A stretch of DNA of 64,000 nucleotides. It comes from Roseivirga sp. (lineage in GTDB: Bacteria > Bacteroidota > Bacteroidia > Cytophagales > Cyclobacteriaceae). The DNA is taken from the NCBI GenBank assembly GCA_021404565.1, contig JAAWWF010000042.1, positions 1-64,000 of the forward strand, read 5' to 3'. The stretch's first letter is position 1. Each line of letters starts with the position of its first letter. The position numbers were made by a program, and so were the translations under genes. The notes beneath the pieces are model-generated. The model did not search any database. It saw nothing but the letters and a program-made list of their open reading frames with translations, and was not told the origin of the DNA. Positions 1 through 64,000 of the stretch are shown here, piece after piece.

Positions 1-32
1 CTATTGGACCCAGGCTAAAAAAAAGGGTTGCG

Positions 33-842
33 TTAAACCCCAGAACCTGGGGGGGGTGGTGGGGGGGGCGGGCATGTAGGAGGACAGGGCCTGGCATAAT
101 CCAGAAAAACTTCATCCTCATCAAGTCCGCTTTCTTTTTTTAGTGTCCAACTTATTCCATAGCCTGATCTTCTAAAGAAGCTATCTTTCGTTGTGTCTTT
201 GAGCAAGTTATTGAATCTTAGTCCGAATACGGAGATAAATGAGATATCTTCTACCGATGACTTGTTCAGGTCGACTCCCGGGTAGAGGTACAGGTTAGTC
301 AGTGCTTTCCTGTTCTCTATAAAGAAGTCCAGCCCTCCACCGGTTATTTCGTAAACAAGGACCCGTTCAAGACCTATGGCTGATTGACTCGTAACCGTAT
401 CGGTCATTTGGTCAGATGTGGTTTCAATCCAGTTTTTCTTTACCTGCTCAACAAAAGGCAGAGGGAGGAGGCTGGAGTCATCCGGTTTTCTCAGAAGGAG
501 TGGATTGACGTTTCCCATTTCATAGAAGAATGATTCTGACTGATCTGCGTTTTCAAATGTAAGCCCCAGGATAGGAGTGAAACCTATTGTTTCTTTGTGG
601 AAGTCCGAAAGTCCAATCCAAAGATTGATTCTGGTAAGCTCACTTTTTTCTATTGACTTGGGTGTCTTTTGGCCATTAAGAACCTCCAGACCTTCTTGTC
701 CTAGCTTAAATTCTGTTCCTCTCACGAAGAAAGATGCCGTTTGTTTTTCTTTATCCAGTTTGTGGAAATTTTTGTACAGATCGTCAGGCTCTGCCTCCTG
801 CCAGTTCTTTAAGTACCCTTCTAATTTTTTGTCTTTACTCAT
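33..842 (-). CDS. Hypothetical protein with Cys/Pro-rich tail
   Basis: About 269 aa when started at the ATG at 842; the longer reading begins with TTG six bases upstream, so the ATG is preferred. I recognise no family. The body is acidic and soluble-looking, with no signal peptide or membrane segment. The last 17 or so residues are CPPTC followed by eight prolines and GSGV, encoded by a G-rich run on the plus strand (about 49-71). Long G runs can slip during replication, so the C-terminus may vary in length or frame. The gene diverges from the 63-aa gene at 1189. Function unknown. Confidence 0.6.
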   Translation of the reverse strand: MSKDKKLEGYLKNWQEAEPDDLYKNFHKLDKEKQTASFFVRGTEFKLGQEGLEVLNGQKTPKSIEKSELTRINLWIGLSDFHKETIGFTPILGLTFENADQSESFFYEMGNVNPLLLRKPDDSSLLPLPFVEQVKKNWIETTSDQMTDTVTSQSAIGLERVLVYEITGGGLDFFIENRKALTNLYLYPGVDLNKSSVEDISFISVFGLRFNNLLKDTTKDSFFRRSGYGISWTLKKESGLDEDEVFLDYARPCPPTCPPPPPPPPGSGV

Positions 843-848
843 TGTCAA

Positions 849-1188
849 ATCTGTTTTGGTGTGTAATTGATTGTGGAATGAATATAGGAATTACAGATAA
901 TTGATAATGGTTTGTACTAAAGAATCACGTAAAACTACGGGGTTGATCCCGTAGTTGTCACCAGTGCGATTTTATATTGGAGGATAATACATGCCCCGTA
1001 TTCTTCCCCGAAGAACAATCTCAGTTTTTATACCCTGTTTAGAAAAGAGCTTTTGCCGGACCTTTGAAATGTTGATCAACTAAAAGAAAGTCAAGCGCGG
1101 TCTTTCACACACATTTTAAACACGGGCAGCAAGCCGAACAGCCCTTAACCTAGTAGGCAATTTTAAATCATAACAAAACACTATTACA
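849..1188. other. Intergenic region with a perfect 9-bp hairpin
   Basis: This 340-bp divergent gap holds a perfect inverted repeat: AACTACGGG at 933-941 and CCCGTAGTT at 948-956, with a 6-nt loop. No T-run follows on either strand, so it is a weak terminator candidate and could equally be an operator or RNA structure. I find no clear TAnnTTTG promoter and no credible ORF. Confidence 0.5.
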
Positions 1189-1380
1189 ATGGCAACTATT
1201 TCAATTATCAATCAGGCAGGAGAAACAATTCAAACCAATGAAGTTGTTAATAGCCCTACGCTAAGTAACCTGGCTAATGGAAGCACTACTTCTAACATGA
1301 CCCTGGAGGCTGGCAAAGCCTACAATGTTCAGGTTGGTTTGAGTGACGGTGTAATCAACGTGGCAATTTTTGATGCCTAG
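1189..1380 (+). CDS. Small 63-aa hypothetical protein
   Basis: A 63-residue protein rich in Ser, Thr, Asn and Val, with no Cys and no signal peptide. It has the alternating polar/hydrophobic pattern of a small beta protein. It starts at an ATG after an A-rich leader and ends 30 bp before a strong Rho-independent terminator, which supports an independent, well-expressed small gene. I do not recognise the family. It is too short to assign a role. Confidence 0.6.
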   Translation: MATISIINQAGETIQTNEVVNSPTLSNLANGSTTSNMTLEAGKAYNVQVGLSDGVINVAIFDA

Positions 1381-1410
1381 TTTCGATTAACATCCAATCA
1401 AAACGAAGAA

Positions 1411-1438
1411 ACCCCGCTCATTGGAGTGGGGTTTTTTG
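1411..1438 (+). terminator. Rho-independent terminator
   Basis: A GC-rich stem (ACCCC...GGGGT with an inner CTC/GAG) and a short loop are followed by six T residues. It lies just after the 63-aa gene and ends its transcript. Confidence 0.85.
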
Positions 1439-1449
1439 TTATTAAGCAC

Positions 1450-1482
1450 AAAAAAAGAGCAACCATTTACGGTTACTCTTTA
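1450..1482 (-). terminator. Terminator of tRNA-Arg
   Basis: Read on the minus strand, AAAGAGTAACC pairs with GGTTGCTCTTT and a run of seven T follows. It sits directly 3' of the minus-strand tRNA-Arg gene. Confidence 0.8.
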
Positions 1483-1487
1483 AGTCG

Positions 1488-1561
<74 letters not shown>

Positions 1562-1805
1562 AGCGGGCTTTGAACACTCATTCGACCATCTGGATAGGGT
1601 CAAACTTACGTGCTTTTCTCAAAGCGAGTGCAAATATAGTGAAATCACTTTTTCGATTGCAAAACCAAATGCAAAATAATTTAGAAAAGATATCCCGGAC
1701 CGTAGCCGGGTGCAACTGAGAGGAGTTTGCCTGGGGTTAAAGGCTGATATGTAGGGTAGAAGAGCAGTCTCGGGGTACCTTATTTAGTCAACCAACCGAA
1801 ATGCT

Positions 1806-4019
1806 ATGAAATACCTCTCGCTCTGCGTGCTCTCCTGTGCGCTGTTTTTCAGGGCCAATGCTCAGACAGTTATCACAAGATTAGATTCAATAAAGATAGA
1901 TCAGGCCAATATCTGGGGTGTTTTGGCAGAAGGAGAGGAGAATATGGCCATGACGGTAAGCCGGGGTAATATCATCTACTTCCAGTATGTGGACAATGAC
2001 CTGAACCGGATTACAGAACAGGTAGCTGTATATGGCGAGAGTGATAACCTACCTCAAATCGTAGATCACAAAACCGTATTCTGGAAAGGCAGTTATTATA
2101 TCAGCTTCTCAGCGGCAGGAGACAGGCAACTCTACATTGTCAAGCTGGATAAAACAGGCCAGCGACAATCAGAAATAATTACCGTCTTTGATCAGGATGA
2201 TGAGCCCGCCAATGAACCGGGTAAGCCTACCAACGACATGATTCTCATCACCACCGATGAAACCTTGTATGTCGGGCATTTTATCCCTGCCGGACAACAT
2301 AACATCCATGCCTTTGACATGGACCTTAATCGGGTGACCGAGCCCTTTGCTACTGATTTTCAGCTTTCTCATAACAATGTAGGGGGAGGTCTCTATGTGA
2401 ATGAGGCCATTCACCTCTTTACAGGAAATAACTTTGGAGGTGAATCTGACCTGATTCTCACCGAATGGGATAGCGATTTCAAAGCCGGTGCTGAGGCTCC
2501 TCAGGAGCTGATAGCGAGCGAAGGTGGAGACGCCAATTGGTTCGCTACTGGTGTCGCTCACGATGCGGAGACAGGTTATTGGTATATCGGTTTTCAGCAC
2601 CTGTACCCGGGTGAGGTATTGGATGAAGAGCATGTGGATATTGCGGTATTCGATCAGTGTTTTAACCTGCTCTATCGGGAGCATGTGAACGACAAAAGAC
2701 ACTACAGGCCTCATATGCTCATTCGTGATGGTTTTTTATTCATGACCTATGACAAAGCGGGGCAGGGCGTGTTTTTTCATAAGTATGACCTTTTAGAAGC
2801 AGGTCTGGGAGAGGATACCTGTTCCGATACGGGAGGAGGGGGAAATGCCCCAACCATTACCCTGGACAATATCAGCATTGCCGAAAATCAGGCAATCGGT
2901 ACACTGGTAGGTGAGCTCTCACTGAGCGAAGGAACCGCCTCCGGGCTGAGCTTTTCACTGGTAGCAGGGGATGGTGATGATGATAATGGGCTTTTTACGA
3001 TAGATGAGGCACGGCTCTTAACTGCAGCCGTTTTTGATTTTGAGACCAAAAGCCAATATAAGATCAGGGTACAGGCCACTGACGGGCAGCAGAGTATGGA
3101 GCAGAAATTTACCATAGAGATTACCGATGTAAACGAAGCGGAAAACAACAGCCCGACCGATATCGCCTTGACTGCCACCGCCATAACCGAGAATAATCAG
3201 GTAGGCGATAAAGTAGCTGACCTCAGTGCAACGGATGCAGATGCAAATGATGTTTTTCAATATGCACTTGTGGCAGGCGAGGGGAGTGCGGGTAATGTCA
3301 GCTTTGAGATTGAAGGGGAGAGCCTTCTTGCCAAAGAGATTTTTAATTATGAGACTACTGTCAGTTATAGTATTCGCCTAATTGTGACTGATGCCGCAGG
3401 TGCTGAGTTTGAGAAACAATTTGTGATCAGCATTGAAAATGAAATTGAGTGGACGCTTATAGCCGATGGAGTTATGAGCTTCGGAAGTGTGCCTCTAGGC
3501 GAAACCAAATCGCTGGAATTGACTCTCACCAATGAGGGTGAGGACTCCGGACTTATGGTTAGTTCCATGCTGCTGCCAGACGATTACGTGGCCGATAAAA
3601 CTTCCTTTACCCTGGCCGCAGGAGCATCAGAAATAGTGACCGTTTCTTTTACGCCAACAGTTGCTGGTTCTTCCAATGGTCAGCTTGTGGTTAAGTCAGG
3701 TGCGGACGACCTGACAGTGGAGTTGACGGGAGAAGGAGAGCTGGTAACAGCATTGGAAAAAGCGATCATCTCAGCGGCTGAAATCAGTGTCTATCCGAAC
3801 CCCTCACATGACTATCTGACCATCTCCCTTAATGATGCAAATACACAGATTACTGAGCTTAGTATCTATGGTGCTGAGGGAGGTGTTATGTTAGAGCAGA
3901 GAGGACTTTCCTTGAGAGAGCTGGTGGTGAATTTAATGACCATAAAACCCGGCATCTGCTTTTTAAAAATTACTACTACCAAAGGTGTTTTGACCAGACG
4001 AATTCTGGTTGTGCGTTGA
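1806..4019 (+). CDS. Secreted cadherin-domain protein with T9SS sorting domain
   Basis: A 737-aa exported protein. Residues 1-19 are a signal peptide ending near ANAQ. Residues 20-330 form an uncharacterised domain that may be a beta-propeller. Two cadherin-like repeats follow at about 345-450 and 460-555, with the typical NAPTITLDN, FDFETKSQY and ITDVNEAENNSPT patterns. Next is a choice-of-anchor/ASPM-like domain (about 560-645), and the last 75 residues carry SVYPNPS and a C-terminal RRILVVR, which matches a type A type IX secretion sorting domain. The protein is therefore expected to be exported through T9SS to the cell surface or medium. Ligand unknown. Confidence 0.85.
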   Translation: MKYLSLCVLSCALFFRANAQTVITRLDSIKIDQANIWGVLAEGEENMAMTVSRGNIIYFQYVDNDLNRITEQVAVYGESDNLPQIVDHKTVFWKGSYYISFSAAGDRQLYIVKLDKTGQRQSEIITVFDQDDEPANEPGKPTNDMILITTDETLYVGHFIPAGQHNIHAFDMDLNRVTEPFATDFQLSHNNVGGGLYVNEAIHLFTGNNFGGESDLILTEWDSDFKAGAEAPQELIASEGGDANWFATGVAHDAETGYWYIGFQHLYPGEVLDEEHVDIAVFDQCFNLLYREHVNDKRHYRPHMLIRDGFLFMTYDKAGQGVFFHKYDLLEAGLGEDTCSDTGGGGNAPTITLDNISIAENQAIGTLVGELSLSEGTASGLSFSLVAGDGDDDNGLFTIDEARLLTAAVFDFETKSQYKIRVQATDGQQSMEQKFTIEITDVNEAENNSPTDIALTATAITENNQVGDKVADLSATDADANDVFQYALVAGEGSAGNVSFEIEGESLLAKEIFNYETTVSYSIRLIVTDAAGAEFEKQFVISIENEIEWTLIADGVMSFGSVPLGETKSLELTLTNEGEDSGLMVSSMLLPDDYVADKTSFTLAAGASEIVTVSFTPTVAGSSNGQLVVKSGADDLTVELTGEGELVTALEKAIISAAEISVYPNPSHDYLTISLNDANTQITELSIYGAEGGVMLEQRGLSLRELVVNLMTIKPGICFLKITTTKGVLTRRILVVR

Positions 4020-4169
4020 TCGGTTTACTACTGCTTTTGGTAGTCAATTGGTCTTATGCAGGCAATCAAAAAAACTGTCAAAAACACGGGTTATAAGAGT
4101 GGTTTTTATGAGCTAAAATCCGATGGTAAATGAATGGAATCAATTCCCCGAAAATCCGGTTAATAACTT

Positions 4170-5066
4170 ATGGAATACCGAACTCTCCCGAGGGCCGATT
4201 GGCAGGTAAGTGAGCTCTCCTTTGGCTGCATGTCTTTGCAGGGAAATGATGCCGAAAATGCACGACTTCTACACAAAGCTCTTGATCATGGAGTCAACTA
4301 TTTTGACACCGCTGATCTATATCAAAACGGAGCCAATGAGGAGACTGTAGGGAAGGCACTTCAGGACCGCAGAGAAGGAGTGATCATAGCCACAAAAGTG
4401 GGAAATGAAATGAGGCCGGATGGTAGTGGCTGGGACTGGAATCCAACCAAAAGCTATATCCTGAAAGCTGTTGATAAAAGCCTGCATAGACTCCGTACAG
4501 ATTATATCGATCTCTATCAATTGCATGGCGGAACCATCGATGATCCCATTGATGAAGTCATCGAGGCTTTTGAGGAACTGAAGACTTCCGGTAAGGTCAG
4601 GCACTATGGAATTTCGTCCATTCGTCCCAATGTAATCCGGGCATATCTTGACCGTGCTCATATTCTTAGCAACATGATGCAGTACAGTTTGCTTGATCGA
4701 AGACCGGAAGAGGAGGTCATGCACCTGCTTCATAAACAGGGGGTGGGGGTGATGGTGAGAGGGGCCTTGGCAAAGGGTCTTTTAGCTGGGAAAGCTATAA
4801 CTGGTTATTTAAGTTACCATATACAAGCTGTTGATTTACTGATGAATAAAGTAAAATCTTTCTCAATTGAGAAAATACCCCTTTCAAAGGTTGCTTTACA
4901 GTGGGTGTTGGCCAATCCTGTAGTGAGTACGGCAGTGTTGGGTATCCGTACTGAGGCACAACTTGACGATGCGCTGGCCTACTATAACAGCCCATTTCTC
5001 AGCGAGGCACAGCTAAGAGAGCTTAGCTCAGTTTTGAAACCCAACTTGTACACAAACCACAGGTAA
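4170..5066 (+). CDS. Aldo/keto reductase
   Basis: A 298-aa cytoplasmic NADPH-dependent oxidoreductase of the AKR superfamily. The catalytic tetrad is visible: Asp and Tyr in FDTADLYQNG (about 49-58), Lys in ATKVG (about 76-80) and His in YQLHGG (about 116-121). The C-terminal part has the cofactor-binding NPVVSTAVLGIR pattern. Its stop codon abuts the start of the DUF547 gene, so the two are probably translated from one mRNA. Substrate cannot be assigned. Confidence 0.9.
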   Translation: MEYRTLPRADWQVSELSFGCMSLQGNDAENARLLHKALDHGVNYFDTADLYQNGANEETVGKALQDRREGVIIATKVGNEMRPDGSGWDWNPTKSYILKAVDKSLHRLRTDYIDLYQLHGGTIDDPIDEVIEAFEELKTSGKVRHYGISSIRPNVIRAYLDRAHILSNMMQYSLLDRRPEEEVMHLLHKQGVGVMVRGALAKGLLAGKAITGYLSYHIQAVDLLMNKVKSFSIEKIPLSKVALQWVLANPVVSTAVLGIRTEAQLDDALAYYNSPFLSEAQLRELSSVLKPNLYTNHR

Positions 5067-5732
5067 ATGTTTGATCACAGGCAGTTCTCGCGATTGATGA
5101 AAGTGGCTTTGGGAAACTACCATGCCGGTGTTATTGTGGATATTGAGGAGTTGGAAAAACAGTTTGCTGCCCTCTCAAAGTTTGACCTCAGCAGCCTTAT
5201 AGACGATGACCTCAGAAAGACTTTCTGGATCAATATCTACAATGGTCTTACCAACTATTTTATCATCAGGCATGGCCTGAAAAACAGTGTATGGGAAGTG
5301 GAAAATTTCTTCTCAGCATTAAGGGTGAGCATTGGGGGAACCCACTTTTCTCTGGACGATATCGAGCATGGTATTTTGCGGAAAAACGGAGAGAGAAAAA
5401 AAGGCAAATCCCGACAATTTGAAACAGGAAATCCAAAACTGAAACTGATGGTGAAAGAATTCGATCCACGGATTCATTTTGCACTCAATTGTGGTAGCAT
5501 TTCTTGTCCTCCCATTGCCTTTTATTCGGCCGAAAATATTGGCAAGGAATTGAACCTTGCGGAAGAGAGTTTTGCCTTGCAGGAATTCAAGATAATTCCC
5601 GACAAACTAGAGATACATTGCTCAGAAATTTTCATCTGGTACCAAATGGATTTTCCAGATACCTATCTCAATTCTCCTGACCTAAAAGGTTTTGCAGTCA
5701 AGCCCATTCCTTATCAATGGACTATTCATTGA
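5067..5732 (+). CDS. DUF547 family protein
   Basis: A 221-aa protein matching DUF547 by the FWINIYNGLTNYFI block (about 52-65), the IEHGILR block and the Cys-containing HFALNCGSISCPPI block (about 137-150). These contain conserved Asn, His and Cys residues arranged like a papain/transglutaminase-type active site, but the activity of the family is not established. The ATG directly follows the TAA of the aldo/keto reductase with zero spacing, indicating translational coupling. No signal peptide, so likely cytoplasmic. Confidence 0.85.
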   Translation: MFDHRQFSRLMKVALGNYHAGVIVDIEELEKQFAALSKFDLSSLIDDDLRKTFWINIYNGLTNYFIIRHGLKNSVWEVENFFSALRVSIGGTHFSLDDIEHGILRKNGERKKGKSRQFETGNPKLKLMVKEFDPRIHFALNCGSISCPPIAFYSAENIGKELNLAEESFALQEFKIIPDKLEIHCSEIFIWYQMDFPDTYLNSPDLKGFAVKPIPYQWTIH

Positions 5733-5742
5733 CCAGTGTGTT

Positions 5743-6024
5743 TTACTTCTTGTCCTGATGCTTTAAGATCTCCGCTGTGGCCTTTGCAGTAGAGGCCGTG
5801 TCTATGGAGTATAAAGTGGCTACGCCCATGGTAGTAGCTGCCTGCGCTGTTACATTGGTTTGCTGCTGGCTGGTGGTGGCATTATGAGCGGCATTGCTGA
5901 GTGCTTGTGAGGTCGCTTCAAAAAGATTGCCCATGGCTACGGCAGGGGCATCACCTAATACTTTCGTATTTGCCTGCGTTACTGAATCTGTTATTTGATC
6001 ATTAACACTTTTTGGATCGCTCAT
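5743..6024 (-). CDS. RebB-type R-body protein
   Basis: A 93-aa protein whose N-terminal half (VNDQITDSVTQANTKVLGD, then PAVAMGNL and AHNATTSQQQTNVTAQAA) closely matches my memory of RebB-type R-body subunits, followed by TTMGVATLYSIDTAS. R bodies are coiled protein ribbons that unroll in response to pH or ions; they are best known from Caedibacter, where they help kill sensitive paramecia. Reb genes usually come as a cluster of paralogues, but no second one is visible here. Convergent with the DUF547 gene, 10 bp apart. Family call is strong; function in this organism unknown. Confidence 0.85.
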   Translation of the reverse strand: MSDPKSVNDQITDSVTQANTKVLGDAPAVAMGNLFEATSQALSNAAHNATTSQQQTNVTAQAATTMGVATLYSIDTASTAKATAEILKHQDKK

Positions 6025-6100
6025 TTGTCTTTCGTTTTAAGTTTACTTCTGAACAATATAAGTATTCCTACAGCCAATGTTAGTTTCGAAAAGCCTTCTT

Positions 6101-6973
6101 TTACCGAATACCTGCCAGTAGATCTTTGATGGGAATACACTGTACCTTCCCATTCAACTCATAAAAGAAAAGCTTTCCATCAGGCGAGATAGTCGGGGTG
6201 AGCTCATACACATCAGGTTGGTTGATGAGGTCCAGCTTTTGCGGTGCCGACCACTTATCTGATTCGTGGAAGCTTATCAGCATATCCATTTGTCCATTTG
6301 ATGGATAGTATCTGTTAAAGATCATAAACCGTTCATCAGGGTCAATAAAAAGATCATTTTCTGAATCAGCAGAATTGAGTGATGCGACATTTATGGGAGT
6401 AGTATAACGCCCGTTTTCCAGCTTCGAGCGATAGATGTCCATTCCTCCCTCACCTCCTGGTCGGTCAGAATTAAAGTATAGAGTACCATCTCTAGTGAGT
6501 GAAGGATAGCTGTCATGTCCTGCCTGATTAATAATGTCAAGGTATATGGGCTGGCTCCATTGCTCTCCCTGCCGCTCGACATACCATATATTGCCATAGG
6601 CCAACCCCTCATCCGAACCCGGAATTGGTCGCCATGAAATAAAAAAGAGCTGTTGATTGTCTACACTGAATACGGGATGATAATCAATGAAACGAGGATC
6701 GCTGAATGGGGCAAGGGTAGGAGAGGAAAAGGACGTTCCATCATGAGTCAAAAGGTAAATATCGCTTGCATTCCGACCATTCGGATCTTTTTGAGAGGTA
6801 CTCCTTGATATGTATATCTCATTCCAGCTTTGGTCAATGGTCAGGCCATTGGTGATCTTAAGATTCCATTCGCTACAGGCTATGCCAGGAGTACCCGATG
6901 AACAAGCCGGGCTTATCAGACAAACTATAATAAAAAAAGATAGATAATGTATAGAAAGTATCTTATGACTCAT
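6101..6973 (-). CDS. PD40/TolB-like beta-propeller lipoprotein
   Basis: A 290-aa protein with a lipoprotein signal (hydrophobic SFFIIVCLISPACSS, lipobox Cys about residue 24). The rest is built of WD40-like PD40 blades, seen as repeated patterns such as YHPVFSVDNQQLFF, DSYPSLTRDGTLYFNSDRPGGEGGMDIYRS and TPTISPDGKLFFY. In Bacteroidota such propellers often accompany OmpA or surface complexes. No enzymatic motif; probably binding or structural in the periplasm or outer membrane. Confidence 0.85.
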   Translation of the reverse strand: MSHKILSIHYLSFFIIVCLISPACSSGTPGIACSEWNLKITNGLTIDQSWNEIYISRSTSQKDPNGRNASDIYLLTHDGTSFSSPTLAPFSDPRFIDYHPVFSVDNQQLFFISWRPIPGSDEGLAYGNIWYVERQGEQWSQPIYLDIINQAGHDSYPSLTRDGTLYFNSDRPGGEGGMDIYRSKLENGRYTTPINVASLNSADSENDLFIDPDERFMIFNRYYPSNGQMDMLISFHESDKWSAPQKLDLINQPDVYELTPTISPDGKLFFYELNGKVQCIPIKDLLAGIR

Positions 6974-7125
6974 TGATTATAGATCAAGTTTAATTTCATC
7001 ACGGATTTTTCTAAATTGAGAGAGGTCTTGAAGATAACCTCACTGTCAGCTGTTCGCACAGCATTATATTTTTTAACGAATTTATTTCTTCCAGGCTGGA
7101 TTTTTTACGCAAGAAACCAAAACCT

Positions 7126-10100
7126 ATGTCAAACTCCGTTTCATTTTTTCTCAATGGAGAAGAAATAACCATCGAAAATCCATCACCCGACTTAATGCTC
7201 ATAGATTACCTTCGTTCGGAAGAGGTAGGTCTTACCGGGGCAAAAAAAGGTTGTGGTGAGGGAGGCTGTGGAGCCTGTACAGTCATTTTATCCCACTGGG
7301 ATGAAGCAACGAAAGCACCTGCCCACCATTCCATTAACTCTTGTTTGAGGCCCGTTTGCGCTCTCTCGGGACTATCAGTTACCACCGTAGAGGGTACCGG
7401 AGTTGTCGTAAGGCCTACACCAGCACATCAGGCTGCAGTGCCTTCGGGTTCCCGTTATGGTGCCCCTTTGAATGCTGAGCCTTCTCCGGAGTTTCTGGAA
7501 GCCGTAGCGGCAGCCCGCAACGAAAAGAAGGCACATCAACAGGAGAGCAGCTGTGCTGATGATGGCGGTGATCATGTACACGGAGGAATGAATCCGGTGG
7601 CGCACCGTCTGGCAGCCAACAACGGTACCCAATGTGGTTACTGCTCTGTGGGTTTTGTAATGAACATGTCCGCCTTTATTACCAACAATCCGAACGCCAC
7701 GAAAAAGGAAATCGAAGATGCTTTCGATGGTAATATCTGCCGGTGTACGGGTTATAGAGCCATTCTTACGGGTATGAAGACCTTTGCTTCCGATTGGAGT
7801 ACAGAAGATGAACTCGAGCGCATGAAATGCCTTACGGAGGATGGTTGTGACGATCAATGTCCGTCAGGTACAGTGAGTATTCCCTTTCCACCTGAAGCGA
7901 GATTTCCCGGTGAAATAGTAGAGTCTGAAGATGCAAAGCAGGAGTGGTATACCGCGTCAACCCTGGCCGATGTCACGCTCATTCTGAATACACATGATGA
8001 TAAGGTGGTCCGGTTGGTTCATGCCAACACCAGCTATGGAGTCTACCGGGAAGAGTATGAGGAATCACAGGTGCTGGTGGATATCAGAGACCTGAAAGAA
8101 TTAAAGGGTGTTGATTTCAAGAAAGACAAGGTAATCGTGGGCGCTTCCACAACCTATACCGAGTTTCTGGATGTGGTGGGAGCCATTGTCGAAGAACAAC
8201 ACCTGCCTGAAAACTCCAGGCTGGGAGCACTTCAGCATATGGGGCAAAGAACAGCCGGTATGATTGTGAGAAATGCAGCCAGTCTGGCCGGTAATTCTAT
8301 GATGGCCATGAAGCATATCCATGAAGGAGAACCTTTTCCTTCCGATCTGTTTACAGTATTGTATGCGTTGGAGGCCTCGGTGGATATTTATGTTATCTCG
8401 AACAAAAAGAAGGAGCATTACAGCATACCAGAGCTGGTAGAAAGAATCAGGAAAGAAGATGGTTTCTCTAAAGACTTCGTCTTGCTCAGGTATCATGTGC
8501 CGGTTGGAGGTGATGATATCGTTCTTGCCCAGAAAACGGCTATACGCCAGGTCAATTCGCATTCAATTGTGAATTCCACCACTGTTTTCGATGTAAAGAA
8601 ATCAGGCAAACTGGATGAGGCAAGGCTTATCTTCGGTGGTATTGCTCCTTATCCATGGGAGGCCAAAAAGACCGGGAGATATCTGAAGGGGAAAGAGCTT
8701 TCAGAGGTGAAATTCTCTACAGTGGCTAAGAAACTAAGAGATGAAGTGCTGGCAGAACTGAAGGTTCACGCCAAAAGAATGGCACAGTACCCAAGCGAGG
8801 GCTTTACTGAGGAATACAAAGCCGAATTGGCTGTCGGTTTTTTATATAGAGCCATCATCAATGCGCTCAATGATACAGACCCGAGGGCGGTTCCTTATAA
8901 CCTTAAATCTGCAGGTGAAATACCCTGGGGGCACTGGCCGGTTACCGGTGGTTTGCAGAGCTATGAAAACCAGGATTGGAAGGCTCCAATGTCACAACCT
9001 TATGTCAAGCTGGCTGCTTTCTATCAAACTTCGGGTCAGGTAGATTATACACATGAAATCAAGCTGCCTGCCACGGGATTGAATGGTGCTTTTGCACAAA
9101 GTAAGCGGGCCCTGGCTAATTTTCATTATGTGATACCCGGCAAAAAGGGTGAGGCTTCCATCGCCCAGCTCCAGGCACACTTGAAAGAAAAGTTCGAACA
9201 TTTCCGTTACCTGGTCACCTGGCAGGATATTCCCAAAGGAGGTGTCAACCTTCAGGGAATCGGGGCCGATCAGCCGTTTTTCGCCACCGATCAGGTTCAG
9301 TATGTTGGGCAGGCGCTTTGTATGGTGCTGGCACCAGAAGAAAGACAGGCCTTCGTGATTTCAAATTACGTGGCGGATCATTGTGTGGCCTATACTAAAA
9401 TACAGTGGCCTGCCGGACCGAATGGAGCCTGGTCTGAAGCCTGGTCTGAGCCCATCATTTCCCTCGACAAGGCTATTGAGATGGGGAGTGTTTATCCTGA
9501 TAACCCCAAGACGGCATCCTGGTATACGCACATCTGGAAAATTACCAGGCCTGAATCCAGCTTTGACTGGGCAGACCTGAGTAAAAATCCACTGGATAAA
9601 CGGATTACCGTAAATGATGGTATTCAGGTAGATGGGGTGAATTGTATGCTGATAGGATCTACACAAAGCGTGGGAAGCCAGATCCATTTCTATATGGAAA
9701 CCCAGTCAGCAGTGGCCTTACCTTCCTATGGTGAGCAGCTCAAGATTCATCCCTCTTCGCAGAGCCCTATGGAGATGCACAATGTATCGGCTACAGCGTT
9801 AGGCGTTGAGTTTAACCAGGTTGAGGTAGAAGTACATCAGCTGGGTGGTGGCTACGGAGGTAAAACGGAGCAGGCAAAATTTATCGCAGGTCCGGCAGCC
9901 GTGGCGGCCAAGGCTACCAATAAACCCATCCGCCTGGTGATGCAGCGGGCGAATGATACTGCGATGATTGGTAAGCGGCACCCTTATTACGGGCAGTATC
10001 AGATTGCCATTGATAAAGGAGATCACAATCCGGGTGACAGAGGACTTATTCGTGGTTTCAGGACTAAGTTCTGGGGAGATGGAGGTGCTTTCTATGACTG

Positions 10101-11634
10101 CTCCTACATCGTTTCCAATTGTGTGCAGCTCAGAACAGATTCCGCTTATTACGTGAAGAATTTTGAGACAGTGCTTGATGTCTGCCGCACTAATACAGCC
10201 CCTAATACGGCTTTCAGGTCTTTCGGAGATATCCAGGGCTCCATTATTCAGGAGAATGCCATTGATGATGCTGCCTTTATGATTGGGATGGATGCAGAGG
10301 AAGTACGGGCCAAAAATATGTATGTGCGGGGTCAGACCACGCCATTCGGTCAGGCGCTTTCTTACTGCTATATGCGCGATGTATGGCAATACACGAAAGA
10401 GGTTTCCAATTTTGAAGAGAAAAAGAAGGAAGTAGCGGCCTTTAACAGCGCCAACAAATGGCGTAAGCGAGGGGTATACATGATTCCTGTGAAATACGGA
10501 TCAGGTTATAATCTGGTGGCACTGGAGCAGGCTGCGGCTGTCATTTCGGTCTATCAGTCAGATGGTACCATCAGCATTAACCAGGGCGGTGTAGACATGG
10601 GGCAGGGCTTTATGACTAAGTGTGAGCAGGTAGCCTCATATGTGCTCAATGTGCCTATGGACATGATCAGAATTCATCATGCTAAAACAGCCATCATTCC
10701 CAACCCAACCAGTACGGGTGGTTCTACTGGTACCGCCTACAATGGTGAGGCCATCAAGCAGGCCTGTGAGGAGCTGAGAGGCATCCTGATGGATTTTGCT
10801 TATAAGATGAAAGACGAGATGGGCCCTGAATACTGTGCTACGCAACACATCGATTTCTGGAACTATGAAGATGGCTGGGGGCATGAGTTTACTGATGCTT
10901 TTGGTCAGAAAAAGATCATCTGGCAAAATCTGGTGCAGCTGGCTTATAACAATCGCGTCAGTCTGGTAGTCAGCTTTAATGCCAAGATTCCCGGAGGAAC
11001 CACTCCGGTTCCGGCCATGGGCTTTAAGCAAAGCTGCGAGCAACCCAATATTCCCGGGGTTCCCTTTGTGGATGAACGCGATGTGTCAGGGATTGTAGAC
11101 TCCTTCGTAGGTTTTACTTTCTCCGCCTCCTGTTCGGTAGTTGAGGTAGACATTCTAACCGGAGAGCACAAGATCATTTCTTCCGATGTGGTATATGATA
11201 TGGGCTGGAGCCTGAACCCGGCCATCGACATAGGTCAGGTAGAAGGTGCCTTTATTCAGGGAGTGGGCTATGTGACTACCGAGAACCTGGTACATCAGCC
11301 CGATGGAGAAGAAAAAGGAAGGCTCAATACACTGAATACCTGGAGGTACAAGCCACCGGCAACCTCTACCATTCCATTGGAACTGAATACGCACTTATTT
11401 CCACGAAGTCGTGCAGAACATGTACCTGAAAACCCCAATGGGCTCTTTTCTTCCAAAGAAGTGGGAGAACCACCATTGGTACTTGCCGGCAGTGTCTTCT
11501 TTGCCATTAAAGCGGCAGTGAGAGAATCTCGTCTGGAAAGAGGTTTGGATGGACTGTTTAATATGAATGCTCCTGCCACAGTTCAGGAAATAAGAAAGGC
11601 CTGTGCTGTGAGTCTGGAAGAGATGGAGATCTGA
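7126..11634 (+). CDS. Single-chain xanthine dehydrogenase/aldehyde oxidase family protein
   Basis: A 1502-aa molybdenum hydroxylase in the eukaryote-like one-chain order. The plant-type 2Fe-2S domain has GCGEGGCGACT (about 41-51). The second 2Fe-2S domain has GTQCGYCS (about 166) and NICRCTGYR (about 202). A CO-dehydrogenase-like FAD domain spans about 270-530, and the molybdopterin domains carry LGGGYGGKTEQ (about 904), NTAFRSFG (about 1026) and EVGEPPL with the catalytic Glu (about 1444). About 60 extra residues, Cys/His/Asp-rich at the end, separate the two 2Fe-2S domains. By eye, the purine-binding Glu802 and Arg880 of bovine XDH are replaced by Thr and Cys, so xanthine may not be the substrate. 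Most bacteria split this enzyme into subunits. Confidence 0.88.
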   Translation: MSNSVSFFLNGEEITIENPSPDLMLIDYLRSEEVGLTGAKKGCGEGGCGACTVILSHWDEATKAPAHHSINSCLRPVCALSGLSVTTVEGTGVVVRPTPAHQAAVPSGSRYGAPLNAEPSPEFLEAVAAARNEKKAHQQESSCADDGGDHVHGGMNPVAHRLAANNGTQCGYCSVGFVMNMSAFITNNPNATKKEIEDAFDGNICRCTGYRAILTGMKTFASDWSTEDELERMKCLTEDGCDDQCPSGTVSIPFPPEARFPGEIVESEDAKQEWYTASTLADVTLILNTHDDKVVRLVHANTSYGVYREEYEESQVLVDIRDLKELKGVDFKKDKVIVGASTTYTEFLDVVGAIVEEQHLPENSRLGALQHMGQRTAGMIVRNAASLAGNSMMAMKHIHEGEPFPSDLFTVLYALEASVDIYVISNKKKEHYSIPELVERIRKEDGFSKDFVLLRYHVPVGGDDIVLAQKTAIRQVNSHSIVNSTTVFDVKKSGKLDEARLIFGGIAPYPWEAKKTGRYLKGKELSEVKFSTVAKKLRDEVLAELKVHAKRMAQYPSEGFTEEYKAELAVGFLYRAIINALNDTDPRAVPYNLKSAGEIPWGHWPVTGGLQSYENQDWKAPMSQPYVKLAAFYQTSGQVDYTHEIKLPATGLNGAFAQSKRALANFHYVIPGKKGEASIAQLQAHLKEKFEHFRYLVTWQDIPKGGVNLQGIGADQPFFATDQVQYVGQALCMVLAPEERQAFVISNYVADHCVAYTKIQWPAGPNGAWSEAWSEPIISLDKAIEMGSVYPDNPKTASWYTHIWKITRPESSFDWADLSKNPLDKRITVNDGIQVDGVNCMLIGSTQSVGSQIHFYMETQSAVALPSYGEQLKIHPSSQSPMEMHNVSATALGVEFNQVEVEVHQLGGGYGGKTEQAKFIAGPAAVAAKATNKPIRLVMQRANDTAMIGKRHPYYGQYQIAIDKGDHNPGDRGLIRGFRTKFWGDGGAFYDCSYIVSNCVQLRTDSAYYVKNFETVLDVCRTNTAPNTAFRSFGDIQGSIIQENAIDDAAFMIGMDAEEVRAKNMYVRGQTTPFGQALSYCYMRDVWQYTKEVSNFEEKKKEVAAFNSANKWRKRGVYMIPVKYGSGYNLVALEQAAAVISVYQSDGTISINQGGVDMGQGFMTKCEQVASYVLNVPMDMIRIHHAKTAIIPNPTSTGGSTGTAYNGEAIKQACEELRGILMDFAYKMKDEMGPEYCATQHIDFWNYEDGWGHEFTDAFGQKKIIWQNLVQLAYNNRVSLVVSFNAKIPGGTTPVPAMGFKQSCEQPNIPGVPFVDERDVSGIVDSFVGFTFSASCSVVEVDILTGEHKIISSDVVYDMGWSLNPAIDIGQVEGAFIQGVGYVTTENLVHQPDGEEKGRLNTLNTWRYKPPATSTIPLELNTHLFPRSRAEHVPENPNGLFSSKEVGEPPLVLAGSVFFAIKAAVRESRLERGLDGLFNMNAPATVQEIRKACAVSLEEMEI

Positions 11635-11994
11635 TGTTGCCATTGCTATATAAGCCTTTCAGTCAGGTCGATACTGTACTCAGGTATATATCGGTCTGAC
11701 TGCTAATTCCACCTATACTTAGTCTCAGGTAGTGCACTCTGGTACAGTACGCTTTGCTACCCTTACTCAGAGTCTTGCTGTGCAATGACTCTGAGTGCGA
11801 TTTACATGAATGCCGGGATTCCGGCTTCCTGCCCTCAGAGTCATCCGTAGGAGACTCGGAGGAACAGCCAACCGATGCCGACCCGTTTTGACAAGCGAAT
11901 GGACTAAATTGAAAAAGGTTTTTTGGAATAAATGTCCGATTTTCAAGCCTCATTCGTCTAAAGACTAAATCACTTATTAACCCTGATATTTATC
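11635..11994. other. Intergenic hairpin cluster
   Basis: A 360-bp gap with no credible gene but four strong hairpins. One is a 14-bp stem at 11660-11702 (CAGTCAG...CTGACTG, with two G-T pairs). The second is ACTCAGAGTC/GACTCTGAGT at 11765-11796 with an inner TTGC/GCAA. The third is GCCGG/CCGGC near 11812-11825. The fourth is CCTCAGAGTC/GACTCGGAGG at 11833-11862. They may be terminators plus REP-like palindromes. Confidence 0.6.
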
Positions 11995-12684
11995 ATGAGC
12001 GCATCCATCCCTCAATCCAATTTCAAATTTCTCAACGATCTGACGGCCAATAATAACCGTGACTGGTTTAACGAAAACAAAAAGTGGTATCAGGAAGAGC
12101 ATCAGAACATTGTCAATCTGGCCGAAGATCTTTTGCAGAAGTTGGGTGCCATTGACCAGATAGCGACTGTCAGTGGTAAAAAGAGCCTTATGCGGGTTTA
12201 TCGCGATGTAAGATTCTCTAAAGATAAATCACCCTATAATCCACGGTGGGCAGGTAGTTTCGGACGTATTAAGCCTGAGCTTCGCGGTGGCTACTACTAC
12301 CATATCCAGCCAGGGAATACTGTCGTGGGGGGAGGTTTCTATAATCCCAATCCAGATGATTTGAAGCTGATCAGAAACCATATTGCTCAGGACGATCAAC
12401 CTTTAAGGTCGGTGTTGAACGATCCGGCTTTTAAGAAAATGTTTGGAGAGCTCGGTGGTCAACAGGTAAAAACGGCACCCAAGGGTTTTGACAAAGAGCA
12501 TCCATCCATCGATCTGCTGAGGTATAAATCCATGTATGTATTTCATGCGTTTACTGATGAAGAGGCCACCAGTTCTGATTTTGCTGACAAAGTCATTGAA
12601 GTATGGAAAGGGATAAGACCCTTCTTTGATGTAATGACGGAGATCCTTACCACAGATCTGAATGGTTTGTCACTGATTAAATGA
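11995..12684 (+). CDS. DUF2461 family protein
   Basis: A 229-aa protein of the DUF2461 (TIGR02453) family. The hallmarks are NNNRDWFNENKKWY near the N-terminus, RVYRDVRFSKDKSPYNP (about 67-83), the GGGFYNPNPDDL block and KTAPKGFDKEHP (about 160). The biochemical role of the family is not established. A second, more divergent copy lies at 13403, with one lipoprotein gene on the opposite strand between them. The 3' end overlaps that lipoprotein gene by 15 bp in convergent orientation. Confidence 0.9.
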   Translation: MSASIPQSNFKFLNDLTANNNRDWFNENKKWYQEEHQNIVNLAEDLLQKLGAIDQIATVSGKKSLMRVYRDVRFSKDKSPYNPRWAGSFGRIKPELRGGYYYHIQPGNTVVGGGFYNPNPDDLKLIRNHIAQDDQPLRSVLNDPAFKKMFGELGGQQVKTAPKGFDKEHPSIDLLRYKSMYVFHAFTDEEATSSDFADKVIEVWKGIRPFFDVMTEILTTDLNGLSLIK

Positions 12685-13293
12685 CTTGTGCTTAGCGAGT
12701 TTGAAAGTGTTAGGGTCAATTGATTTATAATCAATGCTGACAGCTTCCCTTTCTATTCTGAAAGCAGCGCTTTCATACTCATATCTCAGGTAGTGGAAGG
12801 GTGCGTACTCGTATTGCCGGTTGAGATATGCCAGTTTATAGGCACTGAAACTTCCGGGATCAACCCGTAACCCGTTAGTTATCCAAAACCGGTGATATAC
12901 CCCTTTGATTACTTTTACCAGTTCTCTGCAGGGCTGCTGCATAATCATCATGTATTTACCGGAGAAATATAAGGAGTCCAAAGGTTTCTTTTCCAGGCTT
13001 ACATCTCGTTGGACGATGCTGTCTGGTAGTATCGTGTAGGTAGATGCTTCCGAATGCCGGTGGATGACCTTCGGGCTACCGGAACCATTGCTTTCTTCCA
13101 GGTAATTGCCGGCTTTATAAGTCCATCTCACAGTATCTCCGAAAATCTGGTTGTAGAGTGTTTCATCAACCGATTCGTGCTTGCTGATCACCTGTTGTCG
13201 GTAAGTTACTTGTCCTTCGAATAATGAAGGCTGGCAACAGCTGAGAGTCAGTAGAACATACAGGGTTGGAAAAGAAAGTCGCATCGTTTTCAT
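12670..13293 (-). CDS. Putative lipoprotein, GLPGLI/DUF4412-like
   Basis: About 207 aa from the ATG at 13293 (MKTMRLSF); an ATG 18 bp upstream is possible. A hydrophobic stretch followed by LSCCQPS gives a lipobox. The remainder is beta-rich with a YKAGNYLEES pattern reminiscent of periplasmic GLPGLI/DUF4412-like proteins, but the match is loose. The 3' end overlaps the DUF2461 gene by 15 bp, tail to tail. Function unknown. Confidence 0.6.
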   Translation of the reverse strand: MKTMRLSFPTLYVLLTLSCCQPSLFEGQVTYRQQVISKHESVDETLYNQIFGDTVRWTYKAGNYLEESNGSGSPKVIHRHSEASTYTILPDSIVQRDVSLEKKPLDSLYFSGKYMMIMQQPCRELVKVIKGVYHRFWITNGLRVDPGSFSAYKLAYLNRQYEYAPFHYLRYEYESAAFRIEREAVSIDYKSIDPNTFKLAKHKSFNQ

Positions 13294-13402
13294 GCTAGTT
13301 ATCCCTTTCATCCAGTAATATGACCACGAGTTTCAGTGTACTGGTAAATTCTAATTGTAGTTAACTCAAATGGACCAATAACAAGCCTTGGAAACATTCT
13401 GA

Positions 13403-14080
13403 ATGACGAGTAGATTAGCGCCTATGTCAAAACAAGATATCTTTTCCTTTCTGGAAGCACTGGTGGCAAACAACTCCAAGGAGTGGATGGATGCCAATCG
13501 CAAATGGTATAATCAGGCAAAGGATGAGGTGATCCATGTTTTTGAACCGATCCTGGCAACGCTGAAAGAAGTAGATCCAAGAATCATCCAGCCCAGCGCC
13601 AGGAAGTGTGTTACACGTATTAACAATAACCTGATGTTTCACCCTGACCGGCCGACCTACAAAGATCACTTCGGGGTGGTTTTTGGTTATGGCAAGGGCT
13701 GGGCAGATTTTTACATTCACCTGGGAGTAGATGAAACAGAGATTGCAGGTGGGCTCTGGCATCCAAATAGTGAAGTGCTGAAGAAGGTCAGAACTGAAAT
13801 TGACTATGAAGGAGACAAGCTAAAGACCATTCTGGAGTCGAAACCCTTTAGTGACTGGTTTGAAATCTTTCAGCGGGATAAGCTCAAGACTGCCCCGAAA
13901 GGTTACCCCAGAGATCATGAGTTCATAGAACTGCTCAGGCTTAAAAGTATTGCTGCTTTAAGACCTATTACAAGAGAAGATATCTTCTCCGATCACTTTC
14001 ATGATATGGTTGTTGAATCTTATCAGGCCATTGTTCCGTTACTTGATTTTATAAATGTGGCCATTCATGATGACGAATGA
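13403..14080 (+). CDS. DUF2461 family protein, second copy
   Basis: A 225-aa paralogue of the 11995 gene. It shares the order of blocks: NNSKEWMDANRKWY, a central arginine-containing strand (CVTRINNNLMFHPDRPTY), a GGLWHPNSEVL block and KTAPKGYPRDHE. The second ATG (13424, MSKQDIF) is a credible alternative start that would match the length of the other copy. The two copies are clearly diverged, so this is an old duplication or independent acquisition rather than a recent tandem repeat. Confidence 0.88.
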   Translation: MTSRLAPMSKQDIFSFLEALVANNSKEWMDANRKWYNQAKDEVIHVFEPILATLKEVDPRIIQPSARKCVTRINNNLMFHPDRPTYKDHFGVVFGYGKGWADFYIHLGVDETEIAGGLWHPNSEVLKKVRTEIDYEGDKLKTILESKPFSDWFEIFQRDKLKTAPKGYPRDHEFIELLRLKSIAALRPITREDIFSDHFHDMVVESYQAIVPLLDFINVAIHDDE

Positions 14081-14178
14081 TCCGTTTGTGCAACTAAAGG
14101 GTAAGGCTGTCGAAGGAAGGCTGTAAGCATTTTCCTTTTAGCTGTGAATGACTTAAATTTAGGTACAATCAAATAACT

Positions 14179-14592
14179 ATGAAGAAGCTATTGATCTTAT
14201 TTTTTGCCGTGGGTATGTTTCAAACGGCCTTCGCCCAGGAAGAAAAGGTAAATGACGGGCCTGTAATCTCATTTAAGGAGAAGCTCCATGAATTCGGAGT
14301 AATCAACCGTGGCGATACAGTAGAGTACACCTTCCGTTTTGAAAACATCGGTACAGCACCGCTCAAAATATTGTCAGCCCGTGGTTCTTGTGGCTGTACG
14401 GTACCCAAATACTCCAGGGAAGAGATTGCTCCCGGAGACAAGGGCGAAGTTTTTGTCAGATTCAACAGTGCCGGAAAAAGTGGCATGCAGAACAAAACGG
14501 TTACCCTTGTAACCAATGCTACTGATAAATCTAAAAAGCAGGTAGTGTTGACTCTGCGCGGAAGAGTAGATGTGCAGAGTGGAGATGACTAA
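14179..14592 (+). CDS. DUF1573 family exported protein
   Basis: A 137-aa protein with an N-terminal signal peptide (MKKLLILFFAVGMF...AFAQ) and one DUF1573 domain, an Ig-like fold common in Bacteroidota. Typical motifs are HEFGVINRGDTVEYTFRF (about 37-54) and ARGSCGCTVPKY (about 70-81). The paired Cys in SCGCT is a family signature. Likely periplasmic; function not defined for the family. A strong terminator follows 29 bp after the stop. Confidence 0.9.
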   Translation: MKKLLILFFAVGMFQTAFAQEEKVNDGPVISFKEKLHEFGVINRGDTVEYTFRFENIGTAPLKILSARGSCGCTVPKYSREEIAPGDKGEVFVRFNSAGKSGMQNKTVTLVTNATDKSKKQVVLTLRGRVDVQSGDD

Positions 14593-14620
14593 CCTTTATT
14601 AGTTATTAGCAAAGAAATTG

Positions 14621-14648
14621 AAAGCCAGTTGAGAGACTGGCTTTTTTT
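14621..14648 (+). terminator. Rho-independent terminator
   Basis: AAAGCCAGT and ACTGGCTTT form a perfect 9-bp stem with a 6-nt loop, followed by a T-run. It ends the DUF1573 transcript. Confidence 0.9.
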
Positions 14649-14733
14649 ATGCCTTTCGACCAAAAACATTAGGGGAATTATAATTCAATAGGCAAAATAT
14701 GACTCCTGAGAGGAGTCGTATGATGTTGTGATT

Positions 14734-14741
14734 TAAGTTTG
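14734..14741 (+). promoter_or_regulatory. Candidate -7 promoter element
   Basis: TAAGTTTG matches the Bacteroidota -7 consensus TAnnTTTG and lies 30 bp upstream of the DinB gene start at 14771. No well-placed TTG -33 element is visible. It overlaps a GTAAG/CTTAC palindrome that could bind a regulator. Confidence 0.45.
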
Positions 14742-14770
14742 TAAGCACTTACGAAACTCAAATCACAACC

Positions 14771-15301
14771 ATGAAAAAAATATTGATCTTAAGCCTGCTT
14801 TTTTGCGGAAGTATGGCTTTTGCACAAAGCCCGAAAACGGATTTTGCCAAAGAATTTCTGCCCTTTTGGGAGGCAGCTAAAAAGCAGTCCATGGAAATGG
14901 CTCGCCTGATTCCTGAAGATAAATACAGCTTCGTGCCGGCCAAAGGAGGTAGGTCCGTTGAGAAAATGTTCCTTCATATCGCCTATGCCCATCATTACAT
15001 GCGCAGAAGCTTTATCGGGGGCGAGCGTTTGGCTTACACTCCTTATGAAAACCGCACAGGGCTGTCAAAAGCTGAGGTAATAAAATTGATGGAGGAAGCC
15101 TTTGATGATATCAGTACCGCTTTGATCAACATCACCGAAGATGAGCTAAAGCAGCAGGTCAATGCTTTTGGCAATCAGCTTACCAAAGAACAAATGTTTT
15201 ATTACTTCCGTGACCATGGTACCAGCCATGTGGGTAAGATTAAGATGGCTGCCCGAATGTTAGGGATCAGTCCACCGAGATACCGATTTCTCGACTTTTG
15301 A
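14771..15301 (+). CDS. DinB-like family exported protein
   Basis: A 176-aa protein with a signal peptide (MKKILILSLLFCGSMAFAQS) followed by a DinB/YfiT-like four-helix bundle. The metal-binding histidines are suggested by MFLHIAYAHHYM (about 67-78) and by HGTSHVGKIKM near the C-terminus. Such proteins coordinate a divalent metal and include thiol S-transferases. Export to the periplasm is unusual for the family but common in Bacteroidota. Followed by a terminator at 15324. Confidence 0.85.
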   Translation: MKKILILSLLFCGSMAFAQSPKTDFAKEFLPFWEAAKKQSMEMARLIPEDKYSFVPAKGGRSVEKMFLHIAYAHHYMRRSFIGGERLAYTPYENRTGLSKAEVIKLMEEAFDDISTALINITEDELKQQVNAFGNQLTKEQMFYYFRDHGTSHVGKIKMAARMLGISPPRYRFLDF

Positions 15302-15323
15302 CCGAGGTTGAGTTGTTTTGAGA

Positions 15324-15351
15324 GGGAGTCGCGATGGCGATTCCCTTTTTT
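15324..15351 (+). terminator. Rho-independent terminator
   Basis: A stem GGGAGTCGC/GCGATTCCC (one mismatch-type pair) with a GATG loop and six T residues, just after the DinB-like gene. Confidence 0.85.
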
Positions 15352-15453
15352 ATGTTTTATAAGCTCTGTTGACCGTACGAAGCAATCTTGCAGGCATCGA
15401 TGACGAACATTTATTACCTTATGTTCAACGGCCATTGAACTTCAATACCTATT

Positions 15454-17832
15454 ATGAACAAACTGCTTCGGACTCTTTGGAAAAACAAAACCGGCACTGG
15501 GATTAACCTGATAGGGCTTGCTTCAGCCTTTACGATTTCTTTTTTAATTCTCATTTACGTAAACCATGAAGGCAACTATGATGCGTTCCATGGCAATACA
15601 GATAGGATATTCAGGTTAAATACACTGGCCAGTCTTAATGGTGATGCATTGAGCCTGGGAAAGAACAGCTATCCGGCCGGGCCGATGCTGGAAGAGGCCT
15701 ATCCTGATGTAAAGAATTACCTCCGACTGATCAATACTTCGGAACGCACGGTGACCAGTGAACCGGATGTTTTTATTGAAAAGAGGATCTGTTATGCCGA
15801 TGCGAGCCTGCTCCATTTCTTCGATTTTCCCTTGCTGGCAGGGTCAGATGTCGCGATGGATCAGCCAAACAGCATGATCATCAATCGCGATGTAGCCATC
15901 AAATATTTTGGTAGCCCATCTGAGGCAGTTGGTAAAACGCTCAAAATGGGCCAGGAGCTTAATGCGGTTGTCGGAGTGATTGATATTCCATCCCAATCTC
16001 ATGTGCTTTTCGATTTTTTCATCAGTACCAGCACACTTCCCGATACCTTTGTCACTCCCCGTAATAGTGATTACCTGTGGATGACCGGCTACACCTATAT
16101 TATGTTGGGAGATGGTGTTACTTCTCAGGAATTTGAAGCTAGGCTTAGTTCTTTTTATGAATCCGTCCTGATCCCCTTTGCTGAGGATAACGACCTGGGC
16201 TTTATCCGCTATACACTCCAGCCTCTGGTAGATATCCATGTGAATAATGAGTTGAGATATGATTATCCGGGAAATATTGATAAGGGACAGCTTACCATTT
16301 TCGCGTACCTGGCTTTTGCGATCCTTTTAATTGCCTCTATCAATTACATGAATCTGTTTACGGCTCAGGTTACCAAAAGAATGATCGAGGTAGGGATCAG
16401 AAAGACTTTCGGAGCGTCCAATAGCAGGCTTGTAGGACGGTTCACCATGGAAACACTGGTAGTAGCCTTTTCTGCCTTTGTGATAGCCCTGGGGCTTATG
16501 TACCTGCTATTCCCTTCTTTCAATAATTTGCTTGAATTAGATCTGGTCGCTGCCGATACACTGATGGCCTCATTGCCCTGGATGCTCTTGCTTGTTTTGG
16601 TGCTCGGCTTTGTGTCGGGCATATACCCGGCCCTGTTTGTATCGGGTATGAGCCCTCTGGAAATGATGGTAAAGAGTGATAGCAAAAGCAGCAGAGGAAT
16701 CCTCTCCAAAACCCTGTTGAGAAAAGGGTTGGTCACTTTTCAGCTTGCGGTAAGCTCGGCATTGATGATCACGATTTTCGTAGTATCAAGTCAGCTGGAT
16801 TTCCTCTTCGGCAAAGATCTGGGCTTTAACAAAGACGCTGTATATGTAGTGGATATTCCCAACGACCGTGATGTGGCTACCCGGTTGGAACTGATAAAAG
16901 AACGGCTTAAAAATAATGCAAATGTGCTCGCTGTGGCGGGTTCTTCGGCAGTTCCCGGTAAAATTGAAGGCAGACTTACCTTTGATGTGGACCAGCAGGA
17001 TGCTCCCAATATCATTGCCTTTAACTATGTGAATGTGGATAGTGAGTTCCTCGATGTGCTGGGTATTGAATTGGAAGAGGGACGAAATTTTATGAAGGCA
17101 TCTAAAGCCGATCTGGAAGGGGCTTATATGGTAAACAGGGCATTGGCCAGGCACGTCTCCTGGGATGATCCCTTACAAAAGAGGTTGGTAGGAGCTGACA
17201 GAGTAGGCCGTGTGGCTGGGGTCATTAGTGATTTTAATCATGCATCACTACACAACCCGATAGAACCATTGGTAATGTTCTTTACGGAGTCCACCAGGGG
17301 CTATCAGTTGATTAAACTTAATGGAGCGAACCTTAATGAAACAGTGGCTTATATTGAGGAAACCTGGAGAACTTTTGCTCCTGAACATCCTTTTACCGGG
17401 TTCTTTTTAGACGACAGTTTTAATGCCCAGTACAATAAGGAGGCACGGCTGAAATCTATGTTTATGTATATAGGGGTGCTGGCAATTGTCATCACTGCCC
17501 TGGGGCTTATCGGGATGACACTTTTTACCATCGAAAGAAAATTAAAGGAAATCAGTATCCGAAGGGTCATTGGTGCCACCAGTGGAAATGTGGTAAGGCT
17601 ATTGACCAAAGAGTATGTGCCCGTTGTTGTCATCGCCAATGCCATTGCCATTCCGCTTACCATTTACGGACTCGATATCTGGCTCTCCTCTTTTGCCTTT
17701 CAGGCTGAAGTGAGTACTCTGCTGTATGCGGCAGTATTTGCCCTCAATGGAGCACTGGTTTTGATGGTAATTCTTCCCATGACATTAAGCGTATTGAGGA
17801 AAAACCTGATCAACGCTCTAAGGATAGAATAG
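15454..17832 (+). CDS. ABC transporter permease, MacB/FtsX type
   Basis: A 792-aa inner-membrane protein of the two-module FtsX type usual in Bacteroidota. It has an N-terminal anchor (about 15-35), a periplasmic MacB-PCD domain, and an FtsX block with transmembrane segments near IFAYLAFAILLIASINYMNLF (about 275-295). A second anchor, periplasmic region and FtsX block follow, ending with NLINALRIE. EVGIRKTFGAS and EISIRRVIGAT are the cytoplasmic coupling motifs repeated in both halves. No ATPase gene is adjacent, so the partner must be encoded elsewhere. Likely exports a lipid, peptide or drug; substrate unknown. Confidence 0.9.
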   Translation: MNKLLRTLWKNKTGTGINLIGLASAFTISFLILIYVNHEGNYDAFHGNTDRIFRLNTLASLNGDALSLGKNSYPAGPMLEEAYPDVKNYLRLINTSERTVTSEPDVFIEKRICYADASLLHFFDFPLLAGSDVAMDQPNSMIINRDVAIKYFGSPSEAVGKTLKMGQELNAVVGVIDIPSQSHVLFDFFISTSTLPDTFVTPRNSDYLWMTGYTYIMLGDGVTSQEFEARLSSFYESVLIPFAEDNDLGFIRYTLQPLVDIHVNNELRYDYPGNIDKGQLTIFAYLAFAILLIASINYMNLFTAQVTKRMIEVGIRKTFGASNSRLVGRFTMETLVVAFSAFVIALGLMYLLFPSFNNLLELDLVAADTLMASLPWMLLLVLVLGFVSGIYPALFVSGMSPLEMMVKSDSKSSRGILSKTLLRKGLVTFQLAVSSALMITIFVVSSQLDFLFGKDLGFNKDAVYVVDIPNDRDVATRLELIKERLKNNANVLAVAGSSAVPGKIEGRLTFDVDQQDAPNIIAFNYVNVDSEFLDVLGIELEEGRNFMKASKADLEGAYMVNRALARHVSWDDPLQKRLVGADRVGRVAGVISDFNHASLHNPIEPLVMFFTESTRGYQLIKLNGANLNETVAYIEETWRTFAPEHPFTGFFLDDSFNAQYNKEARLKSMFMYIGVLAIVITALGLIGMTLFTIERKLKEISIRRVIGATSGNVVRLLTKEYVPVVVIANAIAIPLTIYGLDIWLSSFAFQAEVSTLLYAAVFALNGALVLMVILPMTLSVLRKNLINALRIE

Positions 17833-17935
17833 GATGAGAGACTGTCCGTTGATTTTGCTGGCCTCAGATTTTTATAACCCCTTTGAGATCAGCCAAGAAG
17901 CCGGTATTTTCGAGTAGGTTCAACTCAAAAATACC

Positions 17936-18712
17936 ATGGCACGCATCCATCTTTTCGAATTCGAAGACCTAAGCTGGTTTCCCCGCTTTCTTAGAAATTA
18001 TGGCACTGATTTTCTGCAGTTTCTTTCCAACAAAACCAAGATGTGGAAACCTGTGGTGCCGGTATTGGAAAAAGCATTGAAGCATGAGGGCTCTGACCAG
18101 ATCATCGATCTCGCTTCAGGAGGGGGGGGAGGTTTGCTCTGGTTGAATGAGGCTCTCAGAGAAAACAAGCCTGAGCTAAAAATTACCCTGACAGATTACT
18201 ACCCTAACCTAAACGCATTTGCTTACACCAAAGCTCAGGCCGATAACTTTGACTATGTCAAAGAATCTGTAAATGCATTGCAGGTTCCTGAAAATTTAAG
18301 GGGAGTACGGACGCAGTTTCTTTCCCTCCATCATTTCAAACCCTCGGATGCCAGGTCTATTCTGCAAAATGCTGTGGACGCCCAAAGCCCCATTGCTGTC
18401 TTTGAGGGACAGGAGAGAAGCCTGCCCAGTATACTGGCCATGATTTTTTCACCCATTACTGTGCTGTTAACCACACCCTTTATCCGACCTTTTAAGCTTG
18501 GTAGAATTATCTTCACCTACCTGATTCCCATCGTGCCACTTTTTGTTATGTGGGATGGCATCATCTCCAGCCTCAGGACTTACTCTGTTAAAGAAATGAA
18601 GGCCCTGATTGAGGGAGTCGAAAACAAGGATTCATTTGACTGGGAAGTAAAGAGAATAAAATCCGGGCCGGGGGTGATTTTATACTTGCTGGGGCTGCCT
18701 AAAAAGGACTGA
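17936..18712 (+). CDS. SAM-dependent methyltransferase-like protein
   Basis: A 258-aa protein with a class I methyltransferase motif I at IIDLASGGGGGLLWLNEAL (about 56-74) and an acidic motif II (TLTDYYPN, about 89-96). The C-terminal third has hydrophobic stretches (about 160-180 and 190-215) that could be one or two membrane segments, an uncommon feature. It sits alone between the permease and tRNA-Pro. Substrate unknown; the methyltransferase fold is the confident part. Confidence 0.75.
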   Translation: MARIHLFEFEDLSWFPRFLRNYGTDFLQFLSNKTKMWKPVVPVLEKALKHEGSDQIIDLASGGGGGLLWLNEALRENKPELKITLTDYYPNLNAFAYTKAQADNFDYVKESVNALQVPENLRGVRTQFLSLHHFKPSDARSILQNAVDAQSPIAVFEGQERSLPSILAMIFSPITVLLTTPFIRPFKLGRIIFTYLIPIVPLFVMWDGIISSLRTYSVKEMKALIEGVENKDSFDWEVKRIKSGPGVILYLLGLPKKD

Positions 18713-18812
18713 CGTGGATTTGTTAAGGTATTCAACCTGATGTCGCTTGTTTGCCTGCTACTGGATACATTCCCTGTGCTGTCTGCTGAGGTCTCGTTCG
18801 GATGTTACGAAC

Positions 18813-18842
18813 AAAAAAGCCCGATACTTTTGTATCAGGCTT
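18813..18842 (-). terminator. Terminator of tRNA-Pro
   Basis: Read on the minus strand, AAGCCTGATAC and GTATCGGGCTT pair around AAAA, with a T-run. It lies just 3' of the minus-strand tRNA-Pro. Confidence 0.85.
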
Positions 18843-18849
18843 AAAATTG

Positions 18850-18924
18850 TCGGGGCGGCAGGATTCGAACCTGCGACCTCCTGCTCCCAAAGCAGGCGCG
18901 ATAACCGGGCTACGCTACGCCCCG
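18850..18924 (-). tRNA. tRNA-Pro(TGG)
   Basis: A complete 75-nt cloverleaf: acceptor CGGGGCG/CGCCCCG, anticodon arm CCTGC-TTTGGGA-GCAGG giving TGG, and T arm GCAGG-TTCGAAT-CCTGC. Discriminator A, CCA not encoded. Confidence 0.95.
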
Positions 18925-19515
18925 TCTTGATTATCGGAGTGCAAATATAGAGGCTTTTTTCTTTTTGCAATAGGCCCCTTTAAGAAAATTTGAAAAATTA
19001 TCAGACTAACTCGATGCAAGTTTCGAGCACAGGTTTTTCTAATCCAGATCTGATGTGTTTTTAGCCTGTACAGGTCTGTATTGGTTCTCAAGAGTTTCCG
19101 GGTCCCATTCATTGAAAAATGCTAGATTTCGGGTGTGTAGATTGATCGAAGAAACCACCTAAAACGACCATTTCTGACACTTATTATAGTCTGTCGGCTA
19201 AAAAACGATAGATCAAAAAAACTTATAAATCTTTTGACTCAGGGGGTGGGTTATACTCGGGGTTGACCGTATTACTAATAACAAAGGGAAATTCACTGTT
19301 GAAGAGTAGAGTAGGACGAGTGAAGAGAGAAGTGGAGTAAAGAAATGAATGACCTTTTGGTTGGTTGAGTTGAAGATTGAGGTTACCCGGTAAGCTGCCT
19401 ATGGAAGGATGAGGAGAGAGCGCAGACTTAAAGGGTAACCTCTTCTTTTGTCCGTTGACGAACTCTGTACTTTTCAGAACCAATCCCGCCCGGTCTATAT
19501 TTCGTAACTTCTGCT
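18925..19515. other. Long intergenic region with an inverted repeat
   Basis: Nearly 600 bp without a convincing gene; the small ORFs here lack protein-like composition. One perfect 10-bp inverted repeat, GAGGTTACCC (19379-19388) and GGGTAACCTC (19433-19442), has a 44-nt spacer and is followed by a T-rich tract. It could fold as a small RNA or long terminator. Nothing else stands out. Confidence 0.4.
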
Positions 19516-20166
19516 ATGAAAACCTCACTGCCTTTTTTGTTCCTGTTTTTGATTATGGTTGCCTGTAAACCGAACCCGGATGCTGCAAATGAAGCCTGGT
19601 GGACAGAGAGTGACAGGCAGAGGATCCTTTCAGAACTGGACCGAACCACCCAAAAGCTTAAGAAATTGACTGGTGAACTGACTGAATCACAGTGGCAGTT
19701 CAGAGAATCACCAGACCGTTGGTCAATCGAAGAAATTGTGGAGCATCTTGAAATGCAGAATCAGCTGCATTTTCGTGAGATCAGCGTGGTGGCCCATGCC
19801 CCACAATACATCGAATACCGAGGCATCACGGAAGGTCAGGACGAGCATTTTACCAGCTATGCTACGGATGCCACGCCTGGTCAGTCACAATGGTTTCTGG
19901 AACCTCTTGGCAGGTTTCAGGGCAGTGACGCTCTGGCGGCATTTTCCAGGGCCCGTGCAGGGCTAAGGGCTTTTGTTGAGAATACAGATGTCGACCTGAG
20001 AAAGCAGTTCACTTTCAGAACTCCGGTAGCCGGTAAAGTGCTCTCGGAGATTCGTATTGGTCAGGTGCGGGATCTGCATCAGCTTTTGCTCACGGGTATT
20101 GCCCACACTGACAGACATCTTGACCAGGTCAGTAAGGTGCTGGAACATCCCGGTTTCCCCCGGTAA
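19516..20166 (+). CDS. DinB-like family lipoprotein
   Basis: A 216-aa protein with a lipoprotein signal (FLFLFLIMVACKPN, lipobox Cys about 17) and a DinB-like bundle. The motif WSIEEIVEHLEMQNQLHF (about 72-89) and the C-terminal GIAHTDRHLDQV supply the candidate metal-binding histidines. It is unrelated in detail to the other exported DinB-like protein at 14771 but shares the same topology. Likely anchored in the periplasm. A perfect hairpin follows 11 bp after the stop. Confidence 0.8.
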   Translation: MKTSLPFLFLFLIMVACKPNPDAANEAWWTESDRQRILSELDRTTQKLKKLTGELTESQWQFRESPDRWSIEEIVEHLEMQNQLHFREISVVAHAPQYIEYRGITEGQDEHFTSYATDATPGQSQWFLEPLGRFQGSDALAAFSRARAGLRAFVENTDVDLRKQFTFRTPVAGKVLSEIRIGQVRDLHQLLLTGIAHTDRHLDQVSKVLEHPGFPR

Positions 20167-20177
20167 GTTTCAAAAAA

Positions 20178-20214
20178 CATGAGAAATGTCATTTTCTCAT
20201 GTAACGAATGTTAC
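20178..20214. promoter_or_regulatory. Two adjacent palindromes
   Basis: CATGAGAAA/TTTCTCATG (20178-20201, 6-nt loop) is directly followed by GTAAC-GAAT-GTTAC (20201-20214). The first may terminate the upstream lipoprotein transcript; the second looks like an operator 58 bp before the persulfide dioxygenase-like gene. Neither has been linked to a known regulator here. Confidence 0.4.
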
Positions 20215-20271
20215 GGTATTTCAGGCGATTGATTGGCAACTTTGAATTGTTAAATCAAAACCCGAATCGCA

Positions 20272-21678
20272 ATGAAAATCGAGCAACTATATACCCAATG
20301 TCTTGCCGAAGCTGCTTATGTAATTATATCTGACGGAGAAGCCGCAGTGATAGATCCGTTGAGAGAAGTTCAACCCTACATTGATTTGGCTGACAAATAC
20401 GGAGCAAAGATCATGTACGTATTTGAAACACATTTTCATGCAGACTTTGTCTCGGGGCACCTTGACCTGGCAAAAAAGACTGGAGCGAAGATTGTGTTCG
20501 GGCCAACTGCCAGGCCAGGTTTTGAGGCGATTGTCGCTGCTGATAATGATATGTTTATCGTTGGTGATGCGCGGGTCAAAGTCCTGCATACACCAGGTCA
20601 TACCATGGAATCGAGCACCTTCCTGTTGATTGATGAAAGTGGGGTAGACCATGCGATTTTTACCGGAGATACCTTGCTTCTGGGTGATGTTGGTCGCCCT
20701 GACCTGGCTGTGAAAACAGACCTGAGCATGGAAGACCTGGCAGGGCATCTCTACAATTCACTGCACAAAAAGATCATGCCGCTTGATGATGGTCTTTTGG
20801 TATACCCCGGACATGGGCAAGGCTCTGCCTGTGGTAAAAACATGAGCTCCGATACGGTGGATACCCTGGGCAACCAAAAGAAGTTTAACTATGCCCTTCA
20901 GTCAGACTTGTCAAGGGAAGAATTTGTGAAACTGGTCGTTGCCGACCTGGTGGCACCACCCCAGTATTTCCCCAAAAATGCAGTGATGAATAAGATGGGC
21001 TACGATAGTCTTGATGAAATTCTGGACAGAGGCGTTATTGGCCTGTATCCCCACGAATTTGTAATGACAGCCGGTCGTGAGCATGCACTTATTCTCGATA
21101 CCCGGTCAAAAGAAGCTTTTGCGGAAGCACATATTCCAGGGTCATTATTCATAGGCATAGATGACAGTTTCGCCCCCTGGGTAGGAGCACTGATTAAAGA
21201 TTTGAAACAGCCGATTTTATTTGTTGCCGATGAAGGTAGGGAAGAAGAAGTGGTGATCAGGCTTTCGAGGGTAGGCTATGACCATGCTCTTGGCTACCTC
21301 AAAGGAGGTATTGAAGCCTGGACAGCCGCAAAAGAACCTGTCACCTCTATGGCTCAGATAACGCCAAATGACTTTGCAAGCCTACCCGATAAGGCGGTGC
21401 GCTTACTGGATGTAAGGAAAGAGAGTGAATATAACTCGCAGCATCTTGTCGGGGGCAGAAGCTTTCCACTTAGTGTTATCTACGAGCACCTCGAAGAGCT
21501 TGACAAAGAGCAAACATACTATGTACACTGTGCGGGAGGCTACCGGTCTATGATTGCCTGTTCCATCTTAAGAGCCAATGGCTTTGATCAGGTTACAAAT
21601 ATCCTAAGTGGTTTTAACGGATTGAAGAATACGAAATTGGTACTCACGGCTTATCAGGAGCCTGTGAGCTTGCTATAA
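20272..21678 (+). CDS. MBL-fold persulfide dioxygenase-rhodanese fusion, CstB-like
   Basis: A 468-aa cytoplasmic protein with three domains. The metallo-beta-lactamase domain (about 1-240) has THFHADFVSGH (about 56-66), HTPGHTMES and the metal-bridging FTGDTLLLGDVGRPDL, as in ETHE1/persulfide dioxygenases. The first rhodanese domain (about 265-350) lacks the active Cys (ADEGRE at that place). The second (about 365-460) has an active loop HCAGGYRS. The architecture matches CstB-type enzymes that oxidise and transfer persulfide sulfur. Likely role: sulfide or persulfide detoxification. A terminator follows at 21722. Confidence 0.88.
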   Translation: MKIEQLYTQCLAEAAYVIISDGEAAVIDPLREVQPYIDLADKYGAKIMYVFETHFHADFVSGHLDLAKKTGAKIVFGPTARPGFEAIVAADNDMFIVGDARVKVLHTPGHTMESSTFLLIDESGVDHAIFTGDTLLLGDVGRPDLAVKTDLSMEDLAGHLYNSLHKKIMPLDDGLLVYPGHGQGSACGKNMSSDTVDTLGNQKKFNYALQSDLSREEFVKLVVADLVAPPQYFPKNAVMNKMGYDSLDEILDRGVIGLYPHEFVMTAGREHALILDTRSKEAFAEAHIPGSLFIGIDDSFAPWVGALIKDLKQPILFVADEGREEEVVIRLSRVGYDHALGYLKGGIEAWTAAKEPVTSMAQITPNDFASLPDKAVRLLDVRKESEYNSQHLVGGRSFPLSVIYEHLEELDKEQTYYVHCAGGYRSMIACSILRANGFDQVTNILSGFNGLKNTKLVLTAYQEPVSLL

Positions 21679-21721
21679 CGATAAAGTCCCTGGCGGGACA
21701 ATGGTTGATGTTTTGTTGAGG

Positions 21722-21757
21722 CGGACCCTGCTCATATGGAGTGGGGTCACCTTTTTT
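21722..21757 (+). terminator. Rho-independent terminator
   Basis: GACCC...GGGTC with an inner CTC/GAG and a six-T tail, 45 bp after the CstB-like gene. Confidence 0.75.
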
Positions 21758-21790
21758 ATAGGTATGACCAAAATGTCGGAAAATCCTGCC

Positions 21791-21846
21791 GGGAGTTCAG
21801 GCCAGACGTGCTTTTGGTTGAGGCATAATCGCAGACCTGAACTCCC
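21791..21846. repeat. Perfect 11-bp inverted repeat
   Basis: GGGAGTTCAGG (21791-21801) and CCTGAACTCCC (21836-21846) flank a 34-nt loop. It lies 64 bp before the palindromic element at 21911 in a gene-free stretch and may be another small structured repeat. Confidence 0.5.
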
Positions 21847-21905
21847 TGAATCATACGAAAGGAGCTCTGGACCTAAGCGTAATCATTGCAGGAAATTTGG
21901 GGGTA

Positions 21906-22096
21906 TTGAACCCGAATTATCCAAAAGGCTTTCTATTACTGGCGTAACTCGCTTTGAATCAGTCGCTTCTTCTGCCAAAGGCAGACAGGCTTCGTTTGTC
22001 TTCTCACCATAGCGGTGCTATGCTTTCTAATCAAACTTCCTGATTCTTTGCGATTTGCGTCATCATAACGATACCTATCGCATGAATCGGGTTGAA
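21906..22096. mobile_element. 181-bp palindromic MITE-like element, copy A, with 5-bp target duplication
   Basis: The element spans 21911-22091 and is flanked by TTGAA on both sides (21906-21910 and 22092-22096). Its ends are imperfect inverted repeats beginning CCCGAATTATC and, from the other side, CCCGATTCATG. The interior folds as one long hairpin: GGCGTAACTCGC with GCGATTTGCGTC, then GAATCAG with CTGATTC, then an apical CATAGC/GCTATG. It carries no ORF, so it would need a transposase in trans. A second copy sits inside a tRNA-like gene at 29430. Confidence 0.8.
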
Positions 22097-22232
22097 AAGA
22101 GAAAAGATTTTCTCTTCATATGTATTGAGTTGAGGTATGGCAAATGTAGAACACCGCTGAATTTCACAAGAGGTAAAAGCGGGACAAAGTGTTGTCAACC
22201 TGCGAAGTATTGAATGTGAAATGGCTTATTCG

Positions 22233-22856
22233 TTATGCGTTAAAAAAGTGCTCAAATAAAGTCCAGAATATCAGAGAAACTATCCCAAGCCATTTAATAC
22301 GTTCACCGTGCTTGCGGCTGTGCTGGTCGTAGGTGTAGTACTTGTTTCCATCAACCGCCAGGGTCTTACCCGTTTGTATAAACCAGCCTGCGCCCAGGCC
22401 TATAATTCCACCCATGAGGGCGAATATGTATGCAGCTACAATACCGGAAGTTCGGGCGCGTAACCCTTGTTGCTGTTTGCTCAACCTGTTTGCAAATTCC
22501 ATTTCCCTGGTCTGCTCTATTTCCGAAAAATCAATTTGTGGGTTTCGTTCAAGTAGTACTGCCCTTGCATTATCTACCATGGCCTGCCCGTAGTCAACCT
22601 GATTGATAATGATGTCTTTAAGCTCCTGATCGTTGTAATCGGCCATAAAATTCGAATCTTCATTCGTGGTCGACAAATCCTCTCGTTTCAGTAGCAACTG
22701 AGATGTTTCTAAGTCCTTCTCGGCCACTTCCAACTGAAAGGTGAGGATACCATTGTCATGACTTTGGGCCAGGTTTGCTTCAATACCATTTTGGCGAAGG
22801 TAGGTCAGCTCGGAGAGAGCCACTTCCTGATCAGCATAGGTCTTAAAAGTGAGCAT
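22233..22856 (-). CDS. DUF2007-like membrane protein
   Basis: A 207-aa protein. Residues 1-60 resemble the DUF2007 signal-transducer domain (MLTFKTYADQEVALSELTYL, then a ferredoxin-like pattern). A polar, Gln/Glu-rich middle follows. Two C-terminal hydrophobic segments, about 139-162 (AAYIFALMGGIIGLGAGWFI) and about 189-204 (WLGIVSLIFWTLFEHF), form a membrane anchor. Topology suggests a cytoplasmic N-terminal domain tied to the inner membrane. Function unknown. Confidence 0.7.
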   Translation of the reverse strand: MLTFKTYADQEVALSELTYLRQNGIEANLAQSHDNGILTFQLEVAEKDLETSQLLLKREDLSTTNEDSNFMADYNDQELKDIIINQVDYGQAMVDNARAVLLERNPQIDFSEIEQTREMEFANRLSKQQQGLRARTSGIVAAYIFALMGGIIGLGAGWFIQTGKTLAVDGNKYYTYDQHSRKHGERIKWLGIVSLIFWTLFEHFFNA

Positions 22857-22944
22857 AATTTCTATTCGATTGAAGGACTAAAAACTGGAATGGTCAGGTG
22901 TCAAAGAATAAATTTCCAATCTCCCCACGTTAAAAATTTATCAT

Positions 22945-23502
22945 TCATGAGTTCATTCCCAGCAGGTTGTCTTTCACCAATTTCAAATCCACCTTATGAA
23001 AGTAAGCCCCCAGGTCGGCTAGTCCGTCCATGGCATTTGCAATAAGCACCTCATCCACTTCACCTTCGCTCAGAAGGTATTCTTCAGTAATTGCCTCACG
23101 ATCAATACCACAGATGAGGAGTAGGGCAGCGATCACAATGCCGGTTCTGTCTTTGCCCGATAAACAATGTACCAGTACCGGATATTGGAGTGTCGGTTTT
23201 TCAAAGAGCCGGATGATACCATTCAGCCAGCGCCTTACCTCTTTTTTATCCGTGTGATACTTTTCGATTTTGTTGTCCATGGGGAAGTGGTAGTAATCAA
23301 TATCAAATTCCTCATAATCCAAGCTGCCTCTCAGGCTGATGACTGAATTTGGGAGACCTATCTCTTCCGGGTTTTTTACATAATCTATGCTCCCGCCACG
23401 GTAGAGCCTTCCAACCGGGAATGACGAATCGCCCATGATTAACTCGAGGTACTCTCCTACATCACGAAAATTCACACAGCCGTCAGTATAGTTGAGTCCC
23501 AT
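22945..23502 (-). CDS. Tyrosine-protein phosphatase
   Basis: A 185-aa cytoplasmic protein with the phosphatase loop VHCLSGKDRTG (about 114-124), the CX5R signature with Cys nucleophile and the GKDRTG form typical of bacterial PTP/Y_phosphatase3 enzymes. The N-terminal NFRDVGEYL and RGGS/ISLRG blocks also fit this family. It may dephosphorylate protein tyrosine or phosphoinositides. The transglutaminase-like gene lies just upstream on the same strand, 51 bp away. Confidence 0.88.
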   Translation of the reverse strand: MGLNYTDGCVNFRDVGEYLELIMGDSSFPVGRLYRGGSIDYVKNPEEIGLPNSVISLRGSLDYEEFDIDYYHFPMDNKIEKYHTDKKEVRRWLNGIIRLFEKPTLQYPVLVHCLSGKDRTGIVIAALLLICGIDREAITEEYLLSEGEVDEVLIANAMDGLADLGAYFHKVDLKLVKDNLLGMNS

Positions 23503-23553
23503 TTTATGTACTGTTATTGGCGATGACCTGTTGAGTGATTGAGAAGGGGGAGT

Positions 23554-24501
23554 TTATTCCTCGCTAAGGTTCATAAAATAAGCGAGACCGAGTGCTTTGA
23601 TTTCAGAGCTGTTCACACCAATTCTGATCGCATCCAGGCGTATAGGAGATTTACCATCGTACTTCCTGATGGTGAACTGGATGCTGTTGGAGCTGCGTTT
23701 TACCTTGTATTTAAGGTTCATCTGGTCTTCGTCATATTTATTAATAGCCTTAAGTGAGAGTTTCCATTTTGATGGCCTCAGACAGTTAATGACCAGCTCC
23801 CCCTTACTGTTCCTTTCGGTTTTGACAATTTCTTCTCCCGGTATGGATCGGCTTAGGTACCATGGGTCGAACAGGGGAGCCTTTTTAAACTTGTCGAAAC
23901 TCCACTTTTCATCAAGTAGTTGCCATTTCTCGTCTTTGGGGAAATGCTGAAGCATCATTTCGGCCGGATCGGTTTTGAAATAATAATCTCTCGCCTCCCG
24001 ATCGTTGATGTATAAATTGGCCCAGGTGATTTCCACAAGATGCCATTCATCATCCCAGCGGATGGCACTCCAGGCATGATCTTCCTGTGGCTCAATTTCT
24101 TCCAACACATTCATGGGGCTTCTTGAATAGCCAAGCACCAGTCTGTGTTCAATATCAAAATTCTGGAGAAATGCATTGTAGAGGTTCGTAAACCCAAGAC
24201 AGGTGGTCTTTCTCGATTTAAAGGCGACCTGGGTCTGAACACTTTGTGCCGCATTTCGGGATGTGCTGATCGCCTCGAGACTGATGGAGTCATCGTAGGC
24301 CATGTGGATAGCAATCCAGTAGTAGAAAAAAAGAGCAATGTCTTCTTTTTCAGTGATGTTGGCTTCAACCCAATCGAGCAGGTACTCATACGAATACTGA
24401 CCGGTGCGTTCGGCATATCGATACAGGTCGTCATTTTTGATCTGACCACTGAGTGAGAACGACATGCTCATCAGGAAAGATATGGTAAGCAGAATTTTCA
24501 T
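23554..24501 (-). CDS. Transglutaminase-like exported protein
   Basis: A 315-aa protein with a signal peptide (MKILLTISFLMSMSFSLSGQ). The transglutaminase-like core has a candidate catalytic Cys in KTTCLGFTNLYNAF (about 97-110) and His in EDHAWSAIRWDDEWHLVEITW (about 141 onwards), while the usual third Asp appears as Glu in LVEITW. Such domains act as peptidases or are inactive binding folds. It starts only 63 bp downstream of the rtcB stop codon, so it could receive read-through from that operon, but its secreted nature argues for a separate role. Confidence 0.8.
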   Translation of the reverse strand: MKILLTISFLMSMSFSLSGQIKNDDLYRYAERTGQYSYEYLLDWVEANITEKEDIALFFYYWIAIHMAYDDSISLEAISTSRNAAQSVQTQVAFKSRKTTCLGFTNLYNAFLQNFDIEHRLVLGYSRSPMNVLEEIEPQEDHAWSAIRWDDEWHLVEITWANLYINDREARDYYFKTDPAEMMLQHFPKDEKWQLLDEKWSFDKFKKAPLFDPWYLSRSIPGEEIVKTERNSKGELVINCLRPSKWKLSLKAINKYDEDQMNLKYKVKRSSNSIQFTIRKYDGKSPIRLDAIRIGVNSSEIKALGLAYFMNLSEE

Positions 24502-24564
24502 TTACCTAATAAGCTAGTTTTTTCTCGCGAAAAATAAAATGTTGCACCACGATGATAGACCTCA

Positions 24565-25998
24565 TTAATCCGTTTCCACTCGCCCACCCCGAGCCTCCTT
24601 GACTCCACACATCCTGACAATCTTCGGATGAAAAACTCCAACGACCTCCACCAGAGACTGCTGTCGGTCCATCACCTCATGAATGTTTTTATATACCTGT
24701 GGTGCCTCGTCAATGCCTGAGCCCATTAGCGTTATTCCTGCCTTCTTTATCTCACGACTCACCTCTTTTTTGGAAAGCGTATTTCGGGCTTTTGACCGGG
24801 ACATAGCACGACCGGCACCATGAGCCGCTGAGTTGAGCGAGTTCTTCTCACCTTTGCCGCTTACGATAAAGCCCGGTGAGGTCATAGATCCGGGGATAAT
24901 TCCCATTATTCCCTTGCCGGCCGGAGTTGCGCCCTTCCGGTGTATAATCAACTCTCTTCCATCTTTACTCTTTTCCTTCCAGGCAAAGTTGTGATGATTT
25001 TCAATATTGGCCAGTGGTTGATCGCCCAGGGCTGCCGTTATTCTTTCATGAATCTGGTGATGACAGGCGGTAGCATAATCACCCGCCAGATTCATAGCCA
25101 GCCAATACTCCTGACCTGCCTCTGTATCTAAATCCAGCCAGGCCAGGTGTTTGGCTTCTCTCGGTAGTCTGGTCATATCCATGGCCAGCCCGGTGTAGTG
25201 TTGGGCAATATTTGCACCAAGTCCCCTCGATCCCGAGTGGGAGAGTACCGAGAAATATTTTCCTGCAGGTAGGTTCATCTCGTTTTCAGGGTTCAGTATT
25301 TCCGCAATACCAAACTCAACAAAATGGTTACCTCCTCCGGATGATCCAAGTTGGGTTCGGGCCTTGTTTTTTAATGATCTGAGCAAGTTTATTTCATTGA
25401 ACAGTGGGTTGCCGAGTACCTTGTGATCTCTGGGAGTTCTGAAACTGGTTTGGCCAAAACGTGTATTGTCCATCATTACCTCCGTCAGCCAACCTGTATT
25501 TTGATGTACAAAAGCAGGAGGGATGTCGTAGAGGGTCATACTCATACGGCAACCGATATCAACCCCGACAGCAAATGGAATGACAGCATTTTCAGTAGCC
25601 AGCACACCACCTACAGGAAGTCCGTAACCTGTATGTGCATCGGGCATTAGCGCTCCTGCCTTTGCCACCGGCAGTTTCATAGCGATGTCCATTTGGTCAA
25701 AGGCACCCTGTTCAATACCCTCAGGGCCATAGGTATGATAAGGAATGCCCTGCTTTAGTAAAGCTTTGGATCTGCTCATTTCTGCTGCTTCCATCAAGAT
25801 GGAGGCAATGGAACCAAATACCTCGTGGCGCCTGTATAGGGCCGGATTGTCCGCCACCCTTTTGAGCATTGCTTTTTTATGTAAGATAGACTTGCCCTTA
25901 AAGTGCAGGTCTATTACTTCCAGGGCCATGCTGGTAGCAGTGCCGGGGAGATAGCCTAGCTTTTTAAGGTCTTTGTCTGTTAATTTTCGCGCTGCCAT
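24565..25998 (-). CDS. rtcB: RNA-splicing ligase RtcB
   Basis: About 477 aa from the ATG at 25998. A GTG 54 bp further upstream would extend it, but that start falls inside a hairpin (26041-26070). RtcB joins RNA 2',3'-cyclic phosphate or 3'-phosphate ends to 5'-OH ends using GTP and Mn. Metal and guanylate motifs are visible: VGVDIGCRMSM, SSGGGNHFVEFG, LSHSGSRGLG, ENHHNFAW and HRKGATPAGKG with the His nucleophile. It is the last gene of a minus-strand operon that begins with an array of tRNA-like elements and slipin, pointing to tRNA repair rather than splicing. No RtcA or RtcR is nearby. Confidence 0.95.
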   Translation of the reverse strand: MAARKLTDKDLKKLGYLPGTATSMALEVIDLHFKGKSILHKKAMLKRVADNPALYRRHEVFGSIASILMEAAEMSRSKALLKQGIPYHTYGPEGIEQGAFDQMDIAMKLPVAKAGALMPDAHTGYGLPVGGVLATENAVIPFAVGVDIGCRMSMTLYDIPPAFVHQNTGWLTEVMMDNTRFGQTSFRTPRDHKVLGNPLFNEINLLRSLKNKARTQLGSSGGGNHFVEFGIAEILNPENEMNLPAGKYFSVLSHSGSRGLGANIAQHYTGLAMDMTRLPREAKHLAWLDLDTEAGQEYWLAMNLAGDYATACHHQIHERITAALGDQPLANIENHHNFAWKEKSKDGRELIIHRKGATPAGKGIMGIIPGSMTSPGFIVSGKGEKNSLNSAAHGAGRAMSRSKARNTLSKKEVSREIKKAGITLMGSGIDEAPQVYKNIHEVMDRQQSLVEVVGVFHPKIVRMCGVKEARGGRVETD

Positions 25999-26040
25999 GA
26001 TTGACAATAGTTTATGGGAACGATGCCCTTGTTGATTGGG

Positions 26041-26070
26041 CCTCAGAGTCACTCAATGATGACTCCGAGG
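26041..26070. repeat. CTCAGAGTC-family hairpin
   Basis: CCTCAGAGTCA and TGACTCCGAGG form an 11-bp stem (one mismatch) with an 8-nt loop. The same arm sequence and the trailing GAGGAAC occur at 11833-11862. It lies between rtcB and the 75-aa gene. Confidence 0.65.
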
Positions 26071-26085
26071 AACCAAATGGTTTAA

Positions 26086-26313
26086 TCAGTTCACCTTTAT
26101 AAAGGTGCCGAGCTCCAGCGCCTTTCTGATATATCGCATCATGATAATGGCCTTGTCGCTGCTTAAGAAAGTAGCGTCACCGATATCTTCGACAGGAACG
26201 GGAAAAGAATACTGATCCTGATCTACGGGTACGTTATAATACAAGTGCCCCGCACGATAATGAGAAAAACTAACCTGGTTGTCTTTTACAATTTGTTTTA
26301 ACGTCATATTCAT
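26086..26313 (-). CDS. Small conserved-looking protein in rtcB operon
   Basis: About 75 aa from the ATG at 26313 (MNMTLKQ); a GTG four codons upstream is less likely. Mixed alpha/beta composition with FPVPVEDIGDATFLSSDKAIIMMRYIRKAL in the C-terminal half, soluble, no Cys. I do not recognise a family. The gene lies between the TPR gene and rtcB on the same strand with short gaps, so it is most likely part of that operon and could be a small partner of one of its products. Confidence 0.65.
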   Translation of the reverse strand: MNMTLKQIVKDNQVSFSHYRAGHLYYNVPVDQDQYSFPVPVEDIGDATFLSSDKAIIMMRYIRKALELGTFIKVN

Positions 26314-26427
26314 TTTGTTCACCACCTGATGTGAGTATTCAGGTAGCCGTCATCAGATGGGTTTTATTTCCGACTGCCTGAGGTATATGAGGAACATGTC
26401 CTCGTTTATTTTAGCTGGTTACCTTCA

Positions 26428-26949
26428 TTATGCTGAAAGGACTCTTTTCCAGCGCATTTTTAATCGTTTGTACTTGTTCCGCTTGATGTGCTTTTTTAGC
26501 TCATCAGCGTCTCTGTTATCCAATGATTCCAGCAAGGCCTGTTTGTAGTATTGGATGGCATTGTTATAATGACCTTCCGACTCTTCAACCTGTCCGAGCT
26601 TTTCAAAGATGAATGACTTGTCCAGATCTGCCACTTTCATGGCCTTCTGCATAAGCGATTTTAAACCCTGGTATTTGTTGTGTTTCTGGTACATGATGGC
26701 CAACTCTCTGTATACCGATTCGAACCTCGGGTAGAAGCGAATCGCCAGATGATAGTGGCGCTCTGCCAGCTCCAGGTTTTCCAGGTGATACCAATACAAG
26801 TCGCCCATGGCGGCATGTAGCCTCGCATAACCAGGCTCTTCCATCAAACCACTTACCAGTAGTTTTTTGGCCTCATCATATTTACCATGATCCATGGCAT
26901 CTTCTGCTAACTGAATCACATTCTCGATATATTCAGTATAAATGTTCAT
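26428..26949 (-). CDS. Tetratricopeptide repeat protein
   Basis: About 173 aa from MNIYTEYIE at 26949 (a longer start overlapping the upstream gene is possible). It has three to four TPR-like helical hairpins, for example HGKYDEAKKLLVSGLMEEPGYARLHAAMGDLYW, ELAERHYHLAIRFYPRFESVYRELAIMY and EGHYNNAIQYYKQALLES. The C-terminus is very basic (KKHIKRNKYKRLKMRWKR), which suggests RNA or membrane-surface contact. TPR proteins act as protein-binding scaffolds; here it may link slipin and RtcB. Cytoplasmic. Confidence 0.85.
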   Translation of the reverse strand: MNIYTEYIENVIQLAEDAMDHGKYDEAKKLLVSGLMEEPGYARLHAAMGDLYWYHLENLELAERHYHLAIRFYPRFESVYRELAIMYQKHNKYQGLKSLMQKAMKVADLDKSFIFEKLGQVEESEGHYNNAIQYYKQALLESLDNRDADELKKHIKRNKYKRLKMRWKRVLSA

Positions 26950-26969
26950 TGTATTCTGGTTATGAGTCA

Positions 26970-27482
26970 CTAATAGCAGCGACTCCATTTTTTCTTAACT
27001 CTCATCAACTGACCGCTTTTCGGGTGAACATAAAACTTAGGGTGCCAGTAGGATATAAGTTCCTGTGGGCCGCCCCAGCGGTCTTGTCCTATGACTTTTC
27101 CTTCCTCGATTTTCACCTTGGTTTCTACAAAGTCTTCGAGGTGGTCAAATACATGCTGACCTAAAAGCGTATTCTTATCCATCTTTTTGCAGAGCTGCGA
27201 GTACACCTTATTCCAGTATTTGCCTTCATGCTTTTCAAGAAAGCGAATCAGCGGTTTCAGGTTATCGCATTGGTATTTTATACCTCCGCTTCTGGCTTTA
27301 ATGCCCTCCTTTTGCTTCTCATTTTCGAAGTCATTATTTCGGGCATTTTTCTGGTATCCCTTCTTTTTCTTAAGGTTCCCACCACCTCCACGATAGCATT
27401 CAATCAGCTCTTCGTGCAGGCGTTTATCTCTGCGTTTCTGCCGCTTTCGCAACGATGGTTTTAGCGTGCCTGAATGATCCAT
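26970..27482 (-). CDS. Unknown basic protein in rtcB-slipin operon
   Basis: A 170-aa protein I do not recognise. The first 60 residues are strongly basic and low-complexity (RKRQKRRDKR, RGGGGNLKKKKGY), as in RNA-binding tails. The C-terminal 100 residues look like a compact domain with conserved-looking WNKVYSQLC, LLGQHVFDHLEDFV, WGGPQELISYWHPKFYVHP and a basic end. One Trp/His/Pro-rich stretch (YWHPKFYVHPKSGQLMR) could be a metal or nucleotide site. It lies between slipin and the TPR gene, same strand. A role with RNA is a reasonable guess, not shown. Confidence 0.75.
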   Translation of the reverse strand: MDHSGTLKPSLRKRQKRRDKRLHEELIECYRGGGGNLKKKKGYQKNARNNDFENEKQKEGIKARSGGIKYQCDNLKPLIRFLEKHEGKYWNKVYSQLCKKMDKNTLLGQHVFDHLEDFVETKVKIEEGKVIGQDRWGGPQELISYWHPKFYVHPKSGQLMRVKKKWSRCY

Positions 27483-27570
27483 TGTTGTTTTCTTTAAGTC
27501 GCGGGCCAGAGCCCGCGACTGTTATATATCCTCCGCCTTTCGGTGGGGGTTCAGAGAGTTTTCTTTCAGG

Positions 27571-28671
27571 TCACTTAAATCCCGTGAAGACTTCCTTCAG
27601 CTGATCTACCACCTTACTGCCGCCTGAGAGAGAGATGTTGCTGACCTTGTCGGCAATTTTCTCTACATATTCCATCTCCTTGAGTCTGAACAACATCTCG
27701 TTGTCCTCCATTAGTTTGGCGGTATTCAGCAAGCTTCTGGTAGCGGCTGTTTCTTCTCTTCTGGCAATGACATTGGCTTGTGCCTGCTTTTGGGCTACCA
27801 GCACCTGGTTCATGATGTTTTTTACTTCACCGGGCAGAATGATGTCCTTGACGCCACAATCCCTGATCTCAATTCCCAAATCACCGGCTTTTGCCTCGAG
27901 TACTTCTTTTACATATGCTGCAATAGAGGTTTTCTCTTCAAGCAATTCATCCAATGTATATCGACCTATAAATTCTCTCAGCGCTAACTGCATCAGCACG
28001 TACAGCTGCTTTACATAGTCTTTGTTTTCGATCAGGGCTTTGACAATGTCGCTGACCCTGTATTGACCGAAAAAGTTGACCCTCAAAGCGGCTTTGTCCC
28101 GGGTGAGGATTTCCTGACCTGAAACTTCCATTTGTACGAGCCTCATATCGGCTTTCATCACACTGATTGGCGTGGCATTTTTCCAGAAATAGTGAACCCC
28201 TTTGTCCATACTTCTTTCGAATTTTCCATCTATCATCAGCAATCCGGCTTCATGGTTTTCCACCACGTATGCCCTGATGTATGCCTGCAATTCTCTTTTT
28301 ACCAGCAGTTCTTTGCTAAACCCGGCCGGAATTTCATAATCGTTCAAATCTGCTTTCACAAATCTGTAATCGATCAACCCCTTCCAGAAAGCGTATCGGC
28401 CTGCTGTGAGAATGCCTTTGAAATTGCCACGTTCATAGTGGATGACAATTTCGCTGTCTTTCACTTCGACCACCTCCAGCAATGAAGCCAGCTTGGGGTC
28501 TTTTAAGAGCATGTTCAGCTCTTTTGCGGTGGTGAAAGGCTGGGTCAGATCATATTCGATTACATAATCGAAAAGTGATACCCAGTAGGTACCTGCGGTG
28601 AGTACAGTTCTGTAATCACCTCGTCTGAAAACCAGACCCACCATTCCTTCATTGATGCGTATCCTTTTCAT
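27571..28671 (-). CDS. Slipin, SPFH/band 7 family protein
   Basis: About 366 aa from MKRIRINEG at 28671; the ORF extends 28 codons further upstream but that part has no family character. It carries the prohibitin-homology (SPFH/band 7) core: INEGMVGLVFRRGDYRTVLTAG, RYAFW, a D-K-x-x-L-R strand, the FIGRYTLDELLEEK block and the C-terminal coiled coil VLVAQKQAQANVIARREETAATRSLLNTA. SPFH proteins form membrane-associated cages. The classic N-terminal membrane hairpin is absent, so attachment may be indirect. First full-size gene of the operon that ends with rtcB and directly downstream of the tRNA-like array. Confidence 0.9.
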   Translation of the reverse strand: MKRIRINEGMVGLVFRRGDYRTVLTAGTYWVSLFDYVIEYDLTQPFTTAKELNMLLKDPKLASLLEVVEVKDSEIVIHYERGNFKGILTAGRYAFWKGLIDYRFVKADLNDYEIPAGFSKELLVKRELQAYIRAYVVENHEAGLLMIDGKFERSMDKGVHYFWKNATPISVMKADMRLVQMEVSGQEILTRDKAALRVNFFGQYRVSDIVKALIENKDYVKQLYVLMQLALREFIGRYTLDELLEEKTSIAAYVKEVLEAKAGDLGIEIRDCGVKDIILPGEVKNIMNQVLVAQKQAQANVIARREETAATRSLLNTAKLMEDNEMLFRLKEMEYVEKIADKVSNISLSGGSKVVDQLKEVFTGFK

Positions 28672-28845
28672 TGTTTTAGTATTTGTGAAGGGGTGGCTTG
28701 TAATACATCTCCCGTCTGGAAATGAGACAAACCTGACCTTCAATTGAAGATTCATTTCGTAGTCTGATTCAGGTCCTGCCTAATGCAATAGACCTGGTCC
28801 TGACTTATTTTATCGGCCAGATAAATTCTGTTAAAAGGAAGCGGC

Positions 28846-29106
28846 TCAGACAAACCATTTCTTCAAAGCGAAGGATTCATTGAGTCTCAATTCGCTTATG
28901 AGTGCTTCAGGGTCGGATAAGTGGTTTGAGAATGAGTGGGCCCATTCTCTACTGGCTTGCCTTCTGCTGAAGAAGTCATCAGTTGCATCAGGCGGTATCC
29001 TGAATGCCCTGGCTTTGTCAAAATGCTCCGATCCGGGCCTAAATCCGAATCGGGGTTTATCTGTACACCGCTTCCCGGTGTTGGCTGTTTTAAAGAAGAC
29101 AGCCAC
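28846..29106 (-). CDS. Putative 86-aa protein between tRNA-like array and slipin
   Basis: A GTG-initiated reading frame of 86 codons with protein-like composition (PDATDDFFSRRQASREWAHSF, then LISELRLNESFALKKWFV) and codon use like its neighbours. No family recognised. The proposed start lies in a perfect GGCTGT/ACAGCC hairpin, 9 bp past the last anticodon stem-loop, so the real start may be different or the ORF may be the remnant of a longer gene truncated by growth of the array. Confidence 0.45.
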   Translation of the reverse strand: MAVFFKTANTGKRCTDKPRFGFRPGSEHFDKARAFRIPPDATDDFFSRRQASREWAHSFSNHLSDPEALISELRLNESFALKKWFV

Positions 29107-29114
29107 TTCCGTAA

Positions 29115-29131
29115 ATGGATTTTAAGTCCAT
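29115..29131 (-). ncRNA. Stand-alone anticodon stem-loop, TAA (Leu-type)
   Basis: ATGGA-CTTAAAA-TCCAT: a perfect 5-bp stem and a 7-nt loop with T33 and anticodon TAA, as in tRNA-Leu(UAA). No D arm, T arm or acceptor belongs to it; it directly replaces the T half of the preceding tRNA-like unit. Confidence 0.75.
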
Positions 29132-29134
29132 CAC

Positions 29135-29178
29135 CTAGATTAATAGTCTAGTGCTCTAACCAACTGAGCTACAAAGAC
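29135..29178 (-). ncRNA. 5' half tRNA-like unit, anticodon ATT
   Basis: Acceptor 5' strand GTCTTTG, TA, D stem GCTC/GAGC with a normal D loop, and a perfect anticodon arm CTAGA-CTATTAA-TCTAG with anticodon ATT. A complementary 3' acceptor strand and a T arm are missing. A34 in an Asn-box anticodon is not normal for bacteria. Confidence 0.75.
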
Positions 29179-29181
29179 CAG

Positions 29182-29198
29182 CCAGATTATCAGTCTGG
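29182..29198 (-). ncRNA. Stand-alone anticodon stem-loop, GAT (Ile-type)
   Basis: CCAGA-CTGATAA-TCTGG: a perfect 5-bp stem and 7-nt loop, T33 and anticodon GAT. It sits after the acceptor-like end of the neighbouring unit that lacks its own anticodon arm, as though the arm had been moved outside the tRNA. Confidence 0.75.
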
Positions 29199-29262
29199 AG
29201 TCAATGACAGGATTCGAACCTGTGCTGTGAATCCGATGTTCTATCCAGTTGAACTACTCCGC
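29196..29262 (-). ncRNA. tRNA-like unit lacking a complete anticodon arm
   Basis: D arm GTTC/GAAC with a normal loop and T arm ACAGG-TTCGAAT-CCTGT, ends GGAGT/ACTCC, but only 14 nt lie between the arms, so the 3' side of the anticodon stem is absent (ATCGGATTCACAGC). Its 5' strand GCGGAG is instead perfectly complementary to the CTCCGC 3' strand of the preceding unit. Confidence 0.65.
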
Positions 29263-29264
29263 TT

Positions 29265-29354
29265 TTGCGGAGGGAGGATTCGAACCTCCAACCCTCGGGT
29301 GGCAGAAATACATCAAACTAAGTAGCATACCATTGCCTACCGGCATGGTACTAC
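29265..29354 (-). ncRNA. tRNA-like unit with T arm and oversized hairpin
   Basis: T arm GGAGG-TTCGAAT-CCTCC followed by acceptor 3' strand CTCCGCA. The D/anticodon part is replaced by a 13-bp hairpin with small bulges (29322-29354; GTAG...CTAC, ACCAT...ATGGT) and a stretch with TGCCACCCGAG. No matching 5' acceptor strand occurs upstream within this unit. Confidence 0.55.
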
Positions 29355-29374
29355 GGGGCTATACCGAAACCCTC

Positions 29375-29393
29375 ATCAGGCCTTATGCCTGAT
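29375..29393 (-). repeat. Spacer hairpin in tRNA-like array
   Basis: ATCAGGC and GCCTGAT form a perfect 7-bp stem around a 5-nt loop, between two tRNA-like units. Similar spacer hairpins occur at 29861-29879 and 29969-29984 and may guide processing. Confidence 0.6.
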
Positions 29394-29402
29394 ATATTCC
29401 TG

Positions 29403-29644
29403 TGCATCTGAAAGGATTCGAACCTTTAACCTGAATGATGAAATAGGCTTTCTATTATGACTGTAATTCACTTTGAATCAGTCGCTTCGCTTCGTTTGGT
29501 CTCTCACCATAGCGATGCTATGCCGTCAAGACCAAACTTCCTGATTCTTTGCGATTTACAGCCTCACTACGATTCCTATTACATGAGTCGGGTTTAACCC
29601 ACGGGGCAAAAACCCGTTGCTCTGCGCTATTGAGCTACAAATGC
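29403..29644 (-). pseudogene. tRNA-Lys(TTT)-like gene interrupted by a palindromic element
   Basis: Acceptor GCATTTG/CAGATGC, D stem GCTC/GAGC, anticodon arm ACGGG-TTTTTGC-CCCGT (anticodon TTT, T33) and T arm AAAGG-TTCGAAT-CCTTT are all intact. The 5-nt variable loop is split by a 163-bp element with a TTTAA duplication. Removing the element and one duplicate gives a perfect 74-nt tRNA with variable loop GGGTT. Whether the interrupted RNA is still processed is unknown; the insert itself folds as a hairpin, so the cloverleaf could still form around it. Confidence 0.85.
29425..29597. mobile_element. 163-bp palindromic MITE-like element, copy B, with 5-bp target duplication
   Basis: Element 29430-29592, flanked by TTTAA at 29425-29429 and 29593-29597. 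Ends CCTGAATGATG and (from the other side) CCCGACTCATG. It shares GGCTTTCTATTA, CTTTGAATCAGTCGCTTC, CTCACCATAGC and CTTCCTGATTCTTTGCGATT with copy A at 21911. Stem positions differ between copies with pairing kept (for example C-G in A is T-A in B), so the folded form appears to be under selection. No ORF. Confidence 0.85.
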
Positions 29645-29661
29645 ATGTCGTTTTAGCGTCA

Positions 29662-29718
29662 GTCGCTCGGTTTTACGGAGTGACCATTACTCTTTGTCAC
29701 TCGCGAAACAGGAGTGAC
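29662..29718 (-). repeat. Two tandem 7-bp hairpins in tRNA-like array
   Basis: 29696-29718 reads GTCACTC-N9-GAGTGAC and 29662-29684 reads GTCACTC-N9-GAGCGAC on the minus strand. Both have the same stem and a 9-nt loop (CTGTTTCGC and CGTAAAACC). They lie between a reduced tRNA-like unit and the Lys unit. Confidence 0.6.
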
Positions 29719-29759
29719 TGGTTTGGATCGCCAACGTGCTAACCGCTAACGCACACCAG
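29718..29759 (-). ncRNA. Minimal 42-nt tRNA-like unit without anticodon arm
   Basis: Ends CTGGTGT and AAACCAG pair at six of seven positions. Between them are a D-arm-like GTTA-GCGGT-TAGC and a small TTGG-CGAT-CCAA stem in the place of the T arm. There is no anticodon arm. It could be a decayed tRNA or a deliberately reduced form. Confidence 0.5.
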
Positions 29760-29766
29760 CTAATTG

Positions 29767-29850
29767 TGGAAAAGACTGGATTCGAACCAGTTAAGCCTAA
29801 AGGCACCGGTTTTACAGACCAGCACAACTCTCCATCGTTGTCGCATTTCC
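29767..29850 (-). tRNA. tRNA-Tyr(GTA)-like
   Basis: An 84-nt class II structure: acceptor GGAAATG/CTTTTCC (one mismatch), D stem ACAAC/GTTGT, anticodon arm CTGGT-CTGTAAA-ACCGG (GTA), variable arm GCC-TTTA-GGC and T arm ACTGG-TTCGAAT-CCAGT. Discriminator A. The D stem is not the usual GC(T/C)C type, and the acceptor mismatch suggests divergence from a normal tRNA-Tyr. Confidence 0.75.
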
Positions 29851-29860
29851 TTGTATCTCT

Positions 29861-29879
29861 TCAAACCCGTATGGTTTGA
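29861..29879 (-). repeat. Spacer hairpin in tRNA-like array
   Basis: TCAAACC and GGTTTGA form a perfect 7-bp stem around a 5-nt loop between the Asn-like and Tyr-like units. Confidence 0.6.
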
Positions 29880-29891
29880 TAGGTCATTTTC

Positions 29892-29966
29892 TGGCGGAAA
29901 CGGCTGGATTCGAACCAACAACCCTCTCCTTAACAAGGAGCTGCTCTGCCATTGAGCTACACTTCC
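29892..29966 (-). tRNA. tRNA-Asn(GTT)-like with encoded CCA
   Basis: Acceptor GGAAGTG/CGTTTCC (with G-T pairs), D stem GCTC/GAGC, anticodon arm GCTCC-TTGTTAA-GGAGA (anticodon GTT, outer pair mismatched) and T arm GTTGG-TTCGAAT-CCAGC. Discriminator G and then CCA are encoded (29892-29895), unlike tRNA-Arg and tRNA-Pro in this window, where CCA is absent. That suggests a different origin. Confidence 0.8.
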
Positions 29967-29968
29967 AG

Positions 29969-29984
29969 TCCCGATTACTCGGGA
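29969..29984 (-). repeat. GNRA-type spacer hairpin
   Basis: TCCCGA-GTAA-TCGGGA: a perfect 6-bp stem closed by a GTAA tetraloop, three nucleotides upstream of the Asn-like unit and close to a second small GGAGA/TCTCC hairpin. Confidence 0.6.
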
Positions 29985-30066
29985 GATCATCTCTCCACAC
30001 CTCCGGTCTTTCCTTCTGTGTTTCGAGACAACCTGCTAGCTGTATTGGAGCTTTTACAAACATCAC

Positions 30067-30149
30067 AGCCCGAACGAAAGGCTGCTTGTGGCCTTCAACC
30101 ACTCTCCAACTTAAGGAGACACTCGTTCTGCCTCTCCCTTAGCTTCTTT
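30067..30149 (-). ncRNA. Leu-type tRNA-like unit, anticodon AAG
   Basis: Anticodon arm TCTCC-TTAAGTT-GGAGA (30103-30119; AAG, T33), variable arm GTGG-TTGAAGG-CCAC (30088-30102) and T arm AGCCT-TTCGTTC-GGGCT (30067-30083). A D-like stretch with GGCAGAACGAG precedes. Acceptor strands pair poorly. The long variable arm fits a tRNA-Leu ancestor. The variable arm itself resembles a short anticodon arm with GAA. Confidence 0.6.
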
Positions 30150-30166
30150 GCACCTTCTGAGGGTGC
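30150..30166 (-). ncRNA. Stand-alone anticodon stem-loop, CAG (Leu-type)
   Basis: GCACC-CTCAGAA-GGTGC: a perfect 5-bp stem and 7-nt loop with T33 and anticodon CAG. No D or T arm flanks it. Confidence 0.75.
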
Positions 30167-30184
30167 CTGATTTCTTTTCTATAC

Positions 30185-30269
30185 AATTCTTCGAACCATG
30201 ACTTTGCGGCAGGCAGGCCTCGACCTTATCATAGACAGTAATGTATTCTACCCCTGAACTACGGTGCCC
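30185..30269 (-). ncRNA. Degenerate tRNA-Asp(GTC)-like unit
   Basis: 5' acceptor strand GGGCACC, D stem GTTC/GAAT and anticodon arm CATTA-CTGTCTA-TGATA (GTC, T33, but T37 instead of a purine). The T region keeps only GGTTCGAA without a proper stem and follows a 20-nt insertion with repeated GCCTGCC. No GGTGCCC acceptor partner follows. Confidence 0.6.
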
Positions 30270-30300
30270 TTTTCATGATCATTCCGATCAGTATTTTTAG

Positions 30301-30374
30301 TTGGCTCACCGGGACTTGAACCCGGAGCTTCCAGCTTATAAGACTGGTACTCTAACCTGTTGAGCTATGAGCCA
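30301..30374 (-). tRNA. tRNA-Ile(TAT)-like
   Basis: Complete 74-nt cloverleaf: acceptor TGGCTCA/TGAGCCA, D stem GCTC/GAGT, anticodon arm CCAGT-CTTATAA-GCTGG (TAT) and T arm CCGGG-TTCAAGT-CCCGG. It begins with a T1-A72 pair instead of the normal G1-C72. A tRNA with TAT would read AUA; most bacteria use a lysidine-modified CAT instead. This is the first unit of the array in transcription order. Confidence 0.75.
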
Positions 30375-30467
30375 TTGATTTCATATCCTTCCGTCCTACG
30401 GACATCCTGTCTGCCTTAGGAGGAATGACCCCTCTGCTTTTTAAGCATATTCCCTGTGAGGGGAGAC

Positions 30468-30498
30468 AAAAAAAGCCCGACCTTGATGAAGGCCGGGC
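30468..30498 (-). terminator. Rho-independent terminator upstream of tRNA-like array
   Basis: On the minus strand GCCCGGCCTT and AAGGTCGGGC pair around CATC (one G-T type mismatch) and are followed by seven T. It ends the second small unit; the array begins about 95 nt further on, so array transcription needs read-through or its own start. Confidence 0.85.
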
Positions 30499-30524
30499 TT
30501 TTCAAAACTGTGTATACAGTTTTG

Positions 30525-30644
30525 CTAAGTCATACTTCTCTCGGCCTTGTGCAAAAGACATAGTTCACCTGTTTCAAAATCACGATAATTTTGAGTCGCA
30601 GTCCATGAACTCACGCTATGTATTCGTTCCATTTTCTTTTGCAT
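30525..30644 (-). ncRNA. Short terminator-ended unit 2 (possible 39-aa ORF)
   Basis: A short transcript-like unit ending in the terminator at 30468. It contains a 39-codon ORF (MQKKMERIHSVSS...). The segment AGAAAATGG...CGTGAGTTCATG...ATTAT is also found in unit 1, but out of the ORF's frame, so nucleotide conservation suggests a structured small RNA rather than a peptide. Confidence 0.45.
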
Positions 30645-30669
30645 ATCCTAACTCGTTTAAAACAAAAAA

Positions 30670-30689
30670 CCCGAACCAAATGGCCCGGG
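30670..30689 (-). terminator. Rho-independent terminator of unit 1
   Basis: CCCGGGCC and GGTTCGGG pair around ATTT (two G-T pairs) and a TTTTTTG tail follows on the minus strand. Confidence 0.75.
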
Positions 30690-30718
30690 CTTCTAAGTAT
30701 CTTTATGTAGAAATCTAC

Positions 30719-30808
30719 CTATAATCCGAACCGTAACAACATGTATTCACGAGCGCCATTTTCTCCTATTGGGCTTGCTACTTGTATGTGTGAATAAATT
30801 TTTCTCAT
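30719..30808 (-). ncRNA. Short terminator-ended unit 1 (possible 29-aa leader peptide)
   Basis: Begins about 10 nt after the predicted start site of the 30826 promoter. It could encode a 29-aa peptide (MRKIYSHIQVASPIGENG...). It shares scattered conserved blocks with unit 2 in a different frame and is followed by its own terminator, so a small RNA or attenuator-type leader for the array/rtcB operon is the best guess. Confidence 0.45.
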
Positions 30809-30825
30809 TCTTCGTTGTTATGCTG

Positions 30826-30857
30826 CAAATGTACTGAAATTGATTTCGTAATTGCAA
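30826..30857 (-). promoter_or_regulatory. Bacteroidota-type promoter upstream of array
   Basis: On the minus strand: TTG (30857-30855), a 21-nt spacer and TACATTTG (30833-30826), a perfect match to TAnnTTTG. Transcription would begin near 30819 and run leftwards through the two small units towards the tRNA-like array, slipin and rtcB. No other consensus promoter is visible between here and slipin. Confidence 0.7.
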
Positions 30858-31439
30858 ACGGAGAATTGAAAAACTTGTTGTGACATGTGTTTTAATGATT
30901 GTAATCAATTGATAAACAGTGATTTAAATTTGTGAAAAAATATTGAAAGGACTTTTTGAATGCCCAGGCCTAAATGAGGGAAGAGTAAAGGCCACCTTGT
31001 TGAATTGTTTTTAACTCCTTCAATTTCGAGATAACCAGAGTTTTTACAAGTCAAATGAAGAGCAACTTATCCAAAGATCAACGTCTTAAGTTTTGTGGAT
31101 TGTTGGGTCAGGTTATCTTCTGATTTCGAAGAATTCGGGGCCCCTCAGGTAAGAATAATTCCGGGGTATTTTACGGGCGTAATTCCACTAAACAAAGGCC
31201 TCTGAATTTAGAAAGTAGGAAAGCAGAAACGGCCTATAATAATGGGGCACTACGAGAGTAGAATGACCAAATGAACCGAGACTTTGTTTGACCTCTTTTA
31301 AGAGCTGAAAATCTAGTTTATGAGAAGTATAAAGAAAAATTAATTTGTTTAACCGTTTATACGGTTTAATCAATTTTCCCAATTACTTATCTATGGTCTA
31401 ACATCTCTAAGTCTGTCGTCTGGCTTTTCAAGCACAGCT
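30858..31439. other. AT-rich intergenic region
   Basis: About 580 bp with lower GC than its neighbours. The 64-codon ORF at 31188-31382 (minus) is Leu/Tyr/His-rich with no recognisable domain and is probably chance. I see no repeats or RNA genes here. Confidence 0.4.
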
Positions 31440-32708
31440 CTAGTCTATGGACTCGTAAATCAGTTTATACATATCCTCCCAGAAAGTATTGTCGTTGAAA
31501 GGAACGATCTGTGTCATGCCTACAAATACCATCTGCTCTGCCGGATCTATAAAGAACTTAGTATTGAAGTAGCCGCCCCATTCGTATGTGCCCGGAGACT
31601 TAGGGCTTTTTTTGTTAGGGCTGTCTTTGTAAACAGTAAAACCAAGCGCGAAGCCGCTACCTGATTGATTAGGCTCGTAACCTGTAATCACATCGGGCAT
31701 CTGATCTCTGCTCATCTCAGCGAGCGTTTCCGGTTTCAGTAAGCTGCCACCACCCTGCGCCAGGGTATTGATAAATCTTGCATAATCGCCAGTGGTGCCT
31801 GATAGTCCGGCACCTCCTGCAAAGAAATTACGGGGTCCTTCTTTAGGATAGCTGGCCTGTGCTTCAGCACCTATTTCTTCCAGTGCCATAAGTTTATTCT
31901 GAACCTTGGTATATACCGGAGCGAGCCTGTCAAACTTGTTTGCAGGAAGGTAGAAATGTGTGTCTTTCATTCCGGCTTCGGCGAAAATGTTTTGTTGAAA
32001 GTACTTGTCCAGAGTCTGGCCGGATACTACTTCGATTACCCTTCCCAGTACATCCATACTCAGTCCATAAGAAAACTGCTTACCAGGCTGGTGTGCCAAG
32101 GGTACTTTAGCCAGCTTATCTATCCATTCTTCTGTGGTCCATTTTGGGTGAGAGAAGCCAACATTCATATCAAACTTCTGGTAAACGGCCATCAATTTTC
32201 CGGGATTGAAGCTGCCGTATACAATGCCTGAGGTATGGGTGAGCAGGTTTCTGATCGTTACCGCTTGTTCTACGGGGATCGTAGTGAAACTCGAATCGAC
32301 TGCATTGAAGTCATCCAGAACAACCTGATTTTTGAAGGAAGGGATATACTTATGAACAGGATCGTCAAGATCGATCTGTCCCCGCTCTACAAGCTGCATA
32401 GTAGCCACGCAGGTAACGGCCTTTGTCATCGAGGCCAGGCGATAAATATCGCTTGATTGATAGGCTCTTTCTCCTTTGGAGGTGTGATAGCCAAAGTTTT
32501 TCTCATAGATGACCTTGCCATCTTTTACAATCATAAAAGAGCCCCCGGGTACCTTTCCCTCTGAAATGTACTGATTGATATGATCATCAATTTGCGCCAG
32601 TTTCTCTTTGACTTTTCCCGACAGCTCGGAAGTACCGTCATGAAGCTGTGCCTGAACGGAAGTGAATACAAATAAGAAAGAGGATAGGAGGAGAATCTTG
32701 ATTTTCAT
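31440..32708 (-). CDS. Serine hydrolase, beta-lactamase class C family
   Basis: A 422-aa exported enzyme with a signal peptide (MKIKILLLSSFLFVFTSVQAQ). The SxxK motif is SMTK in RLASMTKAVTCVATM (about 92-106) with Ser as nucleophile, and a Tyr-containing motif appears at QFSYGLSMDVLG (about 208). The third motif, normally HxG or KTG, seems to be WGG in YEWGGYFNTKFFI. The family includes esterases, D-aminopeptidases and penicillin-binding-like enzymes. Periplasmic; substrate not predictable. Confidence 0.88.
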   Translation of the reverse strand: MKIKILLLSSFLFVFTSVQAQLHDGTSELSGKVKEKLAQIDDHINQYISEGKVPGGSFMIVKDGKVIYEKNFGYHTSKGERAYQSSDIYRLASMTKAVTCVATMQLVERGQIDLDDPVHKYIPSFKNQVVLDDFNAVDSSFTTIPVEQAVTIRNLLTHTSGIVYGSFNPGKLMAVYQKFDMNVGFSHPKWTTEEWIDKLAKVPLAHQPGKQFSYGLSMDVLGRVIEVVSGQTLDKYFQQNIFAEAGMKDTHFYLPANKFDRLAPVYTKVQNKLMALEEIGAEAQASYPKEGPRNFFAGGAGLSGTTGDYARFINTLAQGGGSLLKPETLAEMSRDQMPDVITGYEPNQSGSGFALGFTVYKDSPNKKSPKSPGTYEWGGYFNTKFFIDPAEQMVFVGMTQIVPFNDNTFWEDMYKLIYESID

Positions 32709-32764
32709 AAGGTTGTAATTTGTATGAATATAGAGAATTCGGTGTTTCCCGAGGTCATGGAGTC

Positions 32765-33574
32765 CTAATCATTATTAAAGTGATCGTCAAAAAAACCGAT
32801 GACCTTAACCCAATAGGCCTGTGCATGCATCTTGTAGGCAAGGGCATGTTCGGCTCCGGTAGCATTCCAAAGCTGTGCATCCATATTGGCCTTAGCCTGA
32901 AATCTTTCGCCCATTGCAAGGGGCGTGTATTCATCAGTATCAGAGTAGATCAACAGGAGTTTTTCCACCCCCTTGAGTTGACTGATGTGATGGATGGGTT
33001 TTAAGTACTCTGCTTGTTTGGGCATAAAGAAGAAAGACAAGCGCAGGATTTTATGTGCCAGGGGGTAGTGCCTCCAGAATTCCGGTAGTGTAGTAGCTGC
33101 ACTTTCAAGGATAACGTACTTAAATGGGTTGGTTTCTTTAGACAGCACAGGGCAAATCCACATGCCACCCAGGGAGATGCCATGATAACCAAGGCTAAGT
33201 CCGGGAGAAAGTTCTTTTGCTTTTAATCCGGCTGCTTCTGCATCGTGATAGAAGTTGAAGCTCCCCATTTGACTTTCCCCAAACCCATTAAAGTCGTAGA
33301 GCATCACATTGAAACCCTTTTCAATCAATCGGCTCGCATGGCCATTCTTGAGAAATACACCTTTGGCAGCCTTACCCATTGGGTGCCCAAGTACAATCGC
33401 TCCACGTGCGTTTTGCTGCTGGTACCAGAGTAATTGTAGCTCAGCACCCGTCTTACTCTTTACGTTAATAGGTTGCCAGTTTTTCCTTTCTTGTTCCGGC
33501 AAAGGGTTCCTCCAGGGCACCATAAAGCGCCCGAAGAAGGGTTTTTTGAGTAGTCTGAAAAAGACTCCTTTCAT
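32765..33574 (-). CDS. Alpha/beta hydrolase
   Basis: A 269-aa cytoplasmic alpha/beta-hydrolase. Motifs include the oxyanion HPMGKAAKG region (about 79), the nucleophile elbow GISLGG (about 131-136; GxSxG) and a late GAEHALAYK with the likely catalytic His near 242. The DTDEYTPLAMGE block supplies the Asp. No signal peptide. It is immediately downstream (21 bp) of the oxidoreductase gene on the same strand, likely co-transcribed. Confidence 0.85.
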   Translation of the reverse strand: MKGVFFRLLKKPFFGRFMVPWRNPLPEQERKNWQPINVKSKTGAELQLLWYQQQNARGAIVLGHPMGKAAKGVFLKNGHASRLIEKGFNVMLYDFNGFGESQMGSFNFYHDAEAAGLKAKELSPGLSLGYHGISLGGMWICPVLSKETNPFKYVILESAATTLPEFWRHYPLAHKILRLSFFFMPKQAEYLKPIHHISQLKGVEKLLLIYSDTDEYTPLAMGERFQAKANMDAQLWNATGAEHALAYKMHAQAYWVKVIGFFDDHFNND

Positions 33575-33595
33575 ATCAAAGGGGGACAGATCCGC

Positions 33596-34573
33596 CTATT
33601 TACTCATATCCAGTAAAATCTTTCCACTTCTACCCGGAGCTTCCATATGTTCAATGGCTTTGATGATATCATCGATACCGTAATAGGCATCAACATCCGC
33701 TTTCAGTTCCTGTTTGGTAAGCATTGTCAGCACCTCGGGTATAATGGTCATACGTTGTTCTTTGGTCAGGTTGGCCATCCAGATGCTCAGCCAAAAGCCC
33801 TTAACCGTGAGATTTTTGAAGATCAGTAAACCGCTGTTTAGAGGTATAGGTTGTAAACTCAATAGTCCGTATACAAACATCTTCCCGTTCATTTGGAGCA
33901 CATTCAGTACTTTATCACCGAGCTCTCCGCCTACGGCATCAAAAGCAGCATTGATCATAGCACCATCTGTGGCGGTTTTTACGGCTTTATAAATATTCTC
34001 TGTTTTCTCATTGATGATGACTTTGGCACCCAGATCCAGCAAGGCTTGCTTTTGCTCATCACGTCTCACCGTTCCAACTACATTGATACCTCGCTGTACT
34101 GCCAGTTGAATCACAAACTTACTAAAGGCAGATGCAGAAGCCGTAAGCAGCAACCAGTCTCCGGTTTTGAGATCAGCCTCCATTAACATGCCATAGGCAG
34201 TAAATGGATTCACAAAAGCCTGACAGGCGATATCATCAGACATTACCGGAGGCTTTGGTATAATTGTCTTTGCGGCTACACACACATATTCAGTCCAGGC
34301 GCCCTGTGCTGTGAAAATCACTCCGGTGCCGGTCGGCATCTCTACACCTTCTCCGCAGGCATCCACAGTACCGGTACCTTCAAATCCACCAATTTGAGGC
34401 AGCTCTGGTCTCAGACCATACATGCCCTGAATGAACATAATGTCAGCCGGGATAATATTGGCTTTGGTTACCTTGATTCTTACCTCACCCGGAGCAGGTT
34501 CCGGTATGGGCAGGTCAACGACTTTAATTACTTCAGTGGGGAGTCCGATTTTTTCGAATTGAGCGGCTTTCAT
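33596..34573 (-). CDS. Zinc-type alcohol dehydrogenase-like / quinone oxidoreductase
   Basis: A 325-aa medium-chain reductase. N-terminal GroES-like domain (EPAPGEVRIKVTKANI, IGGFEGTGTV) and Rossmann domain with LLTASASAFSKFVIQLAVQRG (about 142-162) and AFDAVGG. The structural zinc cysteines are missing, so it resembles the zinc-free quinone oxidoreductase/enoyl reductase branch (MECR-like). Divergent from the SDR operon and upstream of an alpha/beta hydrolase gene. Likely NADPH-dependent reduction of an enoyl or quinone compound. Confidence 0.85.
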   Translation of the reverse strand: MKAAQFEKIGLPTEVIKVVDLPIPEPAPGEVRIKVTKANIIPADIMFIQGMYGLRPELPQIGGFEGTGTVDACGEGVEMPTGTGVIFTAQGAWTEYVCVAAKTIIPKPPVMSDDIACQAFVNPFTAYGMLMEADLKTGDWLLLTASASAFSKFVIQLAVQRGINVVGTVRRDEQKQALLDLGAKVIINEKTENIYKAVKTATDGAMINAAFDAVGGELGDKVLNVLQMNGKMFVYGLLSLQPIPLNSGLLIFKNLTVKGFWLSIWMANLTKEQRMTIIPEVLTMLTKQELKADVDAYYGIDDIIKAIEHMEAPGRSGKILLDMSK

Positions 34574-34719
34574 AGGTCTTAGGGTTCTGTGATCATCAGG
34601 GTTGCCTTACTGGTATGGAGTAATTCCCCTGCTTTATCAGCAAATTATGAAATACTCTGCATGCATAACATATAAATTGTTTTTATCTTACAGAGAATCG
34701 ATCAAAAAATTGAATTACG

Positions 34720-35487
34720 ATGCAAATAGCTGATAATTTCAGGCTCGATGGTAAAGTGGCCATTGTTACCGGTGCGAGTAAGGGAATAGGTAAGTTCATT
34801 GCTATGGCACTGGCACAACAGGGCGCGAGGGTGGTGGTTTCCAGTCGAAAGCTCGAAGCTGTAACCGCTGTGGCCGATGAGTTTAAGGCCCAGGGACTTG
34901 ATGCCATTGGTTTTCCCTGTCATATGGGAGATGATGAGCAGATCAGGACCCTGGCAGAAAGCACCATTAAGAACCTTGGAGGTATTGACATTATTGTCAA
35001 CAATGCCGCTGCGAATCCTGTCTTTGGACCGGTGCAGGATGCTGGTGATGATGCCTTTAACAAGATCATGGACGTGAATGTGCGTGGTCCGCTGAACCTG
35101 GCAAAATACGCTTATGATAGCATGAAGAGCCGTGGCGGAGGATCAGTGGTCAATATCAGCAGCATTGAAGGAATTACTCCCGGCCAGGGGCTTGGTCTTT
35201 ATTCAGTAAGTAAAGCGGCACTGATTCAACTGACGAAGGTACTTGCCCGCGAATGGGGCCCGGATCATATCAGGGCTAATGCCATTTGCCCGGGACTGGT
35301 GGAAACGAAGTTTAGCGAGGCGCTGACCTCCAATGAAAAAATACTGAAGCATGTAATGATGAAGCAGGCGCTGCCCATGTTGGCGCAGCCGGAGGATATA
35401 GCCGGTCTGGCACTCTTTTTAGCTTCCGGTGCTTCGAAATTTATTACCGGTGCCGTAATTTCTGCCGATGGAGGATATACGATTTAG
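34720..35487 (+). CDS. SDR family oxidoreductase
   Basis: A 255-aa classical short-chain dehydrogenase: TGASKGIG (about 18-25), NNAAANP (about 92), catalytic Ser in NISSIEG and YSVSKAAL (YxxxK, about 160). C-terminal GAVISADGGYTI is typical of 3-oxoacyl reductase-like members. First gene of a four-gene plus-strand operon with acyl-CoA dehydrogenase, a phosphotransferase and 3-hydroxyacyl-CoA dehydrogenase. Confidence 0.92.
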   Translation: MQIADNFRLDGKVAIVTGASKGIGKFIAMALAQQGARVVVSSRKLEAVTAVADEFKAQGLDAIGFPCHMGDDEQIRTLAESTIKNLGGIDIIVNNAAANPVFGPVQDAGDDAFNKIMDVNVRGPLNLAKYAYDSMKSRGGGSVVNISSIEGITPGQGLGLYSVSKAALIQLTKVLAREWGPDHIRANAICPGLVETKFSEALTSNEKILKHVMMKQALPMLAQPEDIAGLALFLASGASKFITGAVISADGGYTI

Positions 35488-35540
35488 GGTATTGCCTACG
35501 GCTTACTAATGATCACTAACCAATAACGAGTAACCAACCT

Positions 35541-36737
35541 ATGGTAGAACTATTCGCAACTGATAAACTCAAGGCACTTTATCCAAAGGTGAAGACCTTT
35601 GTGGAGGAGGAACTGTACCCCATAGAAATGGAACTGGTTCATGGACCCTGGCCGGAAGCCAAAGCCCGGTTGGATGAAAAAAGAGTGAAAGCCAAAGCGT
35701 TGGGGCTTTGGGCGCCTTACTTGTCTGAGGAGGAGGGCGGCCTGGGGCTGAGCATGACAGAGTTTGGTCAGATATCTGAGATTCTGGGTACCACTCCACT
35801 GGGGCATTATGCGCTCAATTGTCAGGCACCGGATATCGGTAATATTGAGCTGATGCATCAGTTTGCTTCAGAACAACTGAAGGAAAAATACCTGCATCCG
35901 CTGATGAAGGGAGAGATCAGAAGCTGTTTTTCCATGACAGAACCTGAGTTTGCCGGATCAAACCCGGTGAATATGGGCACCACGGCTGTCAAAGATGGAG
36001 ATGAGTTTGTAATCAACGGCCACAAGTGGTTTACCTCATCTGCTGATGGTGCAGCCTTTGCCATAGTGATGGCCGTAACGGAGCCTGATGCCAGTCCTTA
36101 TAATCGTGCCAGCATGATCGTTGTACCGACTGATACTCCCGGCTTTGAGCTTACACGCAACATTCCCATTATGGGGGATGTAGGGGGCGGCTATATCAGT
36201 CATTCAGAAATTAATTATAATGACTGCCGTGTACCGGTAAGCAATCTGATTGGTGAAGTGGGGAGTGGTTTTATGCTGGCGCAGCAAAGACTGGGTCCGG
36301 GCAGAATCCATCATTGTATGCGATGGATTGGTATTTGCGAAAGAGCTTTTGATCTGATGTGTAAACGCGCAGCCACACGCGAGTTGAGAGACGGTAAAAT
36401 GTTGGGACATCAGCAGACGATTCAGAACTGGATTTCAGAAAGCCGGGCAGAGATCAATGCTTCAAGGTATATGGTGCTGCATGCTGCAGACAAAATGGAT
36501 AAGGAGGGGAGTAAAGCCGCTCGCATGGAAATCTCGACCATTAAATTCTATGTGGCGAATGTGCTGATGCAAGTGCTCGACCGTGCGGTGCAGGTACATG
36601 GTGCTTTGGGGATAACGGAAGATACCATGCTTTCTTTCTGGTACAGACATGAAAGAGGCGCCAGGATTTATGATGGACCGGATGAGGTACATAAAGCGAG
36701 CCTGGCCAGGTCTGTTTTAAAGCAATACGGTTTATAA
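35541..36737 (+). CDS. Acyl-CoA dehydrogenase family protein (ACAD10/11-like context)
   Basis: A 398-aa FAD-dependent dehydrogenase with the family blocks SMTEPEFAGSNP (about 132-143), NGHKWFTSSADGA and the C-terminal VHGALGITEDT and IYDGPDEVHK. It is about 20 residues longer than standard ACADs. Together with the adjacent phosphotransferase it resembles the two halves of mammalian ACAD10/11 and the bacterial LvaA/LvaC pair, which remove a phosphorylated 4-hydroxyl from acyl-CoA. The specific step is inferred from neighbours. Confidence 0.9.
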   Translation: MVELFATDKLKALYPKVKTFVEEELYPIEMELVHGPWPEAKARLDEKRVKAKALGLWAPYLSEEEGGLGLSMTEFGQISEILGTTPLGHYALNCQAPDIGNIELMHQFASEQLKEKYLHPLMKGEIRSCFSMTEPEFAGSNPVNMGTTAVKDGDEFVINGHKWFTSSADGAAFAIVMAVTEPDASPYNRASMIVVPTDTPGFELTRNIPIMGDVGGGYISHSEINYNDCRVPVSNLIGEVGSGFMLAQQRLGPGRIHHCMRWIGICERAFDLMCKRAATRELRDGKMLGHQQTIQNWISESRAEINASRYMVLHAADKMDKEGSKAARMEISTIKFYVANVLMQVLDRAVQVHGALGITEDTMLSFWYRHERGARIYDGPDEVHKASLARSVLKQYGL

Positions 36738-36823
36738 ATGCTGAATTTTGAATGGCAAAGTTTAATGTTGAATTAATCCTCATTAAACATTAAACCTCTA
36801 ACATCCACAATTAACAAATAACG

Positions 36824-37876
36824 ATGCTGGACAAAGCGACTGATATAAGAAAAGGGGAAGAACTCGATATTGCGGTTCTTAAAGATTATTTGAAGGCCAA
36901 TCTGCAAGGTTTTTCAGGTGAGTTGGATATCTCACAATTCCCCAGTGGTTTTTCAAACCTGACCTATCTGTTGAAATCTGGTGAAAAGGAGTATGTGCTC
37001 CGCAGACCACCTTTTGGTGCCAATATTAAGGGTGGGCATGATATGCACAGAGAATATCGTGTACTTTCTGCCTTGGAAGGTTTTTATGCCAAAGCTCCCA
37101 GAACTGTATTGTATACAGATGATGAGTCGGTCATGGGGGCAGAGTTCTACATGATGGAACGAGTCAAAGGAGTAATTCTCAGGGGAAGGCCACCGAAAGG
37201 CCTGCCTTTAACTCCCGACACCATGCGAGCCATTTCAGAGGCTTGTGTAGATAACCTGGCAGATTTACACCTGATGGACCTCGAAAAAGTGGGACTGGCT
37301 GATTTTGGCAAGCCGGAAGGCTATACCGAAAGACAGGTGACAGGTTGGATAAAGCGCTATTTCAATGCTCAGACGGATAAGCTACCGGCCATGGCAGAGG
37401 TAGCAGACTGGTTAGGTAAAAATATTCCCCGACAAGATTATGTCAGTTTTATTCATAACGACTACAAGTATGATAACCTGGTGCTCAATCCCGAGAAGCT
37501 GGATGAGATCATCGCGGTGCTCGACTGGGAGATGTCTACGGTGGGTAACCCGCTGATGGACCTGGGCACTTCACTAGCCTATTGGGCTCAGGGAGATGAT
37601 TCCGATGCCTTGAAGCCTTTTAGCCTCACCTGGTTGCCGGGTAACCTGAACCGTGCTCAGTTTGTTGAGCGCTACGCGGAAAGAACAGGTTTCGATCTTA
37701 GGGACAAGGTGTTCTACTATGTATTCGGTGCTTTTAAAATCGGGGTGATTATTCAGCAGATCTATGCCCGATATAAGAAAGGATTGACGAAAGATCCGCG
37801 TTTTGCCAACCTGGTTTACGCAGTAATGGCTTGCGGAGCCAATGCCGCTAAGGCGATAGAAAAAGATAAAATATGA
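36824..37876 (+). CDS. Phosphotransferase family protein (APH/ACAD11 kinase-like)
   Basis: A 350-aa aminoglycoside phosphotransferase-fold kinase. Brenner motif HNDYKYDNLVL (about 211-221) with catalytic Asp, and a metal-binding DWEMSTVGNPLMDLG (about 235-249). N-terminal ATP-loop region GFSNLTYLL and VLRRPP. This branch phosphorylates hydroxyacyl-CoAs rather than antibiotics when placed next to an acyl-CoA dehydrogenase, as here. Its stop overlaps the start of the next gene (ATGA). Confidence 0.88.
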   Translation: MLDKATDIRKGEELDIAVLKDYLKANLQGFSGELDISQFPSGFSNLTYLLKSGEKEYVLRRPPFGANIKGGHDMHREYRVLSALEGFYAKAPRTVLYTDDESVMGAEFYMMERVKGVILRGRPPKGLPLTPDTMRAISEACVDNLADLHLMDLEKVGLADFGKPEGYTERQVTGWIKRYFNAQTDKLPAMAEVADWLGKNIPRQDYVSFIHNDYKYDNLVLNPEKLDEIIAVLDWEMSTVGNPLMDLGTSLAYWAQGDDSDALKPFSLTWLPGNLNRAQFVERYAERTGFDLRDKVFYYVFGAFKIGVIIQQIYARYKKGLTKDPRFANLVYAVMACGANAAKAIEKDKI

Positions 37877-38784
37877 AACTGGAGATAAAAGATATCAATA
37901 AAGTATTGGTGCTGGGAGCAGGAACGCTGGGGCTGCGGGTAGGCTTACAATGTGCCATCAGTGAGTTTCAAACCACTATCTATGACATAAGCGAGGAGGC
38001 ACTGTCCAAGGCTAAAGGCACTCATGAAGGTATTCTGAAAATGCTACTTCGCCATGAAAAGCTTAGCCAGGTTCAGGCTGATGAGGCCAGAGCAAGACTC
38101 ACTTTTACTACCGATGCTGTGGCAGCAGCGACTGATGCAGACTTTGTGAACGAGTCTGTAACCGAAAACCTGGAACTTAAGAGGAAGGTGTGGGCACAGT
38201 TTGGAGAACTCTGCCCGGAAAAGACGCTGTTTACCTCTAACACTTCTTATCTGCTTCCATCACAAATTGCAGATGCCACGGGCCGACCTGAGCGTTTTTG
38301 CAATTATCATTTTCATGACGTCTTCTACGCCAATGTGGTAGATGTAATGCCACATGCCGGAACCGAAGCCTGGATCAACGACCTGTTGATGGAGCTGGGG
38401 CCAGTGCTCTGGCAGACACCAGTGTTTGTGAAAAAGGAGAATCCCGGCTATGTATTCAACTTTATGCTCATGGCTCTGATAGGGGCGGCAGGAGCCTTGA
38501 AAACGGGAGATGTCGCATCTATTGAGGACATTGACCGCAGCTGGATGGGCAATTTCAAAATGGATATGGGCCCTTTCGGTATTCTTGATACGGTAGGATT
38601 GGATACTGCCTGGCATATTACGAGCAGCCAGACGGATAAAAGAAGCCAGGCCTTTGCCGCTTTTCTCAAAACCTACCTGGATGCCGGTAAACTGGGAGTC
38701 AAAACAGGAGAAGGCTTTTATAGCTATCCGAATCCCAGATATAAGGAAGAAGGGTTTGTGTCAGGTAACCAGGATCATGTCTGA
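37873..38784 (+). CDS. 3-hydroxyacyl-CoA dehydrogenase
   Basis: A 303-aa NAD-dependent enzyme with N-terminal VLGAGTLGLRVGL (about 12-24; GxGxxG-type), the catalytic His in YHFHDVFYANVVDVMPH (about 150) and KKENPGYVFNFMLM (about 193). The C-terminal domain has GVKTGEGFYSYPNP. Overlaps the kinase gene by 4 nt (ATGA), so expression is coupled. Likely oxidises the 3-hydroxyacyl-CoA made after isomerisation by the upstream enzymes. Confidence 0.92.
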   Translation: MKLEIKDINKVLVLGAGTLGLRVGLQCAISEFQTTIYDISEEALSKAKGTHEGILKMLLRHEKLSQVQADEARARLTFTTDAVAAATDADFVNESVTENLELKRKVWAQFGELCPEKTLFTSNTSYLLPSQIADATGRPERFCNYHFHDVFYANVVDVMPHAGTEAWINDLLMELGPVLWQTPVFVKKENPGYVFNFMLMALIGAAGALKTGDVASIEDIDRSWMGNFKMDMGPFGILDTVGLDTAWHITSSQTDKRSQAFAAFLKTYLDAGKLGVKTGEGFYSYPNPRYKEEGFVSGNQDHV

Positions 38785-39048
38785 TATCAATGAAGAAGCG
38801 CGGCACCAGTTAATACCAAAAAGCCTCATTTATGTTTGTCCTTAAGGGAGTTTTGAATTTTCTTTAGACTTAGTTCAAAGTTACTTCTTTAGTACCTACA
38901 GCCATTAAAACGGTGTTTGAAGTCGTTAAATGTATGTTTGTACAGATAAATATATTGTTTATCATGAATGTAAGCGCTTTCCGGAATTAGATTATTTAAG
39001 TACTACAGTTTTGTGATTCCTAGAATTTTGATAATGAGGTAGTTAACA

Positions 39049-39080
39049 TTGTTTTTTGTGTTAAAATAAACTTAGATTTG
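39049..39080 (+). promoter_or_regulatory. Bacteroidota-type promoter for hybrid sensor
   Basis: TTG (39049-39051), a 21-nt spacer and TAGATTTG (39073-39080), a perfect TAnnTTTG. It ends 17 nt before the start codon at 39098. The rest of the 313-bp gap from 38785 is AT-rich and holds no gene. Confidence 0.75.
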
Positions 39081-39097
39081 TTGTTCACCTGGTTCCT

Positions 39098-42000
39098 ATG
39101 TACCGCAGAATATTCCTCAGCCTGCTCTTGCTATGCCTTTTTTTAAGGGCATTTTCTCAGTCGAGAAACCCATTCTTCTATCAGATATATGCCGATTATG
39201 GATTGTCGAGTGACAAGACTACACGTACCATTCAGGACTATATGGGGTTCCTTTGGATTGGTACAGAAGAAGGGTTAAACCGGGTTACAGATTTTGGTGC
39301 CTATGACATCCATAAGTTCGACAGGAAGGATACCACTACAATCAGCAATGATCACATCACGGCTCTTTTTGAGGACAAGGAGAAGCGCCTTTGGGTAGGT
39401 ACACGCGATGGGTTGAATCTGTATGATCGCCCATTGAACAGGTTTACCAGAGTGCCCATAGGCCACGAACAGGAAAGATCGGGGACCATTAATATCAGGC
39501 ATATCAGCCAGGATGAATCCGGTGATCTTTGGGTTATTTGCAATGATCATGTTGTGAAGGTTTCGGGAGAAACTTTTAAAGAGGAGTTGGTGCTGGAGGC
39601 ACCTGATGCAGAGGGTAATCCGCTGTTTCTTACTGATCTGACCTTCTTTAAGTCAGATGTTATGGTAGGTACCATGAGTGGTGTCTATCGACTAAGCGGT
39701 AAGGAACTGGTCAAAACAGAGCTTGCTACCGATCATACGGTTACCAGACTTTTGGCCTTGGGCAATGAACTCTGGATGGGGACGGCCAGGAAAGGAATCA
39801 TTCGCTATGATGCCACCAGAAAAACACAGCGCACCCTTAATGAGGAAAGCCGACAAACTCCTTTGACCAACAATCATATCAGCGATATGCACCCAATAGA
39901 CGGTAATAGCGTTTGGGTGGCTACATTGGATGGTATTACGATTGTCAACCTGGAAACAAACGAAAGTCAGTTTGTAAAGTACGATTTCGACAATGCCTTC
40001 TCTTTATCAGATAGAACGCTAAGACGAATCTACCAGGACAGGCAGGGTGTGGTTTGGATTACTACTCCCAATTCAGGTATTAACTATTATCACAGTGCGG
40101 ATAACCTGTTTGATTACTATGGTCAGACTGAGGAGCAGGGTACGGAAAATGACCTGATGGATTATTCTGTTTTCTCACTTTTTGATCACAAAGGCAGTAC
40201 CTGGTTGGGGTCAAGAAAGGGGCTCTCTAAATTCAGCACCGCTAAGGGAACATTTAAACATTACCCTTTTGAAGGGGCCCTGGCTTCTGAAATCAATGCT
40301 GTACTGGCTATGGATAACTGTAGGGATGATAACCTCTGGATGGGTACTAATAACGGTCTTGTGAGCTGGCGAATTAAAACAGGCACTTATGAACGTATTT
40401 TACCTAATGTGCTCAATGGTGTAAAGGTCAATGCTGTGATGGTAGATGAAAACGACAATGCCTGGTTGGGTACAGAGAATCAGGGAGTTAAGATGTATTC
40501 TACCGTTTCTAAGATGTTACGCGATATTCAGGTGAAGGCAGATGGTATTACACTGGATTATGTACCATCCATTAATGTCATCGTCAAACTAAAAAACGGT
40601 AACATACTGGCAGGAAGCGATCGGGGCTTGTTTGCTTTTAAGGAAGGGGCTCTTGACAAAGTATCTTTGTCTTTAAGACCGGAGGATGAGGCCGATAACG
40701 TACCGATTAATGCTATTTATGAGAGTGATCAGCATGGCTTGTTTATCGCCACTCAGCAGGATGGTTTACTGTTACTGGATAATGAACTTGGGTTGAAAGC
40801 TACTTTCAGTGAGACCAAAGGGTTCAAAAGTGATGATGTAAGGTCGATTGTAGAAGATGATGATGGCACGATGTGGCTCGCAACCAATGCCGGACTTACG
40901 GAGCTAAGAATCGACCATAATGACACTTCTAAAACGGTAATCAACAACTTTGATATCAGTGATGGCCTGCAGAGTAATCATTTCTCTGAAAGAGCAGGTG
41001 TGAAAAACAGCGAGGGCAAGGTCTTGATGGCAGGTGTGAGTGGACTTACAGTTTTCCACCCTGATCGCATTATAGAATATGAAATTCCTCAGAACCTGGC
41101 GCTGACTTCGCTTCTTGTTAATGGAGAAAAGGTAAAGGCAGGAGAGGAGGGTTCTCCTTTACCTGTTGATATTTCGGTAACGGATAAGCTGATATTGAAC
41201 TGTGAGCAAAATGATTTTACGATCACTTTTGGTGCCAATGATCATATCAGACCGGGTGATGTGGAGTACCGCTATAAGCTTGTAGGTTATCATGACGATT
41301 GGATCGTACAAACAGTGGATGGAAGGGCCAGTTTTCAGAATATTCCGGGAGGTAAGGATTATGAACTTCTGATTCAGTCAAAGGGGCGCTTTTCTGATTG
41401 GGCCGGAGACAAGAAACTGGCAATTCGTATAGAGCCTCACTTTTATGAGACTGTCTGGTTTAAGCTGCTGGTCGGAGTGGCCGTTATAGGTCTGATTGCA
41501 TTGTTTGTATGGGCCCGGAACAAGAGAATTGTCCAAAAAAGAAAAGAACTCGAAGCCATCGTTCAGGAGAGGTCACAGGAGCTCACAGAAGAAATTACCG
41601 AACGTAAGAAAGCTGAAGAAAAACTCAAGGTAGCACTGACTGAGGCGGAGGAGGCCAATGAGGTGAAGAGTCGTTTTCTTGCCAATATGAGTCATGAAAT
41701 CCGTACACCCTTAAACGGTATTATGGGGCTGACTCAGTTGTCGCTGGAAACTGAATCGAAAGAAGAACAAAAAGATATACTCAACACCTTGGTCAACTCT
41801 GCGGGTTCTCTTAAGGTGATCGTTGATGACATTTTAGACATTGCCAAGATTGAGGCGGGTACCATGGACTTTGTTTCTGAGGTATTCAGTATCAAAGATT
41901 TGTTGGAAGAGGTAGTGGCCTCGTTCAGAACCCTGGTTGAGGAGAAGAATCTTTATCTTAAAAAGTGGGTACTCCCTACTATCCCGGATCTGGTTTTAGG

Positions 42001-42814
42001 AGATATGGACCGGGTGAGGCAGGTTTTGATAAACCTGGTTTCCAATGCTATTAAGTTTACCCACTCTGGTGGGGTGACCATACTTGCCGAAGGCCTGGAC
42101 CAGGGAGATGATCAAATAGAAATATGGTTTACCGTGACCGATACGGGAATTGGTATGCCGGAAACGCAGCTCAACCGGATTTTTGAAAGCTTTACGCAGG
42201 TAGACAGTGGAGATACGAGGGCTTACGGTGGTACAGGGCTCGGACTCAGCATTTGTAAGGAGCTGGTCGAGAATATGGGCGGGGAAATTTGGGCTGAAAG
42301 TGATGAAAACAGCGGCTCCATCTTCAGGTTCTACATTAAGGCTGAGGAGGTTTTTGAAGAGGATCTGAATTATGAGCTTCAGGAAGAAATTCCTGAGGAA
42401 ATCGAAGAGGAAGCCCCATCATCGGCAAAACGGATCATCCTGATTGAGGATAACCCCACAAATCAGAAAGTAGCCACCAAAATGTTGGAGCGGAACGGTA
42501 TTGTTGTTGATTGTGCGGAGAACGGCCAGATAGGCTTGCACATGGTGAAGAATTACCGGTATGATTTGATTCTGATGGACCTGCAAATGCCGGTAATGGA
42601 TGGTTATGAGGCCACCCGTTGCATCAAAGAACTTGATGACGATAAAGCCAGAATACCGATTATTGCACTCACTGCAGCCGCTATGGTGGGTGAAAGAGAG
42701 AAATGTCTTGCTGCCGGTATGGACGACTATATTTCAAAACCAGTGGACTATAAGTTACTTGTTAAAACGGTGAACGAATACCTGGATTCTGACCTCGAAA
42801 AGGAGACAGTATGA
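39098..42814 (+). CDS. Hybrid two-component sensor kinase with beta-propeller sensor
   Basis: A 1238-aa inner-membrane hybrid histidine kinase. Signal peptide 1-20; two periplasmic seven-bladed propellers built of reg_prop repeats (GFLWIGTEEGLNR, RLWVGTRDGLNLYDR and so on), about 25-690; a Y_Y_Y domain (about 700-780); one transmembrane segment (about 788-806); a coiled coil; HisKA with MSHEIRTPLNG (His about 865); HATPase with NLVSNAIKFT (about 979) and GGTGLGLS; and a C-terminal receiver with phospho-Asp in MDLQMPVMDG (about 1160). Unlike HTCS regulators there is no C-terminal AraC domain, so it must signal to a separate partner. Confidence 0.93.
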   Translation: MYRRIFLSLLLLCLFLRAFSQSRNPFFYQIYADYGLSSDKTTRTIQDYMGFLWIGTEEGLNRVTDFGAYDIHKFDRKDTTTISNDHITALFEDKEKRLWVGTRDGLNLYDRPLNRFTRVPIGHEQERSGTINIRHISQDESGDLWVICNDHVVKVSGETFKEELVLEAPDAEGNPLFLTDLTFFKSDVMVGTMSGVYRLSGKELVKTELATDHTVTRLLALGNELWMGTARKGIIRYDATRKTQRTLNEESRQTPLTNNHISDMHPIDGNSVWVATLDGITIVNLETNESQFVKYDFDNAFSLSDRTLRRIYQDRQGVVWITTPNSGINYYHSADNLFDYYGQTEEQGTENDLMDYSVFSLFDHKGSTWLGSRKGLSKFSTAKGTFKHYPFEGALASEINAVLAMDNCRDDNLWMGTNNGLVSWRIKTGTYERILPNVLNGVKVNAVMVDENDNAWLGTENQGVKMYSTVSKMLRDIQVKADGITLDYVPSINVIVKLKNGNILAGSDRGLFAFKEGALDKVSLSLRPEDEADNVPINAIYESDQHGLFIATQQDGLLLLDNELGLKATFSETKGFKSDDVRSIVEDDDGTMWLATNAGLTELRIDHNDTSKTVINNFDISDGLQSNHFSERAGVKNSEGKVLMAGVSGLTVFHPDRIIEYEIPQNLALTSLLVNGEKVKAGEEGSPLPVDISVTDKLILNCEQNDFTITFGANDHIRPGDVEYRYKLVGYHDDWIVQTVDGRASFQNIPGGKDYELLIQSKGRFSDWAGDKKLAIRIEPHFYETVWFKLLVGVAVIGLIALFVWARNKRIVQKRKELEAIVQERSQELTEEITERKKAEEKLKVALTEAEEANEVKSRFLANMSHEIRTPLNGIMGLTQLSLETESKEEQKDILNTLVNSAGSLKVIVDDILDIAKIEAGTMDFVSEVFSIKDLLEEVVASFRTLVEEKNLYLKKWVLPTIPDLVLGDMDRVRQVLINLVSNAIKFTHSGGVTILAEGLDQGDDQIEIWFTVTDTGIGMPETQLNRIFESFTQVDSGDTRAYGGTGLGLSICKELVENMGGEIWAESDENSGSIFRFYIKAEEVFEEDLNYELQEEIPEEIEEEAPSSAKRIILIEDNPTNQKVATKMLERNGIVVDCAENGQIGLHMVKNYRYDLILMDLQMPVMDGYEATRCIKELDDDKARIPIIALTAAAMVGEREKCLAAGMDDYISKPVDYKLLVKTVNEYLDSDLEKETV

Positions 42815-42916
42815 ATTCACAGATGCCCCTTCGGCATGAGGGGATCTGCCTCCTGAAGCAATTTTTTTAATACATTATCGAACCAAGGGCTGTTAAGCAG
42901 GACTCTTGTGTGTACG

Positions 42917-43471
42917 ATGGAACGAAATTCCGATCAGATTTTTGATGAATTGCTGGTGATGAAATGCCAGGATCAGGACCAAAAGGCATATGCCTTGTTA
43001 TGGAAACGCTGGCAGCCGCGGATTCTCAAGTGGTCTTTCAGTTTTATCAATGATGCCGATATCGCTAAGGAGATAGCCCAGGAAAGCTGGGTGTCGATCC
43101 ATAAGGGAATTGGCAAATTACGGGACCCGGCTCTTTTTCGGTTCTGGGCCTATAAGATAGTGCAGCGAAGATCTGCCGACTGGATCAGGAAAGAGCAGCG
43201 GAAGCGAAGCAGTATGGAGGAGGTAAGACATGAAACTCCGGTGTCTGAAGAAGAGACTAAAGAAACGGTCGATCCGGTAGATACGATGCTGGCATCCATC
43301 AAAACACTGCCTGAAGAGCATCAGCGAATTCTCAGGCTTTTTTACCTGGAAAAAGTCCCTGTGAAAGCGCTCGCCAAAATGCTCAAACTGCCCGAGGGTA
43401 CAATCAAATCCAGGCTATACTATGCCAGGGAGCAATTGAAGAAGAAATTAAAAAACAGAAATCATGAATAA
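42917..43471 (+). CDS. ECF-type RNA polymerase sigma factor
   Basis: About 184 aa from the ATG at 42917; a GTG nine bases earlier is less likely. Sigma-70 region 2 is visible at FSFINDADIAKEIAQESWVSIHKG (about 37-60), followed by RFWAYKIVQRRSADWIRKEQRKR. Region 4 is at LPEEHQRILRLFYLEKVPVKALAKMLKLPEGTIKSRLYYAREQLKKKL (about 131-178). It shares 8 nt with the next gene, a small membrane protein, which is the usual place for an anti-sigma factor. Confidence 0.92.
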   Translation: MERNSDQIFDELLVMKCQDQDQKAYALLWKRWQPRILKWSFSFINDADIAKEIAQESWVSIHKGIGKLRDPALFRFWAYKIVQRRSADWIRKEQRKRSSMEEVRHETPVSEEETKETVDPVDTMLASIKTLPEEHQRILRLFYLEKVPVKALAKMLKLPEGTIKSRLYYAREQLKKKLKNRNHE

Positions 43472-43847
43472 ATCAGACAAAGAAATTGATGAATTGATTC
43501 ATCAGGCATTGACCAAAGAAGAAGCCATTTATTTTGACCAAATGGGTGAACAGAACATATCACAGCAACTCTTCGGGCTGCTAAAGGGTAAGAATAGCTG
43601 GATGAATTGGGTGGTCATCATTATGCACCTGGTAGTACTCGGAGTAGCCATATGGACCTTTACCAATATGCTTGAAACCGATGTGGTTGGAGACAAGCTG
43701 GAGTGGATGTTCTATACGATTGCTTGTTTTCTGGTGATGGTGATGCTTAAGCTTTGGGGCTGGAACCAAATGGATAAAAATGTGGTGCTGAGAGAAGTGA
43801 AAAGACTGGAGTATCAGATTTCGCTTTTGAAGCAACAAGAGAAGTGA
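43464..43847 (+). CDS. Small membrane protein, DUF6768-like, putative anti-sigma partner
   Basis: A 127-aa protein with a cytoplasmic N-terminus (about 1-45), two transmembrane segments (about 48-68, WVVIIMHLVVLGVAIWTF; about 81-99, MFYTIACFLVMVMLKLWGW) and a coiled-coil C-terminus. It overlaps the sigma gene by 8 nt. The pattern resembles the DUF6768 proteins often coded after Bacteroidota ECF sigma genes. Anti-sigma function is inferred from position only. Confidence 0.75.
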   Translation: MNKSDKEIDELIHQALTKEEAIYFDQMGEQNISQQLFGLLKGKNSWMNWVVIIMHLVVLGVAIWTFTNMLETDVVGDKLEWMFYTIACFLVMVMLKLWGWNQMDKNVVLREVKRLEYQISLLKQQEK

Positions 43848-43857
43848 TACAGAGAAA

Positions 43858-44925
43858 TTAGTTCTGAATGGATTTCAGGTACTGAGTAGGTGTCTGGCCA
43901 TGCTTTTCTTTAAAAGTCTTGTAAAAGGCCGCCCTGGAATTAAAGCCACAGTCTTCGGCTAAAGCGATAATTTTCAGATGGGCAAACTTTGGGTTTCTGA
44001 GCCGCTGCTCCACCTCTTTGACTCGGTATTGGCTTACGAAGTCATAAAAGCTTGAATTCAGGTATTGGCTGAACACTTGTGATAATTGATTTTCGCGGAT
44101 GTTCGCAATCTGCCCCAGGCTTGCGAGGCTGAGCTTTCTGTCCAGGTGTGGTTTTTCTGTTTCCATGACCTTCACGAGTTTTTCGTAAAGTCCTACCAGT
44201 TCCTTCTCAGAAAGCCCCGAATTAGAATATTTCGATTCGCTGGTTTGGGAGTCGAAACTGGGAGATGCGAGCAGTGACCTGAAAGTAAGCATCAATACGA
44301 AGAGGTTAAATACTACCACCAGGTACCGTTCGACCTGGTAAAAGTATACCAGGCCATTGGCCTTAATCAGCAGCAAACTACTGGCCAATACTAAAACCAC
44401 GAGCCAGAGATAAAAGAAACTGAGTAGTGGTCGATGGGTGGCTGCTTCTTTCTTTCTGAGAGCCAAAATACTGAGTATCACAAAGAGGATAGTATGAATG
44501 AGGTAGGCCAATAACCAGGCATAAGAATAGATAACCCAATTGTCGAAGAGCAGGTGGAAGCCGAGTCCCGGATAGAAGAGACTAAAAATGTATTGAAGGA
44601 GATTATAACCGGGAACGATAAAAAGAGCAGCGTGCCAGCCGACTATTTTGAAGCCCTGTCCTCTGCTAAGCGCATAGAGGTAAAATAACGGGCCCAGGGC
44701 AAACCAACCGACCGTTCCCAGCTCTCCCATCAACCTGTTTCCTGTACTGTTACCCGTGATGATCATGGTATACTGGACCAATACCATCAGTATGGCCGAC
44801 AGTAAGCCCAGCAGTATTTGATTGGAGGCATTGCCCGACTTCCTTTTTCTGATCACCACTGCTCCTAATATGAGTGTCTGGATAATACCAGCGGAGTATA
44901 AGAGGACAATCGGAGCGTTATTCAT
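43858..44925 (-). CDS. Membrane-bound AraC family regulator
   Basis: A 355-aa protein. The first 225 residues hold about seven hydrophobic segments (for example VLLYSAGIIQTLILGAVVI and GWFALGPLFYLYALS). The last 110 residues are an AraC-type double helix-turn-helix: LSLASLGQIANIRENQLSQVFSQYLNSSFYDF and KIIALAEDCGFNSRAAFYKTFKEKHGQTPTQYLKS. Membrane AraC regulators are common in Bacteroidota and are thought to sense envelope signals directly. Target genes unknown; convergent with the sigma operon. Confidence 0.9.
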   Translation of the reverse strand: MNNAPIVLLYSAGIIQTLILGAVVIRKRKSGNASNQILLGLLSAILMVLVQYTMIITGNSTGNRLMGELGTVGWFALGPLFYLYALSRGQGFKIVGWHAALFIVPGYNLLQYIFSLFYPGLGFHLLFDNWVIYSYAWLLAYLIHTILFVILSILALRKKEAATHRPLLSFFYLWLVVLVLASSLLLIKANGLVYFYQVERYLVVVFNLFVLMLTFRSLLASPSFDSQTSESKYSNSGLSEKELVGLYEKLVKVMETEKPHLDRKLSLASLGQIANIRENQLSQVFSQYLNSSFYDFVSQYRVKEVEQRLRNPKFAHLKIIALAEDCGFNSRAAFYKTFKEKHGQTPTQYLKSIQN

Positions 44926-45095
44926 AAACAGTTTACAGGGGTTTGACAGCGTGGGATACCTGACGAATTAAAGCTTATACTGACTTTGTTCCAAATATCT
45001 TTATTGGACCGGATGATTTGGGCTGAGAGTCAATGATCCAGGTCTGTTTAAGCTTAAACGGATGACAGAGACAAGCCAGAGGCTCTTTTGCGCTC

Positions 45096-45103
45096 TATAT
45101 TTG
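45096..45103 (+). promoter_or_regulatory. Candidate -7 promoter element
   Basis: TATATTTG matches TAnnTTTG, 32 bp upstream of the start at 45135. A correctly spaced TTG is not obvious. Confidence 0.5.
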
Positions 45104-45134
45104 AGCCATTTAGTCAAATCAAAAACTCAATATT

Positions 45135-45644
45135 ATGTTCAGAACTTTACTGCTTATTCTAATTTCCGGCACTTGCTATCTAAACCTCTCTGCGCAGCAG
45201 GCCCCGCCCATTCCCAATACTTTCGATTTCTGGATTGGTACCTGGAATACTACCATGAGTGTAGCACCTAAGTGGCAGGAGGTCAGCGGAAGGGATTCGG
45301 TTTCCAGTCTGCTGGGTGGTACGCTGATAGAAGAGATTTTTGCGAAAAAGACCGGAAACGGGACGGAGAATTTTCAGAGAGGCTATCTCAATTTTATCCG
45401 AAGGGAGAATCGCTGGAGACATGTCATTCATGACCAGAACTGGGGCGAATACACCTTTTATGGCAAGCAGGAAGGAGACAAGGTGATACTGAGGTCTGAC
45501 AAAGCGGAAACACGTCAGGGCATGCGCAGGGAAACCTTTTCCGAAATCACAAAGGACAGCTTCGAATATCTGTGGGAAGCTTCTTATGACGGGGGTAAAA
45601 CCTGGCGATCCGAATGGAAAGTGAGCTATAAAAGGGTGAAATAG
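45135..45644 (+). CDS. Exported hypothetical protein, DUF1579-like
   Basis: A 169-aa protein with a signal peptide (MFRTLLLILISGTCYLNLSAQ). The mature part begins with NTFDFWIGTWNT and contains repeated aromatic beta-strand patterns (FWIGTWN, NRWRHVIHD, WGEYTFYGKQ, FEYLWEASYDGGKTW) like the lipocalin-like DUF1579 domain family. Probably a small periplasmic beta-barrel binding protein. Function unknown. Confidence 0.7.
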   Translation: MFRTLLLILISGTCYLNLSAQQAPPIPNTFDFWIGTWNTTMSVAPKWQEVSGRDSVSSLLGGTLIEEIFAKKTGNGTENFQRGYLNFIRRENRWRHVIHDQNWGEYTFYGKQEGDKVILRSDKAETRQGMRRETFSEITKDSFEYLWEASYDGGKTWRSEWKVSYKRVK

Positions 45645-45749
45645 AGCTCGTTAATGAAAGTTAAATTCGTTAAAGCTTGTTAAGAGATTCTTACTCTGCG
45701 CGGTTTTGGTTGTCTTGGGAATGTAGCTTTAAACTAAACCGACAGACCG

Positions 45750-46484
45750 ATGGACCAACTCAGACGCAAACTTAATTGCCTGATCATTGATAACGATCAG
45801 ACAGCAGCCCTGAATATTCAAACTTGTATTCAGCAATCACAGTCAGTAGAACTGGTCAGGTCCTGCTCCTCCTTAAATCAGGCAAGCTCTGTGCTCAACG
45901 TACTCAGCATTGACCTGGTTTTAGTGGATGTGGACGATATAAAACTTGAAGATTTAAGACCACTCAAAACCAGCAGTCCCCTGAGTTTACTCATAGTAAT
46001 GAGTGCCAATCCTGATTATCAAATCCAGGCAGCTGGTGGTAGTGTTTTCGACTGTCTCATCAAGCCATTGAATGAAAGCAGGCTACAGCTTGCCATGCAA
46101 AGGGTTATAGGGCATTTCATTTATGATCAGGACCGACAGGCCCAGGTGCAGGAGAAAAAGCAATCGGGCCCTACCATCTTAATTAAATCCGGAGGCAATG
46201 AGCATAAGCTGGTCACAGCCGATATACTCTACATTGAATCGGATGGAGAATATGTGAAATACTATACCCCTAAGGGGAAATTCATGGCCTTGGGTTCGTT
46301 GAGGAAGCTGGCCAAATTGTTGGGAGAGGACTTTGTACAGGTGCATCGTTCCTATGTGGTGAACAGGTCCTTCGTAGTGGCCAAAACCCGTCAGCATATT
46401 GAGTTGACCGGGAAGCGGATGATTCCTATTGGTAAGACGTATAAGAATGCCTTCCAGTTTGTTTCTTCAGCGGTTGTGTTTTAA
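45750..46484 (+). CDS. LytTR family response regulator
   Basis: A 244-aa regulator. The receiver domain (about 1-120) has an acidic pocket LIIDND (about 11-16), a candidate phospho-Asp in LVLVDVDD (about 66-73) and the conserved Lys in CLIKPLNE. The C-terminal LytTR domain (about 145-240) has ILYIESDGEYVKYYTPKGKF and the VHRSYVVNRSFV motif that contacts DNA. No histidine kinase gene is adjacent. Divergence in the phosphorylation site region is modest, so it may still be phosphorylated. Confidence 0.9.
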   Translation: MDQLRRKLNCLIIDNDQTAALNIQTCIQQSQSVELVRSCSSLNQASSVLNVLSIDLVLVDVDDIKLEDLRPLKTSSPLSLLIVMSANPDYQIQAAGGSVFDCLIKPLNESRLQLAMQRVIGHFIYDQDRQAQVQEKKQSGPTILIKSGGNEHKLVTADILYIESDGEYVKYYTPKGKFMALGSLRKLAKLLGEDFVQVHRSYVVNRSFVVAKTRQHIELTGKRMIPIGKTYKNAFQFVSSAVVF

Positions 46485-46487
46485 GGG

Positions 46488-47300
46488 CTATTCTGAAGGT
46501 TTTTGGGTCTTCATACTTTCCAGATAGGCATAGATTTTTTCGAAATCGGCCCTGTCTATGCTGGTCATAGCAGGCATCTGACTGCTGTATCGGAATGAGG
46601 TTGGGTCCTGAATAAATGCCCAGATATTCTCTTTGGTCCAGTACTCAGTAATGTTCTTCGGGAAGTTAAATTCCGGAGCCTTAGCGCCCCCCGCTTTGTT
46701 CATGGAATGACACTTCATACAGGTGCTACTGAACAGGTCGTATCCCTCCATATGTTTTGCCAACCGTGGAATGGCGGCCGCAAATTCGACTTCAGCCTTC
46801 TTTAGCTCAATACCAATGAGCGCGTAGGGTCTGACATAATCCTTATTTCCGGCTTCAACATCCGGCCAGACGAGGTAGAAGGGGGCGAGGGTGCCGGCAA
46901 CACTATCGGGCCAATGGCTTCCTTCAGAAGCAGCCAGATCGTGATAAGCCAGGTAACCGTTGCCTGCAAGGGCTTTCTCCAATGACATATGGGGTTTATA
47001 GCCATCGGCACATTCAAAAATGACATCCAGAGACTCTTCTTTTATATCCGCTCCAAAGAAAGCCTTCAGGTTGGCCGTCAGGGGAAAGGCCTTGTAAGTT
47101 TTGGGTGCTTTAAAGTAGGGGTCGAAGGGAAGATGTATCAGAGTATCTCCCTGAAGCTTTGTTACATCTAATCGCCAGGAGGTATCGTTACCGTTGACAA
47201 CCACTGAATCCTTAACACCTTCTGATGACTCCTGCTTAAAGGTAAGTCCCAGTGCAAGGGCCAGGCAAATCATAATAGCAGGTTCGAGGTATTTTCTCAT
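46488..47300 (-). CDS. Exported c-type cytochrome-like protein
   Basis: A 270-aa protein with an N-terminal hydrophobic signal/anchor (about 7-21). One heme-binding CMKCH motif lies near residue 195 (SSTCMKCHSMNKAGG), and the likely axial Met is in SSQMPAMTSI. The N-terminal 180 residues have a beta-rich pattern (IFECADGYKPHMSLEKAL and DYVRPYALIGIELKKAEVEF) resembling a molybdopterin-oxidoreductase-like domain without its cofactor ligands. Probably a periplasmic electron carrier. The exact partner is unknown. Confidence 0.8.
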   Translation of the reverse strand: MRKYLEPAIMICLALALGLTFKQESSEGVKDSVVVNGNDTSWRLDVTKLQGDTLIHLPFDPYFKAPKTYKAFPLTANLKAFFGADIKEESLDVIFECADGYKPHMSLEKALAGNGYLAYHDLAASEGSHWPDSVAGTLAPFYLVWPDVEAGNKDYVRPYALIGIELKKAEVEFAAAIPRLAKHMEGYDLFSSTCMKCHSMNKAGGAKAPEFNFPKNITEYWTKENIWAFIQDPTSFRYSSQMPAMTSIDRADFEKIYAYLESMKTQKPSE

Positions 47301-47595
47301 GGTTGAGGACTATAGAATAAAGATAGAGAGAAGGAAATGGTTTTACACAAAAAGGCGTGGCTATTGGGCTGCTGGTCAACAGTTTGTCTACAGTTTGTAG
47401 AGAATTGTACTCTCGCTTACCACCTCTGATTCGCGTTTGCAACTCGAATGTCTAAGTTCTGCGTTTTTAACGCATAGATGAAATCATTTCAACTTTTGCC
47501 AATCCTTTACCACCCGCATAGTCAAGTAGTCGTAAGGCTGCCATTATCATTCACCAGCTTGCTCAGTTTAATGCCAGATGGAATGAGAAACCAGG

Positions 47596-48249
47596 TCAGG
47601 ACCAGAAGTAGATTTTAAGAATGCTTTTTAGCATTGATACACTTTTGGTGAAATTGATGGTTTTCCGGGAAAGACGTTTCAGGTGAATTCGTAGATTCAA
47701 ATTATTCCTTTCTCTACGTAATGTTTGGTAGGGTTGAATGCTATGGATCTGATTGGGTATGATACTTTTATATACCCTTAAGCCGTCTGTGGCCACCAGG
47801 GTAGGGGATAACTGTAAAACTCTGGAGATCATAGGTCTCAGGCTTTCCGTGTTTCTTCTCCCTACGATAAAATCAACAACGGTTTTGCTTGCCCGGTCAA
47901 AAATGTAGGTGATCCATTGCTCATTTTTCTTGTTTCGACAGAAAGTCCACATTTCGTCTATTTCAAAGGTCTTTCCATAAGCCCTTACAGGTCTTTTAAT
48001 GCCGGAGGCTATTTGCCTGACTCTTTTTAATACCGTGGTTTTGGAAATGAATAAAAGCCGGCCAATTCCCCGGATACCTACACCTTCTTTTACCAAAGCA
48101 ATAATTTTAGTGTTTACGGAGGGATTGTAAATCTGGCTCGAATAAACCTCCTGCTGATACTTCAGGCAGCTTTTGCAACGATACTTTTGAGTGCCATTGG
48201 CTTGTCTGCCACATTTGTGGCATCGTTTATTACAGTATTTACACTTCAT
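47596..48249 (-). mobile_element. IS1-family transposase
   Basis: About 217 aa from MKCKYCNKRC at 48249. A Cys4 zinc-ribbon (CKYCNKRCHKCG with a second CKSC) and a helix-turn-helix like InsA are followed by a DDE domain like InsB, with EIDEMWTF, ITYIFDRASKTVVDF and the C-terminal NNLNLRIHLKRLSRKT. It reads in one frame without the -1 shift of classical IS1. I could not define terminal inverted repeats with confidence; the element probably lies within about 47.3-48.35 kb. It is inserted between the cytochrome and the SusD terminator. Confidence 0.8.
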
Positions 48250-48435
48250 CAGATAAGTTGATACATGAGGTTCTGAAAAACGCATTTGAAGGCCTCTCAG
48301 GCATACCAAAACCCAAAAAAGAAAGCCAGCTACACTTAAAAAGTATAGCTAGCTGTAAAAATTATATCTGAAAATCAGAGACTTAAGTCTTTAATTTTCA
48401 ATATCAGATAACTTGGTACATTACAGTTGAAAGCG

Positions 48436-48475
48436 GAAAAAAGAGGATTACCAGAATCAGATTCCGGTAACCCCT
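48436..48475 (-). terminator. Terminator of SusC/SusD operon
   Basis: On the minus strand GGGTTACCGGAAT pairs with ATTCTGGTAATCC around CTG and is followed by CTTTTTT, 45 bp after the SusD stop. Confidence 0.85.
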
Positions 48476-48519
48476 TTGTATGATATGTTTAAGCATTTAC
48501 GCTTTAGATGATTTAACTA

Positions 48520-49962
48520 CTAGTTTCTGTTTACTTCGGTTTTAGTAAAGATACCAGGATCTTCTGCAGGAGCATTAGAGTTGGTATTCAACTCATCATT
48601 AGAATATGGCATCCTTTCAGGGTGCTGAGTAGCGCTGTTGGTATTGAAAGGGAAAGGCACACCCAAAGTCGGATTCGTCACCCTGATTCTACGTGCATCA
48701 TCATAGGGCATAAACGTGCCAAAACCTGAGATATAACGCTCTTCAATGATCTCTCTCAACAAGGCATCTGAAGCCGATACACCATCGGGATTTTCCATAC
48801 CACCGTTATCAAAATCGGCCGCTACATAGGCGTCATATTGATGAGTCATACCACTGAAGTTAGCATTGAGGCCTCCTCCACCATTCAACCAGGCTCTGTA
48901 GTCATTGAGGTGCTGTAGTGCTCCGTTAAAGTCTGAGCCACGAATAGCGGCTTCCGCCATAGTGAGCTTGTTCTCCTGATAAGTGATCAGATTCTGCGGT
49001 TCAAACTGCTCAATGATCCCCAGATTGTTATCGGCCGAGTTTTCATCAATAGTATAATACCCCAGTCTCGCAGTTTCATCGGTTTTGGCATTCCCTCTAT
49101 ACACCGCGTTGGTGTTATCCAATAGTTGAATCAGATAGCTGTCGGCAGTGCCAATGTCACCCGTTCTGGCTCCTGAAAGGATCTCCCAAAAGAGATTTTT
49201 ATCACCTGATGCCACATTCGGATCTCCACGGGGAATATGCTGCATATTACCGGCAGCGTCTGCAATCCCATTCTGTGCGGCCTGCAAGGCTCCCGGATAG
49301 TTCTTCATCATCATCAGATAGCGGGCCTTCAGGGTGTTGGCTGCTGCCAGCCACTTAGTAGCATCACCATCAAAGTAGATGTCTTCGCTGATAGAGGCAT
49401 TAGGAGCCGCTGCCAGGTCCGAAATGGCATCATCCAATAGGGTCACCATCGCTGTTAATACAGATACCTGACTGTCAAATGAAGGGTCTTCCACATCTCC
49501 GGCTATTTCGGAATAGGGCACATCACCAAAAAGCGAAGCTGCTGTACCAATGGCATGTGCTTCCACTACCTTGGCGATTCCCTGCATCAGGTTATCATCC
49601 GGCAATTTTTCTCTGATAAATCTGGCGTTTGGCACAACGCCAATATAAAACCGACTCCATGTGCCAATGGATTCTGCTGTAGAAAGAGAATATCCGTAGA
49701 TATTTGAATACAAAGACGTGATACCTACCAACTGGCCAGAGTACATACCTGCAATCCTGTTTAAATGGCCTGCCTGGCCACTGGTATTTGCCAGAAGCGC
49801 TCCGGTAAGAAATAACCTGGCTTCGATATCTTCAGGCGTGATTTTGTTGGGGTTGTCATTTACACCATCCAAAATGTCCTGGCAAGAGGAAATCAGGAAA
49901 ATGCTCGCAATGAGTATATATAAGTATTTTTTCATGACTTTCATTTTTTGAGATCTTTTCAT
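48520..49962 (-). CDS. SusD/RagB-like outer-membrane lipoprotein
   Basis: A 480-aa surface lipoprotein of the SusD-like_2 type. Lipobox in LIASIFLISSCQDIL; mature part begins with the typical DNPNKITPEDIEARLFLTGALL. Other family patterns include AHAIGTAASLFGDVPYSE, WLAAANTLKARYLM and YGRFMPY-like FGTFMPYDDARRIRV. It forms the lid over its SusC transporter and captures substrate. The ATG at 49962 overlaps the SusC stop (TAATG); ATGs at 49944 or 49935 could give a shorter signal peptide. Substrate likely peptidic from the neighbours. Confidence 0.93.
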   Translation of the reverse strand: MKRSQKMKVMKKYLYILIASIFLISSCQDILDGVNDNPNKITPEDIEARLFLTGALLANTSGQAGHLNRIAGMYSGQLVGITSLYSNIYGYSLSTAESIGTWSRFYIGVVPNARFIREKLPDDNLMQGIAKVVEAHAIGTAASLFGDVPYSEIAGDVEDPSFDSQVSVLTAMVTLLDDAISDLAAAPNASISEDIYFDGDATKWLAAANTLKARYLMMMKNYPGALQAAQNGIADAAGNMQHIPRGDPNVASGDKNLFWEILSGARTGDIGTADSYLIQLLDNTNAVYRGNAKTDETARLGYYTIDENSADNNLGIIEQFEPQNLITYQENKLTMAEAAIRGSDFNGALQHLNDYRAWLNGGGGLNANFSGMTHQYDAYVAADFDNGGMENPDGVSASDALLREIIEERYISGFGTFMPYDDARRIRVTNPTLGVPFPFNTNSATQHPERMPYSNDELNTNSNAPAEDPGIFTKTEVNRN

Positions 49963-52900
49963 TAGAAATTAACGAGTACTGAAAGTACATATGAACGTGT
50001 GCTTGGGTTGGTGAAATACTCAAGTCCCAAACCATTACCCACACCCGTCTGATTCACTTCAGGGTCAATACCGGGAATACCATCCCAGAGGAAGAGGTTT
50101 CTGCCTGTAGCCGTTACAATAATGGAACTCAGCTTTGTCTTTTCTCTGAATGTAGGAGAATCGAAGGTGTAGCCCAGTGAAAGCTCTCTTAGCCTTGTAA
50201 AGGTGGCATCATACACGGCAAAGTTATAGGCCTGGTTGTCGCCAAAGCCCCCTCCAATACCAGTTCTGTACCAGGACTCATCCAATAACACTTTACCGGC
50301 TCCGAAATCTCTGACATTTCCACGAACTGTGGTGCCACTTGGAATAACATTCCCCGCATAATTGGTCAATGCCTGGGTAGTGGTAAACCTATTGGCAGTC
50401 TCCTGGGTAGTTCCAAATCTATTGAGTACCCAAAGTGACCTGGGTGAGAAAGTACCACCCTGAGAGCGTTCTACGAGTACATTCAATCTGAACTTTTTCC
50501 AGGTAACCTCAGCCCCAAGGCCTCCGCGCCAATCGGGGTTTGGGTCACCCAATACAATCGGACTTGATGTTAGCTGAGGAAAGCCATTGGCATCCAGAAT
50601 ATAATTGCCACTCGCATCGGTTTGAGAACCTGTGCCGTAAAGTACACCTAATGGCTGGCCTACAATAGCTCTTGAGCTCACAGAACCTCCTGAAAGGTCA
50701 ATCGTCTCGGTTCCTCTCAGGTCTGTTACCAGATTTTCGTTGGTAGACCAGTTACCGTAAACGTTGAAATTCCAGTCACCTTCAGAGATCACGTCATAGC
50801 CAAAATCCATTTCAAAACCCTTGTTTTCCATAGAAGCAGCATTGAGTATCTGAGTATCAAAGCCTGAAGAAGGAGTCAGATCAACGGGGATAATGATACC
50901 GGTTATGCTGTTGTTATAGTAGGTGAAGGTCAGGTTCAGTTTGTCTTCAAAAAACCTCAGGTCCGCACCCAACTCCCACTCTTCTTTAATTTCAGGTTCC
51001 AACAATGGATTCCCCTTATCATCATCCAGTCTGAAACCACCGCCAAACAGGGCAATATCCAGAGGGTCACTGTAAGTGGAGTAGGAAAACCCACCTTCCG
51101 CGAGGGTCTGAAATCTATGAGCAGGTGCTGCTACACCCACGCGACCCCATGAGGCTCTTAACTTACCGAAAGAGAGTATGTTGGAGTTATCAAAGGAAGG
51201 AAGTTTTGTGAATTGCCAGGCAACATCGGTAGCAGGGTAGGTGAAGCTACCCTTCACTGTAGAAGAGGCTTCTACAGCACCAGATATATTTACATAAAGC
51301 TGATCGTACAAATCAAAGTTTAACTGAGCATACCCCCTGTTTGATTTGATTTTGGTATTAGAATTACTGATCGTAGAATTTTCAGCGGCTGTATTCAGAT
51401 CAGTAGTTGGTTTTCTGGCATTTACCAAAAAACCTACGATGTCTGTACTGTTACCTCTGAGCTTTCGATCGTTAAGATTCCAGCCTACGGTTGCATTCAA
51501 TCCTATATCATCATTCAGTGAAAAACGACCCGTTACAATCGCATCAAAGTTAATTTCCTGCCTGCCGAGTACATCTTCTGCAAACTGACCGTTTGATCTG
51601 CTACCACCCGACCCGATAGGGAAAAAATAGCTCCTTTTGTCGTCATACCCGTCCAGGCCGCCTCTCAGCTTTATAGAGAGAAAGTCTACCGGCTCGATAT
51701 CAATCGATGCTGAGAACAAATAGCGGTTTACGGTACTTGTGGCTGTTTGCTCATTTACTGTCCAAAGAGGGTTATTATAAATAGGGTTTTGATTATTACC
51801 TAAATACCTACGGTAAGATCGGTGTCTTAATGGAAAGGACTCGCCACTGGCGCTTACATATGTACCTATATAGTCTCTGGAATCAAAATCAGGTGGTGTT
51901 CTGAGCAAACCCAGCAGCAGACCTGCTGTATTTGAACTTTGCTGAATTCTGTTAGAAAATGTACGGGTAAGACTGCCTTTCGATTCCATAGAAAGCCAAT
52001 CGTTGAAGAAGGTACGGTTGTTCAGTCGCACGTTGGTTCTGTCATAGTTACTTTGCTTGATGATACCTTCCTGATCGAGGCGACTCAAAGAGAAGAAGTA
52101 AGAAGATTTATCGGTACCGCTGCTGATGGTCAGGTCATGCTGCTGAAATCCACCGGTTTGAAATACTGCATCCCAGTTTTCGTCAACAAAGGTCTCGCGC
52201 GAGTTTCTGGTAAGGATTGGACGATATTCCGTTCCATCTTTGGCTATGAAAACACCACCTGTCTGGCTAACCTCATCAGCTCCTCCGCTTCTTGCGGGGA
52301 TATAATCACCCCAGGCCTCTGCCCTGGTAGGTCCGAAGACGCCCGATCTTCCCTGTCCCCATGTGTTTTGCATTTCGTAGCGCTGATTTACCTCATCGAA
52401 AGAGGTGGTGAATTTATAGCTGATTTGGGCTTTGCCGGCTTTGCCATTCTTTGTAGTGATAACGATCACACCATTGGCCGCTCTGGAACCCCAGAGTGCA
52501 GCCGCGGATGCTCCTTTAAGAATCTGTACTGATTCTATATCATTGGGATTAATATCGTTGATTCTTGACTGCTGAGATACCCCACCAGTTCTACCTCCGG
52601 TAGCATTATTACCACCTCCATATTGGGTGTTGTTGGAAATAGGGATACCATCTACAATGATCAAAGGACTTGATGTGCCTGTGATACTGTTGGCTCCCCT
52701 GATCTTAATGGTCGATCCTGCTCCGGGGTCTCCGTTCGATCGGTTGATTTGAACATTGGATGCCTTGGCTCCCAGTGAGTTCAGGAAAGTAGCTTCCCCT
52801 GACCGGGTCACATCCGCAGCTTTTACCGTGGAAGCGGTGGATCCCAATTCATCTTTCTTCTGGGTTAAACCCAGAGCGGTTACTACCACCTCTTCAAGTA

Positions 52901-53201
52901 TGGTGGCGTCTTCCAGCATGGTAAGGTTAATTACCGTTTGCGAACCCACCGTTCTTTCTTCGGCCTGGTACCCTATGAAGGTATATACAAGTACTGCCGC
53001 GCTGTTGGCTACAGTTACCGAATATGAGCCATCTCCCTGGGAAATGGCCCCGTTTGTAGTGCCTTTCTCTCTGATGGAGACCCCGACCATGGTTTCTCCA
53101 GTAGCATCTTTAATTACCCCCGTCACGGTTTGCTGAGCGTACAAACCCGAACCGGAAAGTAATAAGAGCATCAGAATTTTAAATCGTAAATGTTTCATCA
53201 T
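49962..53201 (-). CDS. SusC/RagA TonB-linked outer-membrane transporter
   Basis: About 1079 aa from MMKHLRFK at 53201. Signal peptide ending GLYAQ, a carboxypeptidase-like N-terminal extension (VTGVIKDATGETMVGVSIREKGTTNG), then the plug with VVVTALGLTQKKDELG, the LIIVDGIPISNN and SVQILKGASAAALWGSRAANGVIVI signatures, and a large beta-barrel ending YVLSVLVNF. TonB energises uptake of ligands held by the SusD lid. Divergent from an AraC regulator and a peptidase/amidase cluster, so it probably imports oligopeptides. Confidence 0.95.
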   Translation of the reverse strand: MMKHLRFKILMLLLLSGSGLYAQQTVTGVIKDATGETMVGVSIREKGTTNGAISQGDGSYSVTVANSAAVLVYTFIGYQAEERTVGSQTVINLTMLEDATILEEVVVTALGLTQKKDELGSTASTVKAADVTRSGEATFLNSLGAKASNVQINRSNGDPGAGSTIKIRGANSITGTSSPLIIVDGIPISNNTQYGGGNNATGGRTGGVSQQSRINDINPNDIESVQILKGASAAALWGSRAANGVIVITTKNGKAGKAQISYKFTTSFDEVNQRYEMQNTWGQGRSGVFGPTRAEAWGDYIPARSGGADEVSQTGGVFIAKDGTEYRPILTRNSRETFVDENWDAVFQTGGFQQHDLTISSGTDKSSYFFSLSRLDQEGIIKQSNYDRTNVRLNNRTFFNDWLSMESKGSLTRTFSNRIQQSSNTAGLLLGLLRTPPDFDSRDYIGTYVSASGESFPLRHRSYRRYLGNNQNPIYNNPLWTVNEQTATSTVNRYLFSASIDIEPVDFLSIKLRGGLDGYDDKRSYFFPIGSGGSRSNGQFAEDVLGRQEINFDAIVTGRFSLNDDIGLNATVGWNLNDRKLRGNSTDIVGFLVNARKPTTDLNTAAENSTISNSNTKIKSNRGYAQLNFDLYDQLYVNISGAVEASSTVKGSFTYPATDVAWQFTKLPSFDNSNILSFGKLRASWGRVGVAAPAHRFQTLAEGGFSYSTYSDPLDIALFGGGFRLDDDKGNPLLEPEIKEEWELGADLRFFEDKLNLTFTYYNNSITGIIIPVDLTPSSGFDTQILNAASMENKGFEMDFGYDVISEGDWNFNVYGNWSTNENLVTDLRGTETIDLSGGSVSSRAIVGQPLGVLYGTGSQTDASGNYILDANGFPQLTSSPIVLGDPNPDWRGGLGAEVTWKKFRLNVLVERSQGGTFSPRSLWVLNRFGTTQETANRFTTTQALTNYAGNVIPSGTTVRGNVRDFGAGKVLLDESWYRTGIGGGFGDNQAYNFAVYDATFTRLRELSLGYTFDSPTFREKTKLSSIIVTATGRNLFLWDGIPGIDPEVNQTGVGNGLGLEYFTNPSTRSYVLSVLVNF

Positions 53202-53651
53202 ACTTAATTTTCCATTTATGGTTTTAGCGAAATAATCAATTGCATAATCTTTAAAGATTGAGCAAATCATGTAGTAAGGCTGTGCAGATTCTGCTATTTC
53301 GTTCGGTTGTAGGCTTGGTTAGCAGTTGCGCTTATAGGAAGTTTTTGACCTGTACATTCAGAAGCTTGGGATTGTGAATACAGCTTTCCGCCTAAAAAAT
53401 AGCCTCAATTAAGATCAGAATATAAATTTGATTTTGTTAATGAATTTGAAATTATATTCTTTGTAAATCTGTTTTCGCAAATTTAAACCATTGTGTGATA
53501 TTAAATTATATGTAGAGACAGTATATGTGATCGTAAAGGCTGATCTCTTGGGGTACATACAGGCATTGTTTTAAACCATGTCAACTTCTCTTGTCTTCAA
53601 AACCGGTGCTTTACATTTTTCGTAGCTTAATTCTGACAACTGGTCAACTCT
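53202..53651. other. Divergent regulatory region of SusC and AraC genes
   Basis: A 450-bp AT-rich region. Two TAnnTTTG matches occur: TAAATTTG on the plus strand near 53424-53431 and on the minus strand at 53485-53478, the second pointing at SusC with a long leader. TACATTTT near 53611 is a weaker match about 40 nt before the AraC start. No gene in this stretch. Confidence 0.45.
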
Positions 53652-54578
53652 TTGGAAAATCAATGTCCATACTGCAATAATCTGCTTACCGCCTTTGAGC
53701 ATAATAATTACTGTTCAAAAACCGATCAATCCGCGGAAAGTGATTCAGGCAATGCTTTTTTGATCAACACCAGGAAGCTGAACTCAGGCAAGCATACCTC
53801 GCGTTTTACGCTCAGAGCAGTACTCAATGGCTATCAGTATCATAAAGTAGGCAATGCTGATTGTGTCGTAAAAGAAGACAACTACCTTATTGTGAACAAA
53901 GGACAGACCTACTATACTGAGATAGACTCTGAGGCTAACACAGAGGCCATAATAGTGGCATTTGGAGACAACGAGATCAACGATGTGTTTGATAATACCT
54001 TAAAATCTGGCGACCAGCTAATAGACAATGTATTAAAGGACTATAGTGATGAGCTGAGCATATTCGAAACGGCTTATGACAATGACCCCACCATAAATGC
54101 TTCTTTGGCCAAAATGAAGCAGGCGATTTTGAGCAGGTCAGACAGCACCATAGGTTATCAGGAACTTACCTATGATTTGCTTGAAAAGATTATCAGCAAC
54201 CATTTTTCTACTCTGGCCAGGGTAGATAGAATCAGATCAGTTAAGAAATCGACTAAAATTGAACTCTATAAGCGTATCAGCCTGGCTAAGGATTTTATGA
54301 GTGCAAACCTTGCCCACAAATTGAGTATCGATGAAATAAGTGAGGTGGCCGCTCTTTCCCCTTATCATTTCTTTCGCACCTTCAAAGAATTCTATCAGGT
54401 TACCCCATTGGAATTCCTTACCCGGGAAAGACTGAAGTACGCCTCTTATTTGCTTAAAACCACCGACCTACCTGTTTCCAGCATAGCCTCCGATGTGGGA
54501 TTTGAAAGTCATAGTTCGTTTACCAGGCTTTTCAAACGCAACTACCAAACCAGCCCCACCGCCCTCCGTGCATGCTAA
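53652..54578 (+). CDS. AraC family regulator with Cys-rich N-terminus
   Basis: A 308-aa regulator starting at TTG, since no in-frame ATG precedes the conserved part and a stop lies six codons upstream. The N-terminus has a short Cys motif (CPYCNNLL...NYC) that may bind metal. A cupin-like sensing domain (about 30-140) follows. The C-terminal double helix-turn-helix contains LSIDEISEVAALSPYHFFRTFKEFYQVTPLEFLTRERL and VSSIASDVGFESHSSFTRLFKRNYQTSP. Divergent from SusC, so it probably controls uptake and the downstream peptide-degrading genes. Confidence 0.88.
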   Translation: MENQCPYCNNLLTAFEHNNYCSKTDQSAESDSGNAFLINTRKLNSGKHTSRFTLRAVLNGYQYHKVGNADCVVKEDNYLIVNKGQTYYTEIDSEANTEAIIVAFGDNEINDVFDNTLKSGDQLIDNVLKDYSDELSIFETAYDNDPTINASLAKMKQAILSRSDSTIGYQELTYDLLEKIISNHFSTLARVDRIRSVKKSTKIELYKRISLAKDFMSANLAHKLSIDEISEVAALSPYHFFRTFKEFYQVTPLEFLTRERLKYASYLLKTTDLPVSSIASDVGFESHSSFTRLFKRNYQTSPTALRAC

Positions 54579-54667
54579 ATGAGCAGGATCGGCATAGCGG
54601 CATAGATTACTCTGCTCTACTTTTCGATTATTCTGATCCGGCAGAACCGGACCTTAAACGATAGAGC

Positions 54668-55663
54668 ATGAAAAAAATCAAGATTGTACAGGTGGGTATG
54701 GGACCCCTGGGAATTAAAATCGGCCAGTTTATTTCTGAAAGAAAAAGTCTTGAAACCGTAGGAGCGGTTGACAAGAACCCTGTTTTGATTGGTAAACCGT
54801 TATCAGCACTCCATAGTGACCTGAGTCAGTCGGTGACCATTAAAGAAAGCCTGAGCGAGGTGCTGGCAGGAGTTAAGCCTGATGTGGCAGTATTGACAAC
54901 TGTATCTGATATGGAGCGCATTACTCCCCAGGTGGAAGAGATTGTAAGGGCGGGTATTCCTGTGGTATCTACCTGCGAAGAACTGAGCTATCCCTGGGAC
55001 TGTGCACCGGAGTTATCAGAGAGGATAAACAAACTGGCTGCTGAGATGAATACGGCTGTAGTGGGGACCGGAGTTAACCCCGGATTTTTGATGGATTCTC
55101 TGCCTGCATTTCTCACTTCTGTCTGTCAACATGTGGAAAAGGTGTCGGTAAGCCGATATCAGAACGCTGCATTCAGACGTGTGCCTTTTCAACGAAAAAT
55201 TGGTGCCGGTTTGAGTCTGGAAGCCTTCGAACAGAAAAAACAGGAGGGTACCCTCAGGCATGTAGGGCTGACGGAATCCATGCAGTTTATTGCTGCTAAA
55301 ATGGGCTGGAAGCTTGATGCTACAGAAGATGTGATTTCTCCGGTCATCGCCTCTGAAGATATTCATACGGAGAGTATGGACATTAAAAAGGGAGATGCCA
55401 TGGGAGTTTGTCAGGTAGGAAAAGGCTGGATCAATGGAGAAGAGAAAATTACATTGACTTTCCAGGCGGCTGTGGGCGAACCGGCCTCATACGATGAGGT
55501 GAATATTGAGGGCAATCCTGACATCAGTTCCAGAATAGAGGGTGGTGTTAACGGAGACGTAGCTACCTGTGCCATTACCATCAATGCCATAGCTCAGGTG
55601 CTGGAGGCCAGGCCCGGTTTAAGGACCATGGGCGATTTACCACTGACCAGTTATTTTGACTAG
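54668..55663 (+). CDS. DapB-like NAD(P)-dependent dehydrogenase (2,4-diaminopentanoate dehydrogenase-like)
   Basis: A 331-aa Rossmann enzyme: VQVGMGPLGIKIGQF (about 7-21) binds NAD(P), with VLTTVSDMERITPQVEE and the GTGVNPGFLMDSLP block (about 133-146). The DapB-like C-terminal fold (FQRKIGAGLSLEAF, VCQVGKGW) matches the 2,4-diaminopentanoate/dihydrodipicolinate reductase-like group, where the diaminopentanoate enzymes serve ornithine breakdown. The other ornithine genes are absent, so an amino-acid or imino-acid substrate from peptide breakdown is more likely here. Confidence 0.75.
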   Translation: MKKIKIVQVGMGPLGIKIGQFISERKSLETVGAVDKNPVLIGKPLSALHSDLSQSVTIKESLSEVLAGVKPDVAVLTTVSDMERITPQVEEIVRAGIPVVSTCEELSYPWDCAPELSERINKLAAEMNTAVVGTGVNPGFLMDSLPAFLTSVCQHVEKVSVSRYQNAAFRRVPFQRKIGAGLSLEAFEQKKQEGTLRHVGLTESMQFIAAKMGWKLDATEDVISPVIASEDIHTESMDIKKGDAMGVCQVGKGWINGEEKITLTFQAAVGEPASYDEVNIEGNPDISSRIEGGVNGDVATCAITINAIAQVLEARPGLRTMGDLPLTSYFD

Positions 55664-55701
55664 ATTGATCTAAAACTTTGTTCTGTCATCAACCGAAACA
55701 C

Positions 55702-56952
55702 ATGGAACTCCTGAATAGAATTACTGCCCTTCTGTTACTTGGCCTGGGTTTATGGGCATGTGACGGAAAAACTGAAATACCACAGGCGACCACCTATGAT
55801 TTTCCTACGCCAGTTGATACCGGCAACAAGCCTATTGAGGTTCAGGAAAAACAACTCTATGATTTGGGAGGGGGAGTGTATCTGACCAATGACTTTCCTG
55901 CAGCCAGGTTGAATGCAATCAGCAGGGTAAACGACACCTTGTTGGCTGCCAATATCGTTTCAGAAAATTATCCTATAAACAACAGCCCCTGGTATGCTTT
56001 CAAAGCCTGGGCTTCAGATGATCAGGAGGTTTATATCAAGCTGAATTACACCCGGGCCAAACACCGTTATCCACCCAAACTTAGTGCTGATGGTAAAACC
56101 TGGAGGGAGATAGACGCAGAGCGGGTGACTGTTGAAGAGGATGGAGCTAATGCTACGATCAAACTATCGCTTTCTTCAGATACGCTGTGGGTGGCGGCCC
56201 AGGAAATCTACGATACCAAAAGGGTTTGGACTTGGGCAGAAGACTATGCAAACCATCCTTATGTAAGCCTGAGCAGTATTGGTAAAAGCGGGGCGGGGCG
56301 TGATTTGCTTTTCCTGGATATAAACAATGGGCAAAGTGGAGATAAGGATGTAATCGTTATTCTAAGCAGGCAACATCCACCGGAAGTTACCGGCTTTTTC
56401 GCGATGCAGGCCTTCGTAGAGCGGATGATGGAAAGCGCTCAGTTAGAAGCTTTTTTGAAGAAGTACAGGGTAGTTATTTATCCTTTGCTGAATCCCGATG
56501 GGGTAGATATGGGGCATTGGAGGCACAACAGCAATGGTGTGGACCTGAATCGCGACTGGGCCTATTACCGCCAGCCTGAAACCCGTGCGGTTGCCGATCA
56601 TATCGTCAGAATGCAGCATGAATCCGGAGGTAATGTATTGTTAGGGTTGGATTTTCATTCAACCTATAATGACGTTTTCTACACGCAGGACAAGGCAATT
56701 CAGCAGACACCCACTACTCCCTGGTTCAGAGAGCAGTGGTTTCAGGCTTTGGAAGATCGACTGCCAGGCTATAAGGTAAACGAAAAACCCAAAGGACTGG
56801 CCACTCCGGTTACCAAGGGCTGGTTTTATGCTCAGTTTGGAGCAGAAGGCATGACTTACGAAATTGGTGACCGTACCCCACGGGATACAATCGATCTGAT
56901 CGGAAAAATTACCTCAGAAGAAATGATAAGAATTTTGCTTGAAAACAGATAG
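55702..56952 (+). CDS. M14 family zinc carboxypeptidase lipoprotein
   Basis: About 416 aa from the ATG at 55702; eight codons upstream there is only a TTG. Lipobox in LLGLGLWACDG. M14 zinc motif HPPE in SRQHPPEVTGFFAMQAF, third zinc His and surroundings in LLGLDFHSTYNDVFY, substrate-binding NGVDLNRDWAYYRQPET and catalytic Glu in GMTYEIGDRTPRDT. It removes C-terminal residues or cleaves special peptide bonds. Located in the envelope, suited to trimming peptides before SusCD uptake. Only 2 bp precede the next gene. Confidence 0.92.
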   Translation: MELLNRITALLLLGLGLWACDGKTEIPQATTYDFPTPVDTGNKPIEVQEKQLYDLGGGVYLTNDFPAARLNAISRVNDTLLAANIVSENYPINNSPWYAFKAWASDDQEVYIKLNYTRAKHRYPPKLSADGKTWREIDAERVTVEEDGANATIKLSLSSDTLWVAAQEIYDTKRVWTWAEDYANHPYVSLSSIGKSGAGRDLLFLDINNGQSGDKDVIVILSRQHPPEVTGFFAMQAFVERMMESAQLEAFLKKYRVVIYPLLNPDGVDMGHWRHNSNGVDLNRDWAYYRQPETRAVADHIVRMQHESGGNVLLGLDFHSTYNDVFYTQDKAIQQTPTTPWFREQWFQALEDRLPGYKVNEKPKGLATPVTKGWFYAQFGAEGMTYEIGDRTPRDTIDLIGKITSEEMIRILLENR

Positions 56953-56954
56953 GG

Positions 56955-58523
56955 ATGAGCAGCAAGTGGAAAACCCTATGGATTGTTTTACTTATATCGG
57001 GCCTGTTTACGGCCTGTGGTCCTTCTGCCATTGAAGCAGATGTGCTCATTACCGGGGGCACGGTTATCGATGGCTCGGGTAAGGCTCCTATAATGGCCGA
57101 TGTGGCCCTGGCGGGAGATACCATCCTTTTTGTGGGGGATGCATCCGGGGCGAATATCAAAGCCGCGATGGTTGTAAATGCTACAGGTAAGATCGTTTCT
57201 GCCGGTTTTATCGATGCGCATACCCATAGCCTCGGTGACCTGAAGTCTTCCGACAGAAATGCCAACCTCAACTATCTCACACAAGGAGTCACCACGGTGC
57301 TCAACGGAAATGATGGTGACGGACCTTTTAATATTGATGCCTTAAGTACTCAGTTGGAATCACAGGGTATAGGCACCAATACCGCCTTTTTGGTGGGGCA
57401 TAATATGGTGCGAAAGGCCGTGTTGGGAGATAAGAATGTAGCGCCCGATGCAGAGCAATTGAATGAGATGAAAGCCCTGGTCAGGCAGGGAATGGAAGAA
57501 GGCGCTTTTGGTTTTTCTACAGGGTTATACTATGCTCCCGGAAGCTATTCTGATACCAAAGAGGTAATCGAACTTACCAAAGAAGTTGCTCCTTTCGGTG
57601 GTCTTTACGATAGCCATATCAGAGATGAGAGCAGCTATACCATAGGTCTGATCAATGCTGTGAAGGAAACCCTTGAAATTGGCGAAAAGGCAGGTGTGCC
57701 TGTTCACTTTGCCCATATCAAGGCTTTGGGAGTAGATGTATGGAACAAAAGTGATGAGGTAATTGAGCTGATCGAAGCTGCACAGGCCCGGGGCATGACA
57801 GTTACAGCCGATCAGTATCCATGGCGCGCTTCCGGCACCCATTTGGAGAATGCCCTGATTGATCGCTGGGTAATGGCCGGTGGAGACGAAGAATATTACA
57901 AACGACTCAATAACCCACAGCTATTGCCACGTATTAAGCAAGAAATTGCTGAAAATATGAGAAAACGAGGAGGGGCTGATGCCCTGTTGATTACAGCAGA
58001 CGTCAGGGACACTTCGTTCATAGGTTTTAATCTGGCGCAGTTATCAGAAAGACTGAATATGCCTCCTGTGGAGGTTGCCCTCAAAATTGCCCGTGATGGA
58101 GGAGCCAGGGTAGCTTCCTTCAATATGAACCCTTATGATCTGGAGAATTTCGTCACCCGCCCCTGGGTAATGACCGGCTCTGATGGCACCACAGGCCACC
58201 CGCGCAAGTATGCCAGTTATCCCAAAAAATACCGGGATTATGTGGTCAAGAAGCAACTGCTGTCCATAGAATCATTTGTTTTCAAATCAAGCGGGCAAGT
58301 GGCCCAAACCTTTGGTCTTGAAAGAAGGGGAGCACTGAAGCCCGGTTATTTTGCCGATGTGATCATCTTCAATCCAGATGAGTTCAAACCCATGGCGGAC
58401 TTTTCCAATCCTGACGAATTATCAGTCGGTATTGAATACCTCTGGGTAAATGGGCGGCTTACTTTGGAAAACGGTACCTATACCAAAGCCCTGAACGGGC
58501 GTGTGTTAAAAAAGCATAAGTAA
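56955..58523 (+). CDS. N-acyl-D-amino-acid deacylase family lipoprotein
   Basis: A 522-aa amidohydrolase with lipobox LISGLFTACGPS. Motifs of D-aminoacylases: GTVIDGSGKAPIMADV (about 37-52), metal-binding FIDAHTHSLGD (about 86-96), GLYYAPGSYSDTKEV, the HIRDES and HFAHIKALG metal sites, and the C-terminal SDGTTGHPRKYASYPKK with ALKPGYFADVIIFNPDEF. It hydrolyses N-acyl-D-amino acids or D-containing dipeptides. Starts 2 bp after the carboxypeptidase stop, so the two are co-translated. Confidence 0.9.
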   Translation: MSSKWKTLWIVLLISGLFTACGPSAIEADVLITGGTVIDGSGKAPIMADVALAGDTILFVGDASGANIKAAMVVNATGKIVSAGFIDAHTHSLGDLKSSDRNANLNYLTQGVTTVLNGNDGDGPFNIDALSTQLESQGIGTNTAFLVGHNMVRKAVLGDKNVAPDAEQLNEMKALVRQGMEEGAFGFSTGLYYAPGSYSDTKEVIELTKEVAPFGGLYDSHIRDESSYTIGLINAVKETLEIGEKAGVPVHFAHIKALGVDVWNKSDEVIELIEAAQARGMTVTADQYPWRASGTHLENALIDRWVMAGGDEEYYKRLNNPQLLPRIKQEIAENMRKRGGADALLITADVRDTSFIGFNLAQLSERLNMPPVEVALKIARDGGARVASFNMNPYDLENFVTRPWVMTGSDGTTGHPRKYASYPKKYRDYVVKKQLLSIESFVFKSSGQVAQTFGLERRGALKPGYFADVIIFNPDEFKPMADFSNPDELSVGIEYLWVNGRLTLENGTYTKALNGRVLKKHK

Positions 58524-58592
58524 CCTATCGCTATTACGGGTCATTTGTCGATCTGACTTCACATCTCTGGCAGCTTCCTGTATATTCACGGC

Positions 58593-60320
58593 ATGATACT
58601 TCGCAAAGCCTTTGTTACGCTACTTGTTTGTTTCGCAGCCCTGGGTACTCGTACTGCCCATGCCTATCAGTTTCCCGAGTTTGTTGAGCCTTACTTCGAT
58701 ATGGTAGATGAAACCTTCGATAAGGAGTCTGCTTTCAATACAGTGGCCTTTGTAGAAAAGTACTGGAGGGTTGTGGGCAATGAAGGCTTCGATAAAAGTA
58801 TCTACCATGTAGTGGAGAAACTCAAATCGGCCGGTTTTGTGGAAGAAAGTGCAGCGGGTAGCAGTGACAGGCTGGTTTACAGAATAGAAAAGCGACCGCT
58901 GAAAAACCCGACCTGGGAGCCCGTTTCCGGTATCCTGAAGTTAGGCTCAGGAGATGAAATACTGAACTTCGAAACCAACTTTAATATGATGGCGATGCAC
59001 TCATATAGCACTGGTGGTGAAAAAGAGTTTGAGGTGGTCTATGTGGGTGAAGGTCGCAATCTTGACCTTAATCAGGACCTCACGGGAAAAGTGGTTTATG
59101 GAGAGACTTCTGTTAATCTCTTATTCAATGAAGCGGTAAAGAAAAAAGGTGCGGTTGGGGTGATCGGTTATCGCCTGCCGGGATATTTAAAGCCTGATAA
59201 AAACGTAAACTCCATTCAGTTCACTGGCATTCCGCGCGATGATAAAAAGAAGTCTTTCGGTATTCTGTTGTCCCATCAGGCAAACAAAAAACTAAAAGCC
59301 GCTATAGAAAGAGGCGAAAACAAGATCAGGGTCAATCTGGAGACCAAAATCTGGGAATCAGAAGAGCTTACCCTGGTGGCGGAGCTGAGAGGCAGTAAAA
59401 ACCCTGAAGAGCGTTTCGTCTTTAGTGCGCATGTGCAGGAACCGGGTGCCAATGACAATGCCAGTGGTGTAGGGGCTTTGGCGGAAGTAGCAGCTTCCAG
59501 TGCACGACTTTTAAAAGCCGGAAAGATCAACCCCGAACGCACGATTACTTACCTTTTTGGAGATGAAATTGTGTCTACCCGCAGATTCATTCAGGAAGAT
59601 AAAGAGCGTGCTAAAAATATTAAATGGGGCATGAGCCTGGATATGGTGGGGGAGAACACATCCCTGACCGGAGGAACCTTTCTGATTGAGAAAATGCCTG
59701 ATCCCGGGTCTATTTGGGTAAGAGGTGTTGAAAAGCATTCTGAATGGGGAGGAAGGCCGCTTACCAAAAAACAGCTCAAACCGCACTATTTTAATGACCT
59801 GACCATTAATGTTTTTCAGGCAATAGGAAAAAAGAAAAACTGGACGGTCAAATTCAATCCCTACGAAGGTGGTAGCGACCATGTGCCTTTTCTCAGGGGC
59901 AATATTCCAGGCGTCTTGCTCTGGCATTTTACCGATCAGTTTTACCATACCGATGGAGACAGAATTGATAAGGTATCAGCAGAGACACTGGGGAATGTAG
60001 GCACCGGAGCCCTGGTGATCGCTTTGATGCTGACCGAGAACAAAGAGGAACTGGGAGATTACCTGCTGGACGATCTCAACAGCACACTCAATGCCCGCCT
60101 GGCCGATGAACTGAAACTGAGTGAAGCGAGTCTGGCGAATGGAGGAGACAAGACGAAAGAGGTCGATATTCTCAGTACCTGGGCGGACTACTATATGGAT
60201 GTGCTTGAAACCACCAGTGATATTGTACCCAAGAGTGGTGATAAGTTCAGTAAGAAGCTGGAAATCACCAAGAAACAATTGGAGGTCGTAAAGGCCAGGA
60301 TGTTGAAGAAGTTGGACTAA
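58593..60320 (+). CDS. M28 family aminopeptidase with PA-like insert
   Basis: A 575-aa exported peptidase with a signal peptide (FVTLLVCFAALGTRTAHA). Zinc ligands of the M28 family are visible: His in FVFSAHVQEPGANDNASGVGALAEV with Asp/Asn, Glu in TYLFGDEIVSTRRF, Asp in SLDMVGENTSLTGG and the C-terminal GGSDHVPFLRGNIPGV. A PA-type insert (about 130-260) lies before the catalytic half. It removes N-terminal residues from peptides. Last gene of the peptidase cluster. Confidence 0.9.
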   Translation: MILRKAFVTLLVCFAALGTRTAHAYQFPEFVEPYFDMVDETFDKESAFNTVAFVEKYWRVVGNEGFDKSIYHVVEKLKSAGFVEESAAGSSDRLVYRIEKRPLKNPTWEPVSGILKLGSGDEILNFETNFNMMAMHSYSTGGEKEFEVVYVGEGRNLDLNQDLTGKVVYGETSVNLLFNEAVKKKGAVGVIGYRLPGYLKPDKNVNSIQFTGIPRDDKKKSFGILLSHQANKKLKAAIERGENKIRVNLETKIWESEELTLVAELRGSKNPEERFVFSAHVQEPGANDNASGVGALAEVAASSARLLKAGKINPERTITYLFGDEIVSTRRFIQEDKERAKNIKWGMSLDMVGENTSLTGGTFLIEKMPDPGSIWVRGVEKHSEWGGRPLTKKQLKPHYFNDLTINVFQAIGKKKNWTVKFNPYEGGSDHVPFLRGNIPGVLLWHFTDQFYHTDGDRIDKVSAETLGNVGTGALVIALMLTENKEELGDYLLDDLNSTLNARLADELKLSEASLANGGDKTKEVDILSTWADYYMDVLETTSDIVPKSGDKFSKKLEITKKQLEVVKARMLKKLD

Positions 60321-60477
60321 GCGGGACAAATCAATTCCCCAATCATCCAATCCACCATTCTCCTCACATAAATATGTGATTTTTGACTGAAAGGCTGGTC
60401 CGTGGGAGCAATAGCTAAGGTTCTTTCCGATCTTAAGAGTCCTTTTATCGGTATATCATATAAACCTCAATTTGATT

Positions 60478-61386
60478 ATGCGTCCGACTCTTATAACCTC
60501 GCTGTTAGTTTGTTTCTTTACATTCTCCACCTTAGCTCAAACTCCTCGTGTGACTAAGGTAACCACCCTGGGTGAGCCTATTCAGGCCGGAAGCGGAGGT
60601 ATGGAAGTAGACAAAGAGGGAAATATCTACATGAGCAATTTTGGTCTGTACCTCAATAGGGCAGGCGGGGCTGAGGTGTATAAAATGACCCCTTCCGGTA
60701 ATGTGAGTGTTTTTGCCAAAGGATTTAATGGAGCCTCCGGTAATGATATAGGCCCTGATGGACTCTTCTATCAGAGCAATGTGAGTGGTAGAAAAATCAG
60801 TGTGGTAGAAGCTGATGGATCGGTCAAAGATTTTGCGACTGATGGTTTTTTTAGTCCGGTAGGCCTGGTAAAAACCAAACAGGCCCTCTTTGTAGCTAAC
60901 TGTGGTAATGGTACCATTGCGAAAGTAAAGGCCGATGGTAGTACCGCTGTTTTTGCACAGGATCCGCTTTTGAAGTGTCCCAATGGTCTGGAAATGGATG
61001 ATGCGGGAAATCTGTATGCGGCCAATTTTTCAAGCGGAGATGTGGTGAAGATCGATCCAGAGGGTAAAGTGTCTGTTCTGGCGACTATTCCCGGTAACAA
61101 CAACGGGCATCTGGTTTATAGAAATAACCGCTTTTACGTAGTAGGCAGAGGTGCCCATCAAATCTACACGGTGGATATGGACGGGAAGGTAGAACTGCTG
61201 GCAGGTACCGGTAAAATGGGTAATGATGACGGGTCCGCAAATGAATCAACCTTCAGATTTCCCAATGACCTGGCCTTCAGTCCTGATGGAAGTAAACTGT
61301 ACATCAACGATGTGGGAGCCGAAACACAGGATGGCGTGCTGCTAGGTCCGGTAATTATTCGGGTACTACATCTGGAGTATAAATAA
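60478..61386 (+). CDS. Exported NHL/SMP-30-type beta-propeller protein
   Basis: About 302 aa from MRPTLITS (60478). Signal peptide ending TLAQ, then six-bladed propeller repeats with NHL-type patterns: GGMEVDKEGNIYMSNF, GNDIGPDGLFYQSNVSG, CPNGLEMDDAGNLYAANFSSGDVVKID and FPNDLAFSPDGSKLYINDVG. The Asp/Asn/Glu positions for a metal, as in SMP-30/gluconolactonases, may be partly present. Periplasmic; a lactonase or a scaffold. Confidence 0.85.
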   Translation: MRPTLITSLLVCFFTFSTLAQTPRVTKVTTLGEPIQAGSGGMEVDKEGNIYMSNFGLYLNRAGGAEVYKMTPSGNVSVFAKGFNGASGNDIGPDGLFYQSNVSGRKISVVEADGSVKDFATDGFFSPVGLVKTKQALFVANCGNGTIAKVKADGSTAVFAQDPLLKCPNGLEMDDAGNLYAANFSSGDVVKIDPEGKVSVLATIPGNNNGHLVYRNNRFYVVGRGAHQIYTVDMDGKVELLAGTGKMGNDDGSANESTFRFPNDLAFSPDGSKLYINDVGAETQDGVLLGPVIIRVLHLEYK

Positions 61387-61406
61387 GCTGTTTATCAATT
61401 CATCAA

Positions 61407-62555
61407 TTACTTTCTGAGAATGCTGATCAGGTCCCGGGAGATATCCTCTGCCGGGAATTTGCTATTGTTGGTCAACATTGCCAGAAAAATATCCTCCTCC
61501 GGATACCACCAGAAATCGGCATAGAATATATTATTACCCCCTGAATGCGTAACAGCTACCAAATCCTTCCCTTCATTTAAATGGAGGACCACCCAGGCAT
61601 ATCCCTGGTAACAGGTCACCGACTTTGGTCCGCACTTAACATGAGGAGAGAGCAATTTTGATTTGATTTCCTCTGAAATGATAGACTTGTCTTTCATGGC
61701 CCTATACCATTTGTACATGTCGTTGAGGTTCATGTGCATCCCACCATTCCCGATCAGATTCCAGAAGTTGCCCTCCATGTTTTTGACCTTTTGATAAACA
61801 CTGCCCCATTCTTTTGAGCCTCTGTAGCCGGTAGCCACCGAGTCTTCGAGCCAGTCATGAGCTGTATAACCAGTATTTTTCATGCTCAGTGGTTTGAAGA
61901 AATGCGTTTGCAGGAATTGCTCATAAGAACTGCCGGAAACCTGCTCGATGACCATGGCCAGGACTGAAAAACCGATGTTGGAGTAAGCAACCTTACTGCC
62001 TGGCTCAAATTTTAAGTTCAGCTTGTTGAGCCTGTTGATGAAGTCTTCGCGAGAGATATTTTTGAAATCATTTTGCGTCAGTATACTGCCAAGGCCCGAC
62101 CTATGTGTAAGGAGTTGGTCGAGTGTTATGGACTGAAGTTTGGTATCCAGGTTTGGGATGTATTTGGAAAGCGGGTCAGTAAGGCGAAGCTTCCCTTCCT
62201 CTTCTAATTTCAGAATGGCCGTGGCCGTTAAAGGCTTGGTAATGGAGCCAATGGTCGAGATAGTGCTTGCCTTGAAAGGAATCCGCTTATCCCGGTTGGC
62301 AAAACCATAACCTGATTTTAAAATGATCTCTCCTTCTTTTTCTACCAGAATCGAACCTGAAAAACCTTTGCTCTGAAGTTCGATAAGCCTCTTGTGAATG
62401 GTTTCGGCATCAGAACCTTTTAAGGTTTCCGGGTTATTTACCTGTGCCTGGAGAGGTACTGAAAATACGAATAAGAGGAAACAAAGTGGTAAGAAGAACC
62501 TACGCCAAAAGGTTTCAGAAGATTTCACTGAATTCGGAATAATGACAGTCTGCAT
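61407..62555 (-). CDS. Serine hydrolase, beta-lactamase class C family
   Basis: A 382-aa exported enzyme with a signal anchor (FLPLCFLLFVFSVPLQAQ). SxxK in TIGSITKPLTATAIL (about 92-106), YSN in VAYSNIGFSVLAMV (about 189) and HSG in VAVTHSGGNNIFY (about 336). It therefore has the complete serine-lactamase/PBP motif set, more canonical than the copy at 31440. Possible D-alanyl endopeptidase or esterase. It overlaps no neighbour and is convergent with the NHL gene. Confidence 0.9.
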   Translation of the reverse strand: MQTVIIPNSVKSSETFWRRFFLPLCFLLFVFSVPLQAQVNNPETLKGSDAETIHKRLIELQSKGFSGSILVEKEGEIILKSGYGFANRDKRIPFKASTISTIGSITKPLTATAILKLEEEGKLRLTDPLSKYIPNLDTKLQSITLDQLLTHRSGLGSILTQNDFKNISREDFINRLNKLNLKFEPGSKVAYSNIGFSVLAMVIEQVSGSSYEQFLQTHFFKPLSMKNTGYTAHDWLEDSVATGYRGSKEWGSVYQKVKNMEGNFWNLIGNGGMHMNLNDMYKWYRAMKDKSIISEEIKSKLLSPHVKCGPKSVTCYQGYAWVVLHLNEGKDLVAVTHSGGNNIFYADFWWYPEEDIFLAMLTNNSKFPAEDISRDLISILRK

Positions 62556-62681
62556 AGGCGAATCAAACTATATATTTCATATATGTAAAACATATGGCTC
62601 TGAACCGTCAGATTTATGTTCTGAATCCTCATAGGTAGCAGTTCAGTCTGAGAGGTTTGCGGAAGGAGGGAAATAGATAAA

Positions 62682-63542
62682 CTACTTTAAATCGAAAACT
62701 TCTTTCATTTTGTCTGAGTTAAGCCAGTCTTTGATTATTTCGGTTTTGGGGTTTTCAAGAAAGGGATGCTCCTGAAAGAGCTTCTGATAATCCTCATGAA
62801 TGTCTTTTTGGAAGTCCTCTATCTTCTCTTCCAATACCTCGTCAATCCTTTTCAGTGTATCTTTTTGAAAGTGAAGATTCACCGGGTCCACAAAGCCCTT
62901 TTCAATAAAGGCAGCCGTCTTGTTGGCACAGCGGCATGGGTTGTTCTTATTAACCAGACCGCACTTTTCATTCATGAAATTGTAGAGCTGTTGCCGGCTG
63001 CGGTGAAGTTTTACCCGAAAGTTGGCCTTAGAGATTTCCATGATCTCCCCACCAATGGTATCAGGAAATTCAAATAGCTCACCAAGGATATAAATCATCC
63101 GCTGTGCTGGCTCCAGGCAAAGTAACATCCCTTTCATACAGCTGAGCTTGGCTTCTTTTACCAGGAGTTTCCCTTCTGGTTCAATATGATTTGAGAGGGG
63201 GATATCCGGGGCCAGATCAAGCCCCTGACCGAAGGCTTCAAAAGAGAGAGAGTTGAGCTCTGTTTGTCGCCTTTTGCTATTGAGGAAATGGTTTTTGGTG
63301 ATGCGAAAGAGCCAGGTGGTAAACTGGCTGTCCTGTCTGAATGAGCTTAGTTTGGTGATCATTTTGATCAGAACTTCCTGGCTCAGATCAGCGGCTTCAT
63401 CCCGATCTCCTGTGAAATTGACTGCCACATTGAAAATCCAGTCCTGGTATTTCTTAATGAGCTTTTCCAGTGAACTGGAGTCTCCAGATATAGCTTGTTG
63501 AATCAGGAGAATATCGCGCTGCTGTGATGTTGTTGTACTCAT
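62682..63542 (-). CDS. ECF-type sigma factor with long C-terminal extension
   Basis: A 286-aa sigma-70-family protein. Region 2: LIKKYQDWIFNVAVNFTGDRDEAADLSQEVLIKMITKLSSFRQDSQFTTWLFRITKNHFLNSKRR (about 23-88). Region 4 is around LEPAQRMIYILGELFEF (about 143-159). After about 185 come a Cys motif (CGLVNKNNPCRCANK) and an acidic coiled-coil tail of about 100 residues. Standard ECF sigma factors end near 180-200, so the tail may sense or bind something and replace an anti-sigma factor. Confidence 0.85.
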   Translation of the reverse strand: MSTTTSQQRDILLIQQAISGDSSSLEKLIKKYQDWIFNVAVNFTGDRDEAADLSQEVLIKMITKLSSFRQDSQFTTWLFRITKNHFLNSKRRQTELNSLSFEAFGQGLDLAPDIPLSNHIEPEGKLLVKEAKLSCMKGMLLCLEPAQRMIYILGELFEFPDTIGGEIMEISKANFRVKLHRSRQQLYNFMNEKCGLVNKNNPCRCANKTAAFIEKGFVDPVNLHFQKDTLKRIDEVLEEKIEDFQKDIHEDYQKLFQEHPFLENPKTEIIKDWLNSDKMKEVFDLK

Positions 63543-63605
63543 AGTGTTAATTGAGATTTAAGTTAGAGACTTTTCCCCGAACGAAAGCCCGGGGAATTTG
63601 TCATA

Positions 63606-64000
63606 TCACTGTTGGTCATAAAGAAACTGGCCATGAGGATTGTCAAATACCATCAGCCAGGTTCCGTCTTTTTGCTTTCTGAGCACAGCCATGGAGAGGC
63701 CTTTTTGCCTGATCGCAGAACCATCGGGAGCGGTGCCTTTCATTTTCCAGGGAGCCAGATGGATCGCCATGTTTCCGTTTACAAATACCTCATGTCCTCC
63801 ATAGGTAAATATGGGATTGATCTTAAAAGCTTGTTCGAAGGCCGCTCTGATAGCCGCTCTGTTACTGATTGAAAGCTCGGGCTCGAATACTACTGTGGCT
63901 TCCGTCTCATAGCTGGCCATTACTCCATCAATATCTCCTTTGTGAAAGGCAGTCGTCATCGCCAGAACGGCATCCAGTACTTCTTTTTGCTGGTCGTTGA
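63606..64000 (-). CDS. SnoaL-like/NTF2-fold protein, truncated by the window edge
   Basis: The open reading frame continues past 64000 in the upstream direction (NDQQKEVLDAVL precedes the ATG at 63959), so the true start is outside this window. The visible part has the SnoaL/YybH signature MTTAFHKGDIDGVMASYETEATVVFEP (first about 27 residues after that ATG), a central IFTYGGHEVFVNGNMAIHLAPWKMKG and a C-terminal WLMVFDNPHGQF. Typically a small cytoplasmic or secreted binding or isomerase-type fold. Separated from the sigma gene by 63 bp on the same strand. Confidence 0.8.
   Translation of the reverse strand, partial: NDQQKEVLDAVLAMTTAFHKGDIDGVMASYETEATVVFEPELSISNRAAIRAAFEQAFKINPIFTYGGHEVFVNGNMAIHLAPWKMKGTAPDGSAIRQKGLSMAVLRKQKDGTWLMVFDNPHGQFLYDQQ

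Follow-up and report, generated by a model that had tools for sequence, protein, structure and literature searches.

A conserved RNA with two circularly permuted tRNA mimics in a tRNA array–slipin–rtcB operon of Roseivirga

We describe a minus-strand operon of Roseivirga sp. (assembly GCA_021404565.1, contig JAAWWF010000042.1) in which the unit nearest the slipin gene is a separate conserved RNA, composed of a 5' helix domain and two circularly permuted tRNA mimics, which a preliminary description of the window (64,000 nucleotides, positions 1 to 64,000 of the contig) had missed. The operon runs from a promoter through two units of leader ORF and terminator, followed by tRNAs and tRNA-like units, to the genes for slipin, a basic protein, a TPR protein, a 79-aa protein and the RNA ligase RtcB.

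Results

Gene order and its recurrence

Re-reading the letters at each position confirmed the reported order of promoter, terminator units, tRNA-like units, slipin, basic protein, TPR protein and rtcB. Slipin, a membrane-scaffold protein (SPFH/Band_7; PF01145, 2.4e-30), probably starts at 28671 rather than 28755, because alignments to relatives begin only at residue 15-27 of the longer ORF, and ORFs of 364-366 aa are common among them; the revised gene (27571-28671) encodes 366 aa. It is followed by a basic 170-aa protein of unknown fold (26970-27482), which has 64 homologues and no match in Pfam, NCBIfam or the PDB, by a TPR protein (26428-26988) recognized in the family search of the operon proteins, and by a small protein (26086-26325) that measures 79 aa, not the 75 first given, that matches no Pfam or NCBIfam family and has homologues at loci L020, L021 and L023. 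RtcB (24565-26052; PF01139, 6.7e-79), aligned to Pyrococcus RtcB, whose structure is solved, keeps the GVDIGC, GNHF, HSGSRG, HN and HRKGAT motifs, which we take to be the metal and guanylation motifs. The small ORF placed upstream of slipin (28846-29106) is probably not a gene, as it has no family match, aligns to relatives in short pieces only, falls into two frames or pieces in some loci, and overlaps or abuts the permuted RNA.

Slipin and rtcB are both present in 11 of 18 genomes of the same genus, and a slipin of this kind is absent from seven. At Bacteroidota slipin loci tRNA arrays often lie 5' of slipin, with the same order in many genera. Full flanks were available for 62 loci. In 28 of them the 5.6 kb on the 5' side of slipin contains at least two same-strand tRNAs, against a single locus with at least two tRNAs, on either strand, in the 5.6 kb on its 3' side; the recurrence and this 5' bias place the array–slipin order beyond chance. 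The proposed link between array, slipin and rtcB recurs across the other Bacteroidota examined, and for this reason the opposite outcome, array units beside unrelated genes in relatives, does not describe this locus. In other phyla, three of four slipin records have a tRNA-like RNA 5' and rtcB 3'. Since rtcB is missing from 23 of the 62 loci, and eight of those also fall short of two tRNAs, slipin and its RNA do not need rtcB or the array in order to act; a WYL gene at 18 of the 62 means that control is not uniform across them. The same genome holds a second tRNA array (C7:53431-54391), and a search of 18 kb around it for the operon proteins gave no match.

The slipin-linked permuted RNA

The units at 29301-29108 proved to be circularly permuted and to belong to this separate RNA, which corrects their first reading. 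Domain A, its 5' domain (29318-29396), has 111 compensatory cells in 35 sequences against 32 ± 4.4 when shuffled, and by eye is unlike the stem of the genome's own Y-type RNAs. Mimic 1 (29230-29301; model R1, 29301-29108, 119.3 bits) consists of a T arm (29289-29273), a joined acceptor hairpin (29272-29257) and a D arm from 29256, and has a closing helix where a tRNA would have its anticodon stem, without an anticodon loop. Mimic 2 (29135-29229; model R1 and sequence) has a T arm (29223-29207), a D arm (29171-29153) and an anticodon-type arm (29151-29135; loop CTATTAA); its acceptor loop contains a further hairpin (loop CTGATAA), and its acceptor pairing is imperfect in the window. Beyond it lie a free hairpin resembling an anticodon arm, recognized in the sequence (29115-29131, loop CTTAAAA), and a candidate H-type pseudoknot from a pattern search (29083-29110), the pattern (score at least 9) occurring in 42 of 62 loci versus 52 of 310 mononucleotide shuffles.

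Covariation is seen in all helices of the permuted module (T arm, acceptor hairpin, D arm and closing stem; 25 sequences), with 271 compensatory cells in the permuted RNA against 84.7 ± 7.5. It lies 5' of slipin at 77 of 85 loci, none of which has it in the 1 kb downstream, and it precedes slipin even where the array is lacking (Spirosoma, Tenacibaculum, Flavobacterium); a scan of 395 genomes gave 17 strong matches, 16 of them beside slipin. Against Rfam RF02553 (YrlA) it scores 45.5 bits, below the gathering score of 69. The anticodon-type arm of mimic 2 often carries a housekeeping loop (Lys CTTTTAA, Met CTCATAA, Asn CTGTTAA, Phe CTGAAAA), and some loci, for example L044 and L090, have no clear anticodon arm there.

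Promoter and leader units

The promoter claimed for the head of the operon is present as a promoter-like TTTG-N21-TACATTTG (30826-30858), a motif of the Bacteroidota type, and a strict pattern search recovers it at the same place in 8 of 12 Roseivirga loci; scanning for the sigma-70 consensus gave no hit there. The two short terminator-ended units that had been noted are leader ORF 1 (30808-30719; 29 aa, MRKIYSHIQVASPIGENGAREYMLLRFGL) with an intrinsic terminator at 30694-30665, and leader ORF 2 (30644-30525; 39 aa) with one at 30499-30468. What had been overlooked is that they look like tandem leader-peptide attenuators. Attenuation of the trp type combines a short leader ORF, a terminator and an alternative antiterminator pairing, and the window has the same elements, although as two units in tandem placed before tRNA genes. 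All 12 Roseivirga loci have an ORF at each of the two positions (Markov null, 3% and 2%), and the units look like attenuators in all 12. Alternative partners for the 5' arms of the terminators are GGTTCGG, at the end of ORF 1, and AAGGCCG, near the end of ORF 2; this antiterminator pairing, exclusive with the terminator, extends over at least 7 bases in 10 and 11 of the 12 loci, versus 6% and 3% of shuffles. Of 15 array loci in other genera, 12 have a leader ORF followed after 23-31 nt by a terminator. Constraint on the leader proteins is weak, with substitutions by codon position of 54/58/76 and 49/58/66.

Array units in the window and in relatives

The earlier count of about eleven tRNA-like units stands only if degenerate units are included; intact tRNAs number only three by ARAGORN, namely tRNA-Ile(UAU) (30300-30374; 70.3 bits), tRNA-Asn(GUU) with encoded CCA (29892-29966; also found by the Rfam tRNA model) and tRNA-Tyr(GUA) (29766-29850; 32.4 bits). 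A housekeeping tRNA with anticodon UAU was sought in this genome and not found. Repeat inserts occur within array units. One degenerate unit (30205-30268) has an Asp-type loop, CTGTCTA, and a lost or displaced T arm (17.4 bits for the match at 30215-30268, below cut-off); another (29580-29644; 27.0 bits, below cut-off) has a D arm, a Lys-type anticodon arm and a shortened T arm; and a T-arm remnant can be read at 29411-29427. The Rfam tRNA model adds a weaker match at 29110-29178 (31.6 bits, above the cut-off of 29) and matches below that cut-off at 29206-29257 and 29403-29485. The degenerate units retain the D arm and an anticodon-type arm, with damage to the T arm or acceptor, and the window array is largely decayed.

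In relatives we sampled 307 array tRNAs from 54 loci with ARAGORN, which by design selects intact tRNAs. The seven acceptor pairs are kept in 272, and the commonest cognate discriminator is found in 259, compared with 126 expected if independent; Gln array tRNAs often deviate (U73 in 14 of 22). The Gln, His, Leu-UAG, Pro, Asp, Glu and Phe array tRNAs depart from housekeeping loops at position 37, with A37 instead of the housekeeping G37 in 59 of 68, U37 in 24 of 26 Asp and 16 of 17 Glu tRNAs, and G37 in 21 of 22 Phe tRNAs. The Lys, Asn, Tyr, Cys, Ser-UGA and Trp loops are mostly housekeeping-like, so nuclease resistance would not cover those tRNAs. The array tRNAs form their own lineage, 83% alike between genera; in Aquimarina (16 tRNAs) and Zobellia (13) they occur alongside housekeeping sets elsewhere in the genome, compared with the three intact ones of the window. 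Their Asp, Glu, His and Leu-UAG loops are identical in Bacillus phage vB_BcoS-136; by mean best identity to four phage sets they are no closer to phage tRNAs (0.69) than housekeeping tRNAs are (0.70). Because acceptor stems and discriminators are kept and loops depart from housekeeping at position 37, the array tRNAs of relatives mostly look chargeable and fit better with spares than with the decoys first proposed. The degenerate units of the window fall outside this argument, since ARAGORN picks intact tRNAs, and could be decoys or decay.

Discussion

The closest tested precedent is the trn operon (L-array) of Anabaena PCC 7120, described as a large tRNA set redundant with housekeeping tRNAs (PMC10272220, PMC9938897), which translation antibiotics induce, which favours survival there, and whose RHH repressor TrcR governs rtcB and a slipin gene as well (alr0739-alr0740; PMC10272220). 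On that description, both systems have a tRNA set, rtcB and a slipin gene; in Anabaena the genes lie apart under an RHH repressor, whereas the Roseivirga type gathers array, slipin and rtcB in one locus with apparent leader attenuators (or, at other loci, with a WYL gene). In the Salmonella rsr–Y RNA (YrlA)–rtcBA operon, a tRNA-mimic RNA is reported to adjoin the RtcB gene (PMC7790460, PMC8394870). As YrlA is presented there, our RNA shares with it the permuted order of T arm, acceptor hairpin and D arm and the nearness to an RtcB gene, and differs in its two tandem modules, new 5' domain and partner gene, slipin. The earlier likening to Rsr and Y RNA was apt, with Y-RNA-type modules nearest slipin and an rsr–tRNA-like RNA–rtcB locus elsewhere in this genome; rsr (TROVE) is not among the operon's six proteins and is found in this genome only at C48. 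PrfH is a known RtcB partner in RtcB–PrfH repair operons (PMC6514570, PMC9223846). RtcB with a TPR gene is common to those operons and ours, and PrfH is present at 15 of 62 relatives' slipin loci; the window operon's six proteins include no PrfH (RF-1 match), and the tRNA array, slipin and permuted RNA set it apart from the operons as those papers describe them. Finally, phage tRNAs with altered anticodon loops have been argued to resist anticodon nucleases (PMC10264068); unlike the phage sets of that account, the array tRNAs, which likewise have changed loops, are host-encoded and beside a repair ligase.

Taken together, these features make a rescue and RNA-repair operon induced by translation stress slightly the better bet in our judgement. 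Transcription would begin around 30820, immediately downstream of the promoter, and have the two attenuators to pass. Full translation of the leader ORFs would let the terminators form and keep the operon off; stalled translation, or a shortage of intact tRNA, would leave the 3' ORF codons bare to pair with the terminator 5' arm and permit read-through, a switch that we infer from the ORFs, terminators and alternative pairings present. The array would then supply a reserve of tRNAs that have anticodon loops of their own, probably replacing those lost to cleavage, as the chargeable-looking structures and altered loops, mostly of relatives, lead us to suppose. The permuted RNA, given its structure and tie to slipin, would contribute a tRNA-shaped component to the repair machine. 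Most likely it would act as Y RNA does, as the scaffold or bait that draws in tRNA-binding partners, RtcB for example; slipin and the TPR protein may hold the assembly, perhaps at the membrane, and RtcB would religate the cut RNA, with PrfH added in some relatives. For this reading we count the recurring gene order, the leaders with antiterminator pairing, the own-lineage array tRNAs, the covarying RNA, the kept RtcB motifs, the Anabaena precedent and the altered-loop phage tRNAs; against it, the decayed window array, weak leader-ORF constraint, housekeeping-like loops, U73 in Gln tRNAs, phage kinship no closer than that of housekeeping tRNAs, and the loci without rtcB or with WYL genes.

Other readings weigh the same evidence differently. 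The permuted RNA and slipin, often with RtcB, might form the working core of a Y-RNA-like ribonucleoprotein, with array tRNAs as optional cargo now decaying in Roseivirga. The RNA's presence without an array, its near-exclusive adjacency to slipin, the records from other phyla and the decayed window array all speak for this, but conservation of the array tRNAs as a lineage and the leaders and terminators preceding arrays in other genera speak for their use, and we regard it as a minority possibility. A decoy or sensor role, in which tRNA-like units, above all the anticodon arms on the permuted RNA, absorb anticodon nucleases or signal their activity and RtcB mends the real tRNAs, would suit the housekeeping loops of mimic 2 and the arms surviving in degenerate units. 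It sits poorly with the intact acceptors, discriminators and shifted position 37 of the array tRNAs, with mimic 1, which has no anticodon loop, and with loci whose mimic 2 lacks a clear anticodon arm; we consider it distinctly unlikely. Highly improbable, in our view, is a mobile array of phage or plasmid origin lying by slipin and rtcB by chance, with no joint role: patchiness within the genus, the loops shared with vB_BcoS-136, the repeat inserts and the second array away from slipin would be expected of it, yet order recurs in many genera with a strong 5' bias, the RNA covaries, the array tRNAs are no closer kin to phage tRNAs, and slipin in phage records amounts to two HflK-type matches.

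The rescue and repair reading has a bolder form, to which we give somewhat less than an even chance. Domain A and the two permuted tRNAs would be a new large structured RNA family 5' of slipin, in which the first tRNA has its opening precisely at the anticodon loop, as if an anticodon nuclease had cut it and the acceptor end had been rejoined. It would supply the RNA component of an RtcB machine anchored by slipin, whose task is to sense or capture cleaved tRNAs; in Bacteroidota this machine would have been joined to an attenuator-controlled reserve of altered-loop tRNAs, so that one operon would serve sensing, substitution and repair.

The targets of RtcB repair in bacteria, and the conditions that call for it, are still ill defined; finding the ligase in an operon that also carries spare tRNAs, a tRNA-mimic RNA and an apparent readout of failing translation makes the question testable. 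The locus connects the silent tRNA operon of Anabaena with the part of Y RNA in RNA repair and with tRNA sets whose anticodon loops are altered, and its permuted RNA is a concrete target, with a clear structure, a steady genomic partner in slipin and no Rfam family at cut-off. Our analysis suggests that these marine bacteria carry the operon as an emergency kit against tRNA cleavage.

Conservation of the operon among slipin loci

The operon occupies 30858 to 24565 on the minus strand of the Roseivirga sp. genome (G000), which is assigned as Roseivirga-like from named relatives such as those carrying loci L032–L036. This genome measures 8.57 Mb in 81 contigs, about twice the usual size for the genus except for G009 at 8.2 Mb, with a completeness of 98% and a contamination of 1.7%. 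Full-length slipin of the operon kind is present in 11 of 18 same-genus genomes; RtcB occurs in the same 11 and in one further genome without slipin (a draft of about 540 contigs), and six have neither. TPR and rtcB genes lie 3' of slipin in 10 of the 11 loci, the eleventh (G009) being a 5.8-kb contig whose end interrupts rtcB, and nine (all but L027 and L030) carry ARAGORN-predicted tRNAs upstream of slipin. The array–slipin–rtcB order, for which the preliminary description had proposed a search in other genomes, is a recurrent one.

In a wider search of named genomes, the best 80 of 88 slipin relatives were retained, labelled mostly as Bacteroidota groups, with one Rickettsiales and one given only as 'bacterium'. 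Among the 62 slipin loci whose sequence extends at least 5 kb upstream and at least 6 kb downstream of the slipin start, 28 have at least two same-strand tRNAs within 5.6 kb 5' of slipin, while at least two tRNAs in the 5.6 kb 3' are found in only one (L058). With proteins clustered by blastp linkage and family identity checked on one member per cluster, rtcB is present in 39 of these loci, TPR in 31, a WYL gene in 18, and PrfH in 15; eight lack rtcB and have fewer than two tRNAs. The rtcB gene comes after slipin in Roseivirga and several other Cytophagales, and in PrfH-bearing loci rtcB, PrfH, and TPR are placed, in that order, ahead of the array or slipin. Some Flavobacteriaceae loci, L075 and L081 among them, have WYL-domain or PrfH genes in place of the leader-type context or in addition to it. 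When eight proteins were run through PADLOC, a relative's WYL protein matched WYL models and, weakly, Cas3c, and a TPR model gave a weak match. The basic 170-aa protein (26970–27482) has 64 homologues with invariant residues; it matched no recognised family and no PDB sequence, and its predicted structure (mean pLDDT 70) yielded no convincing fold match.

A circularly permuted RNA directly upstream of slipin

Directly 5' of slipin lies a conserved RNA with a 5' domain followed by two tRNA-mimicking units, part of which (29297–29231) is flagged by the Rfam YrlA model at 45.5 bits, below the cut-off of 69. In each unit, the strand 3' of the T arm pairs over a short loop with the strand directly 5' of the next D arm. 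In 77 of 85 loci at least one such unit lies in the 1 kb preceding slipin, and in 44 there are two or more; none was found in the 1-kb stretch downstream in the same 85; a few matches are positioned farther upstream, within array sequence. A normal cloverleaf, in which the acceptor 5' strand before the first D arm would pair with the strand after the second T arm, was considered for the slipin-proximal units and rejected, as these strands pair in only 60/125 cells, compared to 124/125 and 123/125 for the permuted stems.

An alignment of 25 sequences supports 39 pairs in eight helices (95.3% paired), with 271 compensatory cells against 84.7 ± 7.5 when shuffled and at most 57 when slid; the structure was derived from this same alignment, whose members were picked by acceptor pattern, which favours acceptor pairing but leaves the closing stem and the anticodon-type arm outside the selection criterion. 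For the 5' domain, an alignment of 35 sequences gives 111 compensatory cells, where shuffling gives 32 ± 4.4 and sliding no more than 29. In unit 1 a helix takes the place of the anticodon stem and closes the unit, whose ends therefore fall at the anticodon-loop site; most loci have an anticodon-type arm in unit 2. The pattern of a putative pseudoknot after the permuted units is enriched.

R1, a covariance model of the permuted RNA, matches the window at 29301–29108 with 119.3 bits, the next-best match in G000 reaching 56.5. The sequence upstream of slipin scores at least 83 bits in 62 of 77 loci, 25 loci having supplied the sequences from which R1 was built. Among 395 genomes sampled from the phylum and searched with filters that miss weak matches, 16 of the 17 matches above 96 bits adjoin slipin (exception L271), although G000 and G016 were known beforehand and others may belong to the species of the named loci. 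Thirteen inspected loci of 72–87 bits had slipin in none of their flanks of about 1.5 kb and look like tandem ordinary tRNAs.

In other phyla, slipin-bearing records of Subdoligranulum, Burkholderia cenocepacia, Escherichia coli, and Photobacterium carry tRNA-like sequence 5' of slipin, scoring 28.5, 21.0, 13.5, and 50.0 bits with R1, respectively. An rtcB homologue follows slipin in all but the E. coli record, where a nucleotidyltransferase gene does so. Only in E. coli (locus L288, STEC639 record, 5683–7922) does a joined hairpin come after a T arm, the order in the other three looking normal. At least 80% of the E. coli slipin–nucleotidyltransferase stretch is present in 1617 of 5426 E. coli genomes. 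Sigma-54-like boxes upstream of these loci, L288 included, are mismatch-tolerant pattern matches scored without a control.

The array tRNAs and their relationship to host and phage tRNAs

We compared 307 ARAGORN tRNAs from 54 loci near slipin with the distinct housekeeping tRNAs of three genomes (36 in G000, 33 in G029, and 38 in G030). Three genomes are represented by two loci each (L023/L033, L025/L034, and L026/L035), so that nine array tRNAs are counted twice, and 14 having no housekeeping counterpart were left out of the loop comparison. U33 is present in 292 of the 293 compared. Where the housekeeping counterparts have only G37, A37 is found in 59 of 68 array tRNAs; since A37 is usual for Gln and His in some other phyla, it is less telling for these two. 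Position 37 is U in 24/26 Asp and 16/17 Glu and G in 21/22 Phe array tRNAs, and most Lys, Asn, Tyr, Cys, Ser-UGA, and Trp array tRNAs have housekeeping-like loops. The commonest cognate discriminator is retained in 259/307 (126 expected under independence), and seven acceptor pairs in 272/307; Gln array tRNAs often depart at the discriminator (U73 in 14/22), and His and Thr are mixed. Aquimarina and Zobellia array tRNAs are 83% alike (12 pairs), compared to 67% (29) with their own housekeeping counterparts, and these counterparts share 92% between the two genera (17); the array tRNAs are accordingly a separate, maintained lineage.

The preliminary description had read the array as decoy or sensor tRNAs absorbing or reporting anticodon damage. 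Because acceptor and discriminator are kept and the loops differ from those of the host, anticodon bait is no longer our main reading of the array; a decoy function is weaker there, and may apply to the permuted RNA. Phage origin was also weighed. Array loops recur in Bacillus phage vB_BcoS-136 (Asp CTGTCTA, Glu CTTTCTA, His CTGTGAA, and Leu-UAG CTTAGAA), Cellulophaga phage Calle_1 has array-type His and Pro loops with a host-like Asp loop, and 459 phage records gave short matches to one array. Against four phage tRNA sets, however, array tRNAs average 69% identity and housekeeping tRNAs 70%, and with array tRNAs no closer to phage a phage-derived array was rejected. Slipin searches of phage records returned two HflK-type matches, both Salmonella-labelled.

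In the window, ARAGORN recognises only Ile, Asn, and Tyr array tRNAs as intact. Palindromic or repeat-like inserts of the type CCTGCCTG... lie within array units at 29490–29545 and about 30205–30217, and look as if repeats invade a decaying array; repeat-like sequence is also present upstream of the array in L032. A second G000 array (C7:53431–54391; locus L142, about 9430–10390, + strand) encodes Ser, Ser, Cys, Asp, His, Gln, and Leu tRNAs by ARAGORN, with array-type Asp, His, and Gln loops and a Leu-UAG lacking the long variable arm. In the 18 kb covered around this array, nothing matches the operon proteins.

Leader units ahead of the array

In all 12 Roseivirga loci (the window and 11 relatives), the promoter region is followed by two short ORFs, each ahead of an intrinsic terminator; under a first-order Markov null, ORFs occur at those places in 3% (first) and 2% (second) of random leaders. 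The last 36 nt of the ORF can form at least seven base pairs (G-U allowed) with the terminator 5' arm in 10/12 first and 11/12 second leaders, a level reached by 6% and 3% of shuffles, respectively; L024 and L028 fail in the first leader and L023 in the second. These loci are related, and the counts represent fewer independent cases than they suggest. The pairing partners co-vary across loci (AAGGTCG with CGGCCTT, AGATCGGG with CCCGATCT, and AGACCGGG with CCCGGTCT). Constraint at the protein level is weak, strong selection on the leader peptides not being evident in the Roseivirga loci, and by-eye inspection did not establish a codon bias to Asn, His, Tyr, and Asp. Among 15 hand-picked array loci of other genera, counted without a null, a terminator lies no more than 600 nt ahead of the first tRNA in 13, and in 12 an ORF ends 23–31 nt short of a terminator (allowed range −5 to 60).

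Discussion

G000 also contains, at C48:290923–294478 (locus L243), a TROVE (rsr) gene together with several tRNA-like or Y-type RNAs and a second rtcB; this is the classical RNA-repair operon kind, so that both kinds occur in one genome.

The nearest tested case is the Anabaena tRNA operon (PMC10272220): its 26 tRNAs stay silent unless translation antibiotics are added, and its repressor TrcR also governs rtcB and a slipin gene. Both that paper and PMC9938897 mention rtcB and slipin together. Our literature search found no paper combining RtcB, slipin, and tRNA-like, or RtcB, band-7, and tRNA; earlier descriptions may exist beyond the searched texts.

The linkage, structures, covariation, and leader anatomy are demonstrated by the loci themselves. 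The parts point to a translation-failure-induced tRNA-supply and RNA-repair operon, for which we infer switching, charging, partners of the permuted RNA, and a membrane role. Such an operon would turn on when translation fails, supply tRNAs, and mend cut RNA.
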